This document shows, one piece after another, positions 1-53,705 of a DNA stretch of 53,705 nucleotides (within the stretch, counting starts at the first letter, position 1; every line of letters begins with the position of its first letter). The translations under genes were made by a program, and so were the position numbers. Origin of the DNA: Magnetococcales bacterium DCbin4 (lineage in GTDB: Bacteria > Pseudomonadota > Magnetococcia > Magnetococcales > UBA8363). The stretch covers positions 1 to 53,705 of the forward strand of contig PEAN01000025.1 in the NCBI GenBank assembly GCA_002753735.1, read 5' to 3'. The notes below the pieces were generated by a model. It ran no database searches. It saw only the letters and a program-made list of their open reading frames with translations, and had not been told where the DNA came from.

Positions 1-69
1 TCATCCATAAAGAAGAACCTTGGAGGACTTCGTCCCCCAAACCCCCTGTAGGGGGATGTAGAATCAAAG

Positions 70-160
70 TCAAAATCAAAACCCTGGGGGCAATCCCCCA
101 GACCCCTTTTTTTTTTCAATATTTTTTATATTTATATGGATCAATGAATGTAACGAAGTA
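70..160 (+). repeat. Dispersed repeat, copy 1 (hairpin plus T-tract)
   Basis: Member of a family seen about eight times in this window. It has a C/G-rich hairpin (CTGGGGG, loop CAAT, CCCCCAG), then a long T-tract, an AT-rich stretch, and a right end containing AATGAATGTAAC. It precedes the first gene on the same strand. The hairpin plus T-tract resembles an intrinsic terminator reading rightward. Confidence 0.7.
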
Positions 161-186
161 GAATTAATAGAAGGACCTTCATCACC

Positions 187-801
187 ATGGAACGCACCCT
201 GGAATCGAACGAAGCCGCAATCCTCGAATACACCTGGCGCACCCAACATCAAACCCTTTCGGTCCCGCATCGCAAAGATCTACTCCCCCAGATTGCCGCC
301 TCACTTCGATTTCTACCCGATGAGATTGACGACCCCCTCTTGCAACTGCCCTGGTATTCTTTAAAAAAGCAATACCTGTTCACACGTTATCGGGTCTCCA
401 TCAATGTATTGCTATGGTTCTGGGCGCTCCGGGAAGTCGTTGCCGACCAAGCCCGAGACCTGTTGCAATCAGTGGAACCGCTCTACTCGGCGACCCGACC
501 CAGATGGTCGGTCTCGTGGCGACAACTCATGATCGACCTCGATTTTTTCCTCACCATTCTGGATAACTACCGCGAAGAAGGTTTTTTGAGCGTCGCCCAA
601 CATGTCGTATGGCGGGTTCATGGAGATTTCGTCAAAGACCCTTCTCTGTTGGAAGTCACCGTTGCCTTGATGTTTCACATGGATCGAACCTTCGAGGAAT
701 TTCGCGTAAACGTCCATCAATGGGCAGGACGTGAATGTCCAGGGGGAACGGACCGGATTACGGGCTTGCTGGAAGGAGAAGCATTTTCCGGGAATTTTTA
801 A
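187..801 (+). CDS. Hypothetical protein, 204 aa
   Basis: I do not recognise the family. The 204-residue protein is soluble and rich in tryptophan, leucine and aromatic residues, with no signal peptide and no clear membrane segment. It looks mostly helical. The ATG at 187 is preceded by a GAAGGA-like purine stretch about 12 bases upstream, a little far for a strong ribosome site. The gene stands alone on the plus strand. Repeat copy 1 lies upstream, and repeat copy 2, with a hairpin and a T-rich tract, lies immediately after the stop and could act as its terminator. The next genes are convergent pilus genes, so there is no operon context to suggest a function. Codon and base usage match the GC-rich backbone, which supports it being a real gene. 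Confidence 0.6.
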   Translation: MERTLESNEAAILEYTWRTQHQTLSVPHRKDLLPQIAASLRFLPDEIDDPLLQLPWYSLKKQYLFTRYRVSINVLLWFWALREVVADQARDLLQSVEPLYSATRPRWSVSWRQLMIDLDFFLTILDNYREEGFLSVAQHVVWRVHGDFVKDPSLLEVTVALMFHMDRTFEEFRVNVHQWAGRECPGGTDRITGLLEGEAFSGNF

Positions 802-802
802 A

Positions 803-862
803 CGTCAAAACCCTGGGGCAATCCCTTGAGGCCCCTTCTTTCTTTCGATAATTTTTATCGGC
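803..862 (+). repeat. Dispersed repeat, copy 2; terminator-like
   Basis: GGGGC, a ten-base loop, then GCCCC followed by TTCTTTC forms a terminator-like hairpin right after the hypothetical gene ending at 801. Read on the minus strand, the same DNA supplies the last codons of the minor pilin-like gene 805-1254. The encoded tail (ending GIAPGF) is almost the same peptide that copy 1 would encode on its minus strand (ending GLPPGF), showing that the coding tail is repeat sequence. Confidence 0.75.
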
Positions 863-1254
863 AAGGCCATGCCTTGTGCGGTGACCGTTGCGGTCGCCTC
901 TGAATCACGGACATAACCGAACAAACGTCCCCCATCATCCCGCAAAGGGGCCAGTCCCAATGTCCGCCACGGCAACCATCCCGCCACCACCCGCCCCTGC
1001 ATGCGCAAACAGGCATCATCCGCATATCCATCCGGCAATACATCCATGTCAGGACAAGGAAGTACCCCCTGAGTCATCAAGGAATAGGCCGTCACCTCCG
1101 CCGCAGCGCCAGCCAACCGCCGCATCGTCCCCTCCCGCTCGGCCAGACGAACCGGACCGGGATCCAACAGGTGCAACAAAATCGCCCCGAGAACGGCCAC
1201 CAAAAGCGCCAATACCGCCAACATGGCGCTCCCCGCATGATCAGAACCGCACAT
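805..1254 (-). CDS. Minor pilin-like protein (MshP/PilX-type), C-terminus from a repeat
   Basis: A small exported protein with a hydrophobic N-terminal helix (motif GSAMLAVLALL) preceded by a short leader. The G-S-A junction resembles PilX/MshP-type minor pilins, which lack the usual Glu5. The gene overlaps the end of the platform gene mshG1, so it is probably translationally coupled and part of the same operon. Start choice is uncertain: ATG codons lie at 1269, 1254 and 1224. The last has the best Shine-Dalgarno (GGGGAG) but would remove the Gly-Ser leader, so I prefer 1254. The last 17 or so residues are encoded by dispersed repeat copy 2, so the native C-terminus has probably been lost or replaced. 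Role by family: priming or capping pilus assembly. This is inferred from the N-terminus and neighbours; sequence similarity alone is weak. Confidence 0.55.
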   Translation of the reverse strand: MCGSDHAGSAMLAVLALLVAVLGAILLHLLDPGPVRLAEREGTMRRLAGAAAEVTAYSLMTQGVLPCPDMDVLPDGYADDACLRMQGRVVAGWLPWRTLGLAPLRDDGGRLFGYVRDSEATATVTAQGMALPIKIIERKKGPQGIAPGF

Positions 1255-2446
1255 GGCTGATGGTTTCATAAATGGGACCGAATACCGACAGGATCACCCA
1301 CCCCAACAAGCCCCCCATCACCAACGTCAAAACCGGCTCCACCATCGCCTGCAAACCGTCAATGCGTTCCCGAACCTCCCGATCCAGAAAATAACTGACA
1401 TGTTCCATGGCCCCATCCAATTGACCACTCGCCTCGCCCGCCTCCAACAAACGTGGCAACGGCGGCGGCAAAACCGCCTCGTCGCGCAACGCCGCACTGA
1501 CTGCCTGACCTTCCGCCACCCGATCATGGACCCGCCGGATCAACTGGGAAAGAACCTTGTTGGCCGTCAGGCGTTCATTGATGGCCAAGGCATCCAATAC
1601 CGGAATCCCCGCACGATACATCAAGGTGAAATGGGTGGTGAAACGGACCAGAAAAAATTTGCGGATCAACGGTCCAACCAACCAAACCCGAAGCAACCAC
1701 GCATCCAACCCCACATCAAGCTCGGGACTGAAACGACGCACATACCCCAAACCAGCCACCAGGCCCACAGGAATCAAAATCATCAACCACCACCAATGCA
1801 CGACAATACGACTCACTTCAAACAATATCAGGGTATACAATGGAATCTCCCCCCCCATCTTGGGGATGAACTCCATCAATCGTGGGGCGAGAAAGAGCAT
1901 CAGAAAGAAAAACAACGCCATCACCACCAAACCCACGATGGCGGGATAACGGATCGCCTGCACCGCCCGCGAAGCCAGTTCATCCTCCCATTTGAGGTTG
2001 TCGGCCAAGGCCCGGAAAATTCCTGTCAGTTGTCCAGTTTTCTCCCCGACCTGCACCAGACTGGAAAAAACGGAGGGAAAAAGTTCAGGATAGGGAACCA
2101 TCGCTTCCGACAGCCCCTTGCCGCCGCGAATATCCTCGGTAATGGCAGCCATGACATCGCGAAATCTTGGATGGGGCAAGGAACGACGGATTTCATCGAT
2201 GGCATCGGGAATGGAGGCTCCCGCCTTGAGCATTTGTTCCATATGCAGGCAAAAGAGAATCAACAATTTTCGCCCGATGATCCGGCGGCGGGAACGTAGC
2301 TGATGTTGTTCGGAGGAGCGGATATCGATCAACCACAACCCCATGCGTGACAATTTAAGCTCCAGGTCCTTGGTGTTGAGCGCCTGGATCCTGCCGTGCG
2401 AAATCCGCCCTTTCTTGTCAGCGGCCCGATACAGGAATTCACCCAT
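1241..2446 (-). CDS. Type IV pilus/T2SS inner-membrane platform protein (MshG/PilC/GspF family), copy 1
   Basis: Polytopic platform protein that couples the assembly ATPase to pilin insertion. It has the usual family layout: a short cytoplasmic N-terminus (MGEFLYRAADKKG), two GspF domains each with a conserved helical bundle, a first membrane segment near residues 165-190, a second near 215-240, and a last near the C-terminus (VLTLVMGGLLGWVILSVFGP). About 401 residues, normal for the family. I take the ATG at 2446, which overlaps the stop of the upstream ATPase gene by 8 bases (ATGGGTGA) and gives the typical N-terminus; a longer reading starts 21 bases earlier. It forms an operon with ATPase E1 upstream and the minor pilin gene downstream. 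A second, clearly paralogous gene lies at 26464-27669, and both end in a similar ILSVxGPIY motif. Confidence 0.92.
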   Translation of the reverse strand: MGEFLYRAADKKGRISHGRIQALNTKDLELKLSRMGLWLIDIRSSEQHQLRSRRRIIGRKLLILFCLHMEQMLKAGASIPDAIDEIRRSLPHPRFRDVMAAITEDIRGGKGLSEAMVPYPELFPSVFSSLVQVGEKTGQLTGIFRALADNLKWEDELASRAVQAIRYPAIVGLVVMALFFFLMLFLAPRLMEFIPKMGGEIPLYTLILFEVSRIVVHWWWLMILIPVGLVAGLGYVRRFSPELDVGLDAWLLRVWLVGPLIRKFFLVRFTTHFTLMYRAGIPVLDALAINERLTANKVLSQLIRRVHDRVAEGQAVSAALRDEAVLPPPLPRLLEAGEASGQLDGAMEHVSYFLDREVRERIDGLQAMVEPVLTLVMGGLLGWVILSVFGPIYETISHVRF

Positions 2447-5189
2447 GCGCCGGCTCCACGGCCACATCCCCCAAGGCCATCAAATCAACCGATCGCGCCA
2501 GTTCCTCCAAGGTCGTCAAACCATTTCTGACCCGATCAATGCCATCCATGGCCATGGTACGAAACCCCAGCGTGCGGCCATGGGCGAGGAACTCCCTGCG
2601 TGGCGCCCCGGTATAGATCAATTCATCAAAGGTATCATCCACCCGCAATACCTCCATCACCGGCAACCGGCCCCGATATCCCGAACCGTAACATTCATCA
2701 CACCCCCCTGCCCGATAAACCACCCCCTCTTCCTCCTCCGCAAACCCCAGGATGCGGCGTTCGTCATCCGTAGCCAGTGCCCACTTGCGGCATACAGGAC
2801 ATAGTTTGCGTACCAAACGTTGCGCGATGATGCAATTGATGTTGCCGATGAGAAAATCCTTCTGTGCCCCCAGGTTCATCAAACGCGGCAGCGTTCCCAG
2901 GGTGGAATTGGCATGCAGCGTGGTCAATACCTGATGCCCGGTCATTGCGGCCTGGAGGGCCATGTTGGCGGTTTCACTGTCGTGAATTTCTCCCACCAGG
3001 ATCACGTCGGGATCCTGCCAGAGCAACGAACGAATGCCGGAAGCATAATCAAGCCCCACCGCCTTGTTGACGTTGGTCTGCAAAATGGTGGACATGGGAT
3101 ATTCCACCGGATCCTCGAGGGTCATGACGTTGATGCCGACATTATTGAGATGATTGATCATGGAATACAAGGTGGTGGTCTTGCCGCTGCCGGTTGGACC
3201 GGTTACCAGGATCAATCCCATGTTGCGATGCAAGGCACGATGGAGTTCTTCCAGATTGTGCGGCGTCAGCCCCAGTTCGTCGAGGGAACGGACCTCGCGA
3301 CGCAGATCGAGAATCCTGAAAACGGCGTTTTCCCCATTGATCGTGGGTTGAATGGAAATGCGAAAACTTACCTTTTGTCCCGCCACTTCAAGGCTGATGT
3401 AACCATCCTGGGGAATCCTGGTTTCGGCAATGTTCATTCCCCCCATGACCTTGATGCGTACCATGAGGCTGGGGAGAATATGCTTGTGAAAGCTGTGAAT
3501 CTGACGCAAAACGCCATCGATGCGATAGCGGACGCGCACGAATCCCGCCGTGGGACCCAGATGGATGTCGGATGCCTCCCGTTTGACGGCATCGGTCAAC
3601 AGGGCATCCACCAGCCGCACCATGGGATGGCTGAACTCTGCCGCCGGATCAACCAGGGATTCCAGATCGACCTCCCCGGTTTCCAACTCCCGCAGGATCC
3701 CCTCGACCGACAGTTCATTGCCATAATAATGGTCGATGGCCCCTGCAACATCCGCCTCGCCCGCCAGCCTGGGCAGGACCGTCGCCCCTGGTTCCAACCG
3801 CGCCTGTAACAGATCGAGTACCGAGGCATTCATGGGATTGGCCATGGCCACGATCATCTGTTTTTTTTCCCGATCATAAAGGATGGGAAGAATTCCATGC
3901 CGCTGGGCAAACCGTTTGGGCACCATGGCCAGGGCCTCGGGTTGAGGCGACACTTCGACCAGATCAACCGATTCATGATTCAATGCTTCGGCCAGCACCC
4001 CCCGCAGACGCGATTCCGCCACCAACCCCAACCGGACAACGATACGACCCAACGATTCAGAAGAACGCTTTTGTTCCGCCAAGGCAGTCTGCAACTGATC
4101 CTGGGAGATCAAACCCCGCTCCAACAGCAAATCACCCAATCGCCGTGGCGGCTGTTCCCCTGTTCCCAACCCTGCCGGAGACGCATCATCGCCCCCAACC
4201 TTGGGTGATCTCCGCCAGCGATTGATAAAACATTTGAGCCAGAACGATTGCGGTTGAAACTCATTCAAGTTGCCATAGTGACTTCGAGGGGGTCTTTGCA
4301 ACAACAATTGCGCAGTCAACAGTTCCAACCCCCCCCTTTGCCAACCTTCACCGATCCCTAACGACCGTGCCAGGATCTCCACATCCACCGCCGTATAACG
4401 CGCCCCCACCAACGAACCCGCCAATGCGGTCACTTCGCGTGAACACGCAGCTGGCGCGAGGAAAAACAGATCGAACGATTGCCCCCGTTCCAAAATTTTC
4501 AAACTCGACAAATACCCCTGGGTCCGAAGCAATTCCTGGAAGATGATATCAGCACCCGCTTCTCCCATGGCAACCCGCATCGGAGTCATACGGCTGATCT
4601 GGGTACGGCCCCGGACAAAATAAGTCTGCCGCAGGCCAAACGAATTCAATATCGCAAGCAATGCCCGTTCCGACCCCCGGTTGATCCGCCGCAACAATTG
4701 ACGCATCAACAATTGCTGCGACCACAATCCCACCACCACCACCTTGCGTTCCCGCAGGATTGTCAACCAGGGGGTGATCAACCCCGGATTGACCAGCCCC
4801 GAATAAAGGATCCGTTCACCGTCCATTCCCTTTCCCTGGGAGACCGCCCGGCGATAGGGCGTCGCCATGAACAACCGCTCCAGTCGCCGATCCAGAACCC
4901 GTTTGCGATCCCCTCCCCGCAAACGCGGAATCAACTCCCCTTTCATTTCCTCTTCGATCACGTCCACCAAGACAAACACGGGATGGCCATCGTTTTTATC
5001 CTGCAAAAATTTTTCAAATCCAGCATGCCCTTCCTCATCCTGGGCAAACCGGCCCTGTTCTTCGAATACGCCATTGTCCCAGTGGTACACCACCAACCGT
5101 TCCCGGGAGACCACCAACAGACGGGAACTCATCTTACGGTCCGGCAGCAAGGTCAGAGGATTTTCAAACAGCGCTGAGATCAAAGACAT
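2439..5189 (-). CDS. MshE/PilB-type assembly ATPase with an N-terminal MshI/PilM-like domain (fusion)
   Basis: Cytoplasmic motor ATPase for pilus assembly. Counting from the ATG at 5189: residues about 20-325 form an extra domain, about 350-490 an MshEN domain (motif RLGDLLLERGLI), and about 505-900 the GspE/PilB ATPase. The ATPase has Walker A GPTGSGKT (about 664-671), Walker B/Asp box ILVGEIHD, His box GHQVLTTLHAN, and a four-cysteine zinc site (about 797, 800, 830, 833). Usual PilB/MshE length is about 570 residues; this is about 916. The extra domain aligns by eye along its whole length with the cytoplasmic part of the MshI-like protein at 24824-26467: VLVDVIEEE vs LLVDLVEEE, LYSGLVNPGL vs LLSGITDPDL, PPRSHYGN vs RPRNHYAN. 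It stops where that protein enters the membrane. The Asp box has H where GEIRD is usual. Start: the ATG at 5189 has AGGTGA 11 bases upstream; a GTG at 5204 is in frame. Confidence 0.93.
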   Translation of the reverse strand: MSLISALFENPLTLLPDRKMSSRLLVVSRERLVVYHWDNGVFEEQGRFAQDEEGHAGFEKFLQDKNDGHPVFVLVDVIEEEMKGELIPRLRGGDRKRVLDRRLERLFMATPYRRAVSQGKGMDGERILYSGLVNPGLITPWLTILRERKVVVVGLWSQQLLMRQLLRRINRGSERALLAILNSFGLRQTYFVRGRTQISRMTPMRVAMGEAGADIIFQELLRTQGYLSSLKILERGQSFDLFFLAPAACSREVTALAGSLVGARYTAVDVEILARSLGIGEGWQRGGLELLTAQLLLQRPPRSHYGNLNEFQPQSFWLKCFINRWRRSPKVGGDDASPAGLGTGEQPPRRLGDLLLERGLISQDQLQTALAEQKRSSESLGRIVVRLGLVAESRLRGVLAEALNHESVDLVEVSPQPEALAMVPKRFAQRHGILPILYDREKKQMIVAMANPMNASVLDLLQARLEPGATVLPRLAGEADVAGAIDHYYGNELSVEGILRELETGEVDLESLVDPAAEFSHPMVRLVDALLTDAVKREASDIHLGPTAGFVRVRYRIDGVLRQIHSFHKHILPSLMVRIKVMGGMNIAETRIPQDGYISLEVAGQKVSFRISIQPTINGENAVFRILDLRREVRSLDELGLTPHNLEELHRALHRNMGLILVTGPTGSGKTTTLYSMINHLNNVGINVMTLEDPVEYPMSTILQTNVNKAVGLDYASGIRSLLWQDPDVILVGEIHDSETANMALQAAMTGHQVLTTLHANSTLGTLPRLMNLGAQKDFLIGNINCIIAQRLVRKLCPVCRKWALATDDERRILGFAEEEEGVVYRAGGCDECYGSGYRGRLPVMEVLRVDDTFDELIYTGAPRREFLAHGRTLGFRTMAMDGIDRVRNGLTTLEELARSVDLMALGDVAVEPAHG

Positions 5190-5205
5190 GGGCAAGGTTC
5201 TCACC

Positions 5206-5276
5206 TAAAGAAAAATAAAAACCCCGGGGGCGAAATCCCCCATCATTCCCGCAAAAGCGGGAATCCTTTTTTTTTC
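5206..5276 (+). repeat. Partial dispersed repeat (copy 3) with a dRS3-like hairpin and T-tract
   Basis: Holds AAAACCCCGGGGGCGAAATCCCCC, broken up here as AAAACCCC, GGGGGC and ATCCCCC, resembling the left half of the dispersed repeat. It continues into a perfect 8-bp stem (ATTCCCGC, loop AAAA, GCGGGAAT, 5245-5264) and nine T residues. This is an intrinsic-terminator shape reading rightward, placed in the divergent gap between ATPase E1 and the ExeA/MshM-like gene. The core fits the pattern ATTCCC-N8-GGGAAT. Confidence 0.65.
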
Positions 5277-5341
5277 CTAATCATGGCCTGAATTTCATGT
5301 TACGTTCAGTTTTTCCTTCCAGACAGGCAGAGTCTCATGCC

Positions 5342-6859
5342 ATGTATCATGAACATTTTGGACTCGATGAGCCCCCTTTTCGCAATACCCCCGATACCCG
5401 TGTTTTTTACTCCGGCAGCAAACGGGGTGCCATCCTCGAAGCCATGGAATATGCCCTCCTCCAGGGAGAAGGGATCCTCAAGGTCGTCGGGGAAGTCGGC
5501 AGCGGCAAAACCATGCTGTGCCGCATGCTGGAAAGCCGCCTGGCGGGAAAGATGGAAACCGTCTTCATCGCCAATCCCAGCCTGACCCCGGATACGATTA
5601 TTTACGCCATCGCCGTCGAACTCAACGTCACCATTGCGGAGAAAAACGACCGGTTTCAGGTGCTTCAGTCGCTGCAACGCCTGCTGTTGAAAAAACATGC
5701 CGAGGGTCGCCATGTCGTCGTACTGGTAGAAGAAGCCCAGGGAATGCCCTTGGCAACGCTGGAAGAAATCCGTCTGCTCAGCAACCTGGAAACCACCCGT
5801 GCCAAGTTGCTGCAACTGGTCCTGTTCGGTCAACCCGAACTGGACCTCAACCTGGCACACCCCTCCATTCGTCAACTCAAGGAACGGATCGCCTATCAGT
5901 TCGACCTGCCCCGGTTCAGCCCGAAGGAGTGCGAAGAATACCTCGGCATGCGCATGCGTGCCGCAGGCTATCGCGGTCCAACCCTTTTTTCACCCAAAAC
6001 CTGCCGCGCCATCTGCAAACAATCGGAAGGGTTGACCCGGCGCATCAACATGCTGGCGGATAAAGCCCTGATGTGCGCCTATATCGACAAGAAGGACCAC
6101 GTCACCCCGCGACATGTCCGACAGGCCACCAAGGAAAACAGGTTGACCCCTTTGAGTGTCCAACGGCGTATCACCCCCCTGATCCTTCTGCTCGCCCTGA
6201 CAGCAATCGCCATCGCCGGGATGACCGGGTTTTATCTGGCCAACCGGTTTCAAACCGAAACGATCACCGCCACACACCAAACCGTCATCAACACGCCCCC
6301 AGAGAAAGCCACTCCAGAAACGCGACAAGAACCCGGGGTCGCCAAACAACCCGATCCCCAACCCTCATCCACCCCCCCTCAGGAAGCCACTCCGGAATCC
6401 CTGCCACCACCGCTGCCCGAGGTGAAACCACGTCCCGTTCCCCCGTCACCCGAAAGCACATCGGCCCACGCCATCAGTGGCAGCAAAGAAACCTTCCCGC
6501 CTCTGACCTCTGATGAACTGCGCCACCTCCTGGAACAAAAACTGAACGCCACCAACCAATGGCTCAAAACCGCCGACGCCAAACACTATACCCTGCAAAT
6601 CACCCGTTTGCCCAACAGGCTGGGAACCTGGCTTCAGGAAATGATCATGATTGAAACCCACCTGAAAGGACGGTTGTTCATTCGTCCCACAACCGTCAAC
6701 GGCCAATCCTTTTATACCATCTATTACAACGATTATGCTTCCGAAATCGCCGCCCGCCAAGCCATTGAACACCTGCCGCAACGCCTGCGCCAGTTCCATC
6801 CCGTGATCCAGCGAGTGGCACAGGTCATGAATCCAAATGGACCGGGAGACAAAAAATAA
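5342..6859 (+). CDS. ExeA/MshM-like AAA+ ATPase with membrane anchor and SPOR-like C-terminus
   Basis: Single-pass inner-membrane ATPase likely to help place the pilus secretin or machine through peptidoglycan, as ExeA/GspA does in type II secretion. Counting from the ATG at 5342: an N-terminal MYHEHFGLDEPPF motif typical of MshM/ExeA, an AAA+ domain about 5-265 with Walker A GEVGSGKT and Walker B VVVLVEEAQ, one membrane segment about 275-300 (LILLLALTAIAIAGMTGFYL), a Pro/Glu/Thr-rich periplasmic linker about 310-395, and a C-terminal domain whose end (FYTIYYNDY ... AARQAIEHLP) resembles SPOR domains. Plain MshM is about 280 residues; this is 505. An upstream ATG at 5297 is in frame but has no ribosome site and would add an atypical N-terminus. 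It is divergent from ATPase E1 and convergent with the ABC ATPase. Confidence 0.88.
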   Translation: MYHEHFGLDEPPFRNTPDTRVFYSGSKRGAILEAMEYALLQGEGILKVVGEVGSGKTMLCRMLESRLAGKMETVFIANPSLTPDTIIYAIAVELNVTIAEKNDRFQVLQSLQRLLLKKHAEGRHVVVLVEEAQGMPLATLEEIRLLSNLETTRAKLLQLVLFGQPELDLNLAHPSIRQLKERIAYQFDLPRFSPKECEEYLGMRMRAAGYRGPTLFSPKTCRAICKQSEGLTRRINMLADKALMCAYIDKKDHVTPRHVRQATKENRLTPLSVQRRITPLILLLALTAIAIAGMTGFYLANRFQTETITATHQTVINTPPEKATPETRQEPGVAKQPDPQPSSTPPQEATPESLPPPLPEVKPRPVPPSPESTSAHAISGSKETFPPLTSDELRHLLEQKLNATNQWLKTADAKHYTLQITRLPNRLGTWLQEMIMIETHLKGRLFIRPTTVNGQSFYTIYYNDYASEIAARQAIEHLPQRLRQFHPVIQRVAQVMNPNGPGDKK

Positions 6860-6904
6860 TCAAGGGGAAAGGGGGATCAAGGAATGTTCCCCATCCCCTT
6901 GATG
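6858..6904. terminator. Bidirectional hairpin between convergent genes
   Basis: ATCAAGGGGA pairs perfectly with TCCCCTTGAT, and an inner GGGG/CCCC pair extends the stem past a small internal loop. It sits just after the stop of the ExeA-like gene and just before the 3' end of the ABC ATPase gene. There is no long T-tract, so termination could be weak or factor-assisted. Confidence 0.6.
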
Positions 6905-6913
6905 CTCGACAAT

Positions 6914-7639
6914 TCAGCCAGAGGGGAAACCATCGATACAACGGATAAAGGATTCTTCCAAGGTGTTTCCCGGATAATCCTTACGGCAGTCGGCGGGTGA
7001 ACCTTCAAAGCGCAGATGGCCCGAATGCAGGATGGCCATGCGATCACACAACTCTTCGACATCGGCCAACAGGTGGGTTGAAAAAAACAACGTTCGCCCC
7101 TCCTCCTTGAATTTGAGCAAACGCCGTTTGAGCATGACGCGTGCCTTGGGATCAAGACCACTCATCGGTTCGTCCAACACCAACAAGTCACGTCCACTGA
7201 GAAAGGCCCCCGCCAATCCCAGTTTTTGCGTCATCCCTTTGGAGAAGTCCCGGACATGGCGCTTCAGGGCGGCCGGTTCCAGGTCGAGGTCGGCCAGGAT
7301 TTCATCAACCTGGTCCGCCACGAAGGGTTGCTGGTGCAGGCGGGTGACATAACGCAAAAATTCCCCCCCTTTGAGGAACCAGGGGGGGGTGAATCGTTCC
7401 GGAAGATACGCCAATCCCGAGCGGGCCCGGGTTTCCCGATGGTCTTTGCCATGGATGAAAATGTTGCCGCCATCAATACGGATGAAATCGAGCAATCCTT
7501 TGATCAGCGTCGTCTTGCCCTGGCCATTGGCCCCGACAAAGGCGAAAAACTCCCCCTGACGCACCGTGAATTCAAGCCCCTGCAACACCTCATGCGCAGC
7601 AAAGCGTTTCCGCACCCCCTCAAACCGTAGCACATCCAC
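6914..7639 (-). CDS. ABC transporter ATP-binding protein (PilH-like candidate)
   Basis: Cytoplasmic nucleotide-binding subunit of an ABC-2-type transporter. Visible motifs: Walker A GANGQGKTT (about 36-44), signature FSKGMTQKLGLA, Walker B LLVLDEPMSGLD, and H-loop STH. The Q-loop region reads AYLPERF, as in CcmA/NatA-type exporters. 241 residues is normal. The start is GTG at 7639, supported by GGGAG eight bases upstream; no in-frame ATG fits. The only ABC permease in the window is at 15987-16763 on the same strand, about 8 kb upstream, separated by the TA pair, the pilin and the Hsp70 operon. In Myxococcus the ABC genes pilG, pilH and pilI are needed for type IV pili, and Geobacter pilin loci also carry ABC genes, so a pilus-linked role is a reasonable inference, not shown here. 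Confidence 0.9.
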   Translation of the reverse strand: MDVLRFEGVRKRFAAHEVLQGLEFTVRQGEFFAFVGANGQGKTTLIKGLLDFIRIDGGNIFIHGKDHRETRARSGLAYLPERFTPPWFLKGGEFLRYVTRLHQQPFVADQVDEILADLDLEPAALKRHVRDFSKGMTQKLGLAGAFLSGRDLLVLDEPMSGLDPKARVMLKRRLLKFKEEGRTLFFSTHLLADVEELCDRMAILHSGHLRFEGSPADCRKDYPGNTLEESFIRCIDGFPSG

Positions 7640-7794
7640 CGATCACGCTCCCACCACACCCCGATCATGGTTTTCTCTTGTCATCTGACGCACGATGAGC
7701 GGAAAGTACCCGATCCACCCAGGCTTTATCGATGCCATGCTGGGAAAAAAATGCACCCTGCGACAAGACCACCGAGTCAGGATAAAAACGCAGG

Positions 7795-8202
7795 TCAACA
7801 TCGACTTTTCTCAGCCCGTTGAAACACTTTGTCTACAAAATCAAGAAAACCTGTTACCAGGAAGCGTGTTTCCTTACGGTTGATCTCTTGACCCAATTCG
7901 GGATAGGCATCATAACGAAAAGCAATGGCAAAGTCGGTGTAATCCAGCAAAGGCAGAAAGATATCCGGCATTTCTTCCCCGGCACGCTGTATAAGTTTCG
8001 CCAGTTCGTCCAAGTCATGTCTTCTGGGATAAGGAACGCCAAGACAACACAACCACCCCTTCAAGCCTTTCTCAACGGCTTGCTGAACATGAAATCCAAA
8101 TATTTCATCAGGAAAGTCCACAACATTGTCCATGGCCGTCAAGGCACGGCAATCCTTTCCCGCCATGAGGATCATTGCCTTGGCCGTCTTAAGGTCGTTC
8201 AT
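7795..8202 (-). CDS. HEPN-domain protein (probable toxin of a HEPN/MNT pair)
   Basis: About 135 residues with the HEPN pattern: an N-terminal helix with AKAMILMAGKDCRAL, then GFHVQQAVEKGLKGWL (the helix seen in many HEPN proteins), then RRHDLDELAKLI, and a motif FRYDAYPEL near the third helix. The family includes RNases and the HepT toxins. The catalytic R-x4-6-H motif of RNase-type members is not obvious; this subgroup usually has R-Y-x-(D/E) instead, so activity is uncertain. I choose ATG 8202 (MNDLKTAK), giving a 14-base overlap with the nucleotidyltransferase gene upstream, typical of these pairs. The longer in-frame reading from 8238 lies inside that gene. The pair is embedded between the pilin and the ABC ATPase on the same strand. 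Confidence 0.82.
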   Translation of the reverse strand: MNDLKTAKAMILMAGKDCRALTAMDNVVDFPDEIFGFHVQQAVEKGLKGWLCCLGVPYPRRHDLDELAKLIQRAGEEMPDIFLPLLDYTDFAIAFRYDAYPELGQEINRKETRFLVTGFLDFVDKVFQRAEKSRC

Positions 8203-8515
8203 AGAGCAACGTTCCCTCTCGCACGGCATGCGCAGCAACGTGATTCAAAGCATCCTGCCAATAAGCCATTTCATCACGACTGTAGAGCAGAATATCCTTG
8301 GATTGGGGAAAAGGAGTCAAAACGTCACGTATCCGTCGCAGTTCCCGCCACCGACTCCGACTACTAAAGTTATCATCCTCCACAATCAGAAGATCGATAT
8401 CCGAATCTTCCGTCGCCTCACCCCTGGCCACTGAGCCGAACAGATAAATTCGTTCAGGCTTCACTGCTTCCACAATGGCTCGGACCATTTCCTCCAATAC
8501 ATCCTTGGCAATCAT
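8189..8515 (-). CDS. MNT-type nucleotidyltransferase (probable antitoxin of the HEPN/MNT pair)
   Basis: A minimal nucleotidyltransferase of 108 residues. The hallmark is GSVARGEATEDSDIDLLIVE: GS, then the DxD metal-binding pair, after IYLFG. In characterised HepT/MntA systems the MNT protein inactivates the HEPN toxin by adding AMP residues to it. Start: ATG at 8515 (MIAKDVLEEMV), with GGGG about seven bases upstream. An open frame extends further upstream, but that part has no family character. It overlaps the HEPN gene by 14 bases, so expression is coupled. Role as antitoxin is from family knowledge; the catalytic residues are intact here. Confidence 0.87.
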   Translation of the reverse strand: MIAKDVLEEMVRAIVEAVKPERIYLFGSVARGEATEDSDIDLLIVEDDNFSSRSRWRELRRIRDVLTPFPQSKDILLYSRDEMAYWQDALNHVAAHAVREGTLLYERP

Positions 8516-8704
8516 AAGATAGCCCCATCGGTCAACCCAACCCACCAAGGCGATTAAGGTGATTCCATGACAGGGCATACCAAAACAAAATTCCGTAGTG
8601 GGCCAAGCCATGATCCCCCATAAAAAACGGAAACCACTTTTCTTCCACAACTTCTAAAAACGATGCATCCGTATCGCCCCGGGGTAATCTTTCCAGGAGA
8701 TCAC

Positions 8705-9511
8705 CTAAAATTGATAGACCCCGCCACAGTCGGTCACCTGGCTGACGATTGCCCAACGTTGGGGCCAGGTGGCGGTCATATCGGGAGCGGCAGGGGTCGC
8801 GGCACCGTCGTCGGCACACAGATGCCCGACATTACCCACCGCCGCACCGATAAACCCGTCACTCACCCGAAAGCTGCCGGAACCGGGATGACCATCGTCC
8901 ACCTTGCGATCCAGTTCGGCAATGATCTCAATGGGGATCCCCCTGCCCGACCATAATTGGTTGGAACGGGCTTGATCAGCCACGGTACTCAATCCCGTCT
9001 GTTCATCGTCATAAGCGATGATCAAAGCACCGTTGAAGGCATTGGTCAGACAGGTATCGGTGGGACAAGACCAATTGGCCTCATCCGTCGCCCCGAATTC
9101 GGTTCCCAGATAATTGCCCGAAATAAAGCCCGAACGGGCCAGATGCAACCAGGTCAACCCCAGTTCGCGCAGACGATTGGCAGAATCGGGGGTTCCGGGC
9201 GTCGCCGAATCGTTGAACCCGATGCGACTGTTGCCGTCACCATTCTGTTCCACGCCGGTCAGACCCGGAATATTGTTGAGGGCCGCAGCATAATCCCCCG
9301 GCAGCGCCCGGTAACGATCTGAAAACCCGAGAATGGCCGCCTTGACGGCATTGCCCTGGTCGGCGACATTGTGGGCACGGGCATTGCGGATCATTTCCTG
9401 CCCCTTGAGGACCCCGCCCAATAGCAAACCGATAATCACGACAACGATGGCAATTTCGATCAGAGTAAACCCATCCTCGTATCGCTTATTGTTTTTTTCG
9501 TATGGCTGCAT
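8705..9511 (-). CDS. Type IV pilin (MshA-like major or pseudopilin)
   Basis: Prepilin of 268 residues with a 14-residue leader ending in DG, followed by FTLIEIAIVVVIIGLLLGG. This is a textbook class III signal with Phe+1 and Glu+5, cleaved and methylated by PilD-type peptidase and then assembled into the fibre. The globular part is Gly/Asp/Asn-rich, with CPTDTC and a last Cys just before GGVYQF, suggesting disulfide-stabilised loops. The start is decided by the ribosome site: AAAGGAG lies about eight bases before the ATG at 9511, while the upstream ATG at 9541 is inside that leader. It is larger than typical PilA (about 150), closer to MSHA-type or pseudopilin size. A dispersed repeat lies just upstream, then the Hsp70 operon. 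Confidence 0.92.
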   Translation of the reverse strand: MQPYEKNNKRYEDGFTLIEIAIVVVIIGLLLGGVLKGQEMIRNARAHNVADQGNAVKAAILGFSDRYRALPGDYAAALNNIPGLTGVEQNGDGNSRIGFNDSATPGTPDSANRLRELGLTWLHLARSGFISGNYLGTEFGATDEANWSCPTDTCLTNAFNGALIIAYDDEQTGLSTVADQARSNQLWSGRGIPIEIIAELDRKVDDGHPGSGSFRVSDGFIGAAVGNVGHLCADDGAATPAAPDMTATWPQRWAIVSQVTDCGGVYQF

Positions 9512-9589
9512 GGTATGTACTCCTTTCGAATTGCGTTTCACCCGATTGGAAACCGTGAATGATCATGGCAATATCATGATCGGAATGCC

Positions 9590-9630
9590 CCTTGAATCAA
9601 AACCCGGGGGTCCCCCAGACCCATTTATTT
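9590..9630 (-). repeat. Partial dispersed repeat (copy 4); terminator-like on minus strand
   Basis: Read on the minus strand this is TCTGGGGGACCCCCGGG followed by TTTTGATT: a short GC hairpin and a T-rich tail placed right after the zinc-ribbon gene that ends the Hsp70 operon. It shares AATCAAAACCC with the other repeat copies. Confidence 0.55.
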
Positions 9631-9641
9631 CTTGTTCATGT

Positions 9642-9941
9642 TTACTCCAGAAAACGCGCGACCTCCCGGGAAAAAGGGGTGGAATGGACAAGACGGGCAC
9701 GCCTTGCCCATGCGGCTGCCCGACGCGGATCGCCACACGCCAACGCAGCCAGGGCACGGAGAAGCAATGTCCTGCCCAAACGTTGCGCATCCAGGATCCA
9801 AGTCATGTCCGCACCACACCTGCGGCAAAAAACCTCCCCTTCCACCCAACTTGCCCGACAAATGGGACATTTTTGCAAGGGACCGGCAAGATTTTGATTT
9901 TTGGCAGGCAACTCGTGCAGTTCCATACCCATGAACCTCAT
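9642..9941 (-). CDS. Small zinc-ribbon protein closing the Hsp70 operon
   Basis: 99 residues. Two CxxC knuckles (CPIC and CRRC, about 12 residues apart) make a treble-clef or ribbon-type zinc site about 25-42. The rest is Ala/Arg-rich helix (ALAALACGDPRRAAAWARRAR) resembling one TPR-like hairpin. The ATG at 9941 overlaps the Hsp70 stop by four bases (ATGA), so it is translated from the same mRNA and is the last gene of the operon. Function is unknown. By analogy with the zinc domains of DnaJ it could supply a substrate- or chaperone-binding zinc module missing from the J-like protein, but that is speculation. Confidence 0.7.
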   Translation of the reverse strand: MRFMGMELHELPAKNQNLAGPLQKCPICRASWVEGEVFCRRCGADMTWILDAQRLGRTLLLRALAALACGDPRRAAAWARRARLVHSTPFSREVARFLE

Positions 9942-11704
9942 GTTTCCATATAAAACAGAATATCCGCCAACTGTTCCCGCAACGATTTCACCTCCCGAAA
10001 CTCCTTCCGGTCCAACGCCTCCTGGATGGATTCGATCAGATTGACCATGTCGTCCCGATCTTCGTCGGTGGCCTCACCCAACAACCCTCTGGCCTTTTCC
10101 ACCACTGCCCGGGCAGTCGCGGTCTCGGTATGATCCCCCCCGGAATCATCCCCCCCCTCCGCCACGCCGGGAGATGACCCGCCCGAGATCCCCTCGAACA
10201 TGGCCGCAACCCGTCCCTTGGCAAGATCAAGCGCGTTTTCCCCCTTCCGGGTCAGGGCATTATTGATGGTGATTTTCTTGTTCAACCCGGTGTTTTTTTC
10301 CGTGGCAGTCACATGCAACACCCCGTTCACATCCAGATCCAGCCTGAGGACAATCGGACCGCCCTCCTTGGCCTTGCTCAATCCCTCCACCATGAACTGT
10401 CCAATTTCAATATTATAGGAGGCGTCGGAATGCTCGCCCTGAAAAATTCTGACATCAACCTCTTTCTGGTTATCATAGACCGTAAAAAACACTTCGCTCT
10501 TGCTTGTCGGGATCGGAGTGTTGCGACGGATCAGGGGAACATAGAGAAAAGGGGTCCAGACCCCATCCAACTCCCCCAGGGCACTGGTGCCAAAGGTGTA
10601 GGGCGTGACATCCACCAACACCGCAGTCCCCGTTGCCCCCCCGATGATGGCACCCTGAATGGCCGCCCCCAGAGCGACACACACATCCGGATCCACTTCG
10701 CCACGGGGAACCATGCCAAACACTTCCTCAAGCCGTTTTCTGATCACAGGGGTCCGGGTCGCCCCCCCCACCAAAAGGATTTCCTGAATCCCCCCAGTCC
10801 CCAGATGGGCGTCGTCCAGTGCCTTGTGGACCAGATCCAAGGTTTCATCGACATGGGAAGAAATCATCGCTTCATAGTCGTTCCGAGACAGTTCCAGGTC
10901 CAGATGCAAGGGGATCCCGTCACGGGTACCAAGGAATTCCTCTTCCACCCGGACGAAAGGATGATCGGAAAGAGACCTTTTGGAAGACTCGGCCCGCCGC
11001 AGAATACGCGCATGCGGCGATGTTCCCGGCACGACATCGAACTGGCGTTCCCCCGCCAAATGATCCAGAATATATTGGCCGATCCGATTGTCAAAATCAT
11101 CCCCCCCCAGATGGTTGTTCCCCGTACTCGCGACCACTTCGACGATCTCGTCCTCCATCCGCACCACCGAGACATCGAACGTGCCCCCACCCAGATCGAA
11201 CACCAGGATATGCCGCTGACCCGAATGACCCGCCTCGTAGGCCAGAGCGGCGGCGGTCGGCTCGTTGATCATGCGGACCACCTCCAAACCGGCAATTTCT
11301 CCCGCTTCACGGGTGGCCTGACGCTGGGCATCGGAAAAATAGGCGGGTACCGTAATGACCGCCTTGGTCACCTCCCGTCCCAGATCAGCCCGGGCCATAT
11401 CCTTCAAATGTCTGAGGATGAACGCCGAAATCTCCTGCGGCGAATAATCGGTCCCCCCCAGGGAAACCTTCTCGGCACGCCCCATCTTTCTCTTGATGGA
11501 ACGAATGGTCGCCTCAGGCCGCGCCACATATTGATTCAGGGCCGCCTCACCCACCAACAACCTTCCCTGATCGTCGATTCCCACCACCGAGGGAATGATG
11601 GCCCGCCCCGCAGCGTCGCGAATCAACCTTGCCCGCCCATCCTCGAAAACCGCCACTTCCGAATTGGTCGTTCCCAGGTCAATGCCGATAATCGGTTCGT
11701 TCAT
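9938..11704 (-). CDS. Hsp70-family chaperone (DnaK paralogue)
   Basis: 588 residues, shorter than canonical DnaK (about 638). The nucleotide-binding domain is complete: phosphate-1 GIDLGTTNS, the substrate-lid region NEPTAAALAYEAG, phosphate-2 FDLGGGTFDVSV, and adenosine motif LLVGGATRTPVI. The linker is atypical: DVTPYTFGTSALGELDGVW replaces the usual VTPLSLGIETLGG, with an insertion. The beta-sandwich (about 385-500) is recognisable (VLHVTATEKNTG), and the C-terminal lid is short and preceded by a Gly/Asp-rich stretch. The start ATG overlaps the GrpE-like stop by four bases. It is the fourth gene of a tightly overlapped operon with its own J-like and GrpE-like partners, so it is probably a specialised Hsp70 rather than the general DnaK. 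Confidence 0.93.
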   Translation of the reverse strand: MNEPIIGIDLGTTNSEVAVFEDGRARLIRDAAGRAIIPSVVGIDDQGRLLVGEAALNQYVARPEATIRSIKRKMGRAEKVSLGGTDYSPQEISAFILRHLKDMARADLGREVTKAVITVPAYFSDAQRQATREAGEIAGLEVVRMINEPTAAALAYEAGHSGQRHILVFDLGGGTFDVSVVRMEDEIVEVVASTGNNHLGGDDFDNRIGQYILDHLAGERQFDVVPGTSPHARILRRAESSKRSLSDHPFVRVEEEFLGTRDGIPLHLDLELSRNDYEAMISSHVDETLDLVHKALDDAHLGTGGIQEILLVGGATRTPVIRKRLEEVFGMVPRGEVDPDVCVALGAAIQGAIIGGATGTAVLVDVTPYTFGTSALGELDGVWTPFLYVPLIRRNTPIPTSKSEVFFTVYDNQKEVDVRIFQGEHSDASYNIEIGQFMVEGLSKAKEGGPIVLRLDLDVNGVLHVTATEKNTGLNKKITINNALTRKGENALDLAKGRVAAMFEGISGGSSPGVAEGGDDSGGDHTETATARAVVEKARGLLGEATDEDRDDMVNLIESIQEALDRKEFREVKSLREQLADILFYMET

Positions 11705-12378
11705 GAAGCCCCCTCCCTTTTTTTATTGGTGCGAACCTCGGCAGCCCGCAATAGCTGTCCATTCCATAGATAACCTTTAAGATCCTCGGTCACCACGACC
11801 CCGGAAGCCTTGTCGTCCCGATCCTCCACCCCCACAACCCGCATCGTCCGGGGATCCAGGGGTTGGTCCACGGTTTCAATCACCGCAATCCCCTGCCCAT
11901 AAAGAATCTGCTCCAACCTGCGCAACAACATCTGCAACCCTTCCGCCATCCCCGACCGCCAAGCGGTTTCACGGTGCGACAACCCGGCGGGAAACGAAGG
12001 TTGATGCGCTTGGATCATGACAACACTTCGTTCCAGGCGATCCCTCAACCCAATCAATTCCAAAAGCATCGCCCCTTGCGACCGTTGTGCCCGTTCCTCC
12101 CCCGCCACCCTGCGCCGCTCCATTTCCTGGGCAAGGGCCAGTCTGTCGGCCTCCATCGCATCGAACAAGGCCCGAAAACGATCCAACGCCTCCTTGAATT
12201 GGCGCGATTCAATCCGAACCTCGTTTTTCAAACCCGTCAGCGCAAGATAGAGATGCACCAGGTCATCGGCAACATCCAAGGAGGGTTCATCCCCCCCCTC
12301 CTCCATCCCTTCATGCGCTGCTTCCTCCAGAAACGTACGAAACCGGGTCACCAGGGATTCCCTGGAACATTCATCCAC
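11701..12378 (-). CDS. GrpE-like nucleotide exchange factor
   Basis: 225 residues. The C-terminal third matches the GrpE beta-wing: PLDPRTMRVVGVEDR, then GVVVTEDLKGYLWNGQLLRAAEV, equivalent to the GrpE signature ending in GY...RvLRpA.V. The N-terminal two thirds are long charged helices, as in the GrpE dimer stalk. Start: GTG at 12378 with GAGGAG nine bases upstream; there is no suitable ATG. It follows the J-like gene by three bases and overlaps the Hsp70 gene by four. Role by family: ADP release from the adjacent Hsp70. The sequence is divergent outside the C-terminal motif, so it is probably specific for this Hsp70. Confidence 0.85.
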   Translation of the reverse strand: MDECSRESLVTRFRTFLEEAAHEGMEEGGDEPSLDVADDLVHLYLALTGLKNEVRIESRQFKEALDRFRALFDAMEADRLALAQEMERRRVAGEERAQRSQGAMLLELIGLRDRLERSVVMIQAHQPSFPAGLSHRETAWRSGMAEGLQMLLRRLEQILYGQGIAVIETVDQPLDPRTMRVVGVEDRDDKASGVVVTEDLKGYLWNGQLLRAAEVRTNKKREGAS

Positions 12379-12381
12379 GTC

Positions 12382-12696
12382 CTATCTCCTCGTGTCGAGA
12401 CGAATGGATGCCAACAATTTTTTCATCCATTCCGTCAACTCATCCAGGGAAGGCCGCCCCCGGACCCCGGACATGGCACCCAAAGGTGCCAGATCAACGG
12501 CGGCAGAAGAATGGAACAACTGGAACGCCAACCTTTTCTTGTGCGTTTGGATCAGGGAGCAGGCTTCGGAAACCTTTTGAAATTCATCGGGATAATGCTC
12601 CGGCGGCCATTGCCGGATCTTTTCCAGATAAGCCTTGCGCACTCCCTCGTCATCCACCCCACGATCCACCCCTAAAATGAAATAAGGATCCATCAT
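12382..12696 (-). CDS. J-domain-like protein lacking a canonical HPD
   Basis: 104 residues. The N-terminal about 60 residues follow the J-domain pattern: DPYFILGVDRGVDDEGVRKAY (helix I-II), a loop, then FQKVSEACSLI with KKRLAFQLF (helix III). The loop reads PPEHYPDEF: the invariant HPD that triggers Hsp70 ATP hydrolysis is HYPD here (His34-Tyr-Pro-Asp37), an insertion or substitution. The C-terminal half is a short linker plus a helix and no zinc or substrate domain. Start: ATG at 12696 shares one base with the stop of the TPR gene (TGATG) and has GGAGGT eight bases upstream; a GTG three bases earlier and an ATG three bases later are also in frame. Confidence 0.8.
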   Translation of the reverse strand: MMDPYFILGVDRGVDDEGVRKAYLEKIRQWPPEHYPDEFQKVSEACSLIQTHKKRLAFQLFHSSAAVDLAPLGAMSGVRGRPSLDELTEWMKKLLASIRLDTRR

Positions 12697-15170
12697 CACG
12701 GTTCACCTCCGCCTGAAAGGATCTCCTGTACGATTCTTCGAATCACCTCACGAAACATTTCGTTATCCAGGGGGCCTCTTGAGAGTTCCTTTACAAGCTT
12801 TTCTTCATATTTTTTATCCCCAAGCTTCCGTCGCAGCGCACCCTCCGCACGCACCCTACTGCGGACTTCTTCTGAGAGTACCTCCAACACGGGGCCAACC
12901 ACCGACTCAAACAGCTCCTCATCCGCAGCTTCTTCCCCCGTATCATCGTCATCAGGCCCATCACCTGCATAGGCTCCAAAGGGAGTTCCCCCCACCATGG
13001 ACAAGAATCGTTCCATATTTCCCATGGTACGGGTATCCAGCCGGGCCTGAAGCGAAGTCATGTCCCGCTCAAGCCGCCTCAATGCCCATCGGTCCGCCCG
13101 GAAAGCATTCCCCCGGGCTTTGGCAACCATGTTGAAAAAGCGAAATGACGGTTCATCCCCCCACTGGCGTAGCCCCTCCCCGGCAAACTGTTCCAATGGA
13201 TTGAATAATTCATTTTCAAGCAGAAAATTGCAGACGGAACGCCGTTCCTCCAGGGATATCTCCACATGGACCGCCCTGGTGAACACGGGAAGTAACGTTT
13301 TGTACCATTTTTGCATCGGCAGATGTTTATCCTGCCGATACCGATCAAGTTCACGAATCAGGGCCGGGAAAGAAATGGCATCGGGGGTCATCCGATCCAC
13401 GACCTGTTTGAAATTATTATTTATTATTTTCTTCATCAAAGTCGCTGGAACATGAAACCGTTCCGCTTCGGACTGAATCATCAGTTCGACTTCGAGGGAA
13501 TTTTTTTTCAGGTTACGGACCCGGTCGAGCTGTTCTTCCGCTTGCTTCTCCTCCCCTCGCAACAAAGCCAACATGGCCTGACACACCTGGACCCGACCAT
13601 TGCGCGTAGACTCCTTTTCCGTCGATTCGGCGACCACCAATTCCTTGTCCGCCAGATCAAGCCGTTTTTCTTTCACTTTTTTTCTGGCATGGGCAAGATG
13701 GGCCTCCACCAGGATCTCTCGTGCCCGTGAATGAATGGGATTGACGACAAGAATTTTTTCCGCAAACGATACCGCTTTTTTGAACGTCCCGGACGCAAAG
13801 GCGGCATCCATGGCCGCTTCAAGGATGTCCCGATCCCCGGGAAACGCCCGAACCGCCCGATCAATCACCGCCCGAACACTTTTAGCATCCCGTTTTGAGT
13901 CATGCAAACCCATCAACGCCAGATGCGTCTCCCGATCATCAGGATCATGATCCAGACTCGATTCCAAAAATTTCGCCCTGGAATAATCGTTGCGTCCTTT
14001 GGAACGAAAAAGGATCCGAGGAATATCGTCCAAGTCCTCGTAGGTTTTGAAACCGGCCAGATGACGAAACACCAATGCCTTCATCATGGGATCGTCCATG
14101 TGTTCCACCGCCTTGATCCATTCCACGACGGCCCCCTCCCAGCGGTCTCGATGTTCCAGGTCCAATGCCCGTATTCTGTGAACTTCCCATGGGGGTAGCG
14201 GACCGAATCGTTGCTGGAACAGGCCCAGGTATCCCGGTGCATGGGGCAAAAGAACCAGACAGAGGGTTCGGAGCGTTGCCCGAGGAAAGTAATTTTCCAG
14301 GGAGCGCGCCAACAGACCCTTGATGCGTTGATCTGGAGCGCCCTGTTCCAATTGCCGGATCGCCTGAAATGCTTCGGGAGAGACATTCAGAAGCCGGGTC
14401 GCCAGATCCCGGGCAGGGGGGTCCAAAGATGAAATGGATTGCAACACCGAAGGTCCCCCGGTAACCGACAGTCGGACCGCCTGTGCCATCGGATGGAAGA
14501 GTGAAGTATCCTCGATTTTATCGATCAGTTTGAGGGATTTTTGCGGCTGAGGAGATGAAAGGATCAGGGCATGGATGAAAACGCGAACATTTTTGAATGG
14601 CGAAGTAATCGGAAGTTTTTTCAGGAGGCCCAATGCTTCTTCATCCCGGCCATCGGCACAGGCGTTGAGGAGTTCCCGTGCGGTCTGCAGATGCTTCATG
14701 AACGATGAGGATTCATCATCCAACAGGGGGGCAACGTTTTCGACCTGGCCGACGAGTGCCGATACCGCCAACAACTCGGCCAAAGGTCCCGTGGACAATA
14801 CATTACGTCCCTCGGGCGTCGCCTTCAACGGTGCCAGGGAGTCAAGCGCCCGGGCCAATTGCCCTCCCTTGAGGTACAGGGCACACAACCTGACCGGATC
14901 GGGGGGGGTTCCCGTAATGGCACCCGACTTTTCCAGCATGACCGCCGCTTCCCGGGCCATCCCCTTGCTGGACAATTCGTCGGCTCGTCCTTCATAGGCT
15001 TCGACCAAACGCTCCCTCAATATCGTCGCGTGGGGATCTTCCTTCAGTGCCGATTTAAGGCTTTCGATCGCCAGCTTGAACCGTCCCGCAGTCAGATGAT
15101 CCAACCCCTCAGACCCTATTGTCCGGGCGGGAATCGGATTAACTTTGCTCTTACCCTTTTTTTTGGCCAT
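12696..15170 (-). CDS. Large TPR/helical-repeat protein heading the Hsp70 operon
   Basis: 824 residues, no signal peptide or membrane segment. The N-terminus is very basic (MAKKKGKSKVNPIPAR), followed by degenerate helix-turn-helix repeats of TPR type (GLDHLTAGRFKLAIESLKSAL; later DDRETHLALMGLHDSKRDAKS). The C-terminal about 100 residues are acidic (DGPDDDDTGEEAADEE) and then helical. Start: ATG at 15170 has CAGGGG six to seven bases upstream; an in-frame start at 15218 has no family support. It is first of five genes joined by 1-4-base overlaps or a 3-base gap with the J-like, GrpE-like, Hsp70 and zinc-ribbon genes. TPR proteins commonly dock Hsp70 or its clients, so a client-adaptor role is a reasonable inference. 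Confidence 0.8.
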   Translation of the reverse strand: MAKKKGKSKVNPIPARTIGSEGLDHLTAGRFKLAIESLKSALKEDPHATILRERLVEAYEGRADELSSKGMAREAAVMLEKSGAITGTPPDPVRLCALYLKGGQLARALDSLAPLKATPEGRNVLSTGPLAELLAVSALVGQVENVAPLLDDESSSFMKHLQTARELLNACADGRDEEALGLLKKLPITSPFKNVRVFIHALILSSPQPQKSLKLIDKIEDTSLFHPMAQAVRLSVTGGPSVLQSISSLDPPARDLATRLLNVSPEAFQAIRQLEQGAPDQRIKGLLARSLENYFPRATLRTLCLVLLPHAPGYLGLFQQRFGPLPPWEVHRIRALDLEHRDRWEGAVVEWIKAVEHMDDPMMKALVFRHLAGFKTYEDLDDIPRILFRSKGRNDYSRAKFLESSLDHDPDDRETHLALMGLHDSKRDAKSVRAVIDRAVRAFPGDRDILEAAMDAAFASGTFKKAVSFAEKILVVNPIHSRAREILVEAHLAHARKKVKEKRLDLADKELVVAESTEKESTRNGRVQVCQAMLALLRGEEKQAEEQLDRVRNLKKNSLEVELMIQSEAERFHVPATLMKKIINNNFKQVVDRMTPDAISFPALIRELDRYRQDKHLPMQKWYKTLLPVFTRAVHVEISLEERRSVCNFLLENELFNPLEQFAGEGLRQWGDEPSFRFFNMVAKARGNAFRADRWALRRLERDMTSLQARLDTRTMGNMERFLSMVGGTPFGAYAGDGPDDDDTGEEAADEELFESVVGPVLEVLSEEVRSRVRAEGALRRKLGDKKYEEKLVKELSRGPLDNEMFREVIRRIVQEILSGGGEP

Positions 15171-15237
15171 ATCCGACCCCTGAAAATTCAAGACAGCAAG
15201 AATTCTACCCTTGAGCAACCATCACGACAAGGATCGG

Positions 15238-15987
15238 CTATCGCGTCATTTCCTGTATTTTCTCCCGAACCTCGATCCCCTCCAGCCGTTGATTAAGAAA
15301 ATGAATCTCCTGAGGATCGTTGACCAGGTGACTGGCCAGGAGACCTCCGATGAACAGCCTGGCCTGTTCCAACTCCCCCATATCTTCAAGGAACGTCAGT
15401 TCCATCTGTCTGGCCCAGGCGGGAACAGAAGTACTGGAGGCATGTTGGCGGATGGCCCGGGCATAGTTCAATGCCAAGGGGAGGTCGTGCAGGCGATGTT
15501 TGGCGATGATGGCCACATGCCCCAACCATGGCCAACGCCGGTTGGGATCCAGGAAAAACTGTTCGTAGACGAAGTGAGACAAAACCCTTTGGGTCTCTTC
15601 GCAAGCGATATCGGCATAAAAGCGACTGGCAGCCATCAAGGGATATTGTGACCGGGGATCAAGATCGATGATGGCGGCAAGCCACCGGGTCAAGCGGTGG
15701 GGATCCAAATCCTTGAACGACAAGCTGACCCCCGACTGATAATCAAACGCTTGGAGCCAGAGCATGGCCAAGCGGTTCAGGGCCACCGGGTCACCGAAGG
15801 TCAAGAGGCGGAACATCCCCGGGGGTGGGGGATCGGGCAAGGCATCCGCCCGAGCGCGCGGCGGGTTGAGGTGGGCATGAAAGAGCAATTGCAACCCCAG
15901 GCAGAGCAATGCCAGCCCCCAGACCCATCGGGGGACATGAGACCAGGGTCGGTCACGCCCCGCCATGGAAGCCAAAACGGTGGCCAT
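15238..15987 (-). CDS. Membrane-anchored helical-repeat protein next to the ABC permease (PilG-like candidate)
   Basis: 249 residues: one N-terminal membrane segment about 20-38 (VWGLALLCLGLQLLFHA), a Pro-rich spacer (LPDPPPPG), and a periplasmic helical domain with motifs LTFGDPVALNRLAMLWLQAF and DLDPRSQYPLMAAS. I recall similar proteins next to ABC exporters in pilus loci of other proteobacteria, but I cannot confirm the family name. The ATG at 15987 shares a base with the permease stop (TGATG), so it is translationally coupled. With the permease and the distant ATPase it would form a three-part system like Myxococcus PilG-H-I. That is inference from order and topology. Confidence 0.7.
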   Translation of the reverse strand: MATVLASMAGRDRPWSHVPRWVWGLALLCLGLQLLFHAHLNPPRARADALPDPPPPGMFRLLTFGDPVALNRLAMLWLQAFDYQSGVSLSFKDLDPHRLTRWLAAIIDLDPRSQYPLMAASRFYADIACEETQRVLSHFVYEQFFLDPNRRWPWLGHVAIIAKHRLHDLPLALNYARAIRQHASSTSVPAWARQMELTFLEDMGELEQARLFIGGLLASHLVNDPQEIHFLNQRLEGIEVREKIQEMTR

Positions 15988-16763
15988 CAAAAATTTTTCC
16001 GGTACAGGTCAATCAGAGCCGCCGCCACGAGCAGGGAAAGATAGATCCCTCCCTGGACCACGACAAAAATCAGATCATCCCACCCACCCGTGCCGTACAC
16101 CAGCCAATCACTGCGGGTCAGGCGATCCAGGGCAGGAAGGACGAAGGCAAGGGCGTCGATCAAGCGGTTCATCAACCAGACATGCAACACCCCCTGGGGC
16201 ATGATCGGCCCCTGACCGATCCATTGCAGGACGATCACCGAGCGGGCCAGCAGATAGACCGCCATGACCAGGGCAAACGCCGGGGGAACCTGACTGAAGG
16301 TCAACAGGGAGAATAAAGACAGGGCGATCACCAACATCAATTCAAAAAAAAGCGACACCCCCCACAATACGGACTGGGAACCAGGAGCGAAAAAGCAGGT
16401 TCCACCGGCAAACAAGATCGCCACCGCCAAGGCGATCATGGCATATCCCACGATCCGCCCAAACAGATAACCGGCACGGGGAACCGGGAGCGACAATACC
16501 AGGTCAACCCCCTTGTCATTGAACTCACGCACCTGGGCATTGAGGACAAACAGAGTCAACACCAACACCGCCCCCAGACGCAGGAAAAAGCCTGCAACCG
16601 CCGCCTGGACCGCCTCCGTCTCCATCACCGCCAACGCCCCCGCAAACCAGGCCAGGCTCATCCCCACCGCCCAAACCGCCACCACCAGCCCGGGCAACCG
16701 GGTCCGCACCCCCTCCAACACCGTCACCCGGGCAATTGCCGCAACCGGAATCAAATGGGACAT
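15987..16763 (-). CDS. ABC-2-type transporter permease (PilI-like candidate)
   Basis: About 258 residues with six predicted membrane helices, starting GLVVAVWAVGMSLAWFAGAL and ending IYLSLLVAAALI. The conserved cytoplasmic stretch VREFNDKGVDLVLSLPVPRAG sits between helices 2 and 3, as in ABC-2 permeases. Start: ATG at 16763 has AGGTGA five bases upstream; a GTG at 16814 would add 17 polar residues. It overlaps the membrane-anchored helical-repeat gene by one base. The matching ATPase is probably 6914-7639. No other permease is visible. Substrate unknown. Confidence 0.85.
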   Translation of the reverse strand: MSHLIPVAAIARVTVLEGVRTRLPGLVVAVWAVGMSLAWFAGALAVMETEAVQAAVAGFFLRLGAVLVLTLFVLNAQVREFNDKGVDLVLSLPVPRAGYLFGRIVGYAMIALAVAILFAGGTCFFAPGSQSVLWGVSLFFELMLVIALSLFSLLTFSQVPPAFALVMAVYLLARSVIVLQWIGQGPIMPQGVLHVWLMNRLIDALAFVLPALDRLTRSDWLVYGTGGWDDLIFVVVQGGIYLSLLVAAALIDLYRKNF

Positions 16764-17104
16764 AACATTCACCTGTTGTTCAGCCTGAAGGGGGGTATGA
16801 GATGATGGTTCCACCTTGATCCGTCATGGTCCCTGCCAACGCCCCTGAAATTGCCCGCACCGCTGACGGAGTTCCATCAATCATCATTGACGAAGCACCT
16901 TATTCTCCCTGCCCTTGCGAAGATCCGAAAGCCATGGACTCCAGCTTGGACATGTGACCAGGGAATCAGAATGACATGATTGTTACATCATGAACCGATT
17001 CGCGCTTCATTAAAGCTTTGTTCACCCGAAGGAACCGGGGACCATTCCCACCAAACCGTCGGAAACCAAAGCGCACTCAAAGGCAAAGCACGGACGTTAC
17101 CAGG
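16764..17104. other. Intergenic region, nothing confident
   Basis: About 340 bases between the chemoreceptor 3' end and the permease start, both on the minus strand. It should hold the promoter for the permease operon, but I see no convincing -35/-10 pair, hairpin or small gene. Confidence 0.5.
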
Positions 17105-19600
17105 TCACCGTTGCGCTTCCACACTTCCAGGGTATCCTTGACCGGTCAGGAACAATTGATCAAGCTGTTCAAACAACTCTCTACGTAAACCGTTGAACTG
17201 TTCCAGCATGACAATGGCTTCTTCACGCACACGCTGAAATTTCTTTGCCCCGGAAGGCTCCGTCTGTTCCTTGGTCAAATCGGTGTAGCCTTCATTCCTG
17301 AGCATCTGTTCCTCAGGGAATTCACCCCCTTGCTGAAGCAGAACAATCACCTCTCGGGCCAAAGCGTGAATCCGGGCATGCGTGACGCCTAACTGATCAA
17401 ATATGGGCAATTGATTTACGGAACTGTTTTTCTGTTGATCATACCACTGTCCCAAAACACAGGCATGATGATCAGCCACGTCCTCGGCGCTCATGACCTC
17501 CTTCCCCCAGATCACATTTTCCAGGGTGCCGAGCCAAGCCAGATGCACTGCTTTCAAACGGGTGAGATTCACAAATGAATCTCCAACTTTCAGATGGGCG
17601 ACCGATTGCCTTAATGCATCGGAAGATTCCTTGATGACATCGGCCAGTTGGCCCGTGTGATGCGATGAACCATTGGCGAAACTGGCCAGATGAAGCAGCT
17701 GCAAGGTTTTTTTCTGCACCTGGGCAGCATTGGCAAGAACGTTGCTCGACAGTTGACGCACCTCATCAGTCTTGAACAGTGCCCCCGAACTGCAAAAAGT
17801 CGCCTCGGTGGCGTGTTGGGATGCCTGTTCCACTTCTGAAGCGATCATCGCGGTACTCTCAGCCCCTTCCTGCACGAGTTGGCTGACTTCCCGGGTACTG
17901 GAAGCAATCTCTTCAGCCTGTCGCGCCACATTGCGCGTGGCGGAACGAACCGATGCCATGGATTGTGCAATCTCTGCCACCGCCCGGTTCTGCTCCGTAA
18001 CCGCTTGATTGATCTCTTGAGTATTCCGATCAATGGCACCAACGCTATCAGTCATCTGCTGAAAACTCTCAGTGACCCTTTGGCTGTTATTACGCGTTTT
18101 CCCAATCAGAGTGGCGATCATGCGGGTCGCGTCATTGGTTTTTCGGGCCAACTCCTTGACCTCATTGGCCACCACGGCAAAGCCCACACCGGCTTCACCG
18201 GCACCTGCCGCCTCAATGGCGGCATTCAAGGCCAACAGATTGGTTTTGTCGGCGATATTCTTGATGGCTGAGATCATTTTCTGGATCTCATGAATGGAGG
18301 ATTCCAAATCGTACATGACCCCTTGGTTCGCCACCACTTTCTGTTGCATCTGTGTTGACTCCTCGGCAGCCCGCTGGCAATTTTTCTGTACCTCCGACAA
18401 GGAAGCCGTCAACTCCTCGATGGCCGCCACCACCACAGAGACCGAATCATCCACCATGACGATGCTCTGATTGACCATGGTGACGTTACGACTCATTTCC
18501 TCTGCGGCGGCCGCCACCGAGGTCATGTTTTTGCTTGTATTGGCCGCACCCAGGGCCATTGAGCGAATATTTTCTTCCATTTTCCTGACGGCCTGAGCCG
18601 AACTTTCCACATCTTGACTCGCTTCGACGGATTTGCAACTGACTCCATTGATTTCGCTGTGCAAGGTGCTGTTCTCCTCCAGCACCTCGGTGGCAAGCAA
18701 CAGGGAGTTGGTCGCATCAACACTCAGATTTTTCCGCACCTCGACCAGTTCACGGGTGACGGCGACATTGGTATCCGATTGAATTGCAATCATTTTCACG
18801 GTACGCAGCAGCCCCTGTTGCAAATCCAGAACCGAGGCCATCAATCCCACTGATTTGCCAAGTGATTGGTCCACTTGTGCGGTCAGATCCCCTTTGCTCA
18901 AACGGTCCAGAAACGCAGTGATTGATTGTGGTTCCCCGCCAAGCTGATACAAAATTGATCGGGCGATAAACCATACCCCCGCCACGGAGACCAGCAAGGC
19001 GAGGATCATCAACACCAGCAACCCGTTTCTGAGTAAGGAAATCCTCCCAACTGAAAGTTCCATGTGATCGAAAACGACTTTTCTTTGTTCTTCGACAAAG
19101 GGGACGAGAACCTCCTGCAAAGCAGCAGCCTCCTTGTCAAAGCGCTCCATGTAGCGATTGCCTCCTGATGCACCTGCATCGACATAAGCGGCTGCCATGA
19201 TCTTGCCCATGGCGTAATAGGCGTCCACCCGTTCACGCAGTTTGAGCAATACAGCATCGGCGACCGAATTTCCGGTCAACAGGCGGTCCATGCCTGTCAA
19301 CCCCGATAGAAACGCCTGATAATTCTCTTCCGCCAGCTTGTAACCGTCATCCAATCCATCCTGACCCCGGGTCGCGGAGATATCCGTCAGCCATTGCTGA
19401 ACTTGAATCACATTCTGCTGCATGCGTAGCGCCAATACGGCTGCATCCAGTCGACGATTACGGACATCCAGCATGCCATCACGGGTGGCAGAACTCACCC
19501 ACCAGGACCATGCGCCCACAAACAGCAAAAATAGAACCGGAATGCTCAAAGCCATGGCAATCCGTGCAGCGACCCCGACCCTCATCAATAAATTCAACAT
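17105..19600 (-). CDS. Methyl-accepting chemotaxis protein with C-terminal CZB zinc-binding domain
   Basis: 831 residues from the ATG at 19600 ([16 protein letters not shown]); the open frame extends 156 bases further but adds an implausible tail. Layout: TM1 about 12-36, a periplasmic four-helix sensor about 37-190, TM2 about 192-213, HAMP about 214-265 ([20 protein letters not shown]), a long signalling coiled coil with hairpin tip [23 protein letters not shown], and a C-terminal CZB domain (about 680-780; motifs [27 protein letters not shown] giving the His/Cys zinc ligands). CZB domains sense zinc and, through it, oxidants such as hypochlorous acid. It couples to CheA/CheW, which are not in the window. 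The gene is monocistronic, with backbone-like base composition. Confidence 0.93.
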
Positions 19601-19794
19601 CGATAACGCCTTTTCAAACTCAAGCAGAAATTGGAAGAACAAACTCCCTGCGCATTGAACCGTGATTGGGGTTTGGTTGTGTAAAAGGTGCAATATATTT
19701 ACCTTCTCAAGACGAATCCAGCTTTTGATTGCAGGACACGGGCGTAACACACTCATGCACCTGGTCCGTGTTTAACGAAATTGCCACCAGGACT

Positions 19795-19862
19795 TTGATT
19801 TTGATTCTTATTTTTGCATCCCCCACAGGTGGGCTGGGGGATCAGAGCCCCAAGGTTTTCCT
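19795..19862 (-). repeat. Diverged dispersed repeat (copy 5)
   Basis: On the minus strand it reads AAAACCTTGGGGCTCTGATC, then CCCCCAGCCCACC and TGTGGGGGATG, flanked by ATCAAAATC blocks like the other copies. The hairpin is longer and imperfect. The rest of the gap from 19863 to 20315 holds no convincing gene. Confidence 0.4.
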
Positions 19863-20257
19863 TTATGATTTTGATCGATCACCAGAGTCGGAACCTCGGA
19901 AGACTTCGACCCCGCCCCTGTCGGGCATATAATACAAAAGGCAAAGAATACCCCGCGTAATACAAATAAAGGAAATTTTCGGTAATCGGTTGGCAGCCAG
20001 AAAACCCGGATCACATGAAACGGAATCGTATGTTCAGTGTGCTACCTTGCATGGATTGACCCGATTGAGTATGACGGTAAGCGATTGCGTGGTGATGCTG
20101 ACCCTATGGAAGAGGGAGAAATTCTCTCTTATGCCGGATTCATGCAACAAAGCCGTTTTGATCAATCGGTTTGATTGAAATCGCCATAATGCGTCGGTTC
20201 TGACATATGCCCTGGAATTCAATCAATTGTTAATAGAAATTTAACACTGATAAAGCA

Positions 20258-20307
20258 ATCCCCCTGCCCCAATATCATTTCTTGATCGTTTCCTGAAGTA
20301 GGGGGAT
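20258..20307. terminator. Possible terminator after the TOPRIM gene
   Basis: ATCCCCCT and AGGGGGAT form a perfect 8-bp stem with a loop of about 34 bases, directly downstream of the TOPRIM-like gene. The following minus-strand bases (TGCTTTAT) are only weakly T-rich. Confidence 0.35.
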
Positions 20308-20315
20308 CTGAATGG

Positions 20316-21188
20316 TTACTTTCCAATGAATTCATTGACGAACTCGGCGAATTCCATCGTTGTCCCGTTCTCCGAAAGTGCGGTGTCAGTAATCAATTTC
20401 GAATGCTCCAAAATGACATTCAAGGAAGAACCAGGTTTTTCCCTTTGCCCGACGGTGGTAAGGACAGCCTTTTGAAATTTTACTGTTTCGGCTACAGATC
20501 TTATTTTTTCAGGGTCATTCATCTTCCACTGGAACATATTTTTCATGGCTGCCTCTGCTTGTTGGACGATGATCCTGTTTTTATTATCAAATGCGAACAT
20601 GGGCATTAGAATGTCTTCCAATGTCCCTTCATCAGGGGATCGACCCCAAACAAAAACGGCCTTGTCCTTGGCAATTCTTCCAAAAGCGGATTTTGTTTTC
20701 GTCCACGAATCGACAATGAATTTCTTTTCGTCTATTTCTCCAAGTTCACGATTCAAGTTGGCAACGATTGTATCGATACCATCGGTGTCGGAATCATAAA
20801 GAAAGAGATACTTCACCGATTGGGCGATCTCTTTGGCACCTTTGCGAAACGTGTTGACATTTTCGGAAAGAATGAGATAACTTGACAAAAAAATTCTTAC
20901 ATTTTCATATTTTGTTTTCCCGCCGCAGTTGAAAATGAAGGCCATGTTTTTTTCATTACGCAAGACCGTATCAGGTAAGAAAAATTTGTGCGCCATGTCC
21001 AGGGCCATGTCTTCCGCCGAATGTTTTTTCATGGCTGTGTGAAACAGGTTATTGAAAGGGGCGGGCATCTCTGAAAACTTCATCTTTTCAATTTTATAGT
21101 CCATTATTTTTCTAAATACCAATCGCACAAAAGCAGAATCGTGTGGCCCTTCACAAAAAACAAGCAATACATTTATTTCTTCATTCAT
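20316..21188 (-). CDS. TOPRIM-like nuclease candidate (DUF3226/OLD-type), partner of the ParB-AAA ATPase
   Basis: 290 residues, soluble. The N-terminus NVLLVFCEGPHDSAFV has the TOPRIM acidic motif (Glu13 in CEGPHD), and LFLYDSDTDG (Asp132, Asp134, Asp136) supplies the DxD. These are the metal-binding residues of OLD-family, DUF3226 and DUF4435 nucleases. A C-terminal about 100 residues are helical. The ATG at 21188 overlaps the ATPase stop by four bases (ATGA), so the two proteins are made together. Base composition is clearly more AT-rich than the pilus genes around it. By analogy with OLD, Gabija and PARIS (ATPase plus TOPRIM protein), it is probably the effector of an anti-phage module. 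Family assignment rests on the motifs only. Confidence 0.75.
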   Translation of the reverse strand: MNEEINVLLVFCEGPHDSAFVRLVFRKIMDYKIEKMKFSEMPAPFNNLFHTAMKKHSAEDMALDMAHKFFLPDTVLRNEKNMAFIFNCGGKTKYENVRIFLSSYLILSENVNTFRKGAKEIAQSVKYLFLYDSDTDGIDTIVANLNRELGEIDEKKFIVDSWTKTKSAFGRIAKDKAVFVWGRSPDEGTLEDILMPMFAFDNKNRIIVQQAEAAMKNMFQWKMNDPEKIRSVAETVKFQKAVLTTVGQREKPGSSLNVILEHSKLITDTALSENGTTMEFAEFVNEFIGK

Positions 21189-23356
21189 TGCGCTCTCCGC
21201 AGGTCTACATCACCGGCCTCAATCAGTTTACAGAATTCCTTGCCGTCAAATTCTCGGATGGAGATAGTTGCGTTGTCTTCCACAAGTGCATGAAATGTGA
21301 AATCTGAGCTTTCATGATCAGGGATGGTTTTCACGAACGAGTCGATACATTCCTTGCTATGGCTTGTGAGAAAAACCTGTACATTGAATTCTTTCGCCAA
21401 TAAGTGGATGAATGGCGCAAAGGTCTCAATCAAGTCTGCATGAATGGCGTTCTCAAATTCATCAATCAGGACCACCCCATCCTTGGCAGATGCAAACAGT
21501 AGTGAAGTGAAGAAAATTCTTTGTAAACCTTCACCGTAAGAGGTTAAATCCATGGAACTTTCAAATCGGTCATCATCAACCAGGAATCTTTGGAACTCAT
21601 CAACGAGACGAATATCTTTGACCGTGGGCACCATCTTTTCCTGAATGAATTGAAAAATTTCTGGAAGAAGCTTTGATTGTACGCTTCTATGGTAGAAAGC
21701 GGTGTAATGGTGCGGCTCGTTGAAGAAGAAAGGGCTGCTAAAGACGACCTTGCTTAATAGCTTGATGGTGTCTGCCTGTGTCTCCCGATCACGACTTTGA
21801 TAAATTCTTGTGAGTGCTTCGAGTTTATGTGTTCCAAACTGTGTTGAGATCTCGACTGATTTCAAATAGCGGGCACGGTCCAAGGTTGTACTTTCTTCGA
21901 TGAATGGTCGGATTTCGACGCTGCTCATCTTATTGTCAAATATACCTTCGACGACGATTGTTTCAGTGAGTTGGTCGGTCAGCCATTTAGGGGGAATATG
22001 ATCTCCCGGTATCTTTCCTCTCCGCCGGAGGACATCAACGATACCATTGAAGTCGTTTTGTTTGCATAAAAGGTACACCGCTTCAAGGATGGAAGTCTTT
22101 CCACTGTTGTTAATGCCTGCAAAAAGGTTGATCCTGGAAATTTTTGTCACTTTGAGTTGATGAAGACGACGGTATGCAGTGATGGTAATGGATGAAAAAT
22201 GGTCATCGATCCGGTCATGGAAGACGGATGTTTGCTCAACACCTTGAAGATTGCTGCTTCGGGCCTTTTCAACAATTCCACGAAGTTTGCCAAAGGTTTC
22301 TTCAAGTTGTGGTGCCTGTTCTGATGATATTGCAAGCTGAGCAATGATATCAACGTCTGAAGCTAATGATCTAACGGCATCTTTTATTCTTTCTTTAAAG
22401 ATAAGATCGCTTGTTCTGTAGGCTTCATGCAGATTCCGATACTCTTCTAGCTTTTCCAATGCACCAGGATCTTTTATAATTTTGGACAATATAGTAATAT
22501 CGTCTCGTTTTGATATGGCCGGTTCCCGGTAATTCCCATCTTTTCCGGAATAATCTGAATCAGAGTCCTCTTCAACTGGCTCCTTCGATAACCAACTAAA
22601 AAAAAGTTCACGGTTTTCGGTATTATTCGCCATGTTGGTCGCGTCATCCCACCCGATCCATTCTTTGAGTGTCGTATTCCTTGCGACCTCCCGGAAGAGA
22701 GGAAACATGGACTCGTCGAATTGGTCTCCATAATCGGATTCTCTATATTGATTTGACAGCGCAAGGGCGCGAATGCTTCTGCGGAGTTCTGTTTTGCTGA
22801 TCGCTACCTGCTTACAGATATTGTCCTCGGAAAGGTGATAATCCGTCATAAGTTTTTCTAATAGTTTAGCGCGATTCCATTCTCCCCATTTGCGATTGCC
22901 ACTAATATGTTTCAAAGCCATAAGTATTAAATAATGGGAGTCATCTGGATCTTCATAGAGAACGACAGGGACTTTGCTAAACAAAGTTTCATCTAATTTT
23001 CCAAGATCAATACTCTTTCCATTATATTCATTGCTGAGAAATTTAAGTGCAGCGATGCGACGATTTCCCTCTACAACAACATACCCACCATTGGCAATTT
23101 CTCTGACCTGAATCTGATCGACAGGCAAGTAACCATTAGACTTGAAACTTTCGATAAGATCTTGGATATTTTGATTCTTGTCCCCCGCGACCAGTCGATA
23201 GGTTCTATTTGCGATATCCTTGTCTTTGATTTTTTCATCTGGAACATTAACCTGTTCTGCTTCATGAATAAGACGAAAATTATTTGGATCGAGATAAAGA
23301 TTTCGCAGGCTGACTTTTCGAATGTTTGCTCCGGGCTGTTTGTTCTCTTCAGACAT
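21185..23356 (-). CDS. ParB-like N-domain fused to ABC-type AAA ATPase (defence-like)
   Basis: 723 residues (numbering from the in-frame ATG two codons upstream). Residues about 15-135 look like a ParB/Srx fold (GGYVVVEGNRRIAALKFL, 92-109, holding the ParB G-x-R-R box). This is followed by a helical part with HISGNRKWGEWNRAKLLEKL and an HTH-like segment (VAISKTELRRSIRALAL, about 186-202). About 390-725 is an OLD/AAA_15-type ATPase: Walker A GINNSGKTS (416-424), signature SYGEGLQR (608-615), Walker B VVLIDEFENA (630-639), and H-loop SH at 667-668. I choose ATG 23356, with AAAGG six bases upstream. The gene is AT-rich against its neighbours and lies next to mshK, as expected for a transferred cassette. 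The likely role is sensing DNA or phage and controlling the TOPRIM partner. Confidence 0.82.
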   Translation of the reverse strand: MSEENKQPGANIRKVSLRNLYLDPNNFRLIHEAEQVNVPDEKIKDKDIANRTYRLVAGDKNQNIQDLIESFKSNGYLPVDQIQVREIANGGYVVVEGNRRIAALKFLSNEYNGKSIDLGKLDETLFSKVPVVLYEDPDDSHYLILMALKHISGNRKWGEWNRAKLLEKLMTDYHLSEDNICKQVAISKTELRRSIRALALSNQYRESDYGDQFDESMFPLFREVARNTTLKEWIGWDDATNMANNTENRELFFSWLSKEPVEEDSDSDYSGKDGNYREPAISKRDDITILSKIIKDPGALEKLEEYRNLHEAYRTSDLIFKERIKDAVRSLASDVDIIAQLAISSEQAPQLEETFGKLRGIVEKARSSNLQGVEQTSVFHDRIDDHFSSITITAYRRLHQLKVTKISRINLFAGINNSGKTSILEAVYLLCKQNDFNGIVDVLRRRGKIPGDHIPPKWLTDQLTETIVVEGIFDNKMSSVEIRPFIEESTTLDRARYLKSVEISTQFGTHKLEALTRIYQSRDRETQADTIKLLSKVVFSSPFFFNEPHHYTAFYHRSVQSKLLPEIFQFIQEKMVPTVKDIRLVDEFQRFLVDDDRFESSMDLTSYGEGLQRIFFTSLLFASAKDGVVLIDEFENAIHADLIETFAPFIHLLAKEFNVQVFLTSHSKECIDSFVKTIPDHESSDFTFHALVEDNATISIREFDGKEFCKLIEAGDVDLRRAQ

Positions 23357-23563
23357 GCTCATCCTTTCGTGCAGTGCGTTTGCCTTAATAAATCAGATTG
23401 AATAACGGGTGAATTCCATGTTCCAATTGATTCCGGTTGCAACGATTGCCCTGGTGACGGTGTAAGAGGGGGCTCGGGCCCGGTTGTCAAGGCAGAAGAT
23501 ATCCACACAGTCGATGCCCGAACTGGCAAACAAAGCAAAAACCCTTTTTTTCCCAAATCATTT

Positions 23564-24211
23564 TCAACGGCCAAAAGCCGAACGCAAGCCACCCAGGCGG
23601 TTCTGGAATTGATCCCGATCCCGTATCATCCCCGATAATGCCGCTCCATCGGTCCCCAAGGCATAACGATCCGTCACGCCATTCGTCGCCTGAACCGTCC
23701 CTCCCTTCCGGGCCTTCTCCCGTCGATCCCCCTGCGGCTCCTCAGCCTCATACCCTTCCACCACCTGACCCAGAGAGCCATCAAACCGTTGTCCCACCCG
23801 CAATGAAACGGTACGACCGCTCAAAGGCAACCGTACCCCGACCACCCCCTGTCCCGTCAGCGACACCCCCTCCGGTAAATCCCCCGATGTCATCAAAGGA
23901 GATTCCCCATTCAACCATACCACGGGCGGCCCCCCCGAACGCACCAACACCCCCTGAACCGCAACCCGCTCCACCCGCGCCTGATCGTTTCTGATGGCCC
24001 TGTCCTGCGTGCGCCGCTCCATGATCAAGGCTTTGCGCCGGGCCCCATCGAGTTCCATTCGCTCCCGGACCGTCGTCAACAACCGCCCCAAAGCCGTCGG
24101 CGCCGTTACGGCAGATCCCGTCTCCCCCCACGCCAACCCCCCACCCCCCACCATGGAGACCCACAAACCCAGGATGAACACCCGCAAACCATCTCTTTGC
24201 CATCCCCGCAT
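23564..24211 (-). CDS. mshK: MshK-like periplasmic pilus assembly protein
   Basis: 215 residues. The N-terminus MRGWQRDGLRVFILGLWVSM with VGGGGLAWG is a signal peptide. A central helical or coiled segment (RERMELDGARRKALIMERR) is followed by a small beta domain (VVWLNGESPL, GVVGVRLPLSGRTVSLRVGQ) like MshK/PilP-type secretin-linking proteins. The ATG at 24211 overlaps the MshJ stop by one base (TGATG). It is the last gene of the mshG-I-J-K operon; the defence-like cassette follows on the same strand after about 200 bases. Similarity is judged by position and topology more than by residue identity. Confidence 0.65.
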   Translation of the reverse strand: MRGWQRDGLRVFILGLWVSMVGGGGLAWGETGSAVTAPTALGRLLTTVRERMELDGARRKALIMERRTQDRAIRNDQARVERVAVQGVLVRSGGPPVVWLNGESPLMTSGDLPEGVSLTGQGVVGVRLPLSGRTVSLRVGQRFDGSLGQVVEGYEAEEPQGDRREKARKGGTVQATNGVTDRYALGTDGAALSGMIRDRDQFQNRLGGLRSAFGR

Positions 24212-24840
24212 CAACCACCTTCCCCCCAATGGGATGCACGTCCTTTGATATTGAACCACAAAAATTGACATCGTCCAGTAAAATTGGCAACCTTTCCGCT
24301 ACGATCCAATCCGCCCCCCTTCTGCCTGCGCTCAAGACTGCATTCATTGACCCCCAACAGACCCCGAGTCGCCACCGATCCGAGTCCTGAGATCAGATCA
24401 AGCATCTCCCCCTCGTGCAACAGCCCCATTTCAACCGCCATGACACTGCTTTGAAGATCTGCCCCCGCCAAAGTTCCAATCGACGGCAATGCAAACGGAA
24501 TCGATGGGGCGATGGAATAGTTCAAACGAATCAATTGGCGTTCCCGTGCCTGCTGCCCTAAAAGCGCCACCCATTCCGCCCGATCCCCGTCACCAATGAT
24601 CCCTTGGTTTCTGTAGGCTTCGAATTTTGGATAATAAAGGTGAATTCGAGACACATCCTTTGCCGCGACCTGATATTTATGCGTCATTTCCCGTGCCGCC
24701 CGCTCTTGCCGTTCGAGTTCTTTGCGTTCCAAATCGGCAAACCAACCCGAACCCCACAGACTGGCATGACAAAAAATGGCGGCCGCCACCGTCATGATGG
24801 CGGGCACACGAACCTCCTTCAGATCAATCCTGACGGACAA
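24211..24840 (-). CDS. mshJ: MshJ-like (PilO-type) inner-membrane alignment protein
   Basis: 209 residues: a short cytoplasmic N-terminus, one membrane segment about 14-32 (AIMTVAAAIFCHASLWGSGW), a charged coiled coil about 35-60, and a periplasmic domain ending in FTGRCQFLWFNIKG. This is the PilO/MshJ layout; PilO pairs with PilN below the secretin. The frame opens at a TTG (24840), which has GGAG eight bases upstream and overlaps the mshI stop by 17 bases. The first ATG (24795) would cut the membrane anchor, so I keep the TTG. Two cysteines (about 166 and 190) could form a disulfide. Confidence 0.7.
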   Translation of the reverse strand: MSVRIDLKEVRVPAIMTVAAAIFCHASLWGSGWFADLERKELERQERAAREMTHKYQVAAKDVSRIHLYYPKFEAYRNQGIIGDGDRAEWVALLGQQARERQLIRLNYSIAPSIPFALPSIGTLAGADLQSSVMAVEMGLLHEGEMLDLISGLGSVATRGLLGVNECSLERRQKGGGLDRSGKVANFTGRCQFLWFNIKGRASHWGEGG

Positions 24841-26467
24841 CGGAAGGGCTCCGCAAAATCACGCTCAGGGCAAACGGTTCCGCGACCGCCTCATCCTTAT
24901 TCATCCGTGTCATATCCCCCGCCCATACCTCCATCTGTTTCCTGGCCCCCGGAAGCGCTACCGTATCGACCCGGTAGACCAAAGGATCGGCCCGCAACGC
25001 CTCCACGAATCGGTCCGCCCATGTCCGGGCAAAAGAAACATCATGATTGATCCGTTCGATCTCCCCCGAGAATTCGATCATTTCCACATGATCCCCTGGC
25101 ATCAGAGGAGATTTGGGGGAAGAAATCGCACCGCCACGCCCCCCATGGGGTGTTGCGGAAGGGACCGGTGAAGAAGAGGGCTGACGCCTGGGATCGGTCA
25201 AAGCCATGATGGCAGGATGCAACGGTCCTTTCCATGTCACGGAATCCAGGCGCAATGGGGAAGATTCCGTCAGCAGGCGACTCAACGCCATCATGGCCAT
25301 GGCGGGACCGGCCCCCGCTTCCTTGAGATGATCGAGCATCCGCACCGCCTGGTAGACCTCTGCCGGATCCATGCTGGTCGGCAAATGCCCATCGATGACC
25401 GTACGATATTGCTGCTCTGTCTGATGGACCAGTTGTTCCTTTGCTTCCCTCAGGGCACGGTTGCCCAATCCTGAAATCAGGTTCATCCCCCCCATCACCA
25501 CGGCCGTGGCAACCAGGATGACACTGGCGACATGGAGCAGACGGTTGACCCACCAGGTATGATGGGTACAGGTCATCTCGGCATTGGCGTAATGATTCCG
25601 GGGACGGCGTTGACCCAACAGTTGGATGAACAATGAATCAGAAAATGGGGTGGTGATGGGCCGTTTGATTCCCAGACGACGCGCCACTTCGTGGACCGGC
25701 ATCAGGTCGAAGGTCATGCCCGAGCGCCCCTGACACAAAGGACGCACCGCATCCAGCATTTCAGAACTGGTGATCAACACCACCCGGATCGGGCAATCCT
25801 TGGGGACCAATCGGAGCGAATTCAAATAGCCCAAGGTCCGTTCCAGTTCGGCGACGAACAGTTGGGCATAACTTTCAGGATCCTGTCCGGGAACGGGTGC
25901 CATGCGGCTCATCCTGAGATGGTGCCCGGAATGGAAGGAAAACCGCAATCCACTGGTGCTCTGCCAACTCACCATCAAGGTTGCAGGCGTGACCACCTTC
26001 AGATGGCGCAACAGACGCACGCCCACCATGGGCAACGAATGAATTCCCGCCAGCAACAGACGTTTGGCGCCAAGGGCTTCGACCCAGGGCAACACCAGGT
26101 CGGGATCGGTAATCCCGGACAACAGCGTCAAGTCGTCCCTGCGCCCCTTTTTCTCCTCCCGACCTTGAAGTTCCAGATACCGGAACGGTGTGTTGGGGAA
26201 AGCCCGGAGCAGACGCCGTTGCACCAGGGCGGTGCGATCCGGCCCCCAGACGTGCGGCTGGGTTTCGGTCCGAAATTCCTCCTCCACCAGATCCACCAGC
26301 AACGCAGCGGGAACCCCCCGGCGTTCCGCCAACAGTGCAACCAATGCCTCCCGCCCCGCATCATTCGCCGGAAAACGACGGGGCGGACCCGAAACCTCCC
26401 CCTTCTTCCAGGGGAATACGGTCACCAGATCACGGGTCAGGAATAACAACCATTTTTCAGACCTCAT
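24824..26467 (-). CDS. mshI: MshI-like protein (PilM/GspL-type cytoplasmic domain, membrane anchor, PilN-type periplasmic domain)
   Basis: 547 residues. About 1-305 is cytoplasmic, with the blocks AALLVDLVEEEFRTE, LLSGITDPDLVLPWVE and QRRPRNHYANAEM. About 308-332 is the membrane segment (LHVASVILVATAVVMGG). About 335-547 is a periplasmic PilN-like coiled coil and ferredoxin-like fold. In MSHA systems MshI joins PilM and PilN functions and connects the motor to the periplasmic frame. The ATG at 26467 overlaps the mshG2 stop by four bases, and the gene overlaps mshJ downstream. Its cytoplasmic domain is paralogous to the N-terminal extension of ATPase E1 (2439-5189), and the similarity ends exactly at the membrane segment. 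Confidence 0.82.
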   Translation of the reverse strand: MRSEKWLLFLTRDLVTVFPWKKGEVSGPPRRFPANDAGREALVALLAERRGVPAALLVDLVEEEFRTETQPHVWGPDRTALVQRRLLRAFPNTPFRYLELQGREEKKGRRDDLTLLSGITDPDLVLPWVEALGAKRLLLAGIHSLPMVGVRLLRHLKVVTPATLMVSWQSTSGLRFSFHSGHHLRMSRMAPVPGQDPESYAQLFVAELERTLGYLNSLRLVPKDCPIRVVLITSSEMLDAVRPLCQGRSGMTFDLMPVHEVARRLGIKRPITTPFSDSLFIQLLGQRRPRNHYANAEMTCTHHTWWVNRLLHVASVILVATAVVMGGMNLISGLGNRALREAKEQLVHQTEQQYRTVIDGHLPTSMDPAEVYQAVRMLDHLKEAGAGPAMAMMALSRLLTESSPLRLDSVTWKGPLHPAIMALTDPRRQPSSSPVPSATPHGGRGGAISSPKSPLMPGDHVEMIEFSGEIERINHDVSFARTWADRFVEALRADPLVYRVDTVALPGARKQMEVWAGDMTRMNKDEAVAEPFALSVILRSPSVVRQD

Positions 26468-27669
26468 CGTCCAACCTTGCTCATGATGTCGTAGATCGGC
26501 CCCAGCACCGACAGGATGATCCAGGCCATGAGCCCCCCCAGCACCAGGGTCAACACCGGTTCGATCATTCCCTGAAGTTTCTCCACGGAATCCTTCACTT
26601 CGCGGTCATAGAAATATCGGACGTTCTGCAAACTGCGATCCAATGCCCCGGTCGCTTCACCAACACCGATCATCCGCAATACCAACGGCGGAAACACCAA
26701 TGTCTGTTTGAAACTGGCCGTCATGGTTTCCCCCTGACTGATCCGTTCGCGCACCTCGGCCAATACCCGCCCCACCACCCGGTTGCCCACCACCTGTTCA
26801 CTGACCGTCAAACAGTCCAATACCGTAATGCCGGCGGCATACATCATGGCAAACACACTGGCAAACCGTGCCATGATGATCTTTCGGGTCATGGGACCAA
26901 ACATCCATATTTCAAGCTTCACCCAGTCGAAGGCATATGCCACCGAGGGACTGACCTTGATCAGGGAATACAGGAGCATTCCCATCGCGATGGGCGTGCC
27001 GATGATGAACGGCCACCGATTGACGATCACATCAGAGGTATCGATCAGCAAACGGGTATGCAACGGCAGATCCATCCCCATCATCTTGATGAACGAGACC
27101 AAACGCGGCACCAGAAAGGTCATCATGAACGCAAACACCCCCGTGACCACGATGAGGACGAAAAGGGGATACATCAACATTTTCCGGGTTCTGGCCGCCA
27201 GTTCGTCCTGCCATTTGAGGGTTTCAGACAAGCTTGCGAAAATCACCTGGAGATTGCCCGTCCGTTCGCCTGCCGCAATCAGGGCCACAAACACCTCATC
27301 GAAGACCCCACCGAAGCGCCGCATCCCTTCAGACAACTGCGAGCCGGTGGCGACATCCTCGATCAAGCTGGCCAACATCGCCTGCATGGCGGGGTTGTCA
27401 CTCGTATCGCGCAGATCCCCCAGCCCCTCGATCAACGGTACACCCGACCCCATCACCTGTTCCAAGTGGAAACAAAAGGTGATCAACTCCTGACGCCCAA
27501 TGCGTCCCCTGCGCCCCGGGCCCGAAGCCCCCTGGATCTCCTTGCAATTGACCAGGTCGAGTTGAATCTTCGACAGCCGGTGTTCCAAATCATCCACATT
27601 ACTGGCCTCCATCCGGCTGATCACCAGTCGGCCCTTGGCATTCATGGCTTTAAAACGGTATCCGGGCAT
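26464..27669 (-). CDS. mshG: Type IV pilus platform protein MshG (PilC/GspF family), copy 2
   Basis: 401 residues. The N-terminus MPGYRFKAMNAKGRLVISRM matches the family start (Y-x-Y-x-A-x-D-x-x-G). Two GspF domains follow, with membrane helices near 165-190 (MYPLFVLIVVTGVFAFMMTF), 215-240 and the C-terminus (LVLGGLMAWIILSVLGP). It recruits the assembly ATPase to the inner membrane and moves pilin subunits into the fibre. It is the first gene of mshG-I-J-K, with a candidate promoter at 27722-27751. It is paralogous to 1241-2446; the two differ throughout, so this is an old duplication, not a recent copy. Confidence 0.92.
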   Translation of the reverse strand: MPGYRFKAMNAKGRLVISRMEASNVDDLEHRLSKIQLDLVNCKEIQGASGPGRRGRIGRQELITFCFHLEQVMGSGVPLIEGLGDLRDTSDNPAMQAMLASLIEDVATGSQLSEGMRRFGGVFDEVFVALIAAGERTGNLQVIFASLSETLKWQDELAARTRKMLMYPLFVLIVVTGVFAFMMTFLVPRLVSFIKMMGMDLPLHTRLLIDTSDVIVNRWPFIIGTPIAMGMLLYSLIKVSPSVAYAFDWVKLEIWMFGPMTRKIIMARFASVFAMMYAAGITVLDCLTVSEQVVGNRVVGRVLAEVRERISQGETMTASFKQTLVFPPLVLRMIGVGEATGALDRSLQNVRYFYDREVKDSVEKLQGMIEPVLTLVLGGLMAWIILSVLGPIYDIMSKVGR

Positions 27670-27721
27670 GGTTCATTATGCTCAAGAAAAAATGTGGTCT
27701 CAAGGGATTCCACTCCGACGT

Positions 27722-27751
27722 ATTATTTTGATAATTCATCAAAATCATCAA
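27722..27751 (-). promoter_or_regulatory. Candidate sigma-70 promoter of the mshG-I-J-K operon with a dyad in the spacer
   Basis: On the minus strand: TTGATG, an 18-base spacer, then AATAAT (five of six matches to TATAAT). The spacer region contains a perfect dyad, TTTTGAT-N5-ATCAAAA at 27726-27744, which could be an operator. The distance to the ATG at 27669 leaves a leader of about 45 bases. Confidence 0.5.
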
Positions 27752-28371
27752 ACAAATCTTAACGGTGACCCCAACACTTCCCCTCAGTGGAAAGCCTCAT
27801 GGGCAGGAGCGCCATACCATCAGGTCCACACTTGAAGTTTCATTGATTGCGATGAATGGGGCGGTACACATCCAGAATCTCACAGCGGATGCCCACCGAT
27901 CAAACACTACCAGCAGGGACCGCACCAACATCGGCATCAGGAAGAAAAAAAGGTCGAAAATGACCAGGTTGTTCTCCTGTAGATGGCGCGCTGTAAACCT
28001 CCATTCGAGCGGAACTTCAGGCTGGTGACCTCAGCTGCCTGCAAAACTCAATACCCGTCCCGTGGCCAAGCGGCTGCCTGTGGGTGATTCGCGCCCCACC
28101 TGACTACGCGACCTTGCCAGGGCACAGATCGGAAAAAAATGGATATCGAGTGGCCATCAACAACACGACCCATCATGAAGAACGTGTTCCTGGCGTAGAA
28201 TTATCGCAAACCATACGCTTGGACGTGGAATATGATTTTTTTATTAAACATACTTGCATATTTTATATTCATAATGATATTACTTGCTTGAGGATTTAAT
28301 TGTGGCCGTGTCCTAAAGACGGAAGCGATAGATCACCAAACCAATGAATCGCATGCTTCAGAAAGAGAAAT
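27752..28371. other. Intergenic region without a supported gene
   Basis: About 620 bases. The left part is GC-rich with no convincing frame; the right part (about 28215-28300) becomes AT-rich (TTTTTTTATTAAACATAC, TTTTATATTCATAATGATA) and probably carries the promoter of the following AT-rich gene, perhaps around TTGCAT at 28254. The change in composition suggests a junction of acquired DNA. Confidence 0.4.
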
Positions 28372-29079
28372 ATGAACGATCATCCTGATTGCGAACTTCG
28401 CAGGCTGTACAAAAAGCAGGGGGTTGGTTACCAAGGTGCTGATCCGCTGCATGCGGAATTTTTGTTCGTGGGAGAGGATGCCAACTTCCCTAAAGATATC
28501 GTACAAAACGCTGAAGTTTTTCCAAAAATTGTCGAATATTTAAAAGATGGTGCAGGATTCTGGAGAAAATATGATCTCCATCACCCTCTTCTTCTGCTCA
28601 ATCAGAAAGGATCAGGTAAAGGATTCCACCAAAAATTTAAAGAAATCGGCTTCAATCAAAGCCACGCGGGAAAAGTATCTTTTCTAGAAATCTATCACGG
28701 TCCAACCATTGGAGGGGACCGTAAAACCAAAAATTATATCCACGCGAAAGCGTTAGACCAAGATCCCGTACAAATGGATCACATCAAAAAACTGAATCAT
28801 ATCATTGTAGAAGGGGCAGCCAAGTATATCTTCGTTTCTGAACAGGGTTTGATCTACATGTGGAAACATCGGAATGTGTTCACTTGGCTAAACGGTAAAA
28901 AAATTTCTGATTTAACAAAACGTCGTCCTGATAAGCGTATTAAATTCATACATCAATGGAAAGACAAGGCAATCATCTACCACTATAATTTTTCAGCCGG
29001 GTCCCGGAATAATAAATCTGCAGTTTATGTTGATCAGAATATTCGAGAGATTGGCAAATTGTGTTTAGGATCACAATAA
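28372..29079 (+). CDS. AT-rich orphan protein, possibly of uracil-DNA-glycosylase fold
   Basis: 235 residues, soluble. The blocks AEFLFVGEDANFPKD, GAGFWRKYDLHHPLLL and KVSFLEIYHGPT remind me of UDG-superfamily-like proteins (VG-x-DAN, then HHP), and KYIFVSEQGLIYMW could be the later strand. I am not certain of the family. The ATG at 28372 has GAAAGAG five bases upstream. The gene is visibly more AT-rich than the pilus genes, and its 3' end touches a truncated Rpn-family fragment on the other strand, so it probably arrived by insertion. It has no partner gene nearby. Confidence 0.65.
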   Translation: MNDHPDCELRRLYKKQGVGYQGADPLHAEFLFVGEDANFPKDIVQNAEVFPKIVEYLKDGAGFWRKYDLHHPLLLLNQKGSGKGFHQKFKEIGFNQSHAGKVSFLEIYHGPTIGGDRKTKNYIHAKALDQDPVQMDHIKKLNHIIVEGAAKYIFVSEQGLIYMWKHRNVFTWLNGKKISDLTKRRPDKRIKFIHQWKDKAIIYHYNFSAGSRNNKSAVYVDQNIREIGKLCLGSQ

Positions 29080-29089
29080 GTGGCGCGTG

Positions 29090-29191
29090 CCGCAGTTCGG
29101 AGAAGAACCCTTCGAGGATTTCAAAATTGGCTTTGCGGCGCAGCAGGCTTTTCAAGGCCCAATCGAAGCTGATCAACCGCCGTTGTTTCAC
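29090..29191 (-). pseudogene. 5' fragment of an Rpn-family (PD-(D/E)XK) putative transposase/nuclease gene
   Basis: The first 34 codons (MKQRRLISFDWALKSLLRR, then KANFEILEGFFSELR) match the well-known N-terminus of one Rpn-type subgroup. Similarity stops at about 29090, right beside the 3' end of the AT-rich orphan gene at 29079; the frame then runs through unrelated antisense sequence. The rest of the gene has been lost or replaced. Confidence 0.7.
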
Positions 29192-29207
29192 TTGATGTTG
29201 GTCCCCG

Positions 29208-29453
29208 TCAAACCCCGATCAATCTGCAACCTTGAAGCGTTGTGCATCTATTCAAAAGTCCATAATCGTCTCCAAGGGAAACAAGATGAAATACTGGTAA
29301 AACGCGTTCCACGCGGCATGCCGAGCCCGTTTGGATCTCCAAATGGAACTCGTCTGCCTGCGTCATCAGATCCTGGTCCGCCATCGGTCGGAACAACGTC
29401 CTGAGTTCAGCCCCATTGACCGGCTCTTCTGGATCATCCTTGCCTCTTGCCAT
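29208..29453 (-). pseudogene. Possible core fragment of a second Rpn-like nuclease
   Basis: An open stretch of 81 codons contains DQDLMTQADEFHLEIQTG and VLPVFHLV. This resembles the Rpn nuclease core D...(x)HLE(L/I)Q followed by a helix; compare FHLELQSG in the intact gene at 46904-47824. No proper start or remaining domains. Could be chance, so confidence is low. Confidence 0.35.
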
Positions 29454-29567
29454 GAATAAGATAGATAAATATTTGGATCAGGCATTTCCATGGACAGGCA
29501 CGACCCATAAATTCCCGAAATGATTTACCAGGGATTGAAATCTCTAATATTTTTGCATCTATTCTCG

Positions 29568-29767
29568 ACCTTCAAGGAACATGACCAGGCCATCGGATCG
29601 GCAGCTCTGATCCGCGACGTGACCGAGGAAAAAAAGATCAAAGAACAACTCAACGAAATCATCACCAAAGCCCCATTTGGCATCATCGTCATCGATGATC
29701 AGGGAAGGGTTCGGGTGTTCAATCCGGAATCATCCCGCCTTTTCGGATACACCACCACTGAAATTCA
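29568..29767 (+). pseudogene. PAS-domain fragment of a sensor kinase
   Basis: About 65 codons read GSAALIRDVTEEKKIKEQL, then PFGIIVIDDQGRVRVFNPES and RLFGYTTTEI: the end of one PAC motif and the first half of the next PAS domain. It breaks off at about 29766, exactly where the opposite-strand GGDEF pseudogene ends. The closest relative in the window is the PAS region of the kinase at 32020-34068. Confidence 0.7.
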
Positions 29768-30658
29768 ACCAACTCCGCCGGAATCACGGCGACACGACAC
29801 GGGTTCCGCTTCCGCCTGGACTACCCGGTTTCTGCCCATCTCTTTGGCGCGGTACAACGCCTGATCCGCCCTGGCGATCAAATGTTCCGGAAACCTCAGC
29901 ATCGTCGCCACCCCAAAGCTGGCAGTGACCCGTCCCACCTCGGGAAACACATGCGCTCCCATGGCATGGTGTAACCGTTGCGCAATGTCAAAAGCTTTTT
30001 CTCCAACCGCCCCGGGGAGCAGAAGCAAAAATCCCTCCCCCCCATAACGGACCAGGAGATCACTCCTGCGGCTGCAACTTTTGAACAGATCCGCCGACTC
30101 CTTGAGGACCAGATCACCCGCATGATGCCCGAAGGTATCGTTGACGTTCTTGATAATGATCAATATCGAACAGGATCACCGACAAAGGCTGTCCTCCCCG
30201 TTGCAGCTTCGCCGACTCCAGGGCAAAAACCGCATCGAGGATACGCCGCCGAAACAACCCCGTCAGGGAATCCTGGACCGAAAAAATCCGGATGCGTGTC
30301 GCCACCATCCCTTTTTCAATCTGGGCCACCAGATCCTCAAGGTCATACGGCTTGCGAAAATAAACATCGGCCCCGGCGCGCAAACCCTCGACAATACCAC
30401 CATCGCGCCCCGTCAGAATGATGATATGAAATTGAGTGGGTCGGCCCGGAACAAACGGCAAGATTCATAACCATCGATCCCCGGCATCATGAGGTCAGTC
30501 AGCACCACGTCGAAGGTATCCCGTTCCGCAAGTTTCAGCGCGGCGGCGGCACAGGCAATCCCTTCGACCTGCTCCCTCCCGAATACCCTGCCCAACTGTC
30601 GCACCAAAGGTTCAAGAACTTGGCCAACATCGTCATCGACCACCTGAATCTTGCCCAT
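29765..30658 (-). pseudogene. Receiver-GGDEF response regulator broken by two frameshifts
   Basis: A PleD-like response regulator. The start MGKIQVVDDD (ATG 30658) overlaps the end of the upstream regulator gene by 26 bases. The receiver domain (phospho-Asp in DVVLTDLMMPG) shifts frame near 30437 (expected ADPTQFHIIILTGRDG; one base missing), continues to FRKPYDLEDL, then DSLTGLF opens the GGDEF domain, and a second shift near 30150 (one extra base in the FDIDHFKNVND stretch) moves the rest (NDTFGHHAGDLVLK) to another frame. The active loop reads GGEGF instead of GGDEF/GGEEF, so even the ungapped protein would be a doubtful cyclase. The two shifts are of opposite sign. Either a decayed gene or sequence errors. 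Confidence 0.75.
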
Positions 30659-31256
30659 TCTCCCCCGTATGGGATACGTACGACTCAATCGCTTTAATGG
30701 CGGCAATCAGGTTTTGTCCCAGATTGCGTGAGGATGCATGGATTTCCCGTACCGCGGCTTCGTTACCGGTTATACGGTCGGAGGCGGCAAAAATGGTACG
30801 ACTGTTGGCGGAGGCGAGATTGAGATGTTCCTTGACCACTTCCAAGGTTTTACGCAGATGCGCCAGTTCATGATTCATGGAAATACCGACCGCACGCCGT
30901 ATTTTCTGGTCCAGTTCATTGAGATTGACCGGTTTGGAAAGAAAATCGGTCCCCCGCGACTTCATGAACTCGACCGCCACATCGACGGAACCAACGCCCG
31001 TAATCATGATCACCGGCATTTCAGGAAACTTGGCGCGAATCCGGTGGAACAACTCCAGACCATCGACAAAAGGCATATGATAATCGGTGATCACCACATC
31101 GATGGGAATCTCCTTGAGGATGGCAAACGCCCCGACTGCCGTCTCGCTGGTATGCACATCATAACCCAACCGGGTGAGGGCACGCACGACCGAGGTCAAT
31201 TCTTCCTTGACCATGTCATCCACGAGAAGCACCCGTCCTTCCCTTTTATCCTCCAT
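30633..31256 (-). CDS. Response regulator (receiver domain plus helical C-terminus)
   Basis: 207 residues. The receiver domain about 8-125 has the acidic pair Asp13/Asp14, phospho-acceptor Asp58 in VVITDYHMP, Thr in MITG and Lys in SKPVNL, so it is complete. The C-terminal about 80 residues form a coiled helix with no DNA-binding or enzymatic domain, so output is by protein contact. It lies downstream of a truncated receiver gene and a repeat, and two histidine kinases follow on the same strand, possible partners. The start ATG at 31256 has GAGG-like purines upstream. Confidence 0.85.
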   Translation of the reverse strand: MEDKREGRVLLVDDMVKEELTSVVRALTRLGYDVHTSETAVGAFAILKEIPIDVVITDYHMPFVDGLELFHRIRAKFPEMPVIMITGVGSVDVAVEFMKSRGTDFLSKPVNLNELDQKIRRAVGISMNHELAHLRKTLEVVKEHLNLASANSRTIFAASDRITGNEAAVREIHASSRNLGQNLIAAIKAIESYVSHTGENGQDSGGR

Positions 31257-31305
31257 AAAAGTTCCTCTATCATCAGGAGCGCATTTTAACCGTCAACATG
31301 GTGTC

Positions 31306-31590
31306 TCAACGAGACCCCGATCCCACATCATCAACAAGTTCGACCCAACTGACCCGCGTTTCCATCGCAAAATGATCCTCCATACCAACGCCAACACCCG
31401 CCAGACGCAGGCGTTCCAGCTCCTCTTCGAACTGAAGCCATTTTTTCTTCAGATCGGCATGCTCTTGTTTCAGGGTGTACTGTTTTTTGGATTCGAGCAA
31501 ACCTTTTTTGACCACAGCGATCAATTCTTCTATCGCACAGGGTTTGTGCAGGTAGACATCCGCCCCGACTCCCAAACCTTCCGGCTTCTG
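31306..31590 (-). pseudogene. C-terminal half of a receiver-domain protein, truncated by a repeat
   Basis: About 95 codons starting GLGVGADVYLHKPCAIEELI (last beta strand, conserved Lys and helix 5 of a receiver), followed by a coiled coil (KQEHADLKKKWLQFEEELER). The N-terminal half with the phospho-Asp is gone; upstream the frame runs straight into the dispersed repeat at about 31593. The repeat apparently arrived with, or caused, the deletion. Confidence 0.75.
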
Positions 31591-31592
31591 CT

Positions 31593-31720
31593 CTGTCACA
31601 TTCGTTAACTGGAAAGAATGGTTGACAGTTGACTGATATGTATAAAAATATTGAAAGAAAAAAGGGGGCTTGAGGGATTGCCCCCAGGGTTTTGATTCTG
31701 ATTTTGTTTTTCCACGCGCC
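31593..31720 (-). repeat. Dispersed repeat, copy 6a (full length, left arm of the inverted pair)
   Basis: On the minus strand: AATCAAAACCCTGGGGGC, then AATCCCTCAAGCCCCC, TTTTTTCTTTCAATATT, ATATCAGTCAACTGTC, and a right end AACGAATGTGACAGAG. GGGGGC/GCCCCC with a T6 run is a clear intrinsic-terminator shape. Confidence 0.85.
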
Positions 31721-31810
31721 CCTTGACCCGAAGCAAGATTTCCGCGCGGTTTTTGCGGGAATCTTGCGCAGGGGCGAGCCTTGGTCCCGGCCTTTTCGCA
31801 AAAAACGCAT
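31721..31810. repeat. Inner palindrome between the two inverted repeat copies
   Basis: GCAAGATTTCCGC (31733-31745) pairs with GCGGGAATCTTGC (31756-31768) with one mismatch. CGCCCC and GGGGCG extend the stem. With the flanking copies this makes a nested inverted repeat of about 330 bases. Confidence 0.7.
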
Positions 31811-31925
31811 GGCGCGTGAAAAACAAAATCAAAGTCCTGGGGGCAATCCCTCAAGCCCCCTTTTTTATTTCAATATTTTTATATATATCAGTTAATTGAC
31901 AGTCATTCTATCCAGTTGATGAATC
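31811..31925 (+). repeat. Dispersed repeat, copy 6b (full length, right arm of the inverted pair)
   Basis: Starts GGCGCGTGAAAAACAAAAT, which is the inverse of the end of copy 6a with one base difference. It continues with CCTGGGGGCAATCCCTCAAG, CCCCCTTTTTT, AATATTTTTATATATATCAG, and ends GATGAATCTGACAAAG. It sits upstream of, and convergent with, the kinase at 32020-34068. Confidence 0.85.
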
Positions 31926-32019
31926 TGACAAAGTTGAAATATGAATCCCATCATGAAATACTCATCGCCAACGTATTCAGGCTATCACGGCCCTCCCAAG
32001 GTAGCAAACGAAACCCCGA

Positions 32020-34068
32020 TCAAAGTATCAAAGGCATGTCGATATGAATAGACATGCCGCAACCCGGCGCACTCTGACACGAGATACCCCCCCCCAAGGT
32101 CTGAACCGCCAGATTGTAGACGATATGCATCCCCAGGCCACTGCCACCGAGATCCCGCCGGGTCGTGAAGAACGGTTCAAAAACATGGGCCCGAACTTCG
32201 TCGGTCATCCCCTTGCCATTGTCACAGTAGAAGAAATGGAGGCGATCCTTTTGCGTATGAAATTCCAAGGTGATCCTTCCTTCTGCGCCGGGATCGAAGG
32301 CATGGATCCTGGAATTATTGATCAGATTGATCACGATCTGGGAAAAAGCTCCGGGATCGCTGCGAATCACCAGGTCGTTGGCACAGACCACGACCACCAC
32401 CAACCGGGTGGGCTTGAGTTCGTGATGCAGCGTCAAAATGGCCGACTCGACATATTCCCGCAGATTGAACTGGCGCAGTTTTTCGCTGGACTGATCCACC
32501 GCCACCGACTTGAAACTGCGTACCAGATCTGCGGCCCGCTCCAGGTTGGTCCGGATCAATTCCGCAAGGCGTTTGGAAGAAGACAGATACTCTTTTAATT
32601 CTTCTTCGGAAATCCCCTCCTGATTCAACAACTGCCAAAATCTATTGGTCCGTTCCTCCAATTCCGAGGCTGCGGTGACACCGATTCCCACCGGGGAATT
32701 GATCTCATGCGCCACCCCGGCCACAATGCTGCCCAGTCCCGCCATTTTTTCCGATTGCACCAATTCGGAATACAACCGTTTCTCTTCCGAAATGTCGGCG
32801 ATCATCCCGACGAACGAAAGCTTCCCTTCCATCCACATTCGATTGACCGCCAGACGAATCGGAAACATGCGACCATCCTTGCGAATCGCCTCTGCCTCGA
32901 CCACCGTCTTGCCAGAAACATCACCATCCACCATTTCGGAATGGTCCCTGGAAGATTCACCCAATGCCCGCTTGATGCCAAAGGGAACCAGTTCCACCAC
33001 CGGCCTGCCGATGACTTCCTTCCGACTGAAACCGAAAAGATGCTCCGCCGCCGCATTGAACATCCCGATACGTTCCTCCGCATCCGCCACAACGATCCCG
33101 AAGGGAGCACTCTCGATGATGATCCGTTCCAGTTGGACCACTTCATCGAACAACAACCCTTCCTCCGCCTTGCTGACGATCATGGAGATGAAGGAGGAGC
33201 CATCTCCCCGGGTCATCTGGTTGGTCAGCAAACGGATGGGAAACCGGGTGCCATCCCGACGTCTGGCATCGGTTTCAAAAGGCATCCGCCCCAACAGGTG
33301 GCGTTCTTCATCCCGAGGAATCTGATTCAACTTCTCATATCGGGGATCAGCCCGCCGGGAGGGGATCAGTTGCACGATATCCTGACCAAGGATTTCTCCA
33401 CCCCCATAGCCGAACAACCGTTCCGCGACCGAATTGAACAGTTTGATGGACCCGTTCCCATCAACGGTGATGATGCCACATGGGGCATGATCCACCACCA
33501 TCCGGAGCATCTCTTCGTGACGACGCATTTCCTGTTCCGCCATCACCTTTTTGAGGACATCCGCCACCATGGAAGCAGCCGATTCCAGAAAACGGATCCG
33601 CTCCAGGTCCCCAACATCATCCTCATATTGCCAGTACAGCACGATCAACCCTTCGACCTTGCCTTCCACCAGGATGGGGACGTTGAAAAGCCCATGTGCA
33701 TGATCCCGTCCCTGGATGATCGCCTGACACTCATGGGGCGAAGAAGCGAACTCCATCGTCCCCGACAAGGCTGCCCGGCCACACAAACAATGTCCGACAG
33801 GAATTCGGGAACAAAGGGTATGCACCATTTCCTTCATATTGCGGGATGCCACCTGTACCAGATCCCGCCGCTGTTCATCCACCAAAAAGGCGGCCCCCAT
33901 GTTTTTCACTCTTAGAAATGAAAATCCGGGCAACACTTCCAGCATTTCCACCAATAATTCTCTTGGATTTTTTGCCGCCAAAGCCATTCTGAGCAGGACC
34001 CCGGTGGCCTGATGAAGATCAAGTTCCCGGTGCAATCGATCCATTTCGACCGTCAAATCGGAACTCAT
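32020..34068 (-). CDS. GAF-PAS-PAS sensor histidine kinase (cytoplasmic)
   Basis: 682 residues, no membrane segment. Layout: N-terminal helix, GAF about 20-180 (GHCLCGRAALSG, HGLFNVPILVEG), PAS1 about 187-310 (APCGIITVDGNGSIKLFNS), PAS2 about 320-445 (APFGIVVADAEERIGMFNAA), HisKA-like about 455-530 with phospho-His in VAGVAHEINSPVGI, and HATPase about 555-682 (N box NLINNSRIHA, G1 CDNGKGM, G2 GGSGLGMHIVYNL). Start: ATG at 34068 with GGGGGAGG about 11 bases upstream; a GTG at 34116 is in frame. Likely an intracellular redox, gas or metabolite sensor with no attached receiver. The next gene upstream is the receiver-kinase at 34129-35472, so the two probably form one pathway. Confidence 0.9.
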   Translation of the reverse strand: MSSDLTVEMDRLHRELDLHQATGVLLRMALAAKNPRELLVEMLEVLPGFSFLRVKNMGAAFLVDEQRRDLVQVASRNMKEMVHTLCSRIPVGHCLCGRAALSGTMEFASSPHECQAIIQGRDHAHGLFNVPILVEGKVEGLIVLYWQYEDDVGDLERIRFLESAASMVADVLKKVMAEQEMRRHEEMLRMVVDHAPCGIITVDGNGSIKLFNSVAERLFGYGGGEILGQDIVQLIPSRRADPRYEKLNQIPRDEERHLLGRMPFETDARRRDGTRFPIRLLTNQMTRGDGSSFISMIVSKAEEGLLFDEVVQLERIIIESAPFGIVVADAEERIGMFNAAAEHLFGFSRKEVIGRPVVELVPFGIKRALGESSRDHSEMVDGDVSGKTVVEAEAIRKDGRMFPIRLAVNRMWMEGKLSFVGMIADISEEKRLYSELVQSEKMAGLGSIVAGVAHEINSPVGIGVTAASELEERTNRFWQLLNQEGISEEELKEYLSSSKRLAELIRTNLERAADLVRSFKSVAVDQSSEKLRQFNLREYVESAILTLHHELKPTRLVVVVVCANDLVIRSDPGAFSQIVINLINNSRIHAFDPGAEGRITLEFHTQKDRLHFFYCDNGKGMTDEVRAHVFEPFFTTRRDLGGSGLGMHIVYNLAVQTLGGGISCQSAPGCGMSIHIDMPLIL

Positions 34069-34128
34069 CGTCAACAAACCTCCCCCGCTCCGCGACCTTG
34101 ACCCCTGACAGGACACTCAAACCTTCAT

Positions 34129-35472
34129 TCACGCAACGCCCAATTCATGTTCTGCCAGAGGAAGGGTAAACGAAAACACACTTCCCTGGCCCAGAGTGCT
34201 TTGCACCCCGAGTTCACCGCCCATCCTGCGCACCAACTCCCGGGTGATCGGCAAACCCAGACCGGTCCCCCCCACGTTGCGGGTCGCGGAATTGTCCACC
34301 TGTACAAAAGGTTCAAAAATGGTTTCCAATTGTTCCGGAGGAATACCGATACCGCTATCCTCAATACGGAAGCACAGTTCCCGGTCATTGAGGACAAGCG
34401 ACAACACAATGCGCCCCCGGACGGTGAACTTGATGGCATTGCCCAGGAGATTGAACAAAATTTGTTTGAAACGCTTGCGATCCGCCAAAACCTCCACATC
34501 CTGCGACCCGAGATCCGTTTCCAACGTCAATCCATTCTTTTCCACCAGGGGGCGCACCGCCACGACAACCTCTTCAATTGCGGCAAACACCCGGTGGGGC
34601 GCGATGTCCAGATGCAATTTGCCCGCTTCGATACGGGCAAGGTCCAGAATATCCTCGATCAACCCCAACAGATGCTCAACCGATTTCAACCCCTGGGCTG
34701 CAATCGCTTCCACCTCTCCACGGACATCGTCAAGCACGGCGGAAAACCGTCTCTTCAAGGAATCGTCTTCGAGGGCTCCCGTCAACCGGTACAACTCCTT
34801 CATCCCGGAAAATAAATGAAACTGACTTTTAAACTCTTCAAACGGCCCCTTGGTCCCCTGTAACGGCGTTCTCAATTCATGGCTCATCATGTGCAGAAAT
34901 TGGGTCTTGGCCAAACTGGCCGCATCCGCCGCCTTGCGCAATTCCACCTCCCGCATGCGGGCCAGATCGAGTTCACACATATCGCGATGGGCACGCAAAG
35001 AAACCTTGATCGCCGTTTTCAGCCGACGGCTGGTCAGATCCGCCTTTTCAAGAAAGTTATTGATATCATATTCTTCAAAAATTTTTTCTTCCGGAAACTG
35101 ACCCGCCTGGCCGGTCCGCAACAAAATACGCAACCTTCGGTTGTTCATCTCTTCCCGAATGAACTTGACGATATCCAGGCCGGAATAATTGGTTTCCATG
35201 ATCACGTCCAGCAAAATGGCAGCGGCATCCTGATGTTGGCGGATCAGTTCGATGGCCTCCCGTCCTGAAAATCCGGAAATGAGCTGTAAAGGACGCTTCT
35301 CAAAGGTGAACCCTCGAAGCACCTCCTCGGTGAGATAATGAATCTGCCGATCATCATCGATCACGAGAATCTTCCATGGTGGCCCCAGCGGCCGGGATTC
35401 CTGTTGTTCGGGACCGCCCTTGGTCTTGAACACCATCGGCTTTTTGCCCGATTCGGCAACGAAATCCTCCAT
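34129..35472 (-). CDS. Receiver-histidine kinase hybrid (N-terminal REC)
   Basis: 447 residues, soluble. REC about 33-155 (KILVIDDDRQIHYLTEEVL; phospho-Asp in AAILLDVIMETNYSG; LLRTGQ; the Lys after the last strand falls in FLEKADL). HisKA follows, about 185-280, with FLHMMSHELRTPLQG. HATPase about 310-440 has N box LLGNAIKF, G1 EDSGIGI and G2 GTGLGLPITREL. A receiver in front of a kinase lets an upstream phosphorylation control its output. It is separated from the mshE gene upstream by only about 35 bases on the same strand, so it may be co-transcribed with mshL-N-E and could tune pilus activity. Confidence 0.9.
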   Translation of the reverse strand: MEDFVAESGKKPMVFKTKGGPEQQESRPLGPPWKILVIDDDRQIHYLTEEVLRGFTFEKRPLQLISGFSGREAIELIRQHQDAAAILLDVIMETNYSGLDIVKFIREEMNNRRLRILLRTGQAGQFPEEKIFEEYDINNFLEKADLTSRRLKTAIKVSLRAHRDMCELDLARMREVELRKAADAASLAKTQFLHMMSHELRTPLQGTKGPFEEFKSQFHLFSGMKELYRLTGALEDDSLKRRFSAVLDDVRGEVEAIAAQGLKSVEHLLGLIEDILDLARIEAGKLHLDIAPHRVFAAIEEVVVAVRPLVEKNGLTLETDLGSQDVEVLADRKRFKQILFNLLGNAIKFTVRGRIVLSLVLNDRELCFRIEDSGIGIPPEQLETIFEPFVQVDNSATRNVGGTGLGLPITRELVRRMGGELGVQSTLGQGSVFSFTLPLAEHELGVA

Positions 35473-35509
35473 GCTTCCCCCCTTGTCAGTCCATCACGTC
35501 CAGCACCCG

Positions 35510-37252
35510 TCAATCGTCCGCCCCCTGTCGAATCCGTTGCGTCAGGTCCACCACCCGCGAAACTTCATCCAGGTCGGTCAAACCCTGCAACACACACCGG
35601 ATGCCATCGTCCGCCAAGGATTGAAATCCCTTGGAGCGCGCCAACCGTTCCAGGTCACGAAACGAGGCGGAACGGATGATCAGTTCATCCAATTCTTCAT
35701 CGAAACGGAGCACTTCCAAGATGGCCAATCGCCCCTTGTATCCCTGGAAGTCGCAGTGGGGACATCCCAGACCCCCATAAATAATGACCCCCGCATCCCG
35801 TTGCGGTTCCAATCCCAACAATGATCGTTCCATGACACCCGGTTCATAAGGTCTGCGGCAATGGGTGCACAACCGCCGAACCAAGCGCTGCCCCAGGACG
35901 CCAATGAGGTTGCCCGACAACAGATCCCTGGGGACCCCGATATCCAACAGGCGGCCAATGGCTTTGATCGCAGAGTTGGCATGGACGGTCGAATAGACCT
36001 GATGTCCCGTCATGGCGGCCCGCATGGCCATCTCGGCGGTTTCGCGGTCACGGATCTCCCCCACTAAAATGACATCGGGATCCTGACGCAACATGGCACG
36101 CACCCCATCGGCAAATCCCATCTTCGTCATGGGATTGACCTGCGACTGGCGAATCTGCCTCAGCGGATACTCCACCGGATCTTCCAGGGTCATGATATTG
36201 ATCGATTCGTTGTTGATGGAATCGAGCATGGAATACAGCGTCGTCGTCTTGCCGCTGCCCGTCGGACCGGTCACCAGGATCATCCCCTCGGGCCGGGCCA
36301 TCATCAACCTGAGACTGTTCAGGGAGGTTTCGGTGAACCCCATCGCCTCAAGCGACAGAATTCCCTTTTGCCGGTCGAGGATACGCAATACCAGGTTTTC
36401 GCCAAAGGTGACCGCCATGCAGGAGACGCGAAAATCGATGGGCCGACCGAACAATTGCAATGAAACATGTCCATCCTGGGGGATCCGGGTTTCAGCAATA
36501 TTGAGTCCCGCCATCACCTTGATGCGAACTGTGATCATCGATTGATACTTGGAATGCAGACTGCGAATCTGCCGCATCACCCCATCGATCCGGTAACGGA
36601 TGCGCAAAAAACGCTCCTCCGGTTCAAAATGGATGTCCGATGCCCCCCGCTTGACCGCATCCGACAACAAGGCATCGACCAGACGCACCAGGGGCTGACT
36701 GTATTCACTGCTGTAACCCGACAGGCTGGCCTGATCCACCTCGCCCGTTTCCATCTCCCTGAGGATTCCCTCCACCGACCATTCAAAGCCAAAAAACTGA
36801 TCGATGGCATGATCGATTTCGACATCACCAGCCAACAGCGTGGTGATGCGGACATCCTCACCCAGCAACGAACGCATCTGATCCAGCGCCACCACGTTAA
36901 ACGTGTTGGACATGGCCACGGTCAGATGATGTTCCTGCCGGTCATAGGCGATCGGCAGCATGTGGACCCGTTTGGCAAACTCCTTGCTGACCAGCTTGAC
37001 CGCTTCCGGATCCACAACCACCTTGGACAAATCAACACTTTGCTGGCCCAATGCCTCGCCCAGGATGTCGCGCATCACCCCTTCGGAGACGAAACCCAAC
37101 TCCACCAGGACCTTGCCCACGGGTTTGTCCTGGCGCTGCTGCTCGGTCAGGGCAATACGCAACTGATCCGGACTGATCACCCCCTTTTCAGTCAGCAACT
37201 CGCCCAACATCACCTTGGGCCGTTCGCCACTCATGCTTTTGGGCGCAGTCAC
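35510..37252 (-). CDS. mshE: MSHA pilus assembly ATPase MshE (PilB/GspE family), copy 2
   Basis: 580 residues, the usual length. An MshEN domain about 12-155 (VMLGELLTEKGVISPDQLR; this domain type binds c-di-GMP in characterised MshE proteins) is followed by the ATPase: Walker A GPTGSGKT (329-336), Asp box ILVGEIRDRE, His box GHQVYSTVHAN, and zinc cysteines CTHC and CPHC. Start: GTG at 37252, with AAAAGG about seven bases upstream; an ATG at 37234 has no ribosome site. It shares long blocks with ATPase E1 (EGILREMETGEVD vs EGILRELETGEVD) but lacks the N-terminal extension. It follows mshN and mshL on the same strand. Confidence 0.95.
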   Translation of the reverse strand: MTAPKSMSGERPKVMLGELLTEKGVISPDQLRIALTEQQRQDKPVGKVLVELGFVSEGVMRDILGEALGQQSVDLSKVVVDPEAVKLVSKEFAKRVHMLPIAYDRQEHHLTVAMSNTFNVVALDQMRSLLGEDVRITTLLAGDVEIDHAIDQFFGFEWSVEGILREMETGEVDQASLSGYSSEYSQPLVRLVDALLSDAVKRGASDIHFEPEERFLRIRYRIDGVMRQIRSLHSKYQSMITVRIKVMAGLNIAETRIPQDGHVSLQLFGRPIDFRVSCMAVTFGENLVLRILDRQKGILSLEAMGFTETSLNSLRLMMARPEGMILVTGPTGSGKTTTLYSMLDSINNESINIMTLEDPVEYPLRQIRQSQVNPMTKMGFADGVRAMLRQDPDVILVGEIRDRETAEMAMRAAMTGHQVYSTVHANSAIKAIGRLLDIGVPRDLLSGNLIGVLGQRLVRRLCTHCRRPYEPGVMERSLLGLEPQRDAGVIIYGGLGCPHCDFQGYKGRLAILEVLRFDEELDELIIRSASFRDLERLARSKGFQSLADDGIRCVLQGLTDLDEVSRVVDLTQRIRQGADD

Positions 37253-37431
37253 AAGACGACCTTTTCAGCCGGAAACCTCCCCCTATGCGGCATACCCAAT
37301 CCTCTCCAGTTCACCAGCAGGTCCAATCCCTTTGAGATTCATCTCCATCCGTGCCATGACGACATCCCCGATCCCATCGTTGCGACCGTCAACCTGTTGC
37401 GCCAGGTCAAAACCTTGAGGGCAATCCTCTG

Positions 37432-39165
37432 TCATTCCCTTGAAGGCGGGCGCCCCTGTTTTTCCTTGATCATCAAAGAAGCCATCCGCTGTTCCACCTG
37501 CGCCACATTGAATCCCCCCGGTTGCAACGCCGCCAACGATACCGCCTTGCGATAATACGACAATGCCGCCTCCCATTGACCCAAATGGTCCAGACTCACT
37601 GCCAGGTTGAAGGCATAGTCACTTTGATTCCCCCGCCCTGACATCGCCCGGAAAAAAGATTCCTGGGCCTCCCCCCAACGCTTCTGCACCGCATACACCG
37701 TCCCCAGGGCAAAATGGAGATAATGCGCCTCCGGCTCCCGCTGCAACAACAGCTTGAGTTCCGATTCACGTTGCAAAGGATTGATATCGGAACGAATTCC
37801 CATCAATCCCGACAGCGCCACCGAATCGGCGGGATCCAGGCGCAACAGTTCAAGATAATACCCCTCCGCCTCCTGCAACCGCCCCTGCCGGATCATCACC
37901 GCCGCCATGCCGAACAAGGCATCCTTGTTGTCCCCCTCAATGGCCAGAACGGCACGAAACCCCTTGGCCGCCTCGTCAATCCGGCCCCGATCAAACGCCT
38001 CACGCAACTTTGCCAACCGTGATTCGATCCCTTTTCGTTCGTTTCGTACCGCATCTTTTCTGACATCATCCCTCCCCATGGAGGTCACGGCGGTCCCCCC
38101 CACCCCTTCCACGCCAGCATCCCGCGACATCGGTCGCCCATCCACCCGTGGACGCACCTTCGCAGGAACCTCCGGTGCCACCGCCACGTTCAACCCTTCA
38201 TCCTCCCGATCTTCAGGCTCCGCCACCACTGCCAACGCCGTCACCCTCGGCTCCTGTACTTCAGGTGTCGGAGGAGGGGGCAGCAGCACCTCCTGCCGTG
38301 GCAACGAGTCGGGAACAGGTGGCGACACTTCGGCAACAGGTGGCGGCACAGCGGCAACCGGCGCCGCCACGGGAACCTTGGGGGGAGCCAAAGCCACCGG
38401 GGGGACCCTCGGCATGGAAGGTCCAGGAACGAACGTCGGCGGCATGCGGTTCCAGAAGAACATCCCTCCCCCAACCAACAGCACCAACACCAGCAACAAA
38501 CCGCCCACCATCCACCCTTTGCGGGAACGGACTGGTTGACGAACCACCGCTTCCATGAGTTCCCGTGCCCGGTCGGGAGATGCCGCCATCACCGCCTCCG
38601 GAAGCCCGCCCTGACGACGATGCGCCTTAACCCCGGCTTCCCGCTGCACATGCCCGGCGGACAAAGATGACTCAGAGGACAGGGATGACTCAGATGACGT
38701 TCCATCTTCTCCGACCTCATGATCTTCAACATCACGCGACACGTCGGGCCGGATCACTTCTGCCATTACCGACGAAGGATCCGCCACTGCCCCTGTAACC
38801 GCGACCTCCCCATTGAGTTCAAAAACCAACGGAGTTGCTCGATTCCCGGAACCCTCCTGGCGCTGTTCCCCCTCCCCACCCATCCATGAGGCCCATGATT
38901 CTGCATCATGCCCTTTTGTTTCATCCCTTTTTTCCACGCCGTCCCGCCCCAACAAATCCTGGGATACCGATGGCGCATCAACCTCGAAGGCAATGGTCTC
39001 AAAAGCGTGAACCGCCGTTGGACCCGCCGATTCATCCGCAACACCAGCCGGAGGAGAAATTGACGCAACCGCATCCGCCGGTCGGGAATCAGCATCACCC
39101 TGCCCCCCGTCCCGCCGGCGACGGTTACGTTCCGCAATTTCCAACGCCCTGAGCAACATGCTCAT
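37432..39165 (-). CDS. mshN: MshN-like TPR protein
   Basis: 577 residues: a cytoplasmic N-terminus starting MSMLLRALEIAERNRRRR (typical MshN/PilP-type entry motif), a long low-complexity acidic stretch with an 18-bp tandem duplication encoding SSESSLSSESS (near 38660-38700), one membrane segment about 218-238 (WMVGGLLLVLVLLVGGGMFF), a Pro-rich periplasmic linker, and C-terminal TPRs about 385-565 (RLAKLREAFDRGRIDEAAKG, HFALGTVYAVQKRWGEAQES). ATG 39165 has GAGG eight bases upstream. It lies between mshL and mshE; such proteins help secretin assembly or stability. Confidence 0.85.
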   Translation of the reverse strand: MSMLLRALEIAERNRRRRDGGQGDADSRPADAVASISPPAGVADESAGPTAVHAFETIAFEVDAPSVSQDLLGRDGVEKRDETKGHDAESWASWMGGEGEQRQEGSGNRATPLVFELNGEVAVTGAVADPSSVMAEVIRPDVSRDVEDHEVGEDGTSSESSLSSESSLSAGHVQREAGVKAHRRQGGLPEAVMAASPDRARELMEAVVRQPVRSRKGWMVGGLLLVLVLLVGGGMFFWNRMPPTFVPGPSMPRVPPVALAPPKVPVAAPVAAVPPPVAEVSPPVPDSLPRQEVLLPPPPTPEVQEPRVTALAVVAEPEDREDEGLNVAVAPEVPAKVRPRVDGRPMSRDAGVEGVGGTAVTSMGRDDVRKDAVRNERKGIESRLAKLREAFDRGRIDEAAKGFRAVLAIEGDNKDALFGMAAVMIRQGRLQEAEGYYLELLRLDPADSVALSGLMGIRSDINPLQRESELKLLLQREPEAHYLHFALGTVYAVQKRWGEAQESFFRAMSGRGNQSDYAFNLAVSLDHLGQWEAALSYYRKAVSLAALQPGGFNVAQVEQRMASLMIKEKQGRPPSRE

Positions 39166-39217
39166 GACCCGACCTCATTCATCCCGCCCCGCAACGATGG
39201 AATCCCTTCACCCATGG

Positions 39218-40978
39218 TCACTCCAACGCCGGAATCGAGCCGGTTCGATATTCAGGGGGTTCCCCCTGATTCAGGGAAAACCGGATTGAATTTTGTCGTT
39301 CGCGCAGGGTATCAGGGGTCATGATGGTGGGACGGATGAAGATGGCCATTTCCGTCTTGCTCACCGCACGTTCACGCGTACTGAACAAGCGATCTGCAAA
39401 CGGTAGCTCCGCCAATCCCGGCAGTCCGGTCCTCTTGGACTCAGAAAAATCCTTCATCAACCCCCCGAGCACCACCACTTGCCCCGTCCCCACACGCAAC
39501 ACCGAATCCATCTCCCGTACCTGGAACAAAGGATAATTATTGCCATCCGGCCCGGTGAAATCCCCGTTTTTCTGCGACAATACCGGACGGACATGCAAGG
39601 AAACGATCCCCGAACGCTCCACATTCGGCGTCACCGATATGATCAACCCCTCCAGCGCCTCCTTTTTTATAAAGGTTGTCTTCCCCTTTGTCCTCACCGT
39701 GTTGCTCGTATCCGATTCGGTGGTGGTCTCCTCGAACTTGGTTTCAAAATAAAGGTGCTGATCGCCCACCTTCATGACAGCGGTCTGATTGTTGAGCGTC
39801 ATCACCTTGGGACTCGACAAGACGGTCACCTCACCAAATTCATCCAGGAGTCGCAACGAAACCCCGATGACATTGTTTTTTTCCGCCCCGCTCTTGAACT
39901 GATGTCCCACGCCCAGGAACGGCACCCGTCCCCCTCCCTCAAACGTCGAAGTCAACTGTCCCGAGTCGATCAACTCCATCACCGTGGGACCATTCAGTCC
40001 AATCGTTGTCTCCCCGATCCCCATCCGGGTCCCGCTCTCCCCCCCGGTCACCCGGCTCCAATCCACCCCATGGATGTAATAGTCGTTGAGCTTGATTTCC
40101 ACCACTGTCGCCTCAATCAGCACCTGCTGCTGCGCCGTAGCGACGATCAGGTCGAGAAATTCCTGAATCTGCCGATGCTGGCCTTGGGTCGCCGATACTG
40201 AAATGACCCCGGTCGCCTTGTGAATCACCAACGATCCCTCATCCCCATCCTTCTGTTGCGCATCGGCCCCCTGATCCTTACCCGTACCATTCTTCACCGC
40301 TTCTTCCGCAACCGGCCCCCGTCCCTGACCATTTTTCGGCGCTTCCGGTGCACCGTTCCCCTTCTTGGCGCGCTCGGAATTGTCCACTTTGATGATTTTT
40401 TTGATGCCATCGGCAATGGGATCCCAAAAATCCATCTCGAATTTGGCCGTGATGTCCGCCCCGTTCGAAGTGACAACCTCCTGGTCGCTCCCCTTCTCCA
40501 GGCTTAGATTCATTGCCCCAGAAGATTCCCGCTTCATGTTGAGATAATCGACCTTGTAGGTGTGCCAGTAGGGTAGGTCGGGCCGGATGATCAATTGGTT
40601 GCCCTTGAGTTCGTAGACCATGTCCACCTGACGCGCCAGGCTCTCCAGAATGTTGGACAAGGATTGATCCACCGCATTGAGCGTCACCTTGCCGGTCACC
40701 CCCGGGTGGATATCGGTATGAATGCGGGAATTGCGCGTCAGGGTGAACAACACTTCGCGGACGGGAACATCAAAGACAACAATGGTGTACCGCTCTTCCC
40801 TTGGATGGGGTGGCGGCATCTGAGGCGTTGCCTGAATGATCTCGGGAATCTCCACATCGCTCCCCAGCCGGGGATCGGCATTCGGATGCAGATGTTCCGA
40901 AGAGATGGGCAGTTGGGTTTTCTGACATCCAACCAACAATAACGTCAATAATGCAACAGCGACGACAATTACACGCAT
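39218..40978 (-). CDS. mshL: MSHA secretin MshL (outer-membrane lipoprotein)
   Basis: 586 residues from the ATG at 40978, giving a lipoprotein signal MRVIVVAVALLTLLLVGC with the lipidated Cys18. The open frame extends to 41149 but would hide this signal. A secretin-associated domain about 85-185 (VPVREVLFTLTRNSRIHTDI) and a linker with low-complexity insert are followed by the C-terminal secretin domain: VLIEATVVEIKLNDYYIHGV, VTVLSSPKVMTLNNQTAVMK and VGTGQVVVLGGLMKD. It forms the outer-membrane pore for the fibre. First gene of mshL-N-E. It is the only secretin in the window, so both pilus motors may use it. Confidence 0.93.
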   Translation of the reverse strand: MRVIVVAVALLTLLLVGCQKTQLPISSEHLHPNADPRLGSDVEIPEIIQATPQMPPPHPREERYTIVVFDVPVREVLFTLTRNSRIHTDIHPGVTGKVTLNAVDQSLSNILESLARQVDMVYELKGNQLIIRPDLPYWHTYKVDYLNMKRESSGAMNLSLEKGSDQEVVTSNGADITAKFEMDFWDPIADGIKKIIKVDNSERAKKGNGAPEAPKNGQGRGPVAEEAVKNGTGKDQGADAQQKDGDEGSLVIHKATGVISVSATQGQHRQIQEFLDLIVATAQQQVLIEATVVEIKLNDYYIHGVDWSRVTGGESGTRMGIGETTIGLNGPTVMELIDSGQLTSTFEGGGRVPFLGVGHQFKSGAEKNNVIGVSLRLLDEFGEVTVLSSPKVMTLNNQTAVMKVGDQHLYFETKFEETTTESDTSNTVRTKGKTTFIKKEALEGLIISVTPNVERSGIVSLHVRPVLSQKNGDFTGPDGNNYPLFQVREMDSVLRVGTGQVVVLGGLMKDFSESKRTGLPGLAELPFADRLFSTRERAVSKTEMAIFIRPTIMTPDTLRERQNSIRFSLNQGEPPEYRTGSIPALE

Positions 40979-41239
40979 GAGCAGTTCATCCGGGACGAAG
41001 GTTGAACCCCCTCCGCCGCCAACACGGTACGCACCCCCCCATGTCGGTCCCGCGGAATGATCCAGTGGTGCAGGATCACCCGTCACATCCGGTGTCATGA
41101 ACCACCCCATCCCCCTTGCCGCAAAGAACATGCCGGTTTTCGATAACACAGGTACAGGCCATCAATTTCAGGACGGATCCATGAAATTGAAGGTCATCAA
41201 TCTCGGGAAAAACCTTCAGGAAAAAAGGAACGAGGCTAT

Positions 41240-41276
41240 GGTTTACCTTTTTTCACCTGAGGAAAAAAGGCAAACC
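41240..41276. promoter_or_regulatory. Strong inverted repeat upstream of mshL
   Basis: GGTTTACCTTTTTTC pairs with GAAAAAAGGCAAACC with a single mismatch across a 7-base loop. A related AGGAAAAAAGG occurs 42 bases to the left. The region 40979-41453 between mshL and rpsU holds no supported gene, and this palindrome and the adjacent terminator are its main features. Confidence 0.5.
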
Positions 41277-41292
41277 CATCGCCTGAAAGGAG

Positions 41293-41325
41293 ACCGGCCA
41301 ACTCAATTGCGTAAGGTCGGTTTTT
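41293..41325 (+). terminator. Intrinsic terminator on the plus strand, no obvious gene
   Basis: ACCGGCC pairs with GGTCGGT (one G-T wobble) over a 15-base loop and is followed by TTTT. It reads rightward although mshL and rpsU are both on the minus strand, so any transcript it ends would be a small or antisense RNA from the mshL leader region. Confidence 0.5.
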
Positions 41326-41453
41326 CTGCAACCATCAGGAAAAAAAACCACCCCGGCTCGCATTGGCGGCAAACCAGACAGATGAGATCATTGTTGGGGG
41401 GAGGGCATCATCGACCGGAGGGTCGATCAATCCAGAAAAAACTCCCGAAACGC

Positions 41454-41654
41454 CTACACGCCCGCCGTGACTGCCCGGCGAATCTTCTTGCGCAGACGAC
41501 GAACCGCTTCCGCCTTCTTTCTTCTTTTCTTTTCGGACGGCTTTTCAAAAAACTTCCGCTTCTTCATCTCCCGGAACATGCCTTCGCGGATCATCTTTTT
41601 TTTCAGGACTCGAATGGCTTGATCCACATTGTTTTCGTAAACATCAATCCTCAC
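41454..41654 (-). CDS. rpsU: Ribosomal protein bS21
   Basis: 66 residues, full length for bS21: [21 protein letters not shown], then a very basic tail ([20 protein letters not shown]). It binds the small subunit near the anti-Shine-Dalgarno and aids initiation. The start is GTG at 41654 with AAGGAG nine bases upstream. It stands alone between the mshL leader and the rseC-rpoE block; the usual dnaG/rpoD partners are not here. Confidence 0.95.
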
Positions 41655-41848
41655 GAAACATCACTCCTTTTCATCTTATGATGACTGGCCCATCCATCAG
41701 CTTTGGCGGGATAATCGTTTGGCGGAACAAAAAGCCGGGATGCTAGCCGTTTTCGACGAAGATTTCAAGCACCATTACACACAAAAACAAACGATGGCAC
41801 ATCATTCCCCATCCGTGAGACCGACACGGCCCCGAACCCGCCCCCCCG

Positions 41849-42367
41849 TCATTGATCGTCCCGCCGGGGATGAAACTGAAGTGGAACCATCGTTTCCACC
41901 GCCCCATTCCCTTTCAGACCCATGGCGAAGGCACGGATGACCGGGGTTCCACCTCCCGCCCCCTCCAAACCCCGAAACCAACGCTTCAACAAAACCAGGA
42001 CCATCCCCAAAGAAAGCATTCCTGCCGCACCGCCGATCCCCTCAGCCGTTCCAGGTGGCATACCCGCCCGCAAGGCCAGATACCGCACGAAAAAACCACC
42101 GACAAACAGCGCGATCACGGGAACGATATACACCAAAAAGGAGGCTCGCAAAAGATGACGTTCCGAAAGTTCCAGGATCACCCGGTCACCGATACGGGCA
42201 CCGATGTGATTTTCGGCACGCAGGCGGATTTCCTTGAATCCCGCGCCAAAGGAAAGAGTGGAGCAGGCACCCTCCTGATGACAGGAACCACAACTCTTCT
42301 GTCGTTGACCCGCCACGATGGCGTGATCCCCTTCCAACGCAATGACCACCACCTCTTCCTGGATCAT
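41849..42367 (-). CDS. rseC: RseC/MucC-type SoxR-reducing system protein
   Basis: 172 residues from ATG 42367, which has GGAGG about five bases upstream (a longer frame opens at 42436). An N-terminal domain with the cysteine cluster SCGSCHQEGAC (Cys26, Cys29, Cys35) is followed by two membrane helices (ASFLVYIVPVIALFVGGFF and GAAGMLSLGMVLVLLKRWF). RseC belongs to the sigma-E operon and to the Rsx/SoxR-reducing system. Here it follows an anti-sigma gene and rpoE on the same strand, keeping the rpoE-rseA-..-rseC order without rseB. Confidence 0.9.
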   Translation of the reverse strand: MIQEEVVVIALEGDHAIVAGQRQKSCGSCHQEGACSTLSFGAGFKEIRLRAENHIGARIGDRVILELSERHLLRASFLVYIVPVIALFVGGFFVRYLALRAGMPPGTAEGIGGAAGMLSLGMVLVLLKRWFRGLEGAGGGTPVIRAFAMGLKGNGAVETMVPLQFHPRRDDQ

Positions 42368-42482
42368 GTCACCCTCCGTTGGTCCAAAGAATCCGACACC
42401 GGATCGTTCACCTCGGAGCCTCCGCGCCAAACCCATTGACGATCAGAAAAAAGCAGATCGCCCACAGGCGATGCCAGGGGGA

Positions 42483-42755
42483 TCAGGGAAAACCGATATT
42501 TTTCAAAAACGCCATCATGCCACCCGAAGGAGGTCCGATCCGTTCATTGCTGATGGCGCTCATCACGGAATGGGTCAAATCTTCGGGCTGGCATAACACG
42601 AATCGCTCCGACAGCCCCCCCTTGACCGCTGCCAGTTTATTGATGGTACGGCAACATTCTTCGCACTCGAGAAGATGCTGTGTGACCGAGCCCACAATGA
42701 CTCGATCCAGCTCACCGTCCAGAAAAGCGGAAACAAGCTCAGGATTGCACCCCAT
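42483..42755 (-). CDS. Small zinc-finger anti-sigma factor (zf-HC2), probable RpoE partner
   Basis: 90 residues from ATG 42755, which has AGGG six bases upstream; a GTG at 42794 would add 13 residues. The zinc motif is H-x3-C-x2-C (His27, Cys31, Cys34) with Cys3, in MGCNPELVSAFLDGEL ... HLLECEECC, as in ZAS-type anti-sigma factors. No membrane segment is visible, unlike RseA, so this one appears cytoplasmic and might sense redox or metals through its zinc site. It follows rpoE after about 100 bases and precedes rseC. Confidence 0.8.
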   Translation of the reverse strand: MGCNPELVSAFLDGELDRVIVGSVTQHLLECEECCRTINKLAAVKGGLSERFVLCQPEDLTHSVMSAISNERIGPPSGGMMAFLKNIGFP

Positions 42756-42862
42756 GGCCACCCTTCCCAAAAGACGATTACGCACGACCGCCACTCAAGG
42801 CCGGATTTTTGTAAATGATATACATTCTCAAACGTTGAAACGGCAAGTATTTTCTTTTCCCC

Positions 42863-43432
42863 CTATCTGGGAGACGGCCCCAAATAGTCTCGCATCTGGT
42901 CGATAATTTCCTGTCGTGCGCGATAGATGCGCGACCGGACGGTACCGATGGGACAATTGAGTGCCTTGGCGATTTCCTCGTAGGAATATCCATTGACATC
43001 ACGCATGATGATGACCGACTTCATGGAGTCGGAAAGGGAGTTCAGCGCCTTTTGCAATTTTTCGAGCATTTCATCACGCAGAACGAGTCGTTCCGGGGTA
43101 TTATTGTCTCGCAATTGGGGTGCCACCAATTCCACATCATCGATATCGCTTTCCAGGGGTGCCCGGTTGGAGGCGATCTGGTGATTTTTGGTCGTATTGA
43201 TGGCAATCCGATAGAGCCATGTATAAAACGCGGCATCGCCACGAAAACTGTTCAGCGCCCGATAAGCTTTAATGAACGTCTCCTGAGTCAAATCCCTGAC
43301 CTTGTCGGGATCCCGGATCGAACGGGCGATGACGGCGGCGATTTTGGTTTGATAACATCGCACCAGGATTTCAAAGGCTTTCCGATCCCCTTTGAGGGTT
43401 CGATCCACCAATATTTTATCGCTTTCGCTCAC
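42863..43432 (-). CDS. rpoE: ECF sigma factor RpoE (sigma-E)
   Basis: About 189 residues. Region 2: KAFEILVRCYQTKIAAVIAR, then DLTQETFIKAYRALNSFRG and AAFYTWLYRIAINTTKN. Region 4: GYSYEEIAKALNCPIGTVRSR. Near-identical block order to E. coli RpoE. Start is uncertain: the frame opens at 43528, but a candidate promoter occupies 43500-43528, so I prefer the GTG at 43432 (VSESDKILVDRTLKGD), which matches the family N-terminus. The gene is divergent from nadB, as in E. coli. It directs envelope-stress transcription and is held by the anti-sigma factor next to it. Confidence 0.9.
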   Translation of the reverse strand: MSESDKILVDRTLKGDRKAFEILVRCYQTKIAAVIARSIRDPDKVRDLTQETFIKAYRALNSFRGDAAFYTWLYRIAINTTKNHQIASNRAPLESDIDDVELVAPQLRDNNTPERLVLRDEMLEKLQKALNSLSDSMKSVIIMRDVNGYSYEEIAKALNCPIGTVRSRIYRARQEIIDQMRDYLGPSPR

Positions 43433-43499
43433 GTTGGCAGACCATTTATGCTCATGTGTTGATCCATTGGACAGGAAATGTGCAAAAAAAATCCAGACC

Positions 43500-43528
43500 A
43501 TGATAATGTAATGGGTCTGCAAAATCAA
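43500..43528 (-). promoter_or_regulatory. Candidate sigma-70 promoter for rpoE
   Basis: On the minus strand: TTGATT, 17 bases, TATCAT (five of six to TATAAT). Transcription would start near 43493, downstream of the longest possible rpoE start codon, supporting the shorter GTG start at 43432 and a leader of about 60 bases. Confidence 0.5.
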
Positions 43529-43583
43529 AAACTATTGTAAATAGCTTCAGGGGCCACCTTCAACCACAAACCATGGGATCCTC

Positions 43584-45230
43584 ATGACCCGAACTCCTTG
43601 CAGACCCATCCATCATGGCCATCGGATCGTCTCTGATTTTCTGGTGATCGGCGGTGGAGTCGCCGGTTTGGATCTGTCACTGCGGCTGGCGGAATTCGGC
43701 TCGGTCCAGATCATCACCAAAACCGAGGCGGGCGAATCCAACAGCAGCTACGCCCAGGGGGGAATCGCCGCCGTTCTGGATTCCGATGACCATTTCGAAC
43801 TGCACATCGAAGATACGCTGCATGCCGGAGCGGGTCTGTGTCATGAAGATGCGGTCCGGCTTGTCGTTGAAAATGGTGCCCGGTCGATTCATCGCCTGAT
43901 CCAACTGGGGGTTCCTTTTACGCGGACACCCGAGGGTCCCTACCATCTGACCCGGGAGGGGGGGCATTCCAACCGGAGGGTGGTTCATTCCGCCGATGCC
44001 ACCGGCAAGGCGGTGATCCAAACCCTGCTTGAACGGGTCCAGCAGCATCCCAACATTGAACTGTTTCAAAATCACCTGGCCATCGACCTGATCACTGCGC
44101 ACAAGACCGGTCGCTTCGCCCCCGATCATCCCAACCGTTGCCTGGGGTGTTATACCCTGGACATGAAGCATGGCCAGGTCATCACCCAGCAGGCCCGATT
44201 CACCACTCTGGCCACCGGGGGCGCCGGGAAGGTCTATCTGTACACCTCCAACCCCGACATTGCCACGGGTGATGGCATCGCCATGGCCTACCGTGCGGGT
44301 TGCCGGGTCGCCAATATGGAATTCATCCAGTTCCACCCCACCTGCCTGTTCCATCCCAAGGCCAAATCGTTTCTCATTTCCGAGGCGGTCCGTGGCGAAG
44401 GTGGGATTTTGATCCTGGCCAACGGCGACCGGTTCATGAAGCGCCATCATGAGCGACTGGAATTAGCCCCCCGCGACATTGTCGCCCGCGCCATCGACTT
44501 TGAAATGAAACGGACCGGTGATGATTGTGTCTTTCTCGACATCACCGCCAAGGGGGAGACGTTCATTCGCGAGCATTTCCCCAACATTCACGCCAAATGC
44601 CTTGATTTGGGGATCGACATGGTACGGGAACCGATTCCCGTCGTCCCGGCGGCACATTATACCTGTGGCGGTGTCCTCACCCAACTCGACGGCACCACCG
44701 ACATTGAAAATCTATTCGCCCTGGGAGAGGTCAGCCATACCGGTCTGCACGGGGCCAACCGTCTGGCATCGAACAGCCTGCTGGAATGCATGGTATTTTC
44801 CGAGGCCGTCGAGCGGACCATCCGTCACAGGTTGAACGACGGCAACAGCGACACCGCGCATCACATGCCCCTCCCCCCCTGGGACAGTTTCGACACCGAC
44901 CAGTGTGAAGAAGCGGTCCTCATTTCCCATAACTGGGATGAGATTCGCCGCTTCATGAGCAACTATGTGGGTATTGTCCGTTCCGATTCCCGCCTGGCGC
45001 GTGCGCGCCGCCGCATCGAACTGTTGCAGCAGGAGATCAACGAATATTATTGGAACTGCCGTGTCAGCCGCGACCTCCTGGAACTGCGCAACATTGCCCT
45101 GGTTGCCTCGTTGATCATTCGCAGCGCCATCCATCGCAAGGAAAGCCGGGGCCTGCATTTCAACACCAACCATCCTGAACGCGATGATGTCCAGTGGGCC
45201 AAGGATACCATTCTTCCGATCCACCTTTGA
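43584..45230 (+). CDS. nadB: L-aspartate oxidase NadB
   Basis: 548 residues, usual length. FAD-binding SDFLVIGGGVAGLDLSLRLA near the start, then NSSYAQGGIAAVL, HSADATGKAVIQTL, EFIQFHPTCLF, PAAHYTCGGV and HGANRLASNSLLECMVF are diagnostic of NadB within the succinate dehydrogenase/fumarate reductase flavoprotein superfamily. It oxidises L-aspartate to iminoaspartate, the first step of de novo NAD synthesis, and hands it to NadA (not in the window). The C-terminal helical domain is complete. It is divergent from rpoE. A diverged dispersed repeat follows the stop. Confidence 0.97.
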   Translation: MTRTPCRPIHHGHRIVSDFLVIGGGVAGLDLSLRLAEFGSVQIITKTEAGESNSSYAQGGIAAVLDSDDHFELHIEDTLHAGAGLCHEDAVRLVVENGARSIHRLIQLGVPFTRTPEGPYHLTREGGHSNRRVVHSADATGKAVIQTLLERVQQHPNIELFQNHLAIDLITAHKTGRFAPDHPNRCLGCYTLDMKHGQVITQQARFTTLATGGAGKVYLYTSNPDIATGDGIAMAYRAGCRVANMEFIQFHPTCLFHPKAKSFLISEAVRGEGGILILANGDRFMKRHHERLELAPRDIVARAIDFEMKRTGDDCVFLDITAKGETFIREHFPNIHAKCLDLGIDMVREPIPVVPAAHYTCGGVLTQLDGTTDIENLFALGEVSHTGLHGANRLASNSLLECMVFSEAVERTIRHRLNDGNSDTAHHMPLPPWDSFDTDQCEEAVLISHNWDEIRRFMSNYVGIVRSDSRLARARRRIELLQQEINEYYWNCRVSRDLLELRNIALVASLIIRSAIHRKESRGLHFNTNHPERDDVQWAKDTILPIHL

Positions 45231-45235
45231 TTCCA

Positions 45236-45335
45236 TCCCGTCACAATCATCCACTGGAAAGGATGGCTGACAGTTGCCTGATATCTATGAGAATACTGGA
45301 GAAGTGGGTCTTTGGGACATCCCCCTGCCCCCTTA
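45236..45335 (-). repeat. Diverged dispersed repeat (copy 7)
   Basis: On the minus strand: GGGGGATGTCCCAAAGACCC, then TATTCTCATAGATATCAGG, CAACTGTCAGCCATCC, TTTCCAGTGGATGATTGTGA. This lines up with the full-length copies at 31593-31925 over about 100 bases with scattered changes. It sits between nadB and the acylphosphatase gene. Confidence 0.65.
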
Positions 45336-45471
45336 TTCCTTCAATGATTCCCTGAACATCGATCATCCCTGATTGATGAATGTGACCACATGGAATAAGG
45401 CAACATCAAATGATTCCAGGAACCTTAAACATCACCCACACTTGTTCCTGATCCGAACGAAAGGGGAAACC

Positions 45472-45759
45472 ATGAACCCTTCAGAACCCATCATATGCCG
45501 CACCTTGGTCATCACAGGCCGCGTCCAGGGGGTCCGGTACCGAGCCTCCACCCAGAAACGGGCCAGGGAACTGGGGGTATCGGGCTGGGTCAGGAATCGC
45601 CCCGACGGTACCGTCGAAGCCCTGGTCTCAGGTCCCGGGCAACCGGTTGAGGCGTTGATCGACTGGTGCCGCCAGGGGCCTCCGGGTGCCCGGGTTGTCC
45701 ATGTGGGGGTCGGAGAATGCCTCGAACCGGTGACCGGGGAATTCGAGATCAAACGCTGA
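45472..45759 (+). CDS. acyP: Acylphosphatase
   Basis: 95 residues from ATG 45472, with AAAGGGGA six bases upstream; the frame extends 99 bases further but that part overlaps the intergenic sequence next to the repeat. Signature: VITGRVQGVRYRAST (the active-site Arg in GVRYR), then GWVRNRPDGTVEALVSG with the catalytic Asn. It hydrolyses acyl phosphates such as acetyl- or carbamoyl-phosphate. It is followed after about 20 bases by a deacetylase gene on the same strand. Confidence 0.95.
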   Translation: MNPSEPIICRTLVITGRVQGVRYRASTQKRARELGVSGWVRNRPDGTVEALVSGPGQPVEALIDWCRQGPPGARVVHVGVGECLEPVTGEFEIKR

Positions 45760-45779
45760 CCACCTGCCGCGGGACCTCC

Positions 45780-46907
45780 ATGATCCATCTCCTCCCCTCC
45801 GCCGACTATGAATTTTACCTGGGGCGCAACTTTTCCCGGGAAGAGGAGGTATTGTTCGAACCGACCGAACGTCTTTTGGCCATGTATGAATCTTTGGGGC
45901 TTCGGACCACCCTGTTTTGCGATGTCGCCTGTATCTGGCGCTACCGGGAATGGGGTCGGGAAGAGATCGCCTCACGGATGGAACAACAGATGGCCGATGC
46001 CCTGGCCCGTGGTCATGATGTCCAGGCCCATCTCCATCCCCATTGGTTGCATGCCCGACAAACCGGTGATGGGGGCTATCAGTTCGACCCCCGGACCTAT
46101 CTGTTGGGAACCCTGGATGAAGATGAAGCGAAGTGCCGGCTGGCGGTGGAACACCTGGCACGCCGAACCATCACCTATCTCAATCAACTGCTGCAACCGG
46201 TTGATGCCAACTATCGGTGTATCGCCTTTCGTGCCGGTGGCTATGGCCTGCAACCACGGACCCCGTTGATCCTGGAAGCCCTGATCAAGGCGGGTTTTGT
46301 CATTGATTCAAGCATTATCCCCGGATTTGTCTTTCGCTCATCCACCCACCAGGTCGATTTCACCCATACGCCCAACCACCCCAACTATTGGCTGAGTCCC
46401 AGAACCGGGTTAACCCAGCCCGGCCCCGACGGTGAAGGGTTGTTTGAAATTCCCATCCCCGCCATCCACCTCACCCCCGTACAAGGATTCCTGTTCAACC
46501 TGCCAGAAGCATTGCGGCAGGGACTCACCATTCTCGCGGGCCGGGAGTCGAACCACGAACGCAAGGGAGCCCCGTGCGGAGAAACATCACCGATGCTCAC
46601 CGCCTCCCGTTGGCGACGCGCCTACTGGCGCAGCCGCGCCCTGTTGCAAACCCGGTTTCACCGCCTGGAGGCGGGTCCCTGCCTGCGCCCGATGCTGGCA
46701 ACCTTCGATGGCCACCTGCGTCGCTTCTCCAAGACCCACCGGGATCATCTCCACCTGTCCCTCAACTGCCATCCCAAGGGGATGACATCACGTCATTTCG
46801 ATGTATTGCGGCGGTTTCACCAGCATGCCGGTTCATCCCCCACCGTGCGCCATCTGACCTTCTTCCAGGCATGGAACCAACTTCAGTCTGCGATCCCGTC
46901 GCCATGA
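45780..46907 (+). CDS. Polysaccharide deacetylase-like protein
   Basis: 375 residues from ATG 45780 (MIHLLPSADYEFYLGRNF). Motifs: TLFCDVACIW, the metal-type motif DVQAHLHPHWLHA, FRAGGYGLQPRTPL (equivalent to the R-x-G-x-Y motif of NodB-fold enzymes), and LHLSLNCHPKGM near the end (possible C-terminal catalytic His). The classical first D-D motif is not clear. Cytoplasmic, no signal peptide. Its stop overlaps the start of the Rpn-family nuclease gene by four bases. Substrate unknown. Confidence 0.8.
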   Translation: MIHLLPSADYEFYLGRNFSREEEVLFEPTERLLAMYESLGLRTTLFCDVACIWRYREWGREEIASRMEQQMADALARGHDVQAHLHPHWLHARQTGDGGYQFDPRTYLLGTLDEDEAKCRLAVEHLARRTITYLNQLLQPVDANYRCIAFRAGGYGLQPRTPLILEALIKAGFVIDSSIIPGFVFRSSTHQVDFTHTPNHPNYWLSPRTGLTQPGPDGEGLFEIPIPAIHLTPVQGFLFNLPEALRQGLTILAGRESNHERKGAPCGETSPMLTASRWRRAYWRSRALLQTRFHRLEAGPCLRPMLATFDGHLRRFSKTHRDHLHLSLNCHPKGMTSRHFDVLRRFHQHAGSSPTVRHLTFFQAWNQLQSAIPSP

Positions 46908-47824
46908 CCCTCCCACCCCCCGAAGAAAAAAACCGGTCGCAGTACGACACCACCCTCAAGGATTTGTTTGCGGCACCCCCGCAACGATTGTTGCAACTTT
47001 TGATCGGGCGCCCCGCCAAGGAACTGCTGCCGGTCGAATTCTCCTCCACCCAGAAACGCCACCCCGACTTGGTGTTCCTGCTCGATGATGATTCAATCTT
47101 CCATCTGGAACTGCAAAGCGGCCCGGAACCGATGGCATGGCGCATGTTGATGTATTATTCATTGATCAGACAACGCCATCCGGACAACCCCTTAAGCCAG
47201 ATGGTCCTGTATGTCGGACTTCCGGAATGGCATCCCCGGGCAGGGATCGCCGAACGCGCCCTCTCATTCCATTACGAAGTGGTTGACATCCGCACCATCG
47301 ACTGTCAACAATTGATGGCAAGCCCCGCTTTGGAAGAAAACATCCTGGCCATCCTGTGCCGGATGGATCACCAGAAGGAAACCATCCGGGAATTGGTCCA
47401 TCGCATCGCCGAATTGCCGGAAAAATCCCGGGCCGATGCCTTGACGAAACTGCTCATCCTTTCCAGACTGCGTCGGCTTGAAACCCTCGTGAACATGGAG
47501 ACATCGACAATGGCACTCACCTTCAACCTGATGGAAAATGACGTCTTGCGCCCCATGATCCTGGAAGCCTTGAGGGACAGTGAACAAAAAGGACTCCAGA
47601 AAGGAATGCAGAATGGGATTCAACAGGGAATTCAACAGGGAATCCAACAAGGGGAACAGCAGGGAATGGCAGGAATGCTGATACATATGCTGCAACGCCG
47701 TTTCGGTGCCATTCCTGCCCGGGTCGAAGAAAAAATCGCCCACGCCAAGGCATCTTCCCTGGAAACGTGGGGACTTCGGCTGATGGAGGCCGGATCCCTT
47801 GAAGAGATATTCCTTGATCAATGA
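46904..47824 (+). CDS. Rpn-family PD-(D/E)XK nuclease/putative transposase
   Basis: 306 residues. N-terminal DTTLKDLFAAPPQRLL; nuclease core PDLVFLLDDDSIFHLELQS (Asp, then E-x-Q replacing E-x-K, usual in this family), a helical part, then tandem QQGI repeats and a C-terminal helical bundle (MLIHMLQRRFGAIPARVEEKI). Rpn proteins promote RecA-independent recombination. Start: ATG 46904 overlaps the deacetylase stop (ATGA). The QQG-repeat DNA is a 12-bp tandem repeat prone to slippage. A broken relative lies at 29090-29191. Confidence 0.85.
   Translation: MTLPPPEEKNRSQYDTTLKDLFAAPPQRLLQLLIGRPAKELLPVEFSSTQKRHPDLVFLLDDDSIFHLELQSGPEPMAWRMLMYYSLIRQRHPDNPLSQMVLYVGLPEWHPRAGIAERALSFHYEVVDIRTIDCQQLMASPALEENILAILCRMDHQKETIRELVHRIAELPEKSRADALTKLLILSRLRRLETLVNMETSTMALTFNLMENDVLRPMILEALRDSEQKGLQKGMQNGIQQGIQQGIQQGEQQGMAGMLIHMLQRRFGAIPARVEEKIAHAKASSLETWGLRLMEAGSLEEIFLDQ
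47606..47668 (+). repeat. 12-bp tandem repeat inside the Rpn-family gene
   Basis: About five imperfect units of ATTCAACAGGGA encode QQGI/QQGE repeats. The length is a multiple of three, so gain or loss of units keeps the frame. Confidence 0.8.
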
Positions 47825-47881
47825 ACACCATCAAGTGGACTTGAGTCCAATACACCAACCCTTTGTGAGGTCATCCACACC

Positions 47882-49021
47882 ATGAACCCCATCGTGATCA
47901 TCGGCTCCGGCCTCGCAGGCTACGGACTGCTTCGGGAACTGAATCAACGCCACTGTCCGCACCCGCGGTTGCTGATCACCGCCGATGGTGGTGAATCCTA
48001 TTACAAACCCGCACTTTCCTCGGCCCTGGGGCAAAAAAAAACCCCCGCCGACCTGGCCATGGCCCAGTCTTCCACCATGGCGCAGGAGTTGAATGCCGAA
48101 ATCCTGACCCATACCCGGGTCACAGGCATCGATCCAGCCAACCACCGCCTGACGCTGGCCTCCGGAGAAACGCGCCCCTACGGCAAACTGGTGTTGGCGT
48201 TGGGATCGAGTCCGATACGCCTTCCCCTGACCGGCGATGGTGCCAATGACGTCCTTTCGGTCAACAATCTGGACGATTACACCCGGTTTCGCGAACGGCT
48301 GACACATGCCAGAAAAGTGGCCATCATCGGTCCTGGCCTCATCGGATCGGAATTTGCCAACGATCTGTTGCAGTCACAACGCGATGTCACCATTATCGGT
48401 CCCGATCCCTGGCCCATCAGCACCCTCATCCCACAAACCGCCGGAGAAGCGGTACGACAGGCCATGGCGGCCAAAGGGGCGGTCTGGCATCTGGAAACCT
48501 TCAATGGCGCCATCGAGAAAACGGCCCCGGGATACCGCACCACCCTGAAGAATGGTACCGTCGTCGAAGCGGATCTGGTGCTGTCCGCGGTGGGAATCCG
48601 ACCAGAAATTCAACTGGCCACGCAAGCAGGGTTGAAGACTCAGCGGGGGATTGTCACCGATGCATTGCTGCAAACGAGCGACCCTGACATCTACGCCGTT
48701 GGAGACTGCGCCGAGGTTGAAGGACGTAACCTTCCCTTCGTGCAACCATTGATGATCGGCATTCGCGCCCTGGCCTCCACCCTCATGGGCCAACCCCGGG
48801 AGGTTCGCTACCCCGCCATGCCGGTCGCAATCAAAACCACCCTGCACCCGATCATTACCCTCCCCCCCCAGACCAAGGAAGGGAACTGGACCTTCGATGG
48901 CACACCCGCCACGGGGATCTTGGGACGGTTCATCGATCCCAATGGAAAACTCGCCGGATTCGTTCTGACCGGAAGCCGGACCCCGGAAAAGACAATGCTC
49001 ATGCAAGCTTTGGCCGCATGA
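47882..49021 (+). CDS. rubB: Rubredoxin-NAD(+) reductase
   Basis: 379 residues. N-terminal FAD motif IVIIGSGLAGYGLLRELN, ITADGGESYYKPALSSAL, LNAEILTHTRVTGIDP, the central NAD motif VAIIGPGLIGSEFANDL, and the FAD motif IYAVGDCAEV, then a C-terminal domain. The blocks match RubB-type rubredoxin reductase of Pseudomonas closely. It passes electrons from NADH to rubredoxin for oxidant defence or hydroxylation. The ATG at 47882 follows GAGG about 11 bases upstream. A strong terminator follows. Confidence 0.88.
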   Translation: MNPIVIIGSGLAGYGLLRELNQRHCPHPRLLITADGGESYYKPALSSALGQKKTPADLAMAQSSTMAQELNAEILTHTRVTGIDPANHRLTLASGETRPYGKLVLALGSSPIRLPLTGDGANDVLSVNNLDDYTRFRERLTHARKVAIIGPGLIGSEFANDLLQSQRDVTIIGPDPWPISTLIPQTAGEAVRQAMAAKGAVWHLETFNGAIEKTAPGYRTTLKNGTVVEADLVLSAVGIRPEIQLATQAGLKTQRGIVTDALLQTSDPDIYAVGDCAEVEGRNLPFVQPLMIGIRALASTLMGQPREVRYPAMPVAIKTTLHPIITLPPQTKEGNWTFDGTPATGILGRFIDPNGKLAGFVLTGSRTPEKTMLMQALAA

Positions 49022-49083
49022 GCATCGGTTTCAACCATTTTTTTTCCGGTTGTACAAATTTTCTTTACATTGGAATCCTCAGG

Positions 49084-49114
49084 ACTCCGGGAGTTCATCA
49101 CCCCCGGAGTTTTC
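49084..49114 (+). terminator. Intrinsic terminator after rubB
   Basis: ACTCCGGG pairs with CCCGGAGT, followed by TTTCC. It lies about 60 bases after the rubB stop. Confidence 0.75.
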
Positions 49115-49159
49115 CTGTTCAGATGAGACGGCAATCGATCATGTCTGGTCGCCCACCGA

Positions 49160-49393
49160 TTACATCATTGAAATTTTTCGATCCTGACCGCTGATCCGCT
49201 CCAACAGGCGTTCCAGCTCACAGGCAAGTTTGGAGTTCATGTCGATGTGCCGGGAATAAACTTGCTGCATCAGGAATTCCGCCTTCACCCGGTTTTCAGT
49301 GTATTCGCTGAACAATCCATCGCGCGTGTCGCTTTTCATGGGTCCTGACTCCCAAAGGTCCTTTGTAACTGCTTTGTAGGTTTCTACGGCCAT
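49160..49393 (-). CDS. Hypothetical small protein
   Basis: 77 residues, soluble and helical, with charged heptads in the second half (SKLACELERLLERISGQD). I do not recognise it. AAGGTG lies about eight bases before the ATG at 49393, a good ribosome site. The surrounding DNA is more AT-rich than the backbone. It is convergent with rubB, sharing the terminator region. Confidence 0.5.
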   Translation of the reverse strand: MAVETYKAVTKDLWESGPMKSDTRDGLFSEYTENRVKAEFLMQQVYSRHIDMNSKLACELERLLERISGQDRKISMM

Positions 49394-49963
49394 TGTTTTT
49401 CACCTTATCTGACTTCATCTGTCCACTTGTATGGATCTTTACCCCACACCCAAAGAATTAGCAAAAACCAGACCACGTTTTCGGAAACCCAAATCTGTAT
49501 CTTTCTCTGGCTTCGATGGGGATTCATTCTTGAAAATTCGAGGCCCGAACACCTCGACACACCCATGAGTGCCCTCAACACGGCATAAAGTTCCGAAAAA
49601 AATTGTTCAATACCGCCAAAAACCCATCGCATGTCGAAAATCCGTCACTCTTTTCCCGACATCCCCTCCCTGGGCGGTGGATCAACCTTGAACCATGCCT
49701 GTTTCTTATTCATTTTGATTATATTGCAGGCATTTTTGACGCGTTCATTCATGGAACAGAGGAATCTTCATGATCCTCGCCCGATTCATCTGGATACTGA
49801 AGAAAAATTTTCTTTGGAAACAGAAGGGAAGAAAGGTAGAATGAACGTTCGCTTTTATCCGTGACTTAACGACTCTCAAAACATCAGCGCACATCATGAA
49901 GCGCGTCCTATCCGGAATCACAGTGTTCAGTACTCCGACCCTGGATCATCATTATAAATAATC
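49394..49963. other. AT-rich intergenic region without a supported gene
   Basis: About 570 bases between the small gene at 49160-49393 and the GGDEF gene. Two short frames exist (49405-49632 minus; 49631-49864 plus) but neither has a good ribosome site or family character. It should contain divergent promoters, none clear enough to call. Confidence 0.4.
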
Positions 49964-51835
49964 ATGAATCAGATCCTCCTGCTCGTTTCGGTAGCCATCA
50001 CGGTAGCGATCATGATTCTTCACTGGTTCATGGCGCGTGAACGGATCCGATTGAAAAAAAAGATCCAGGAATTGCAACTGGCCCAGGACATCGCCCACAT
50101 GGGCAATTGGAACTGGGATCTGAACACCGACCGCATCACCTGTTCCAGCCGTTTATCCCACATTTTCGGACAATCCCATCTTGACAATCCCGAGGGAACC
50201 AACCTTCTGATGCAATCCCTTCATCCCGGGGATCGGGTCGATGTGATGCAATGTCGCAGGCAGGCCCGACAGGATCCCCGGGGACAATGGTCCATCCGTT
50301 ACCGCATCATTCGTCCCGATGGCAGCATCCGCATGGTGCGGGAACATGGGAGAACCTTGACCGATGACCATCACCGACCGACTCGACTGCTGGCCACGGT
50401 CGCCGATGTCACCCATATTTATGATATGGAAAAACGCGAGGAACGGGTCATTCAGTCACAAATCGCCCTGAGCGCCCTTCTGGAAACAGGACTCGAACCA
50501 TTAAGCCTTGAAAAACAACTTAATTTTGCACTTCATATCATTCTCACCGTACCATGGTTATCAGTTAAATATCAAGGATCAATTTTCTTGCTGGATGAAA
50601 AAACAGGTGATCTGGTTTTATTTTCCCATGTGGGCTTGTCGAATGATCTGGTTGCGACCTGTACCCGGGTCAAACCTGGTTTTTGTCTGTGTGGTCAAAC
50701 GATGAACCAAAACCAAATCATTTTCTCCTCACAGATCGACCAACGCCACGGATGCAGTTATCCAGGGATGGAACCGCACGGACATTATTGCGTTCCCATT
50801 CATTCCCGCAACCGTTTTCTGGGGGTGCTCAATCTTTACGTCCCTCATGGCTACGAAAAAAACCCGGAAGAAGATGCGTTCCTGGCAACGATCGCCAATA
50901 CCCTGGCGGGATTGATCGATCATCGCCATACCGAAGCCAAACTGCGCAATGAACAGGAATTCATCGCCACGGTGCTGCGCACAGCACCTTCGTTGGTGGT
51001 GGTCCTGGATCAGGGGGGACAGGTCATCCTGTTCAATCATGCCTGTCAATTGCTGACCGGATATCATGAACATGAGGTTGTAGGGCAAAAGTTATGGTCG
51101 CTGTTGATCCCTGCCGATGAGGTCAAGGATGTCCAACAGATGGTGCGGGAATTGGCTCCGGGAGGACGACCGGTTGATTATGAAAATCACTGGCTGACCA
51201 AGGAAAGGGAACGGCGTTTGATTGCCTGGTCGAGTACCGCCATTGCGCCCAGCAAGGAGACCGGACTTCATATCATTTGCACGGGGGTGGATATTTCCGA
51301 GAAACGGCAGGCGGAACAGCGTTTGCAGTTCCTGGCCAGTCATGATCCGCTGACGCGGTTGCCCAACCGAATGCAGTTCATGGAACATTTGGCCATTGGC
51401 ATCGCCCAGGCCAGACGAACGGGTCGTCATTTGGCGGTCGTCTTTCTGGATCTGGATCGTTTCAAGCTGGTCAATGACACGTTTGGCCATGAGGTGGGCG
51501 ACCAGTTATTGACCGCGGCTGCACAACGGATTCGCAGCAGTGTTCGGGAAATGGATGTGGTTGCGCGTCTGGGAGGAGATGAGTTCACGGTTCTCATGAC
51601 GGGGTTGGCCGATATTGAACCGATTGCAGCCATTGCCAAAAAAATCATTTTCAATCTGGGGCAACCCTTCGAGATCGGAATGCATCAATGTCACATCGGG
51701 ACGAGCATTGGGATCAGTTTGTATCCCGATCATGGAGATGATCCGCAAATCCTGTTGAAAAGGGCGGATATGGCGATGTATGTCGTCAAGGAGCGGGGAA
51801 GAAACCATTTTAAAATCTGGGATCAGGGATGTTGA
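49964..51835 (+). CDS. PAS-GAF-PAS-GGDEF diguanylate cyclase
   Basis: 623 residues. One N-terminal membrane segment (LLLVSVAITVAIMILHWFM), PAS about 35-145 (HMGNWNWDLNTDRITC), GAF about 165-320 (GFCLCGQTMNQNQII, HYCVPIHSRNRFLGVLNLY), PAS about 335-450 (LVVVLDQGGQVILFNHACQ), and GGDEF about 460-620 with an intact RLGGDEFTVL active site and an RxxD inhibitory site (REMD) five residues before it. It makes c-di-GMP, which could reach the MshEN domains of the two pilus ATPases. No EAL domain follows. The RxxD site predicts product feedback. Confidence 0.93.
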   Translation: MNQILLLVSVAITVAIMILHWFMARERIRLKKKIQELQLAQDIAHMGNWNWDLNTDRITCSSRLSHIFGQSHLDNPEGTNLLMQSLHPGDRVDVMQCRRQARQDPRGQWSIRYRIIRPDGSIRMVREHGRTLTDDHHRPTRLLATVADVTHIYDMEKREERVIQSQIALSALLETGLEPLSLEKQLNFALHIILTVPWLSVKYQGSIFLLDEKTGDLVLFSHVGLSNDLVATCTRVKPGFCLCGQTMNQNQIIFSSQIDQRHGCSYPGMEPHGHYCVPIHSRNRFLGVLNLYVPHGYEKNPEEDAFLATIANTLAGLIDHRHTEAKLRNEQEFIATVLRTAPSLVVVLDQGGQVILFNHACQLLTGYHEHEVVGQKLWSLLIPADEVKDVQQMVRELAPGGRPVDYENHWLTKERERRLIAWSSTAIAPSKETGLHIICTGVDISEKRQAEQRLQFLASHDPLTRLPNRMQFMEHLAIGIAQARRTGRHLAVVFLDLDRFKLVNDTFGHEVGDQLLTAAAQRIRSSVREMDVVARLGGDEFTVLMTGLADIEPIAAIAKKIIFNLGQPFEIGMHQCHIGTSIGISLYPDHGDDPQILLKRADMAMYVVKERGRNHFKIWDQGC

Positions 51836-51848
51836 CAGGATTGAATCA

Positions 51849-51877
51849 AGGGAAAGGAGAGGGTTCTCCCTTTCCAA
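51849..51877. terminator. Possible hairpin between convergent genes
   Basis: GGAAAGG pairs with CCTTTCC around a purine-rich loop, in the short gap between the GGDEF gene and the convergent TPR gene. No T-tract, so only a weak candidate. Confidence 0.3.
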
Positions 51878-51912
51878 GGAACCCATCAACGTTTGACCAT
51901 CATGTTCGCCCC

Positions 51913-53705
51913 CTACCGGACCCCCGCAAAATACAATACATTTTCAGCCTCCTTCGTCATTCCCCGGGCCAGCAATAATTCCACATAATCCGCCCTGAGC
52001 CGGGCATCATCCGGGGCCTCCCGCAACAATCCCGCATACCCCTTCAAGGCTTCCGGCCATCGTTCCGTCCGCTGATACATCCGCACCCATGCCACACGAA
52101 CGGTATAAGGAGGATCCTCCATTTTTGCCACCCGGGCCAATGCCTTGAGGTAGAAAGGTTTTGCCTTTTCCACCATCCCCAGGGAACGATACACCTCGGC
52201 CAGATAGAAGAACGGTTCATAATTATCATCATACCGTGACAGATACCGGCCCAGATACCCCACGACATTTTCCCATTCGCCCGCATAAAAAGCCATATAA
52301 CCAAGACGCTTCAATGCCGTCTTGTCATCCGGGTCCTTCCCAAGGATTTCCTGATAGATTTTTCCCGCCGATTTGGGAAGATTTTTTTCCTCCGCCAATT
52401 TTGCCAACGCCTGCAATCGATCGATTGACGGAGACGCCTGAGTCTCTCTGGCCAATATTTTTTCCATCCTTTGCACATCCCCCTCCTCTGCCAATGCGTG
52501 CAGGAACGCATCCGTCAAAGGGGTATTTTCCCCCGGGGGGGGCAAACGGGGACTCGCAATAAACACCGCCTGCCGCGACGCACCAACATGGGTCAATATA
52601 TTTACCCAACCCGCCAGATCATGATCATCAGCCTTTTGCGCACGCCCCACCAGCCACGCCATCCCCTCCGCGTCAGGCCGCGGCCCCAAAACATACAACA
52701 CCTGAGCCACCTCTGGACTTTCAGGTGGAGCAACCGCAGCGGATGCAAGAAAAGCCCGAACGCCCATCCCCCGCTCCCCGAGCTCCAAGGCCAACATGCC
52801 ATATTCCCGTCGTTCCTCAGGGGTGATGGCCATCCACGGCGTATTCAGCCGCGATTGCACAACCCCCATCACCTCGTTGCGTACCGGCTTCCTGGCACGC
52901 CAGGAGGCAATCACCACCTCTTCGTAAAACCGATGGCCATCGGCATCCAACAAATGACGCATTGGTTTCAATCGGTTCAACGCCTCCATGGGCCGCCCTC
53001 GAGCCAGATCGAGCCGCGCCTCCAACAACACCCGCCCCCGCCACTCCCTGCCATTCAAATTCAACGGGTCTTCCAAAGGTTGCCCCATGAGCCGTTCAAC
53101 CGCCGCCGCCGCCAGCTTCAATTGACGGGTATCCAATGCCCGATTGGCAACATCGGCAAGAAATCCATTGCTCATTTCCGCCCGACCGGCAAACCAGGTC
53201 ATGCACGCCGCCTCACGTGTCCCCTCGCTGATCTGTAAGAGGAACCAGGACTCTTCGATGACACGCCCCCCCCGAACCCGGGCAACCTCCTCAAAAAATT
53301 TCAATCCCCCCGCCACATCCCGACTCTGGATGAAATATCCCACCAATTCCCGGTACACCGCATCGACGACCCCCGAATCCCGGGCCAGCGCCATCAGGAT
53401 TTCCCCCCCCTCTTCAGTCCGACCAATCCGCACCAACAAGGAAGCCAATCGCAACCGCCACTCCGGTTCCAATGCCGCCCTGCGCCCCCGCCCCAACCAC
53501 TCCTGAAAGACCTCCACCGTGGACCCGGCACGCAAATGAAGTTCCGCCGCCAATACCGGATACCGTTCCAAAAATTGACGCTCCAATACCTCCAATGCAC
53601 CCCGGGCAACAAAAGTCCCCCCATCCATCACAATGGCCTGCCCCAGAAACAACTGCAACCATTCCGGCCGCGCCCCCTCCGGCAAGGAAGCCAACACCTT
53701 GGATG
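51913..53705 (-). CDS. TPR-repeat protein, 5' end outside the window
   Basis: At least 594 residues and still open at the window edge; a GTG at 53697 is the first possible start, but the frame continues beyond it. Composed of helical TPR-type repeats, clearest at the C-terminus (DDNYEPFFYLAEVYRSLGMV, EKAKPFYLKALARV, RMYQRTERWPEALKGY). No signal or membrane segment is visible in the part seen. Long TPR proteins of this look occur in exopolysaccharide secretion (BcsC/PelB-type) and in chaperone roles; the neighbouring GGDEF gene would fit exopolysaccharide control, but nothing here decides it. Confidence 0.8.
   Translation of the reverse strand, partial: SKVLASLPEGARPEWLQLFLGQAIVMDGGTFVARGALEVLERQFLERYPVLAAELHLRAGSTVEVFQEWLGRGRRAALEPEWRLRLASLLVRIGRTEEGGEILMALARDSGVVDAVYRELVGYFIQSRDVAGGLKFFEEVARVRGGRVIEESWFLLQISEGTREAACMTWFAGRAEMSNGFLADVANRALDTRQLKLAAAAVERLMGQPLEDPLNLNGREWRGRVLLEARLDLARGRPMEALNRLKPMRHLLDADGHRFYEEVVIASWRARKPVRNEVMGVVQSRLNTPWMAITPEERREYGMLALELGERGMGVRAFLASAAVAPPESPEVAQVLYVLGPRPDAEGMAWLVGRAQKADDHDLAGWVNILTHVGASRQAVFIASPRLPPPGENTPLTDAFLHALAEEGDVQRMEKILARETQASPSIDRLQALAKLAEEKNLPKSAGKIYQEILGKDPDDKTALKRLGYMAFYAGEWENVVGYLGRYLSRYDDNYEPFFYLAEVYRSLGMVEKAKPFYLKALARVAKMEDPPYTVRVAWVRMYQRTERWPEALKGYAGLLREAPDDARLRADYVELLLARGMTKEAENVLYFAGVR

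Follow-up and report, generated by a model that had tools for sequence, protein, structure and literature searches.

The genome of Magnetococcales bacterium DCbin4 contains, within a stretch of 53,705 nucleotides that was analysed as a whole (hereafter, the window), a pilus assembly ATPase, E1, which exceeds a normal MshE (~570 aa, beginning with MshEN) by about 330 residues. The question raised by this locus is what the extra domain is and what it does for the motor. The first-pass annotation had read it as a MshI/PilM-like domain that removes the need for a separate PilM and hard-wires the motor to the alignment complex. We find that E1 consists of a MshI cytoplasmic-type domain followed by a linker, a MshEN domain of the c-di-GMP type and a complete GspE/MshE ATPase, and that it is a second motor beside the normal motor, usually beside the normal holder as well, and not their replacement.

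Domain architecture of E1 and the kinship of its N-terminal domain

E1 is a single intact gene with an uninterrupted reading frame on the minus strand (2439-5204/5189). The ATG at 5189 (MSLISALF...; 916 aa) is likely the better supported start than the GTG at 5204 (921 aa), given that relatives share this N-terminus; the residue numbers of the N-terminal domain (25-317) follow the 921-aa reading. On this strand, the gene encodes the N-terminal domain (4254-5132), a linker without a transmembrane segment (4146-4253), c-di-GMP-type motif I together with MshEN (3708-4145), and the T2SSE ATPase domain (2493-3632). The conserved motif I is matched by the MshE-related c-di-GMP motif model NF053729 at residues 355-406 (63.8 bits, cut-off 38) and MshEN by PF05157 at residues 413-499, and the T2SSE domain, complete in Pfam and NCBIfam (residues 525-904; PF00437, E 7e-118), retains intact Walker A, Asp, Walker B and His motifs. 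E1 falls below the NCBIfam equivalog cut-offs for GspE (474 vs 630 bits) and PilB (463 vs 676 bits) and far under that of the TfpB model (386.7, cut-off 850); MshE has no equivalog model of its own among the NCBIfam matches. The first ~330 residues have no credible match in Pfam or NCBIfam.

As had been proposed for the first ~325 residues, this region lines up with the cytoplasmic domain of the stand-alone MshI-like protein encoded in the window (24824-26467, minus strand; 547 aa): BLASTP aligns E1 residues 29-329 with residues 7-309 of that protein (122 bits, E 2e-33, 30% identity, 48% positives). The PxxHYxN motif previously noticed in both is indeed present, as PRSHYGN in E1 and PRNHYAN in MshI, and the invariant residues are the same in fused and stand-alone MshI-type domains. 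The label 'MshI cytoplasmic domain', as applied to E1, is a statement of homology drawn from these sequence comparisons. The domain occurs four times in the genome: besides E1 and the MshI of the window, contig C16 encodes another fusion and another MshI, so that the fusion architecture is present twice.

The similarity had been said to stop exactly where MshI enters the membrane, which is true to within about 15 residues but not exact: the alignment ends at MshI residue 309, and the long helix in the AlphaFold2 model of MshI spans residues 296-358. All 27 stand-alone copies from Magnetococcia have a hydrophobic segment after the domain, as opposed to none of the 34 fusions, and the linker to MshEN varies in length and sequence among the fusions. 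Because the transmembrane and periplasmic segments are lost, the link of the fused copy to the alignment complex is missing; together with the variable linker, this loss contradicts the suggestion of a hard-wired motor.

The AlphaFold2 model of the E1 domain, built on a 56-sequence alignment, has a pLDDT of 87.5 and a pTM of 0.86, and its top Foldseek matches in the PDB are an actin-like-fold protein, PilM of Pseudomonas and Thermus, the cytoplasmic domain of EpsL/GspL, and FtsA. The PilM/FtsA-type fold of this predicted structure is matched with E 1e-9 and a probability of 1.00, at moderate TM-scores of 0.4-0.6. The model of stand-alone MshI, obtained from an alignment without the fusions, comprises an actin-like cytoplasmic domain, then a long helix for the membrane, and an alpha/beta domain in the periplasm; its first match is PilM, and it matches the same structures as the E1 domain, GspL of the GspE:GspL complex (4pht) being found with both. 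Far from having unrelated folds, both domains are thus predicted to adopt the actin-like fold of PilM and cytoplasmic GspL.

A PilM identity by sequence was considered and rejected: Pfam gives no match of PilM_2 (PF11104) in E1, a PDB profile search with the fused domain found no match, and hhalign comparisons with alignments of the order's own PilM and GspL gave probabilities below 1% in each case (0.5% for PilM). The nucleotide hairpin of PilM reads GLDIGxxAIK in this order, and the E1 hairpin reads RLLVVSRERLVVYHW; the DxG hairpin is absent from both fused and stand-alone MshI-type domains. Sequence profiles thus link the domain to neither PilM nor GspL, and 'PilM-like' is a statement on the predicted fold. 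Given the lack of both a PilM_2 match and a DxG hairpin, the N-terminal domain of E1 is more exactly termed MshI/GspL-cyto-type than PilM.

Authenticity, distribution and origin of the fusion

Among 48 genomes of Magnetococcales, an order of magnetotactic-type bacteria that is also the whole class in the data set, 31 encode the N-terminal domain, and 28 carry it fused to an ATPase, in a total of 34 genes; the named fusion-bearing matches are Magnetococcales MAGs from several independent projects. The possibility that an assembly error or frameshift has joined two genes, or that the domain is a decaying passenger, has nothing in its favour and next to no probability, considering that the same architecture recurs in all these genes and projects and that the separate genes also exist intact. 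Furthermore, the N-terminal domain is, as judged from substitution ratios, under purifying selection: its dN/dS is 0.12-0.22 over 11 pairs, compared to 0.03-0.16 for the ATPase, such that it changes more rapidly than the ATPase in nearly every pair and yet is clearly constrained. These observations show the fusion to be genuine, ancient and conserved within Magnetococcales.

In genomes of the Gallionella, Massilia and Janthinobacterium types, the matches are stand-alone MSHA-operon proteins with lengths of roughly 490-560 aa, the gene order in Massilia being secretin, TPR protein, MshE (567 aa), PilC and MshI-like protein. No fusion was detected in 43 beta/gamma-type loci, where every neighbouring MshE examined is unfused, and in 397 sampled genomes of Pseudomonadota, the domain occurs in 12 outside the order, never fused and in frames of at most 609 aa. 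In the sampled genomes, which are a sample and not a complete survey, the fusion was not found beyond Magnetococcales. Two apparently long unfused MshE frames (L142 and L147; 968 and 873 aa) were discarded as candidates, the N-terminal extension looking like a GC-rich open frame and not like a domain. The first-pass annotation knew of no described PilM-PilB fusion, and the open-access papers that we searched (on PilM, PilB, MshE, MshI and GspL fusions and on Magnetococcales pili, subscription papers being outside the scope) likewise report no natural one, nor any other fusion of this kind.

In the ATPase tree, which like that of the N-terminal domain is a quick tree made without bootstrap, all fusions form one clade (SH-aLRT 97) within the MshE clade, and their sister is the unfused MshE of the loci described below as type B (SH-aLRT 100). 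A contig-cut ATPase without a visible N-terminal domain (L144) lies inside the fused clade and is probably a truncated fusion. In the tree of the N-terminal domain, the fusions group together (support 85) except for one long-branched row, the divergent fusion L099, which falls outside the clade in the quick tree. This fusion may have had a separate origin; the AU test does not reject a single clade (p 0.205). On the simplest account, MshE would have been duplicated in a type B-like locus and one copy then fused, once, with the MshI cytoplasmic domain.

Genomic context and coexistence with MshE and MshI

Type A loci consist of genes for a secretin, MshN, unfused MshE, PilC, MshI, MshJ and a MshK-like protein. 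The window contains such a cluster (23564-41149), encoding on the minus strand a MshL-like secretin (39218-41149; PF00263), a MshN-like TPR protein (37432-39165), a conventional unfused MshE of 580 aa with MshEN and T2SSE (35510-37252), a PilC/MshG-type platform protein (26464-27669; T2SSF), MshI, a MshJ-like protein recognized by position and order-wide conservation (24211-24840) and a MshK-like protein (23564-24271) whose phmmer match occupies the MshK position in Massilia; two-component kinase genes split MshE from the platform gene. E1 lies past the 3' end of this cluster and represents type C, in which a fusion and PilC are found without an adjoining MshI, frequently with pilin-like and ABC transporter genes in the vicinity. 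The end of E1 is overlapped by the gene for another PilC/GspF/MshG-type platform protein (1241-2467, minus strand; T2SSF), and an AAA_22, MshM-like gene with a weak SPOR match (5297-6859, plus strand) is divergent from E1; such a gene is also present upstream of the fusion at three congeneric loci. Beyond it, on the minus strand, are the ABC transporter ATPase of the cluster (6914-7639), a type IV pilin-like protein (8705-9541; N_methyl PF07963, TIGR02532) and an ABC-2 type permease (15987-16814; weak Pfam match, conserved position). The window accordingly brings together MshL, MshN, MshE, MshG, MshI, MshJ and a MshK-like protein, with the MshM-like and pilin-like genes nearby; in the model of the MSH pilus system, mshA, E, G, L and M are mandatory and usually form one locus (PMC6668835). 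Type B loci encode MshM, secretin, MshN, an unfused MshE beside the fusion, PilC, MshI and MshJ. Contig C16 is of this type, with one PilC for two ATPases. A PilC gene adjoins every fusion whose 3' neighbour was assembled.

The match tables place a separate MshI in 22 of the 28 genomes with fusions, often as the next-but-one gene of the same operon, and an unfused MshE of the same clade also in 22/28, often, as in the window, in the same cluster. The DCbin4 genome, in addition, encodes both a canonical PilM and a GspL as proteins of their own. The attachment of a MshI-type domain to an ATPase of the MshE/PilB type stands as originally read, whereas the proposals that it makes a separate PilM dispensable and wires the motor rigidly do not.

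Possible roles of the fused domain

The best explanation of these findings, on which our own judgement is evenly divided, is that E1 is a second MSHA-type extension motor with the stator contact made in cis. Under this model, a duplicated MshE-type ATPase would have acquired the cytoplasmic part of MshI but not the membrane anchor, such that each motor subunit would bear its own stator-like copy on a linker, with a 1:1 motor-stator contact in cis instead of docking into a membrane-anchored MshI socket. The fused protein would serve as an ATP- and probably c-di-GMP-dependent extension motor on a PilC-type platform, and the conventional MshE alongside would use the separate MshI. An active extension motor appears likely from the sequence because the catalytic and c-di-GMP motifs are intact and a PilC gene adjoins; across the fusions, the Walker A, Asp and His boxes, the CxxC pairs and c-di-GMP motif I are retained, and the active site of the ATPase is intact in nearly all. 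We infer contact in cis as the simplest arrangement because the stator domain and the motor share one chain, although with a variable linker the fused domain could bind elsewhere than its own MshEN. The missing profile link to PilM or GspL, the moderate TM-scores and the V. cholerae mshI result given below also weigh against this model. In known machines, cytoplasmic GspL and the N1E domain of GspE form a 1:1 complex and the PilB/PilT hexamer is encircled by PilM (PMC6882859). PilB is described as sitting in a socket of PilM, which limits its changes of conformation (PMC11656802), and two extension motors, PilB and TfpB, act on one pilus in A. baylyi (PMC8213720; discussed in PMC11656802).

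The GspE N1E:GspL-cyto complex of type II secretion (PDB 4pht) resembles E1 in combining an actin-like GspL-cyto fold with the N-terminal domain of a motor; however, it is made of two proteins, with GspL anchored in the membrane, whereas E1 is one anchor-free chain whose N-terminal domain shares no sequence-profile similarity with GspL of the same order. Similarly, PilM and PilB of type IVa pili correspond to the predicted PilM-like fold and the PilB-like ATPase with an N-terminal domain, but PilM is a separate protein that binds nucleotide via the DxG hairpin and also binds the PilN tail, and the fused domain has neither that hairpin nor a PilM_2 match. With respect to MSHA pili, the ATPase of E1 groups with MshE and its N-terminal domain is homologous to cytoplasmic MshI, for example that of Massilia; unlike E1, a normal MshE begins with MshEN, and a normal MshI continues into a transmembrane segment and a periplasmic domain. 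A. baylyi likewise has two phylogenetically distinct extension ATPases per cell (PMC8213720), neither of them described there with a stator-like domain.

Substitution of the fusion for a separate PilM or MshI, with rigid coupling of the motor to the alignment complex, is suggested by some nearly complete genomes, for example G008 (99%) and G025 (96%), which have the fusion and PilC with no detectable MshI or unfused MshE. As a general statement, however, it is contradicted by the separate MshI of most genomes with fusions, and the variable linker and the loss of the part of MshI that reaches the alignment complex make it very improbable. The fused domain might instead act as an adaptor that pairs with the cytoplasmic domain of MshI and anchors the motor in the MshI ring, replacing MshE there or interleaved with it. 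PilM/GspL-type domains can self-associate, the invariant residues are common to both domains, and 13 loci have the genes for the fusion, PilC and MshI, usually with that for MshJ, in a single run; because most of them contain only one PilC while the same genome encodes an unfused MshE, close by or at another place, two motors would have to share one platform and one MshI. We nevertheless doubt this possible role, given that the partner is missing from six genomes with fusions that lack a detectable MshI, including some rated 99%, 96% and 93% complete.

Deletion of mshI in V. cholerae increases piliation and does not abolish it (PMC4624765), which implies that a MshI-type domain may restrain the motor and not support it. 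Accordingly, the fused domain could cover the face of its own MshEN and keep the motor from entering the MshI socket until it is released by c-di-GMP or some other signal, which would make the fused ATPase a regulated or inhibitory partner of MshE. The conserved c-di-GMP-type motif directly behind the linker and the joint retention of fused and unfused ATPases are consistent with such autoinhibition or competition. However, nearly all fusions keep an intact ATPase site, and some fused genes have their own PilC in genomes where no unfused MshE was detected, which points to an active motor; we consider this reading decidedly unlikely. Returning to the second motor with contact in cis, a bolder and tentative form of it, possible although we lean against it, is a self-docking motor with a covalent stator ring that needs no MshI or PilM socket and that, in some Magnetococcales, would be the sole MSHA-type motor and need no more than a PilC platform, pilins and an ABC transporter to run a pilus.

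The novelty of E1 lies in a new covalent arrangement of known domains in a known machine. How a cytoplasmic stator such as PilM, cytoplasmic GspL or MshI constrains the motor hexamer is known mainly through partial complexes. In this natural fusion, which is class-wide, a single anchor-free chain sets the stoichiometry at 1:1 and offers a soluble target for solving the structure of motor and stator together. Moreover, the fusion uncouples two functions that GspL and MshI always combine, namely retention of the motor and contact with the alignment complex.

Genes interspersed in the pilus cluster

Two histidine kinase genes (32020-35472, minus strand), one of the PAS/GAF type and the other of the receiver-HisKA type, separate the unfused mshE (35510-37252) from the PilC2-MshI genes (24824-27669) in the window, breaking up an operon whose genes run uninterrupted in related genomes. 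At 20316-23362 on the minus strand, the middle of the pilus cluster holds another insertion: a gene for a ParB-N/HTH and AAA_21 type ATPase with a 290-aa gene downstream of it. Between the cluster's pilin-like gene and its ABC ATPase gene lies a toxin-antitoxin type pair of HEPN and MNT nucleotidyltransferase genes (7795-8650, minus strand). The cluster also includes, at 9938-12378 on the minus strand, an HSP70-like gene (588 aa) beside a GrpE-like gene; the surveyed locus L120 carries a gene of similar size at the position equivalent to that of the HSP70-like gene.

Observations on the surveyed loci

The type B loci L005, L100, L102, L114 and L124 each have genes for two assembly ATPases, one fused and the other unfused, against a single gene for a PilC platform protein. 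At L095, a betaproteobacterial-looking MshI-like domain is encoded on a contig labelled as a Klebsiella pneumoniae MAG, which is probably a mislabelled bin.

ABC transporter and pilin-like genes in Magnetococcales

Throughout the order Magnetococcales, MSHA-type genes repeatedly have as neighbours pilin-like genes and genes for a permease and the ATPase of an ABC transporter. This association recurs in the window (ATPase, 6914-7639; permease, 15987-16814) and at L096, L097 and L131, and the set recalls PilGHI of Myxococcus.

Follow-up and report, generated by a model that had tools for sequence, protein, structure and literature searches.

The inverted pair beside a damaged response-regulator receiver gene in the window (the whole analysed stretch of 53,705 nucleotides from Magnetococcales bacterium DCbin4) belongs to a dispersed family of non-coding quasi-palindromes, of which it is one member with internal deletions. 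It is not, as a sequence-only reading had proposed, a set of two full-length copies of a repeat facing away from a central palindrome. We consider it probable that the family is a non-autonomous, multi-hairpin DNA repeat of a single Magnetococcales genus, which has spread mainly into gaps downstream of genes and whose pairing is kept at the level of DNA.

The element and its damaged neighbour

Inverted arms of 120 nt each are present at 31586-31705 and 31819-31938 (Table 1). They had been described as matching nearly perfectly; without gaps they are 85% complementary, and with gaps over the whole length their likeness is 71%. The palindrome does occupy the interval 31593-31925 originally assigned to it, but its true ends lie near 31586 and 31938. 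The fold predicted for these 333 originally assigned bases on the plus strand has an energy of -200.7 kcal/mol (z = -18.4), and none of 100 shuffled sequences was as stable. Since the element aligns end to end with L009, a fuller copy from the same genome, minus two large inner stretches of 75 and 74 nt, it is to be regarded as a single shortened element. Both deletions are located at short repeats, one at the remnant of hairpin H2 and the other just after it. The hairpin previously taken for the centre of the palindrome exists, but it corresponds to H1, a side hairpin of the full element. No gene is credited to the element, although open reading frames do cross it. The idea of two separate copies was rejected because the unit itself is a palindrome over its whole length, as is usual in the family (20 of 27 loci examined, 13 of which had been picked for having paired matches). 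A second whole but degenerate copy lies at 45226-45385 of the window, with an outer arm of type 1 on the left, one of type 2 on the right and a minimal centre; half modules of the family occur at 62-126, near the contig start, and at 805-858 and 19780-19818.

Table 1. Features of the quasi-palindromic element and of the surrounding operon in the window
Feature	Position	Strand	Basis or remark
Whole quasi-palindromic element, shortened copy	31586..31938	.	353 bp; arms, self-palindrome in L048, alignment to L009
End sequences of the element			TTCTACTTTGTCACATTC, AATTATTGAAAG
Left outer module, type 1 (TTCTGCTCTGTCACATTC...)	31586..31649	.	89% match to the type defined on other copies
Left end module (ATTGAAAGAAAAAAGGGGGC...GCCCCC...CACGCGCC)	31650..31720	.	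sequence; module counted genome-wide
H1 hairpin	31733..31767	.	stem 31733-31745 (GCAAGATTTCCGC) / 31755-31767 (GCGGGAATCTTGC); helix 4 of family alignment
Remnant of H2 (5' strand, GTCCCGGCCTTTTCGC)	31784..31799	.	alignment with L009
Right end module, mirrors the left one	31809..31874	.	L009 alignment; arm pairing
Right outer module, type 1	31875..31938	.	86% to typed outer module
End module of full copies (ATTGAAAGAAAAAAGGGG...CCCC...TTTTGATTTTG...CACGCGCC)			copies fetched from own genome
PAS/histidine kinase, upstream in operon, complete	32020..34116	-	named by eye from sequence
Kinase 3' intergenic stretch	31939-32019		retained, recognisable piece of kinase-receiver gap
C-terminal remnant of response-regulator receiver gene, starting at ...PEGLGVGADVYL, near codon 95 of intact relatives	31306..31584	-	first ~94 codons missing
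RR2, next response-regulator gene of operon, intact	30633..31256	-

The adjoining receiver gene had been said to lack its N-terminal half, and comparison with intact relatives bears this out, as only the C-terminal half is retained. An empty site, which the earlier reading had suggested looking for, is found in a genome of the same genus (G002, L121), where kinase, intact receiver, RR2 and an RR3/GGDEF gene follow each other without the element; the receiver is also intact in G006 (L120), G047 (L122) and G039 (L091). The order in the window is kinase, gap piece, element and receiver from about codon 95. Comparison with these empty sites shows that the element lies past the stop codon of the histidine kinase of a two-component operon and takes the place of some 94 receiver codons. 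Relocation of the missing N-terminal half to the side of another element was rejected, as no orphan half was found beside another copy among the listed coordinates of 36 matches in the own genome. A search for named relatives by means of the kinase returned two distant loci only. The RR3/GGDEF gene of the window (29765-30706) is split over frames and contains internal stops, which reflects either decay or sequencing error. G006 carries another copy (L093:1-78), at the start of a contig and directly behind the kinase orthologue, and the kinase-receiver gap may have been hit twice, independently or otherwise.

Architecture and distribution of the family

Full members of about 400-520 bp consist of outer arms around an end module, followed by nested hairpins and then by the mirror image; the complete order is outer module, end module, H1, a stem bearing H2-H3-H4, H5, and then end and outer modules again as mirror images. 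Across the family the unit measures approximately 140-520 bp, and the arms of the whole palindrome are about 200 nt long. The best full copy, L009 on contig C23, is a 519-bp self-palindrome sharing 82% identity with its reverse complement. Among the full copies the centre occurs in both orientations. Outer modules are of several kinds that assort differently on the left and right sides, that is they form an interchangeable mosaic, and L179 carries two of them in series on one side; the assortment and this series suggest nesting of, or recombination between, copies.

The paired arrangement recurs in the own genome and in relatives, as the sequence-only reading had proposed checking. The own genome, a 4.5 Mb draft in 148 contigs, contains at least 100 matches to the repeat. 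The end module, searched as a pattern of 22 letters with at most one mismatch, occurs there 363 times, as against zero for the reversed-pattern control. The rest of the genus, seven genomes, has 15, 70, 269, 319, 14, 123 and 51 occurrences, so that all eight are positive, and the copies lie scattered between genes. Outside the genus, two of 53 other genomes gave three one-mismatch hits together. A second genus of the order (g7) possesses a variant end module whose loop contains ATTCATC or ATTCCTC; this variant is present in 10 of 11 genomes with up to 341 copies and gave single hits in four other genomes outside g7. This sister family (CTGGGGGATTCATCCCCCAG, loci L059-L069 and L220-L229) reaches its 341 copies in G046, and the stem of its end module varies by paired changes (GGGGG/CCCCC to GGGAG/CTCCC).

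Among 100 of the 363 module places that were listed, 12 neighbouring pairs no more than 450 bp apart face outward (minus then plus) and none face inward. Furthermore, for 25 of these 100 modules the distance to a contig start, or to the end of a contig of known length, is at most 200 bp. All 25 are oriented as if the contig had broken inside a palindrome, so that many of the seemingly solitary copies are probably palindrome halves. An origin from phages, plasmids or viruses was rejected: the full core had no match in phages or plasmids, and the exact module had none in viral contigs. No description of the palindrome family was found in the open-licence literature. It is a genus-restricted variant of the dispersed bacterial palindromic repeat, undescribed in the open-licence literature that was searched.

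Evidence bearing on movement

The sequence-only reading had regarded the palindrome as a possible mobile unit or hot spot for rearrangement. Dispersal is supported by module copies that run to hundreds across the genus, the empty site at L121 and the mosaic outer arms, whereas no transposase, target duplication or strain-level pair was found that would speak for active movement. The second suggestion holds in part, given the lost receiver codons, the inner stretches deleted at short repeats, and a centre that occurs either way round.

None of 30 cores had direct repeats of at least 6 nt in the 12 bp next to its ends, as compared with 2.9% in crossed flanks. Within 25 bp there were 8 of 30 versus 11.6%, a small excess that may stem from shared outer modules, the exact outer ends being uncertain. 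The interval of contig C48 that was inspected for an autonomous parent (3.4 kb, enclosed by one long outward module pair) contains no such parent but housekeeping-like genes, which by eye look like glmM and infC.

These results bear directly on the possibility that the family is an ordinary MITE, derived from an insertion sequence with a DDE transposase and moved in trans via terminal inverted repeats, a reading that we find conceivable but doubtful. Size and ends would fit, as the elements of 353 bp (window) and 519 bp (L009) are non-coding and bounded by terminal inverted repeats, in line with the limit of about 500 bp or less. In fact, extracts of PMC10969869 characterise MITEs by lengths of up to about 550 bp, AT-rich ends, terminal inverted repeats, intergenic position, predicted stem-loop transcripts and high copy number, all of which resemble the situation here. 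The bacterial MITEs Correia, Chunjie and QMITE1/2 as portrayed in these extracts are likewise non-coding, at most about 550 bp long, mostly intergenic and high in copy number, with inverted-repeat ends and truncated copies, and Chunjie has one copy that interrupts an operon (PMC10969869). However, the unit described here is palindromic throughout with its long arms and does not consist of short terminal repeats around a core, it contains a chain of covarying hairpins, its outer ends are interchangeable modules, and it comes with neither the target duplication within 12 bp that would mark younger copies of a MITE nor, in the one interval inspected, the autonomous copy expected of one.

Position relative to genes

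Gene contexts were determined with a home-made codon-usage caller trained on the window, after removal of duplicates and of elements less than 150 bp from a contig edge. Of the 67 distinct elements that remained, 27 had an uncalled neighbour; the other 40 lie between convergent (17), tandem (22) or divergent (1) genes. An earlier run on 30 loci gave the same trend. As a circular chromosome has equal numbers of convergent and divergent gaps, 17 versus 1 represents a clear bias away from promoters, subject to the reliability of the caller.

The end module shows, by sequence, a GC hairpin and a T run, which in the left module of the window copy follow each other from the inside to the outside. 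A terminator scan found one site where 1.1 were expected and did not flag the end modules, which its loop limit of 8 excludes. The outward-facing modules probably constitute a two-way transcription stop between genes, as judged from these motifs. Terminator-like repeats have a parallel in SPRITE of Streptococcus pneumoniae, which together with RUP and BOX forms clusters in which the elements insert into one another, according to extracts of PMC10969869; the host differs, and the comparison is one of descriptions, not of sequences.

What maintains the pairing

A consensus fold was derived from 16 whole cores of four species (G000, G003, G004 and G006) and comprises 142 pairs in 11 helices. The alignment was made with MAFFT from 16 of 30 complete cores, excluding cores whose centres are not related (L043, L107) as well as incomplete or shortened forms, and six of the 16 cores were reversed beforehand to match like hairpins. 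In this alignment 96.6% of the cells are paired, compared to 89.5% after shuffling and at most 54.5% after sliding, and the covariation score is 0.247 as opposed to 0.118 and at most 0.083, respectively. Fifty of the 142 pairs are altered on both sides, some of them via alignment shift.

These numbers, together with the strong bias to the 3' ends of genes, would also be expected if selection acted on a multi-hairpin RNA copied from the element, such as a terminator working in both directions or a 3'-UTR stabiliser. We think this unlikely. The covariation counts refer to cells and not to events, many changes separate G000/G006 from G003/G004 (half of the rows each) and leave 28 and 11 double-changed pairs within the groups, and in helix 1 some of the 11 double-changed pairs are due to rows that MAFFT placed one column off. 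Furthermore, an excess of G.U pairs in the transcribed direction is absent: G.T and A.C mismatches, counted in gene direction, number 70 versus 58 in 10 elements in tandem context (p = 0.33) and 84 versus 79 in 11 convergent elements. Since the two kinds balance, nothing points to selection on RNA, and in the window no Rfam family reached its gathering score.

Template switching at the DNA level accounts for the paired arms equally well and is the explanation we prefer, because homogenisation of the arms and inversion of the spacer are its very products. Extracts of PMC8794818 and PMC8604942 report that template switching leads to multi-base compensatory changes and to inversion of the spacer between inverted repeats. 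Hairpins maintained in this way share multi-base compensatory changes and an inverted spacer or centre with the elements studied here, the difference being that they represent a mutational process rather than a repeat family (PMC8794818; PMC8604942).

Relation to REPINs and assembly quality

Mobilisation as a REPIN by a REP-associated tyrosine transposase (RAYT) would agree with high-copy intergenic palindromes and with a Y1_Tnp match in seven of the eight genomes of the genus, G000 having a relic only. REP, BIME and REPIN elements are palindromic, mosaic and placed at the 3' ends of genes, as are the elements here. We nevertheless hold this origin to be very improbable. Extracts of PMC3733652 describe REPs as 20-40 bp in length with a GTAG or CGTC tag, whereas the present units of about 140-520 bp are some ten times longer and no such tag was seen by eye at alignment ends or flanks. 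The Y1-transposase loci (L124, L205, L206, L212-L219) are not flanked by a copy of the palindrome element; as matches to the family they contain a single module, at a distance of 1.4 kb, and fragments some 22-31 nt long, and a RAYT flanked by its repeat was thus rejected. At L205, L212 and L215 of G003 the Y1-transposase genes lie near inverted-repeat arrays of their own, which belong to a different palindromic family.

A false fold-back joint of the assembly at the palindrome, by which the earlier reading would have been refuted, is hardly credible even in a draft of 148 contigs with many ending in the element. The arms disagree at 15% of positions, the two flanking stretches adjoin each other in the operon of relatives, and like palindromes are found within a 252-kb contig of G006 (L100) as well as in further assemblies.

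Tolerance of long palindromes and proposed mechanism

Long palindromes are usually unstable or toxic in bacteria. The palindrome nuclease subunit SbcD was found above its family cut-off in none of the eight genomes of the genus, in 22 of 40 others of the order (18 of the 40 thus lack it) and in two of 13 others of the phylum; its absence across the genus counts as a single event. The own genome encodes Mre11-like and Rad50-like proteins, its best match to the SbcC model being weak. Instability of palindromes is also stated in general terms in an extract of PMC7999016. The missing nuclease may be the reason why the genus tolerates such long quasi-palindromes, and the order-wide pattern, although suggestive only, agrees with this idea; the lack of SbcD in 18 of the 40 others of the order and the Mre11/Rad50-like pair that the genus has kept speak against it. 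A span of more than 200 bp was found at one of 12 loci in the SbcD-bearing g7 relatives versus four of 16 distinct interior loci here, a difference that is not significant in so small a sample.

Under the explanation that we favour, a dispersed DNA repeat paired at the DNA level, the repeat would have spread mainly into gaps 3' of genes, and at the present locus it lies after the kinase stop codon in place of the start of the receiver gene. Template switching during replication would copy one arm onto the other, flip the centre and delete hairpins, the outward end modules would act as a two-way stop to transcription between genes, and the absence of SbcD might permit the long quasi-palindromes of the genus. 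A more far-reaching version, which we regard as quite improbable, is that half-kilobase palindromes have colonised the genome of a genus that lost SbcCD and grow there by nesting, in that hairpin units insert, or are copied, into the centres of older palindromes, with arms matched by template switching and a genome-wide two-way barrier between converging genes as the product.

With modules in their hundreds, many of them paired up to half a kilobase, the genus offers a natural test of what limits palindrome length, SbcCD being the candidate, and likewise of whether template switching alone maintains paired stems. It also hints at a reason for the places at which draft assemblies of this group break. 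The family furthermore informs how repeats shape the ends of genes.
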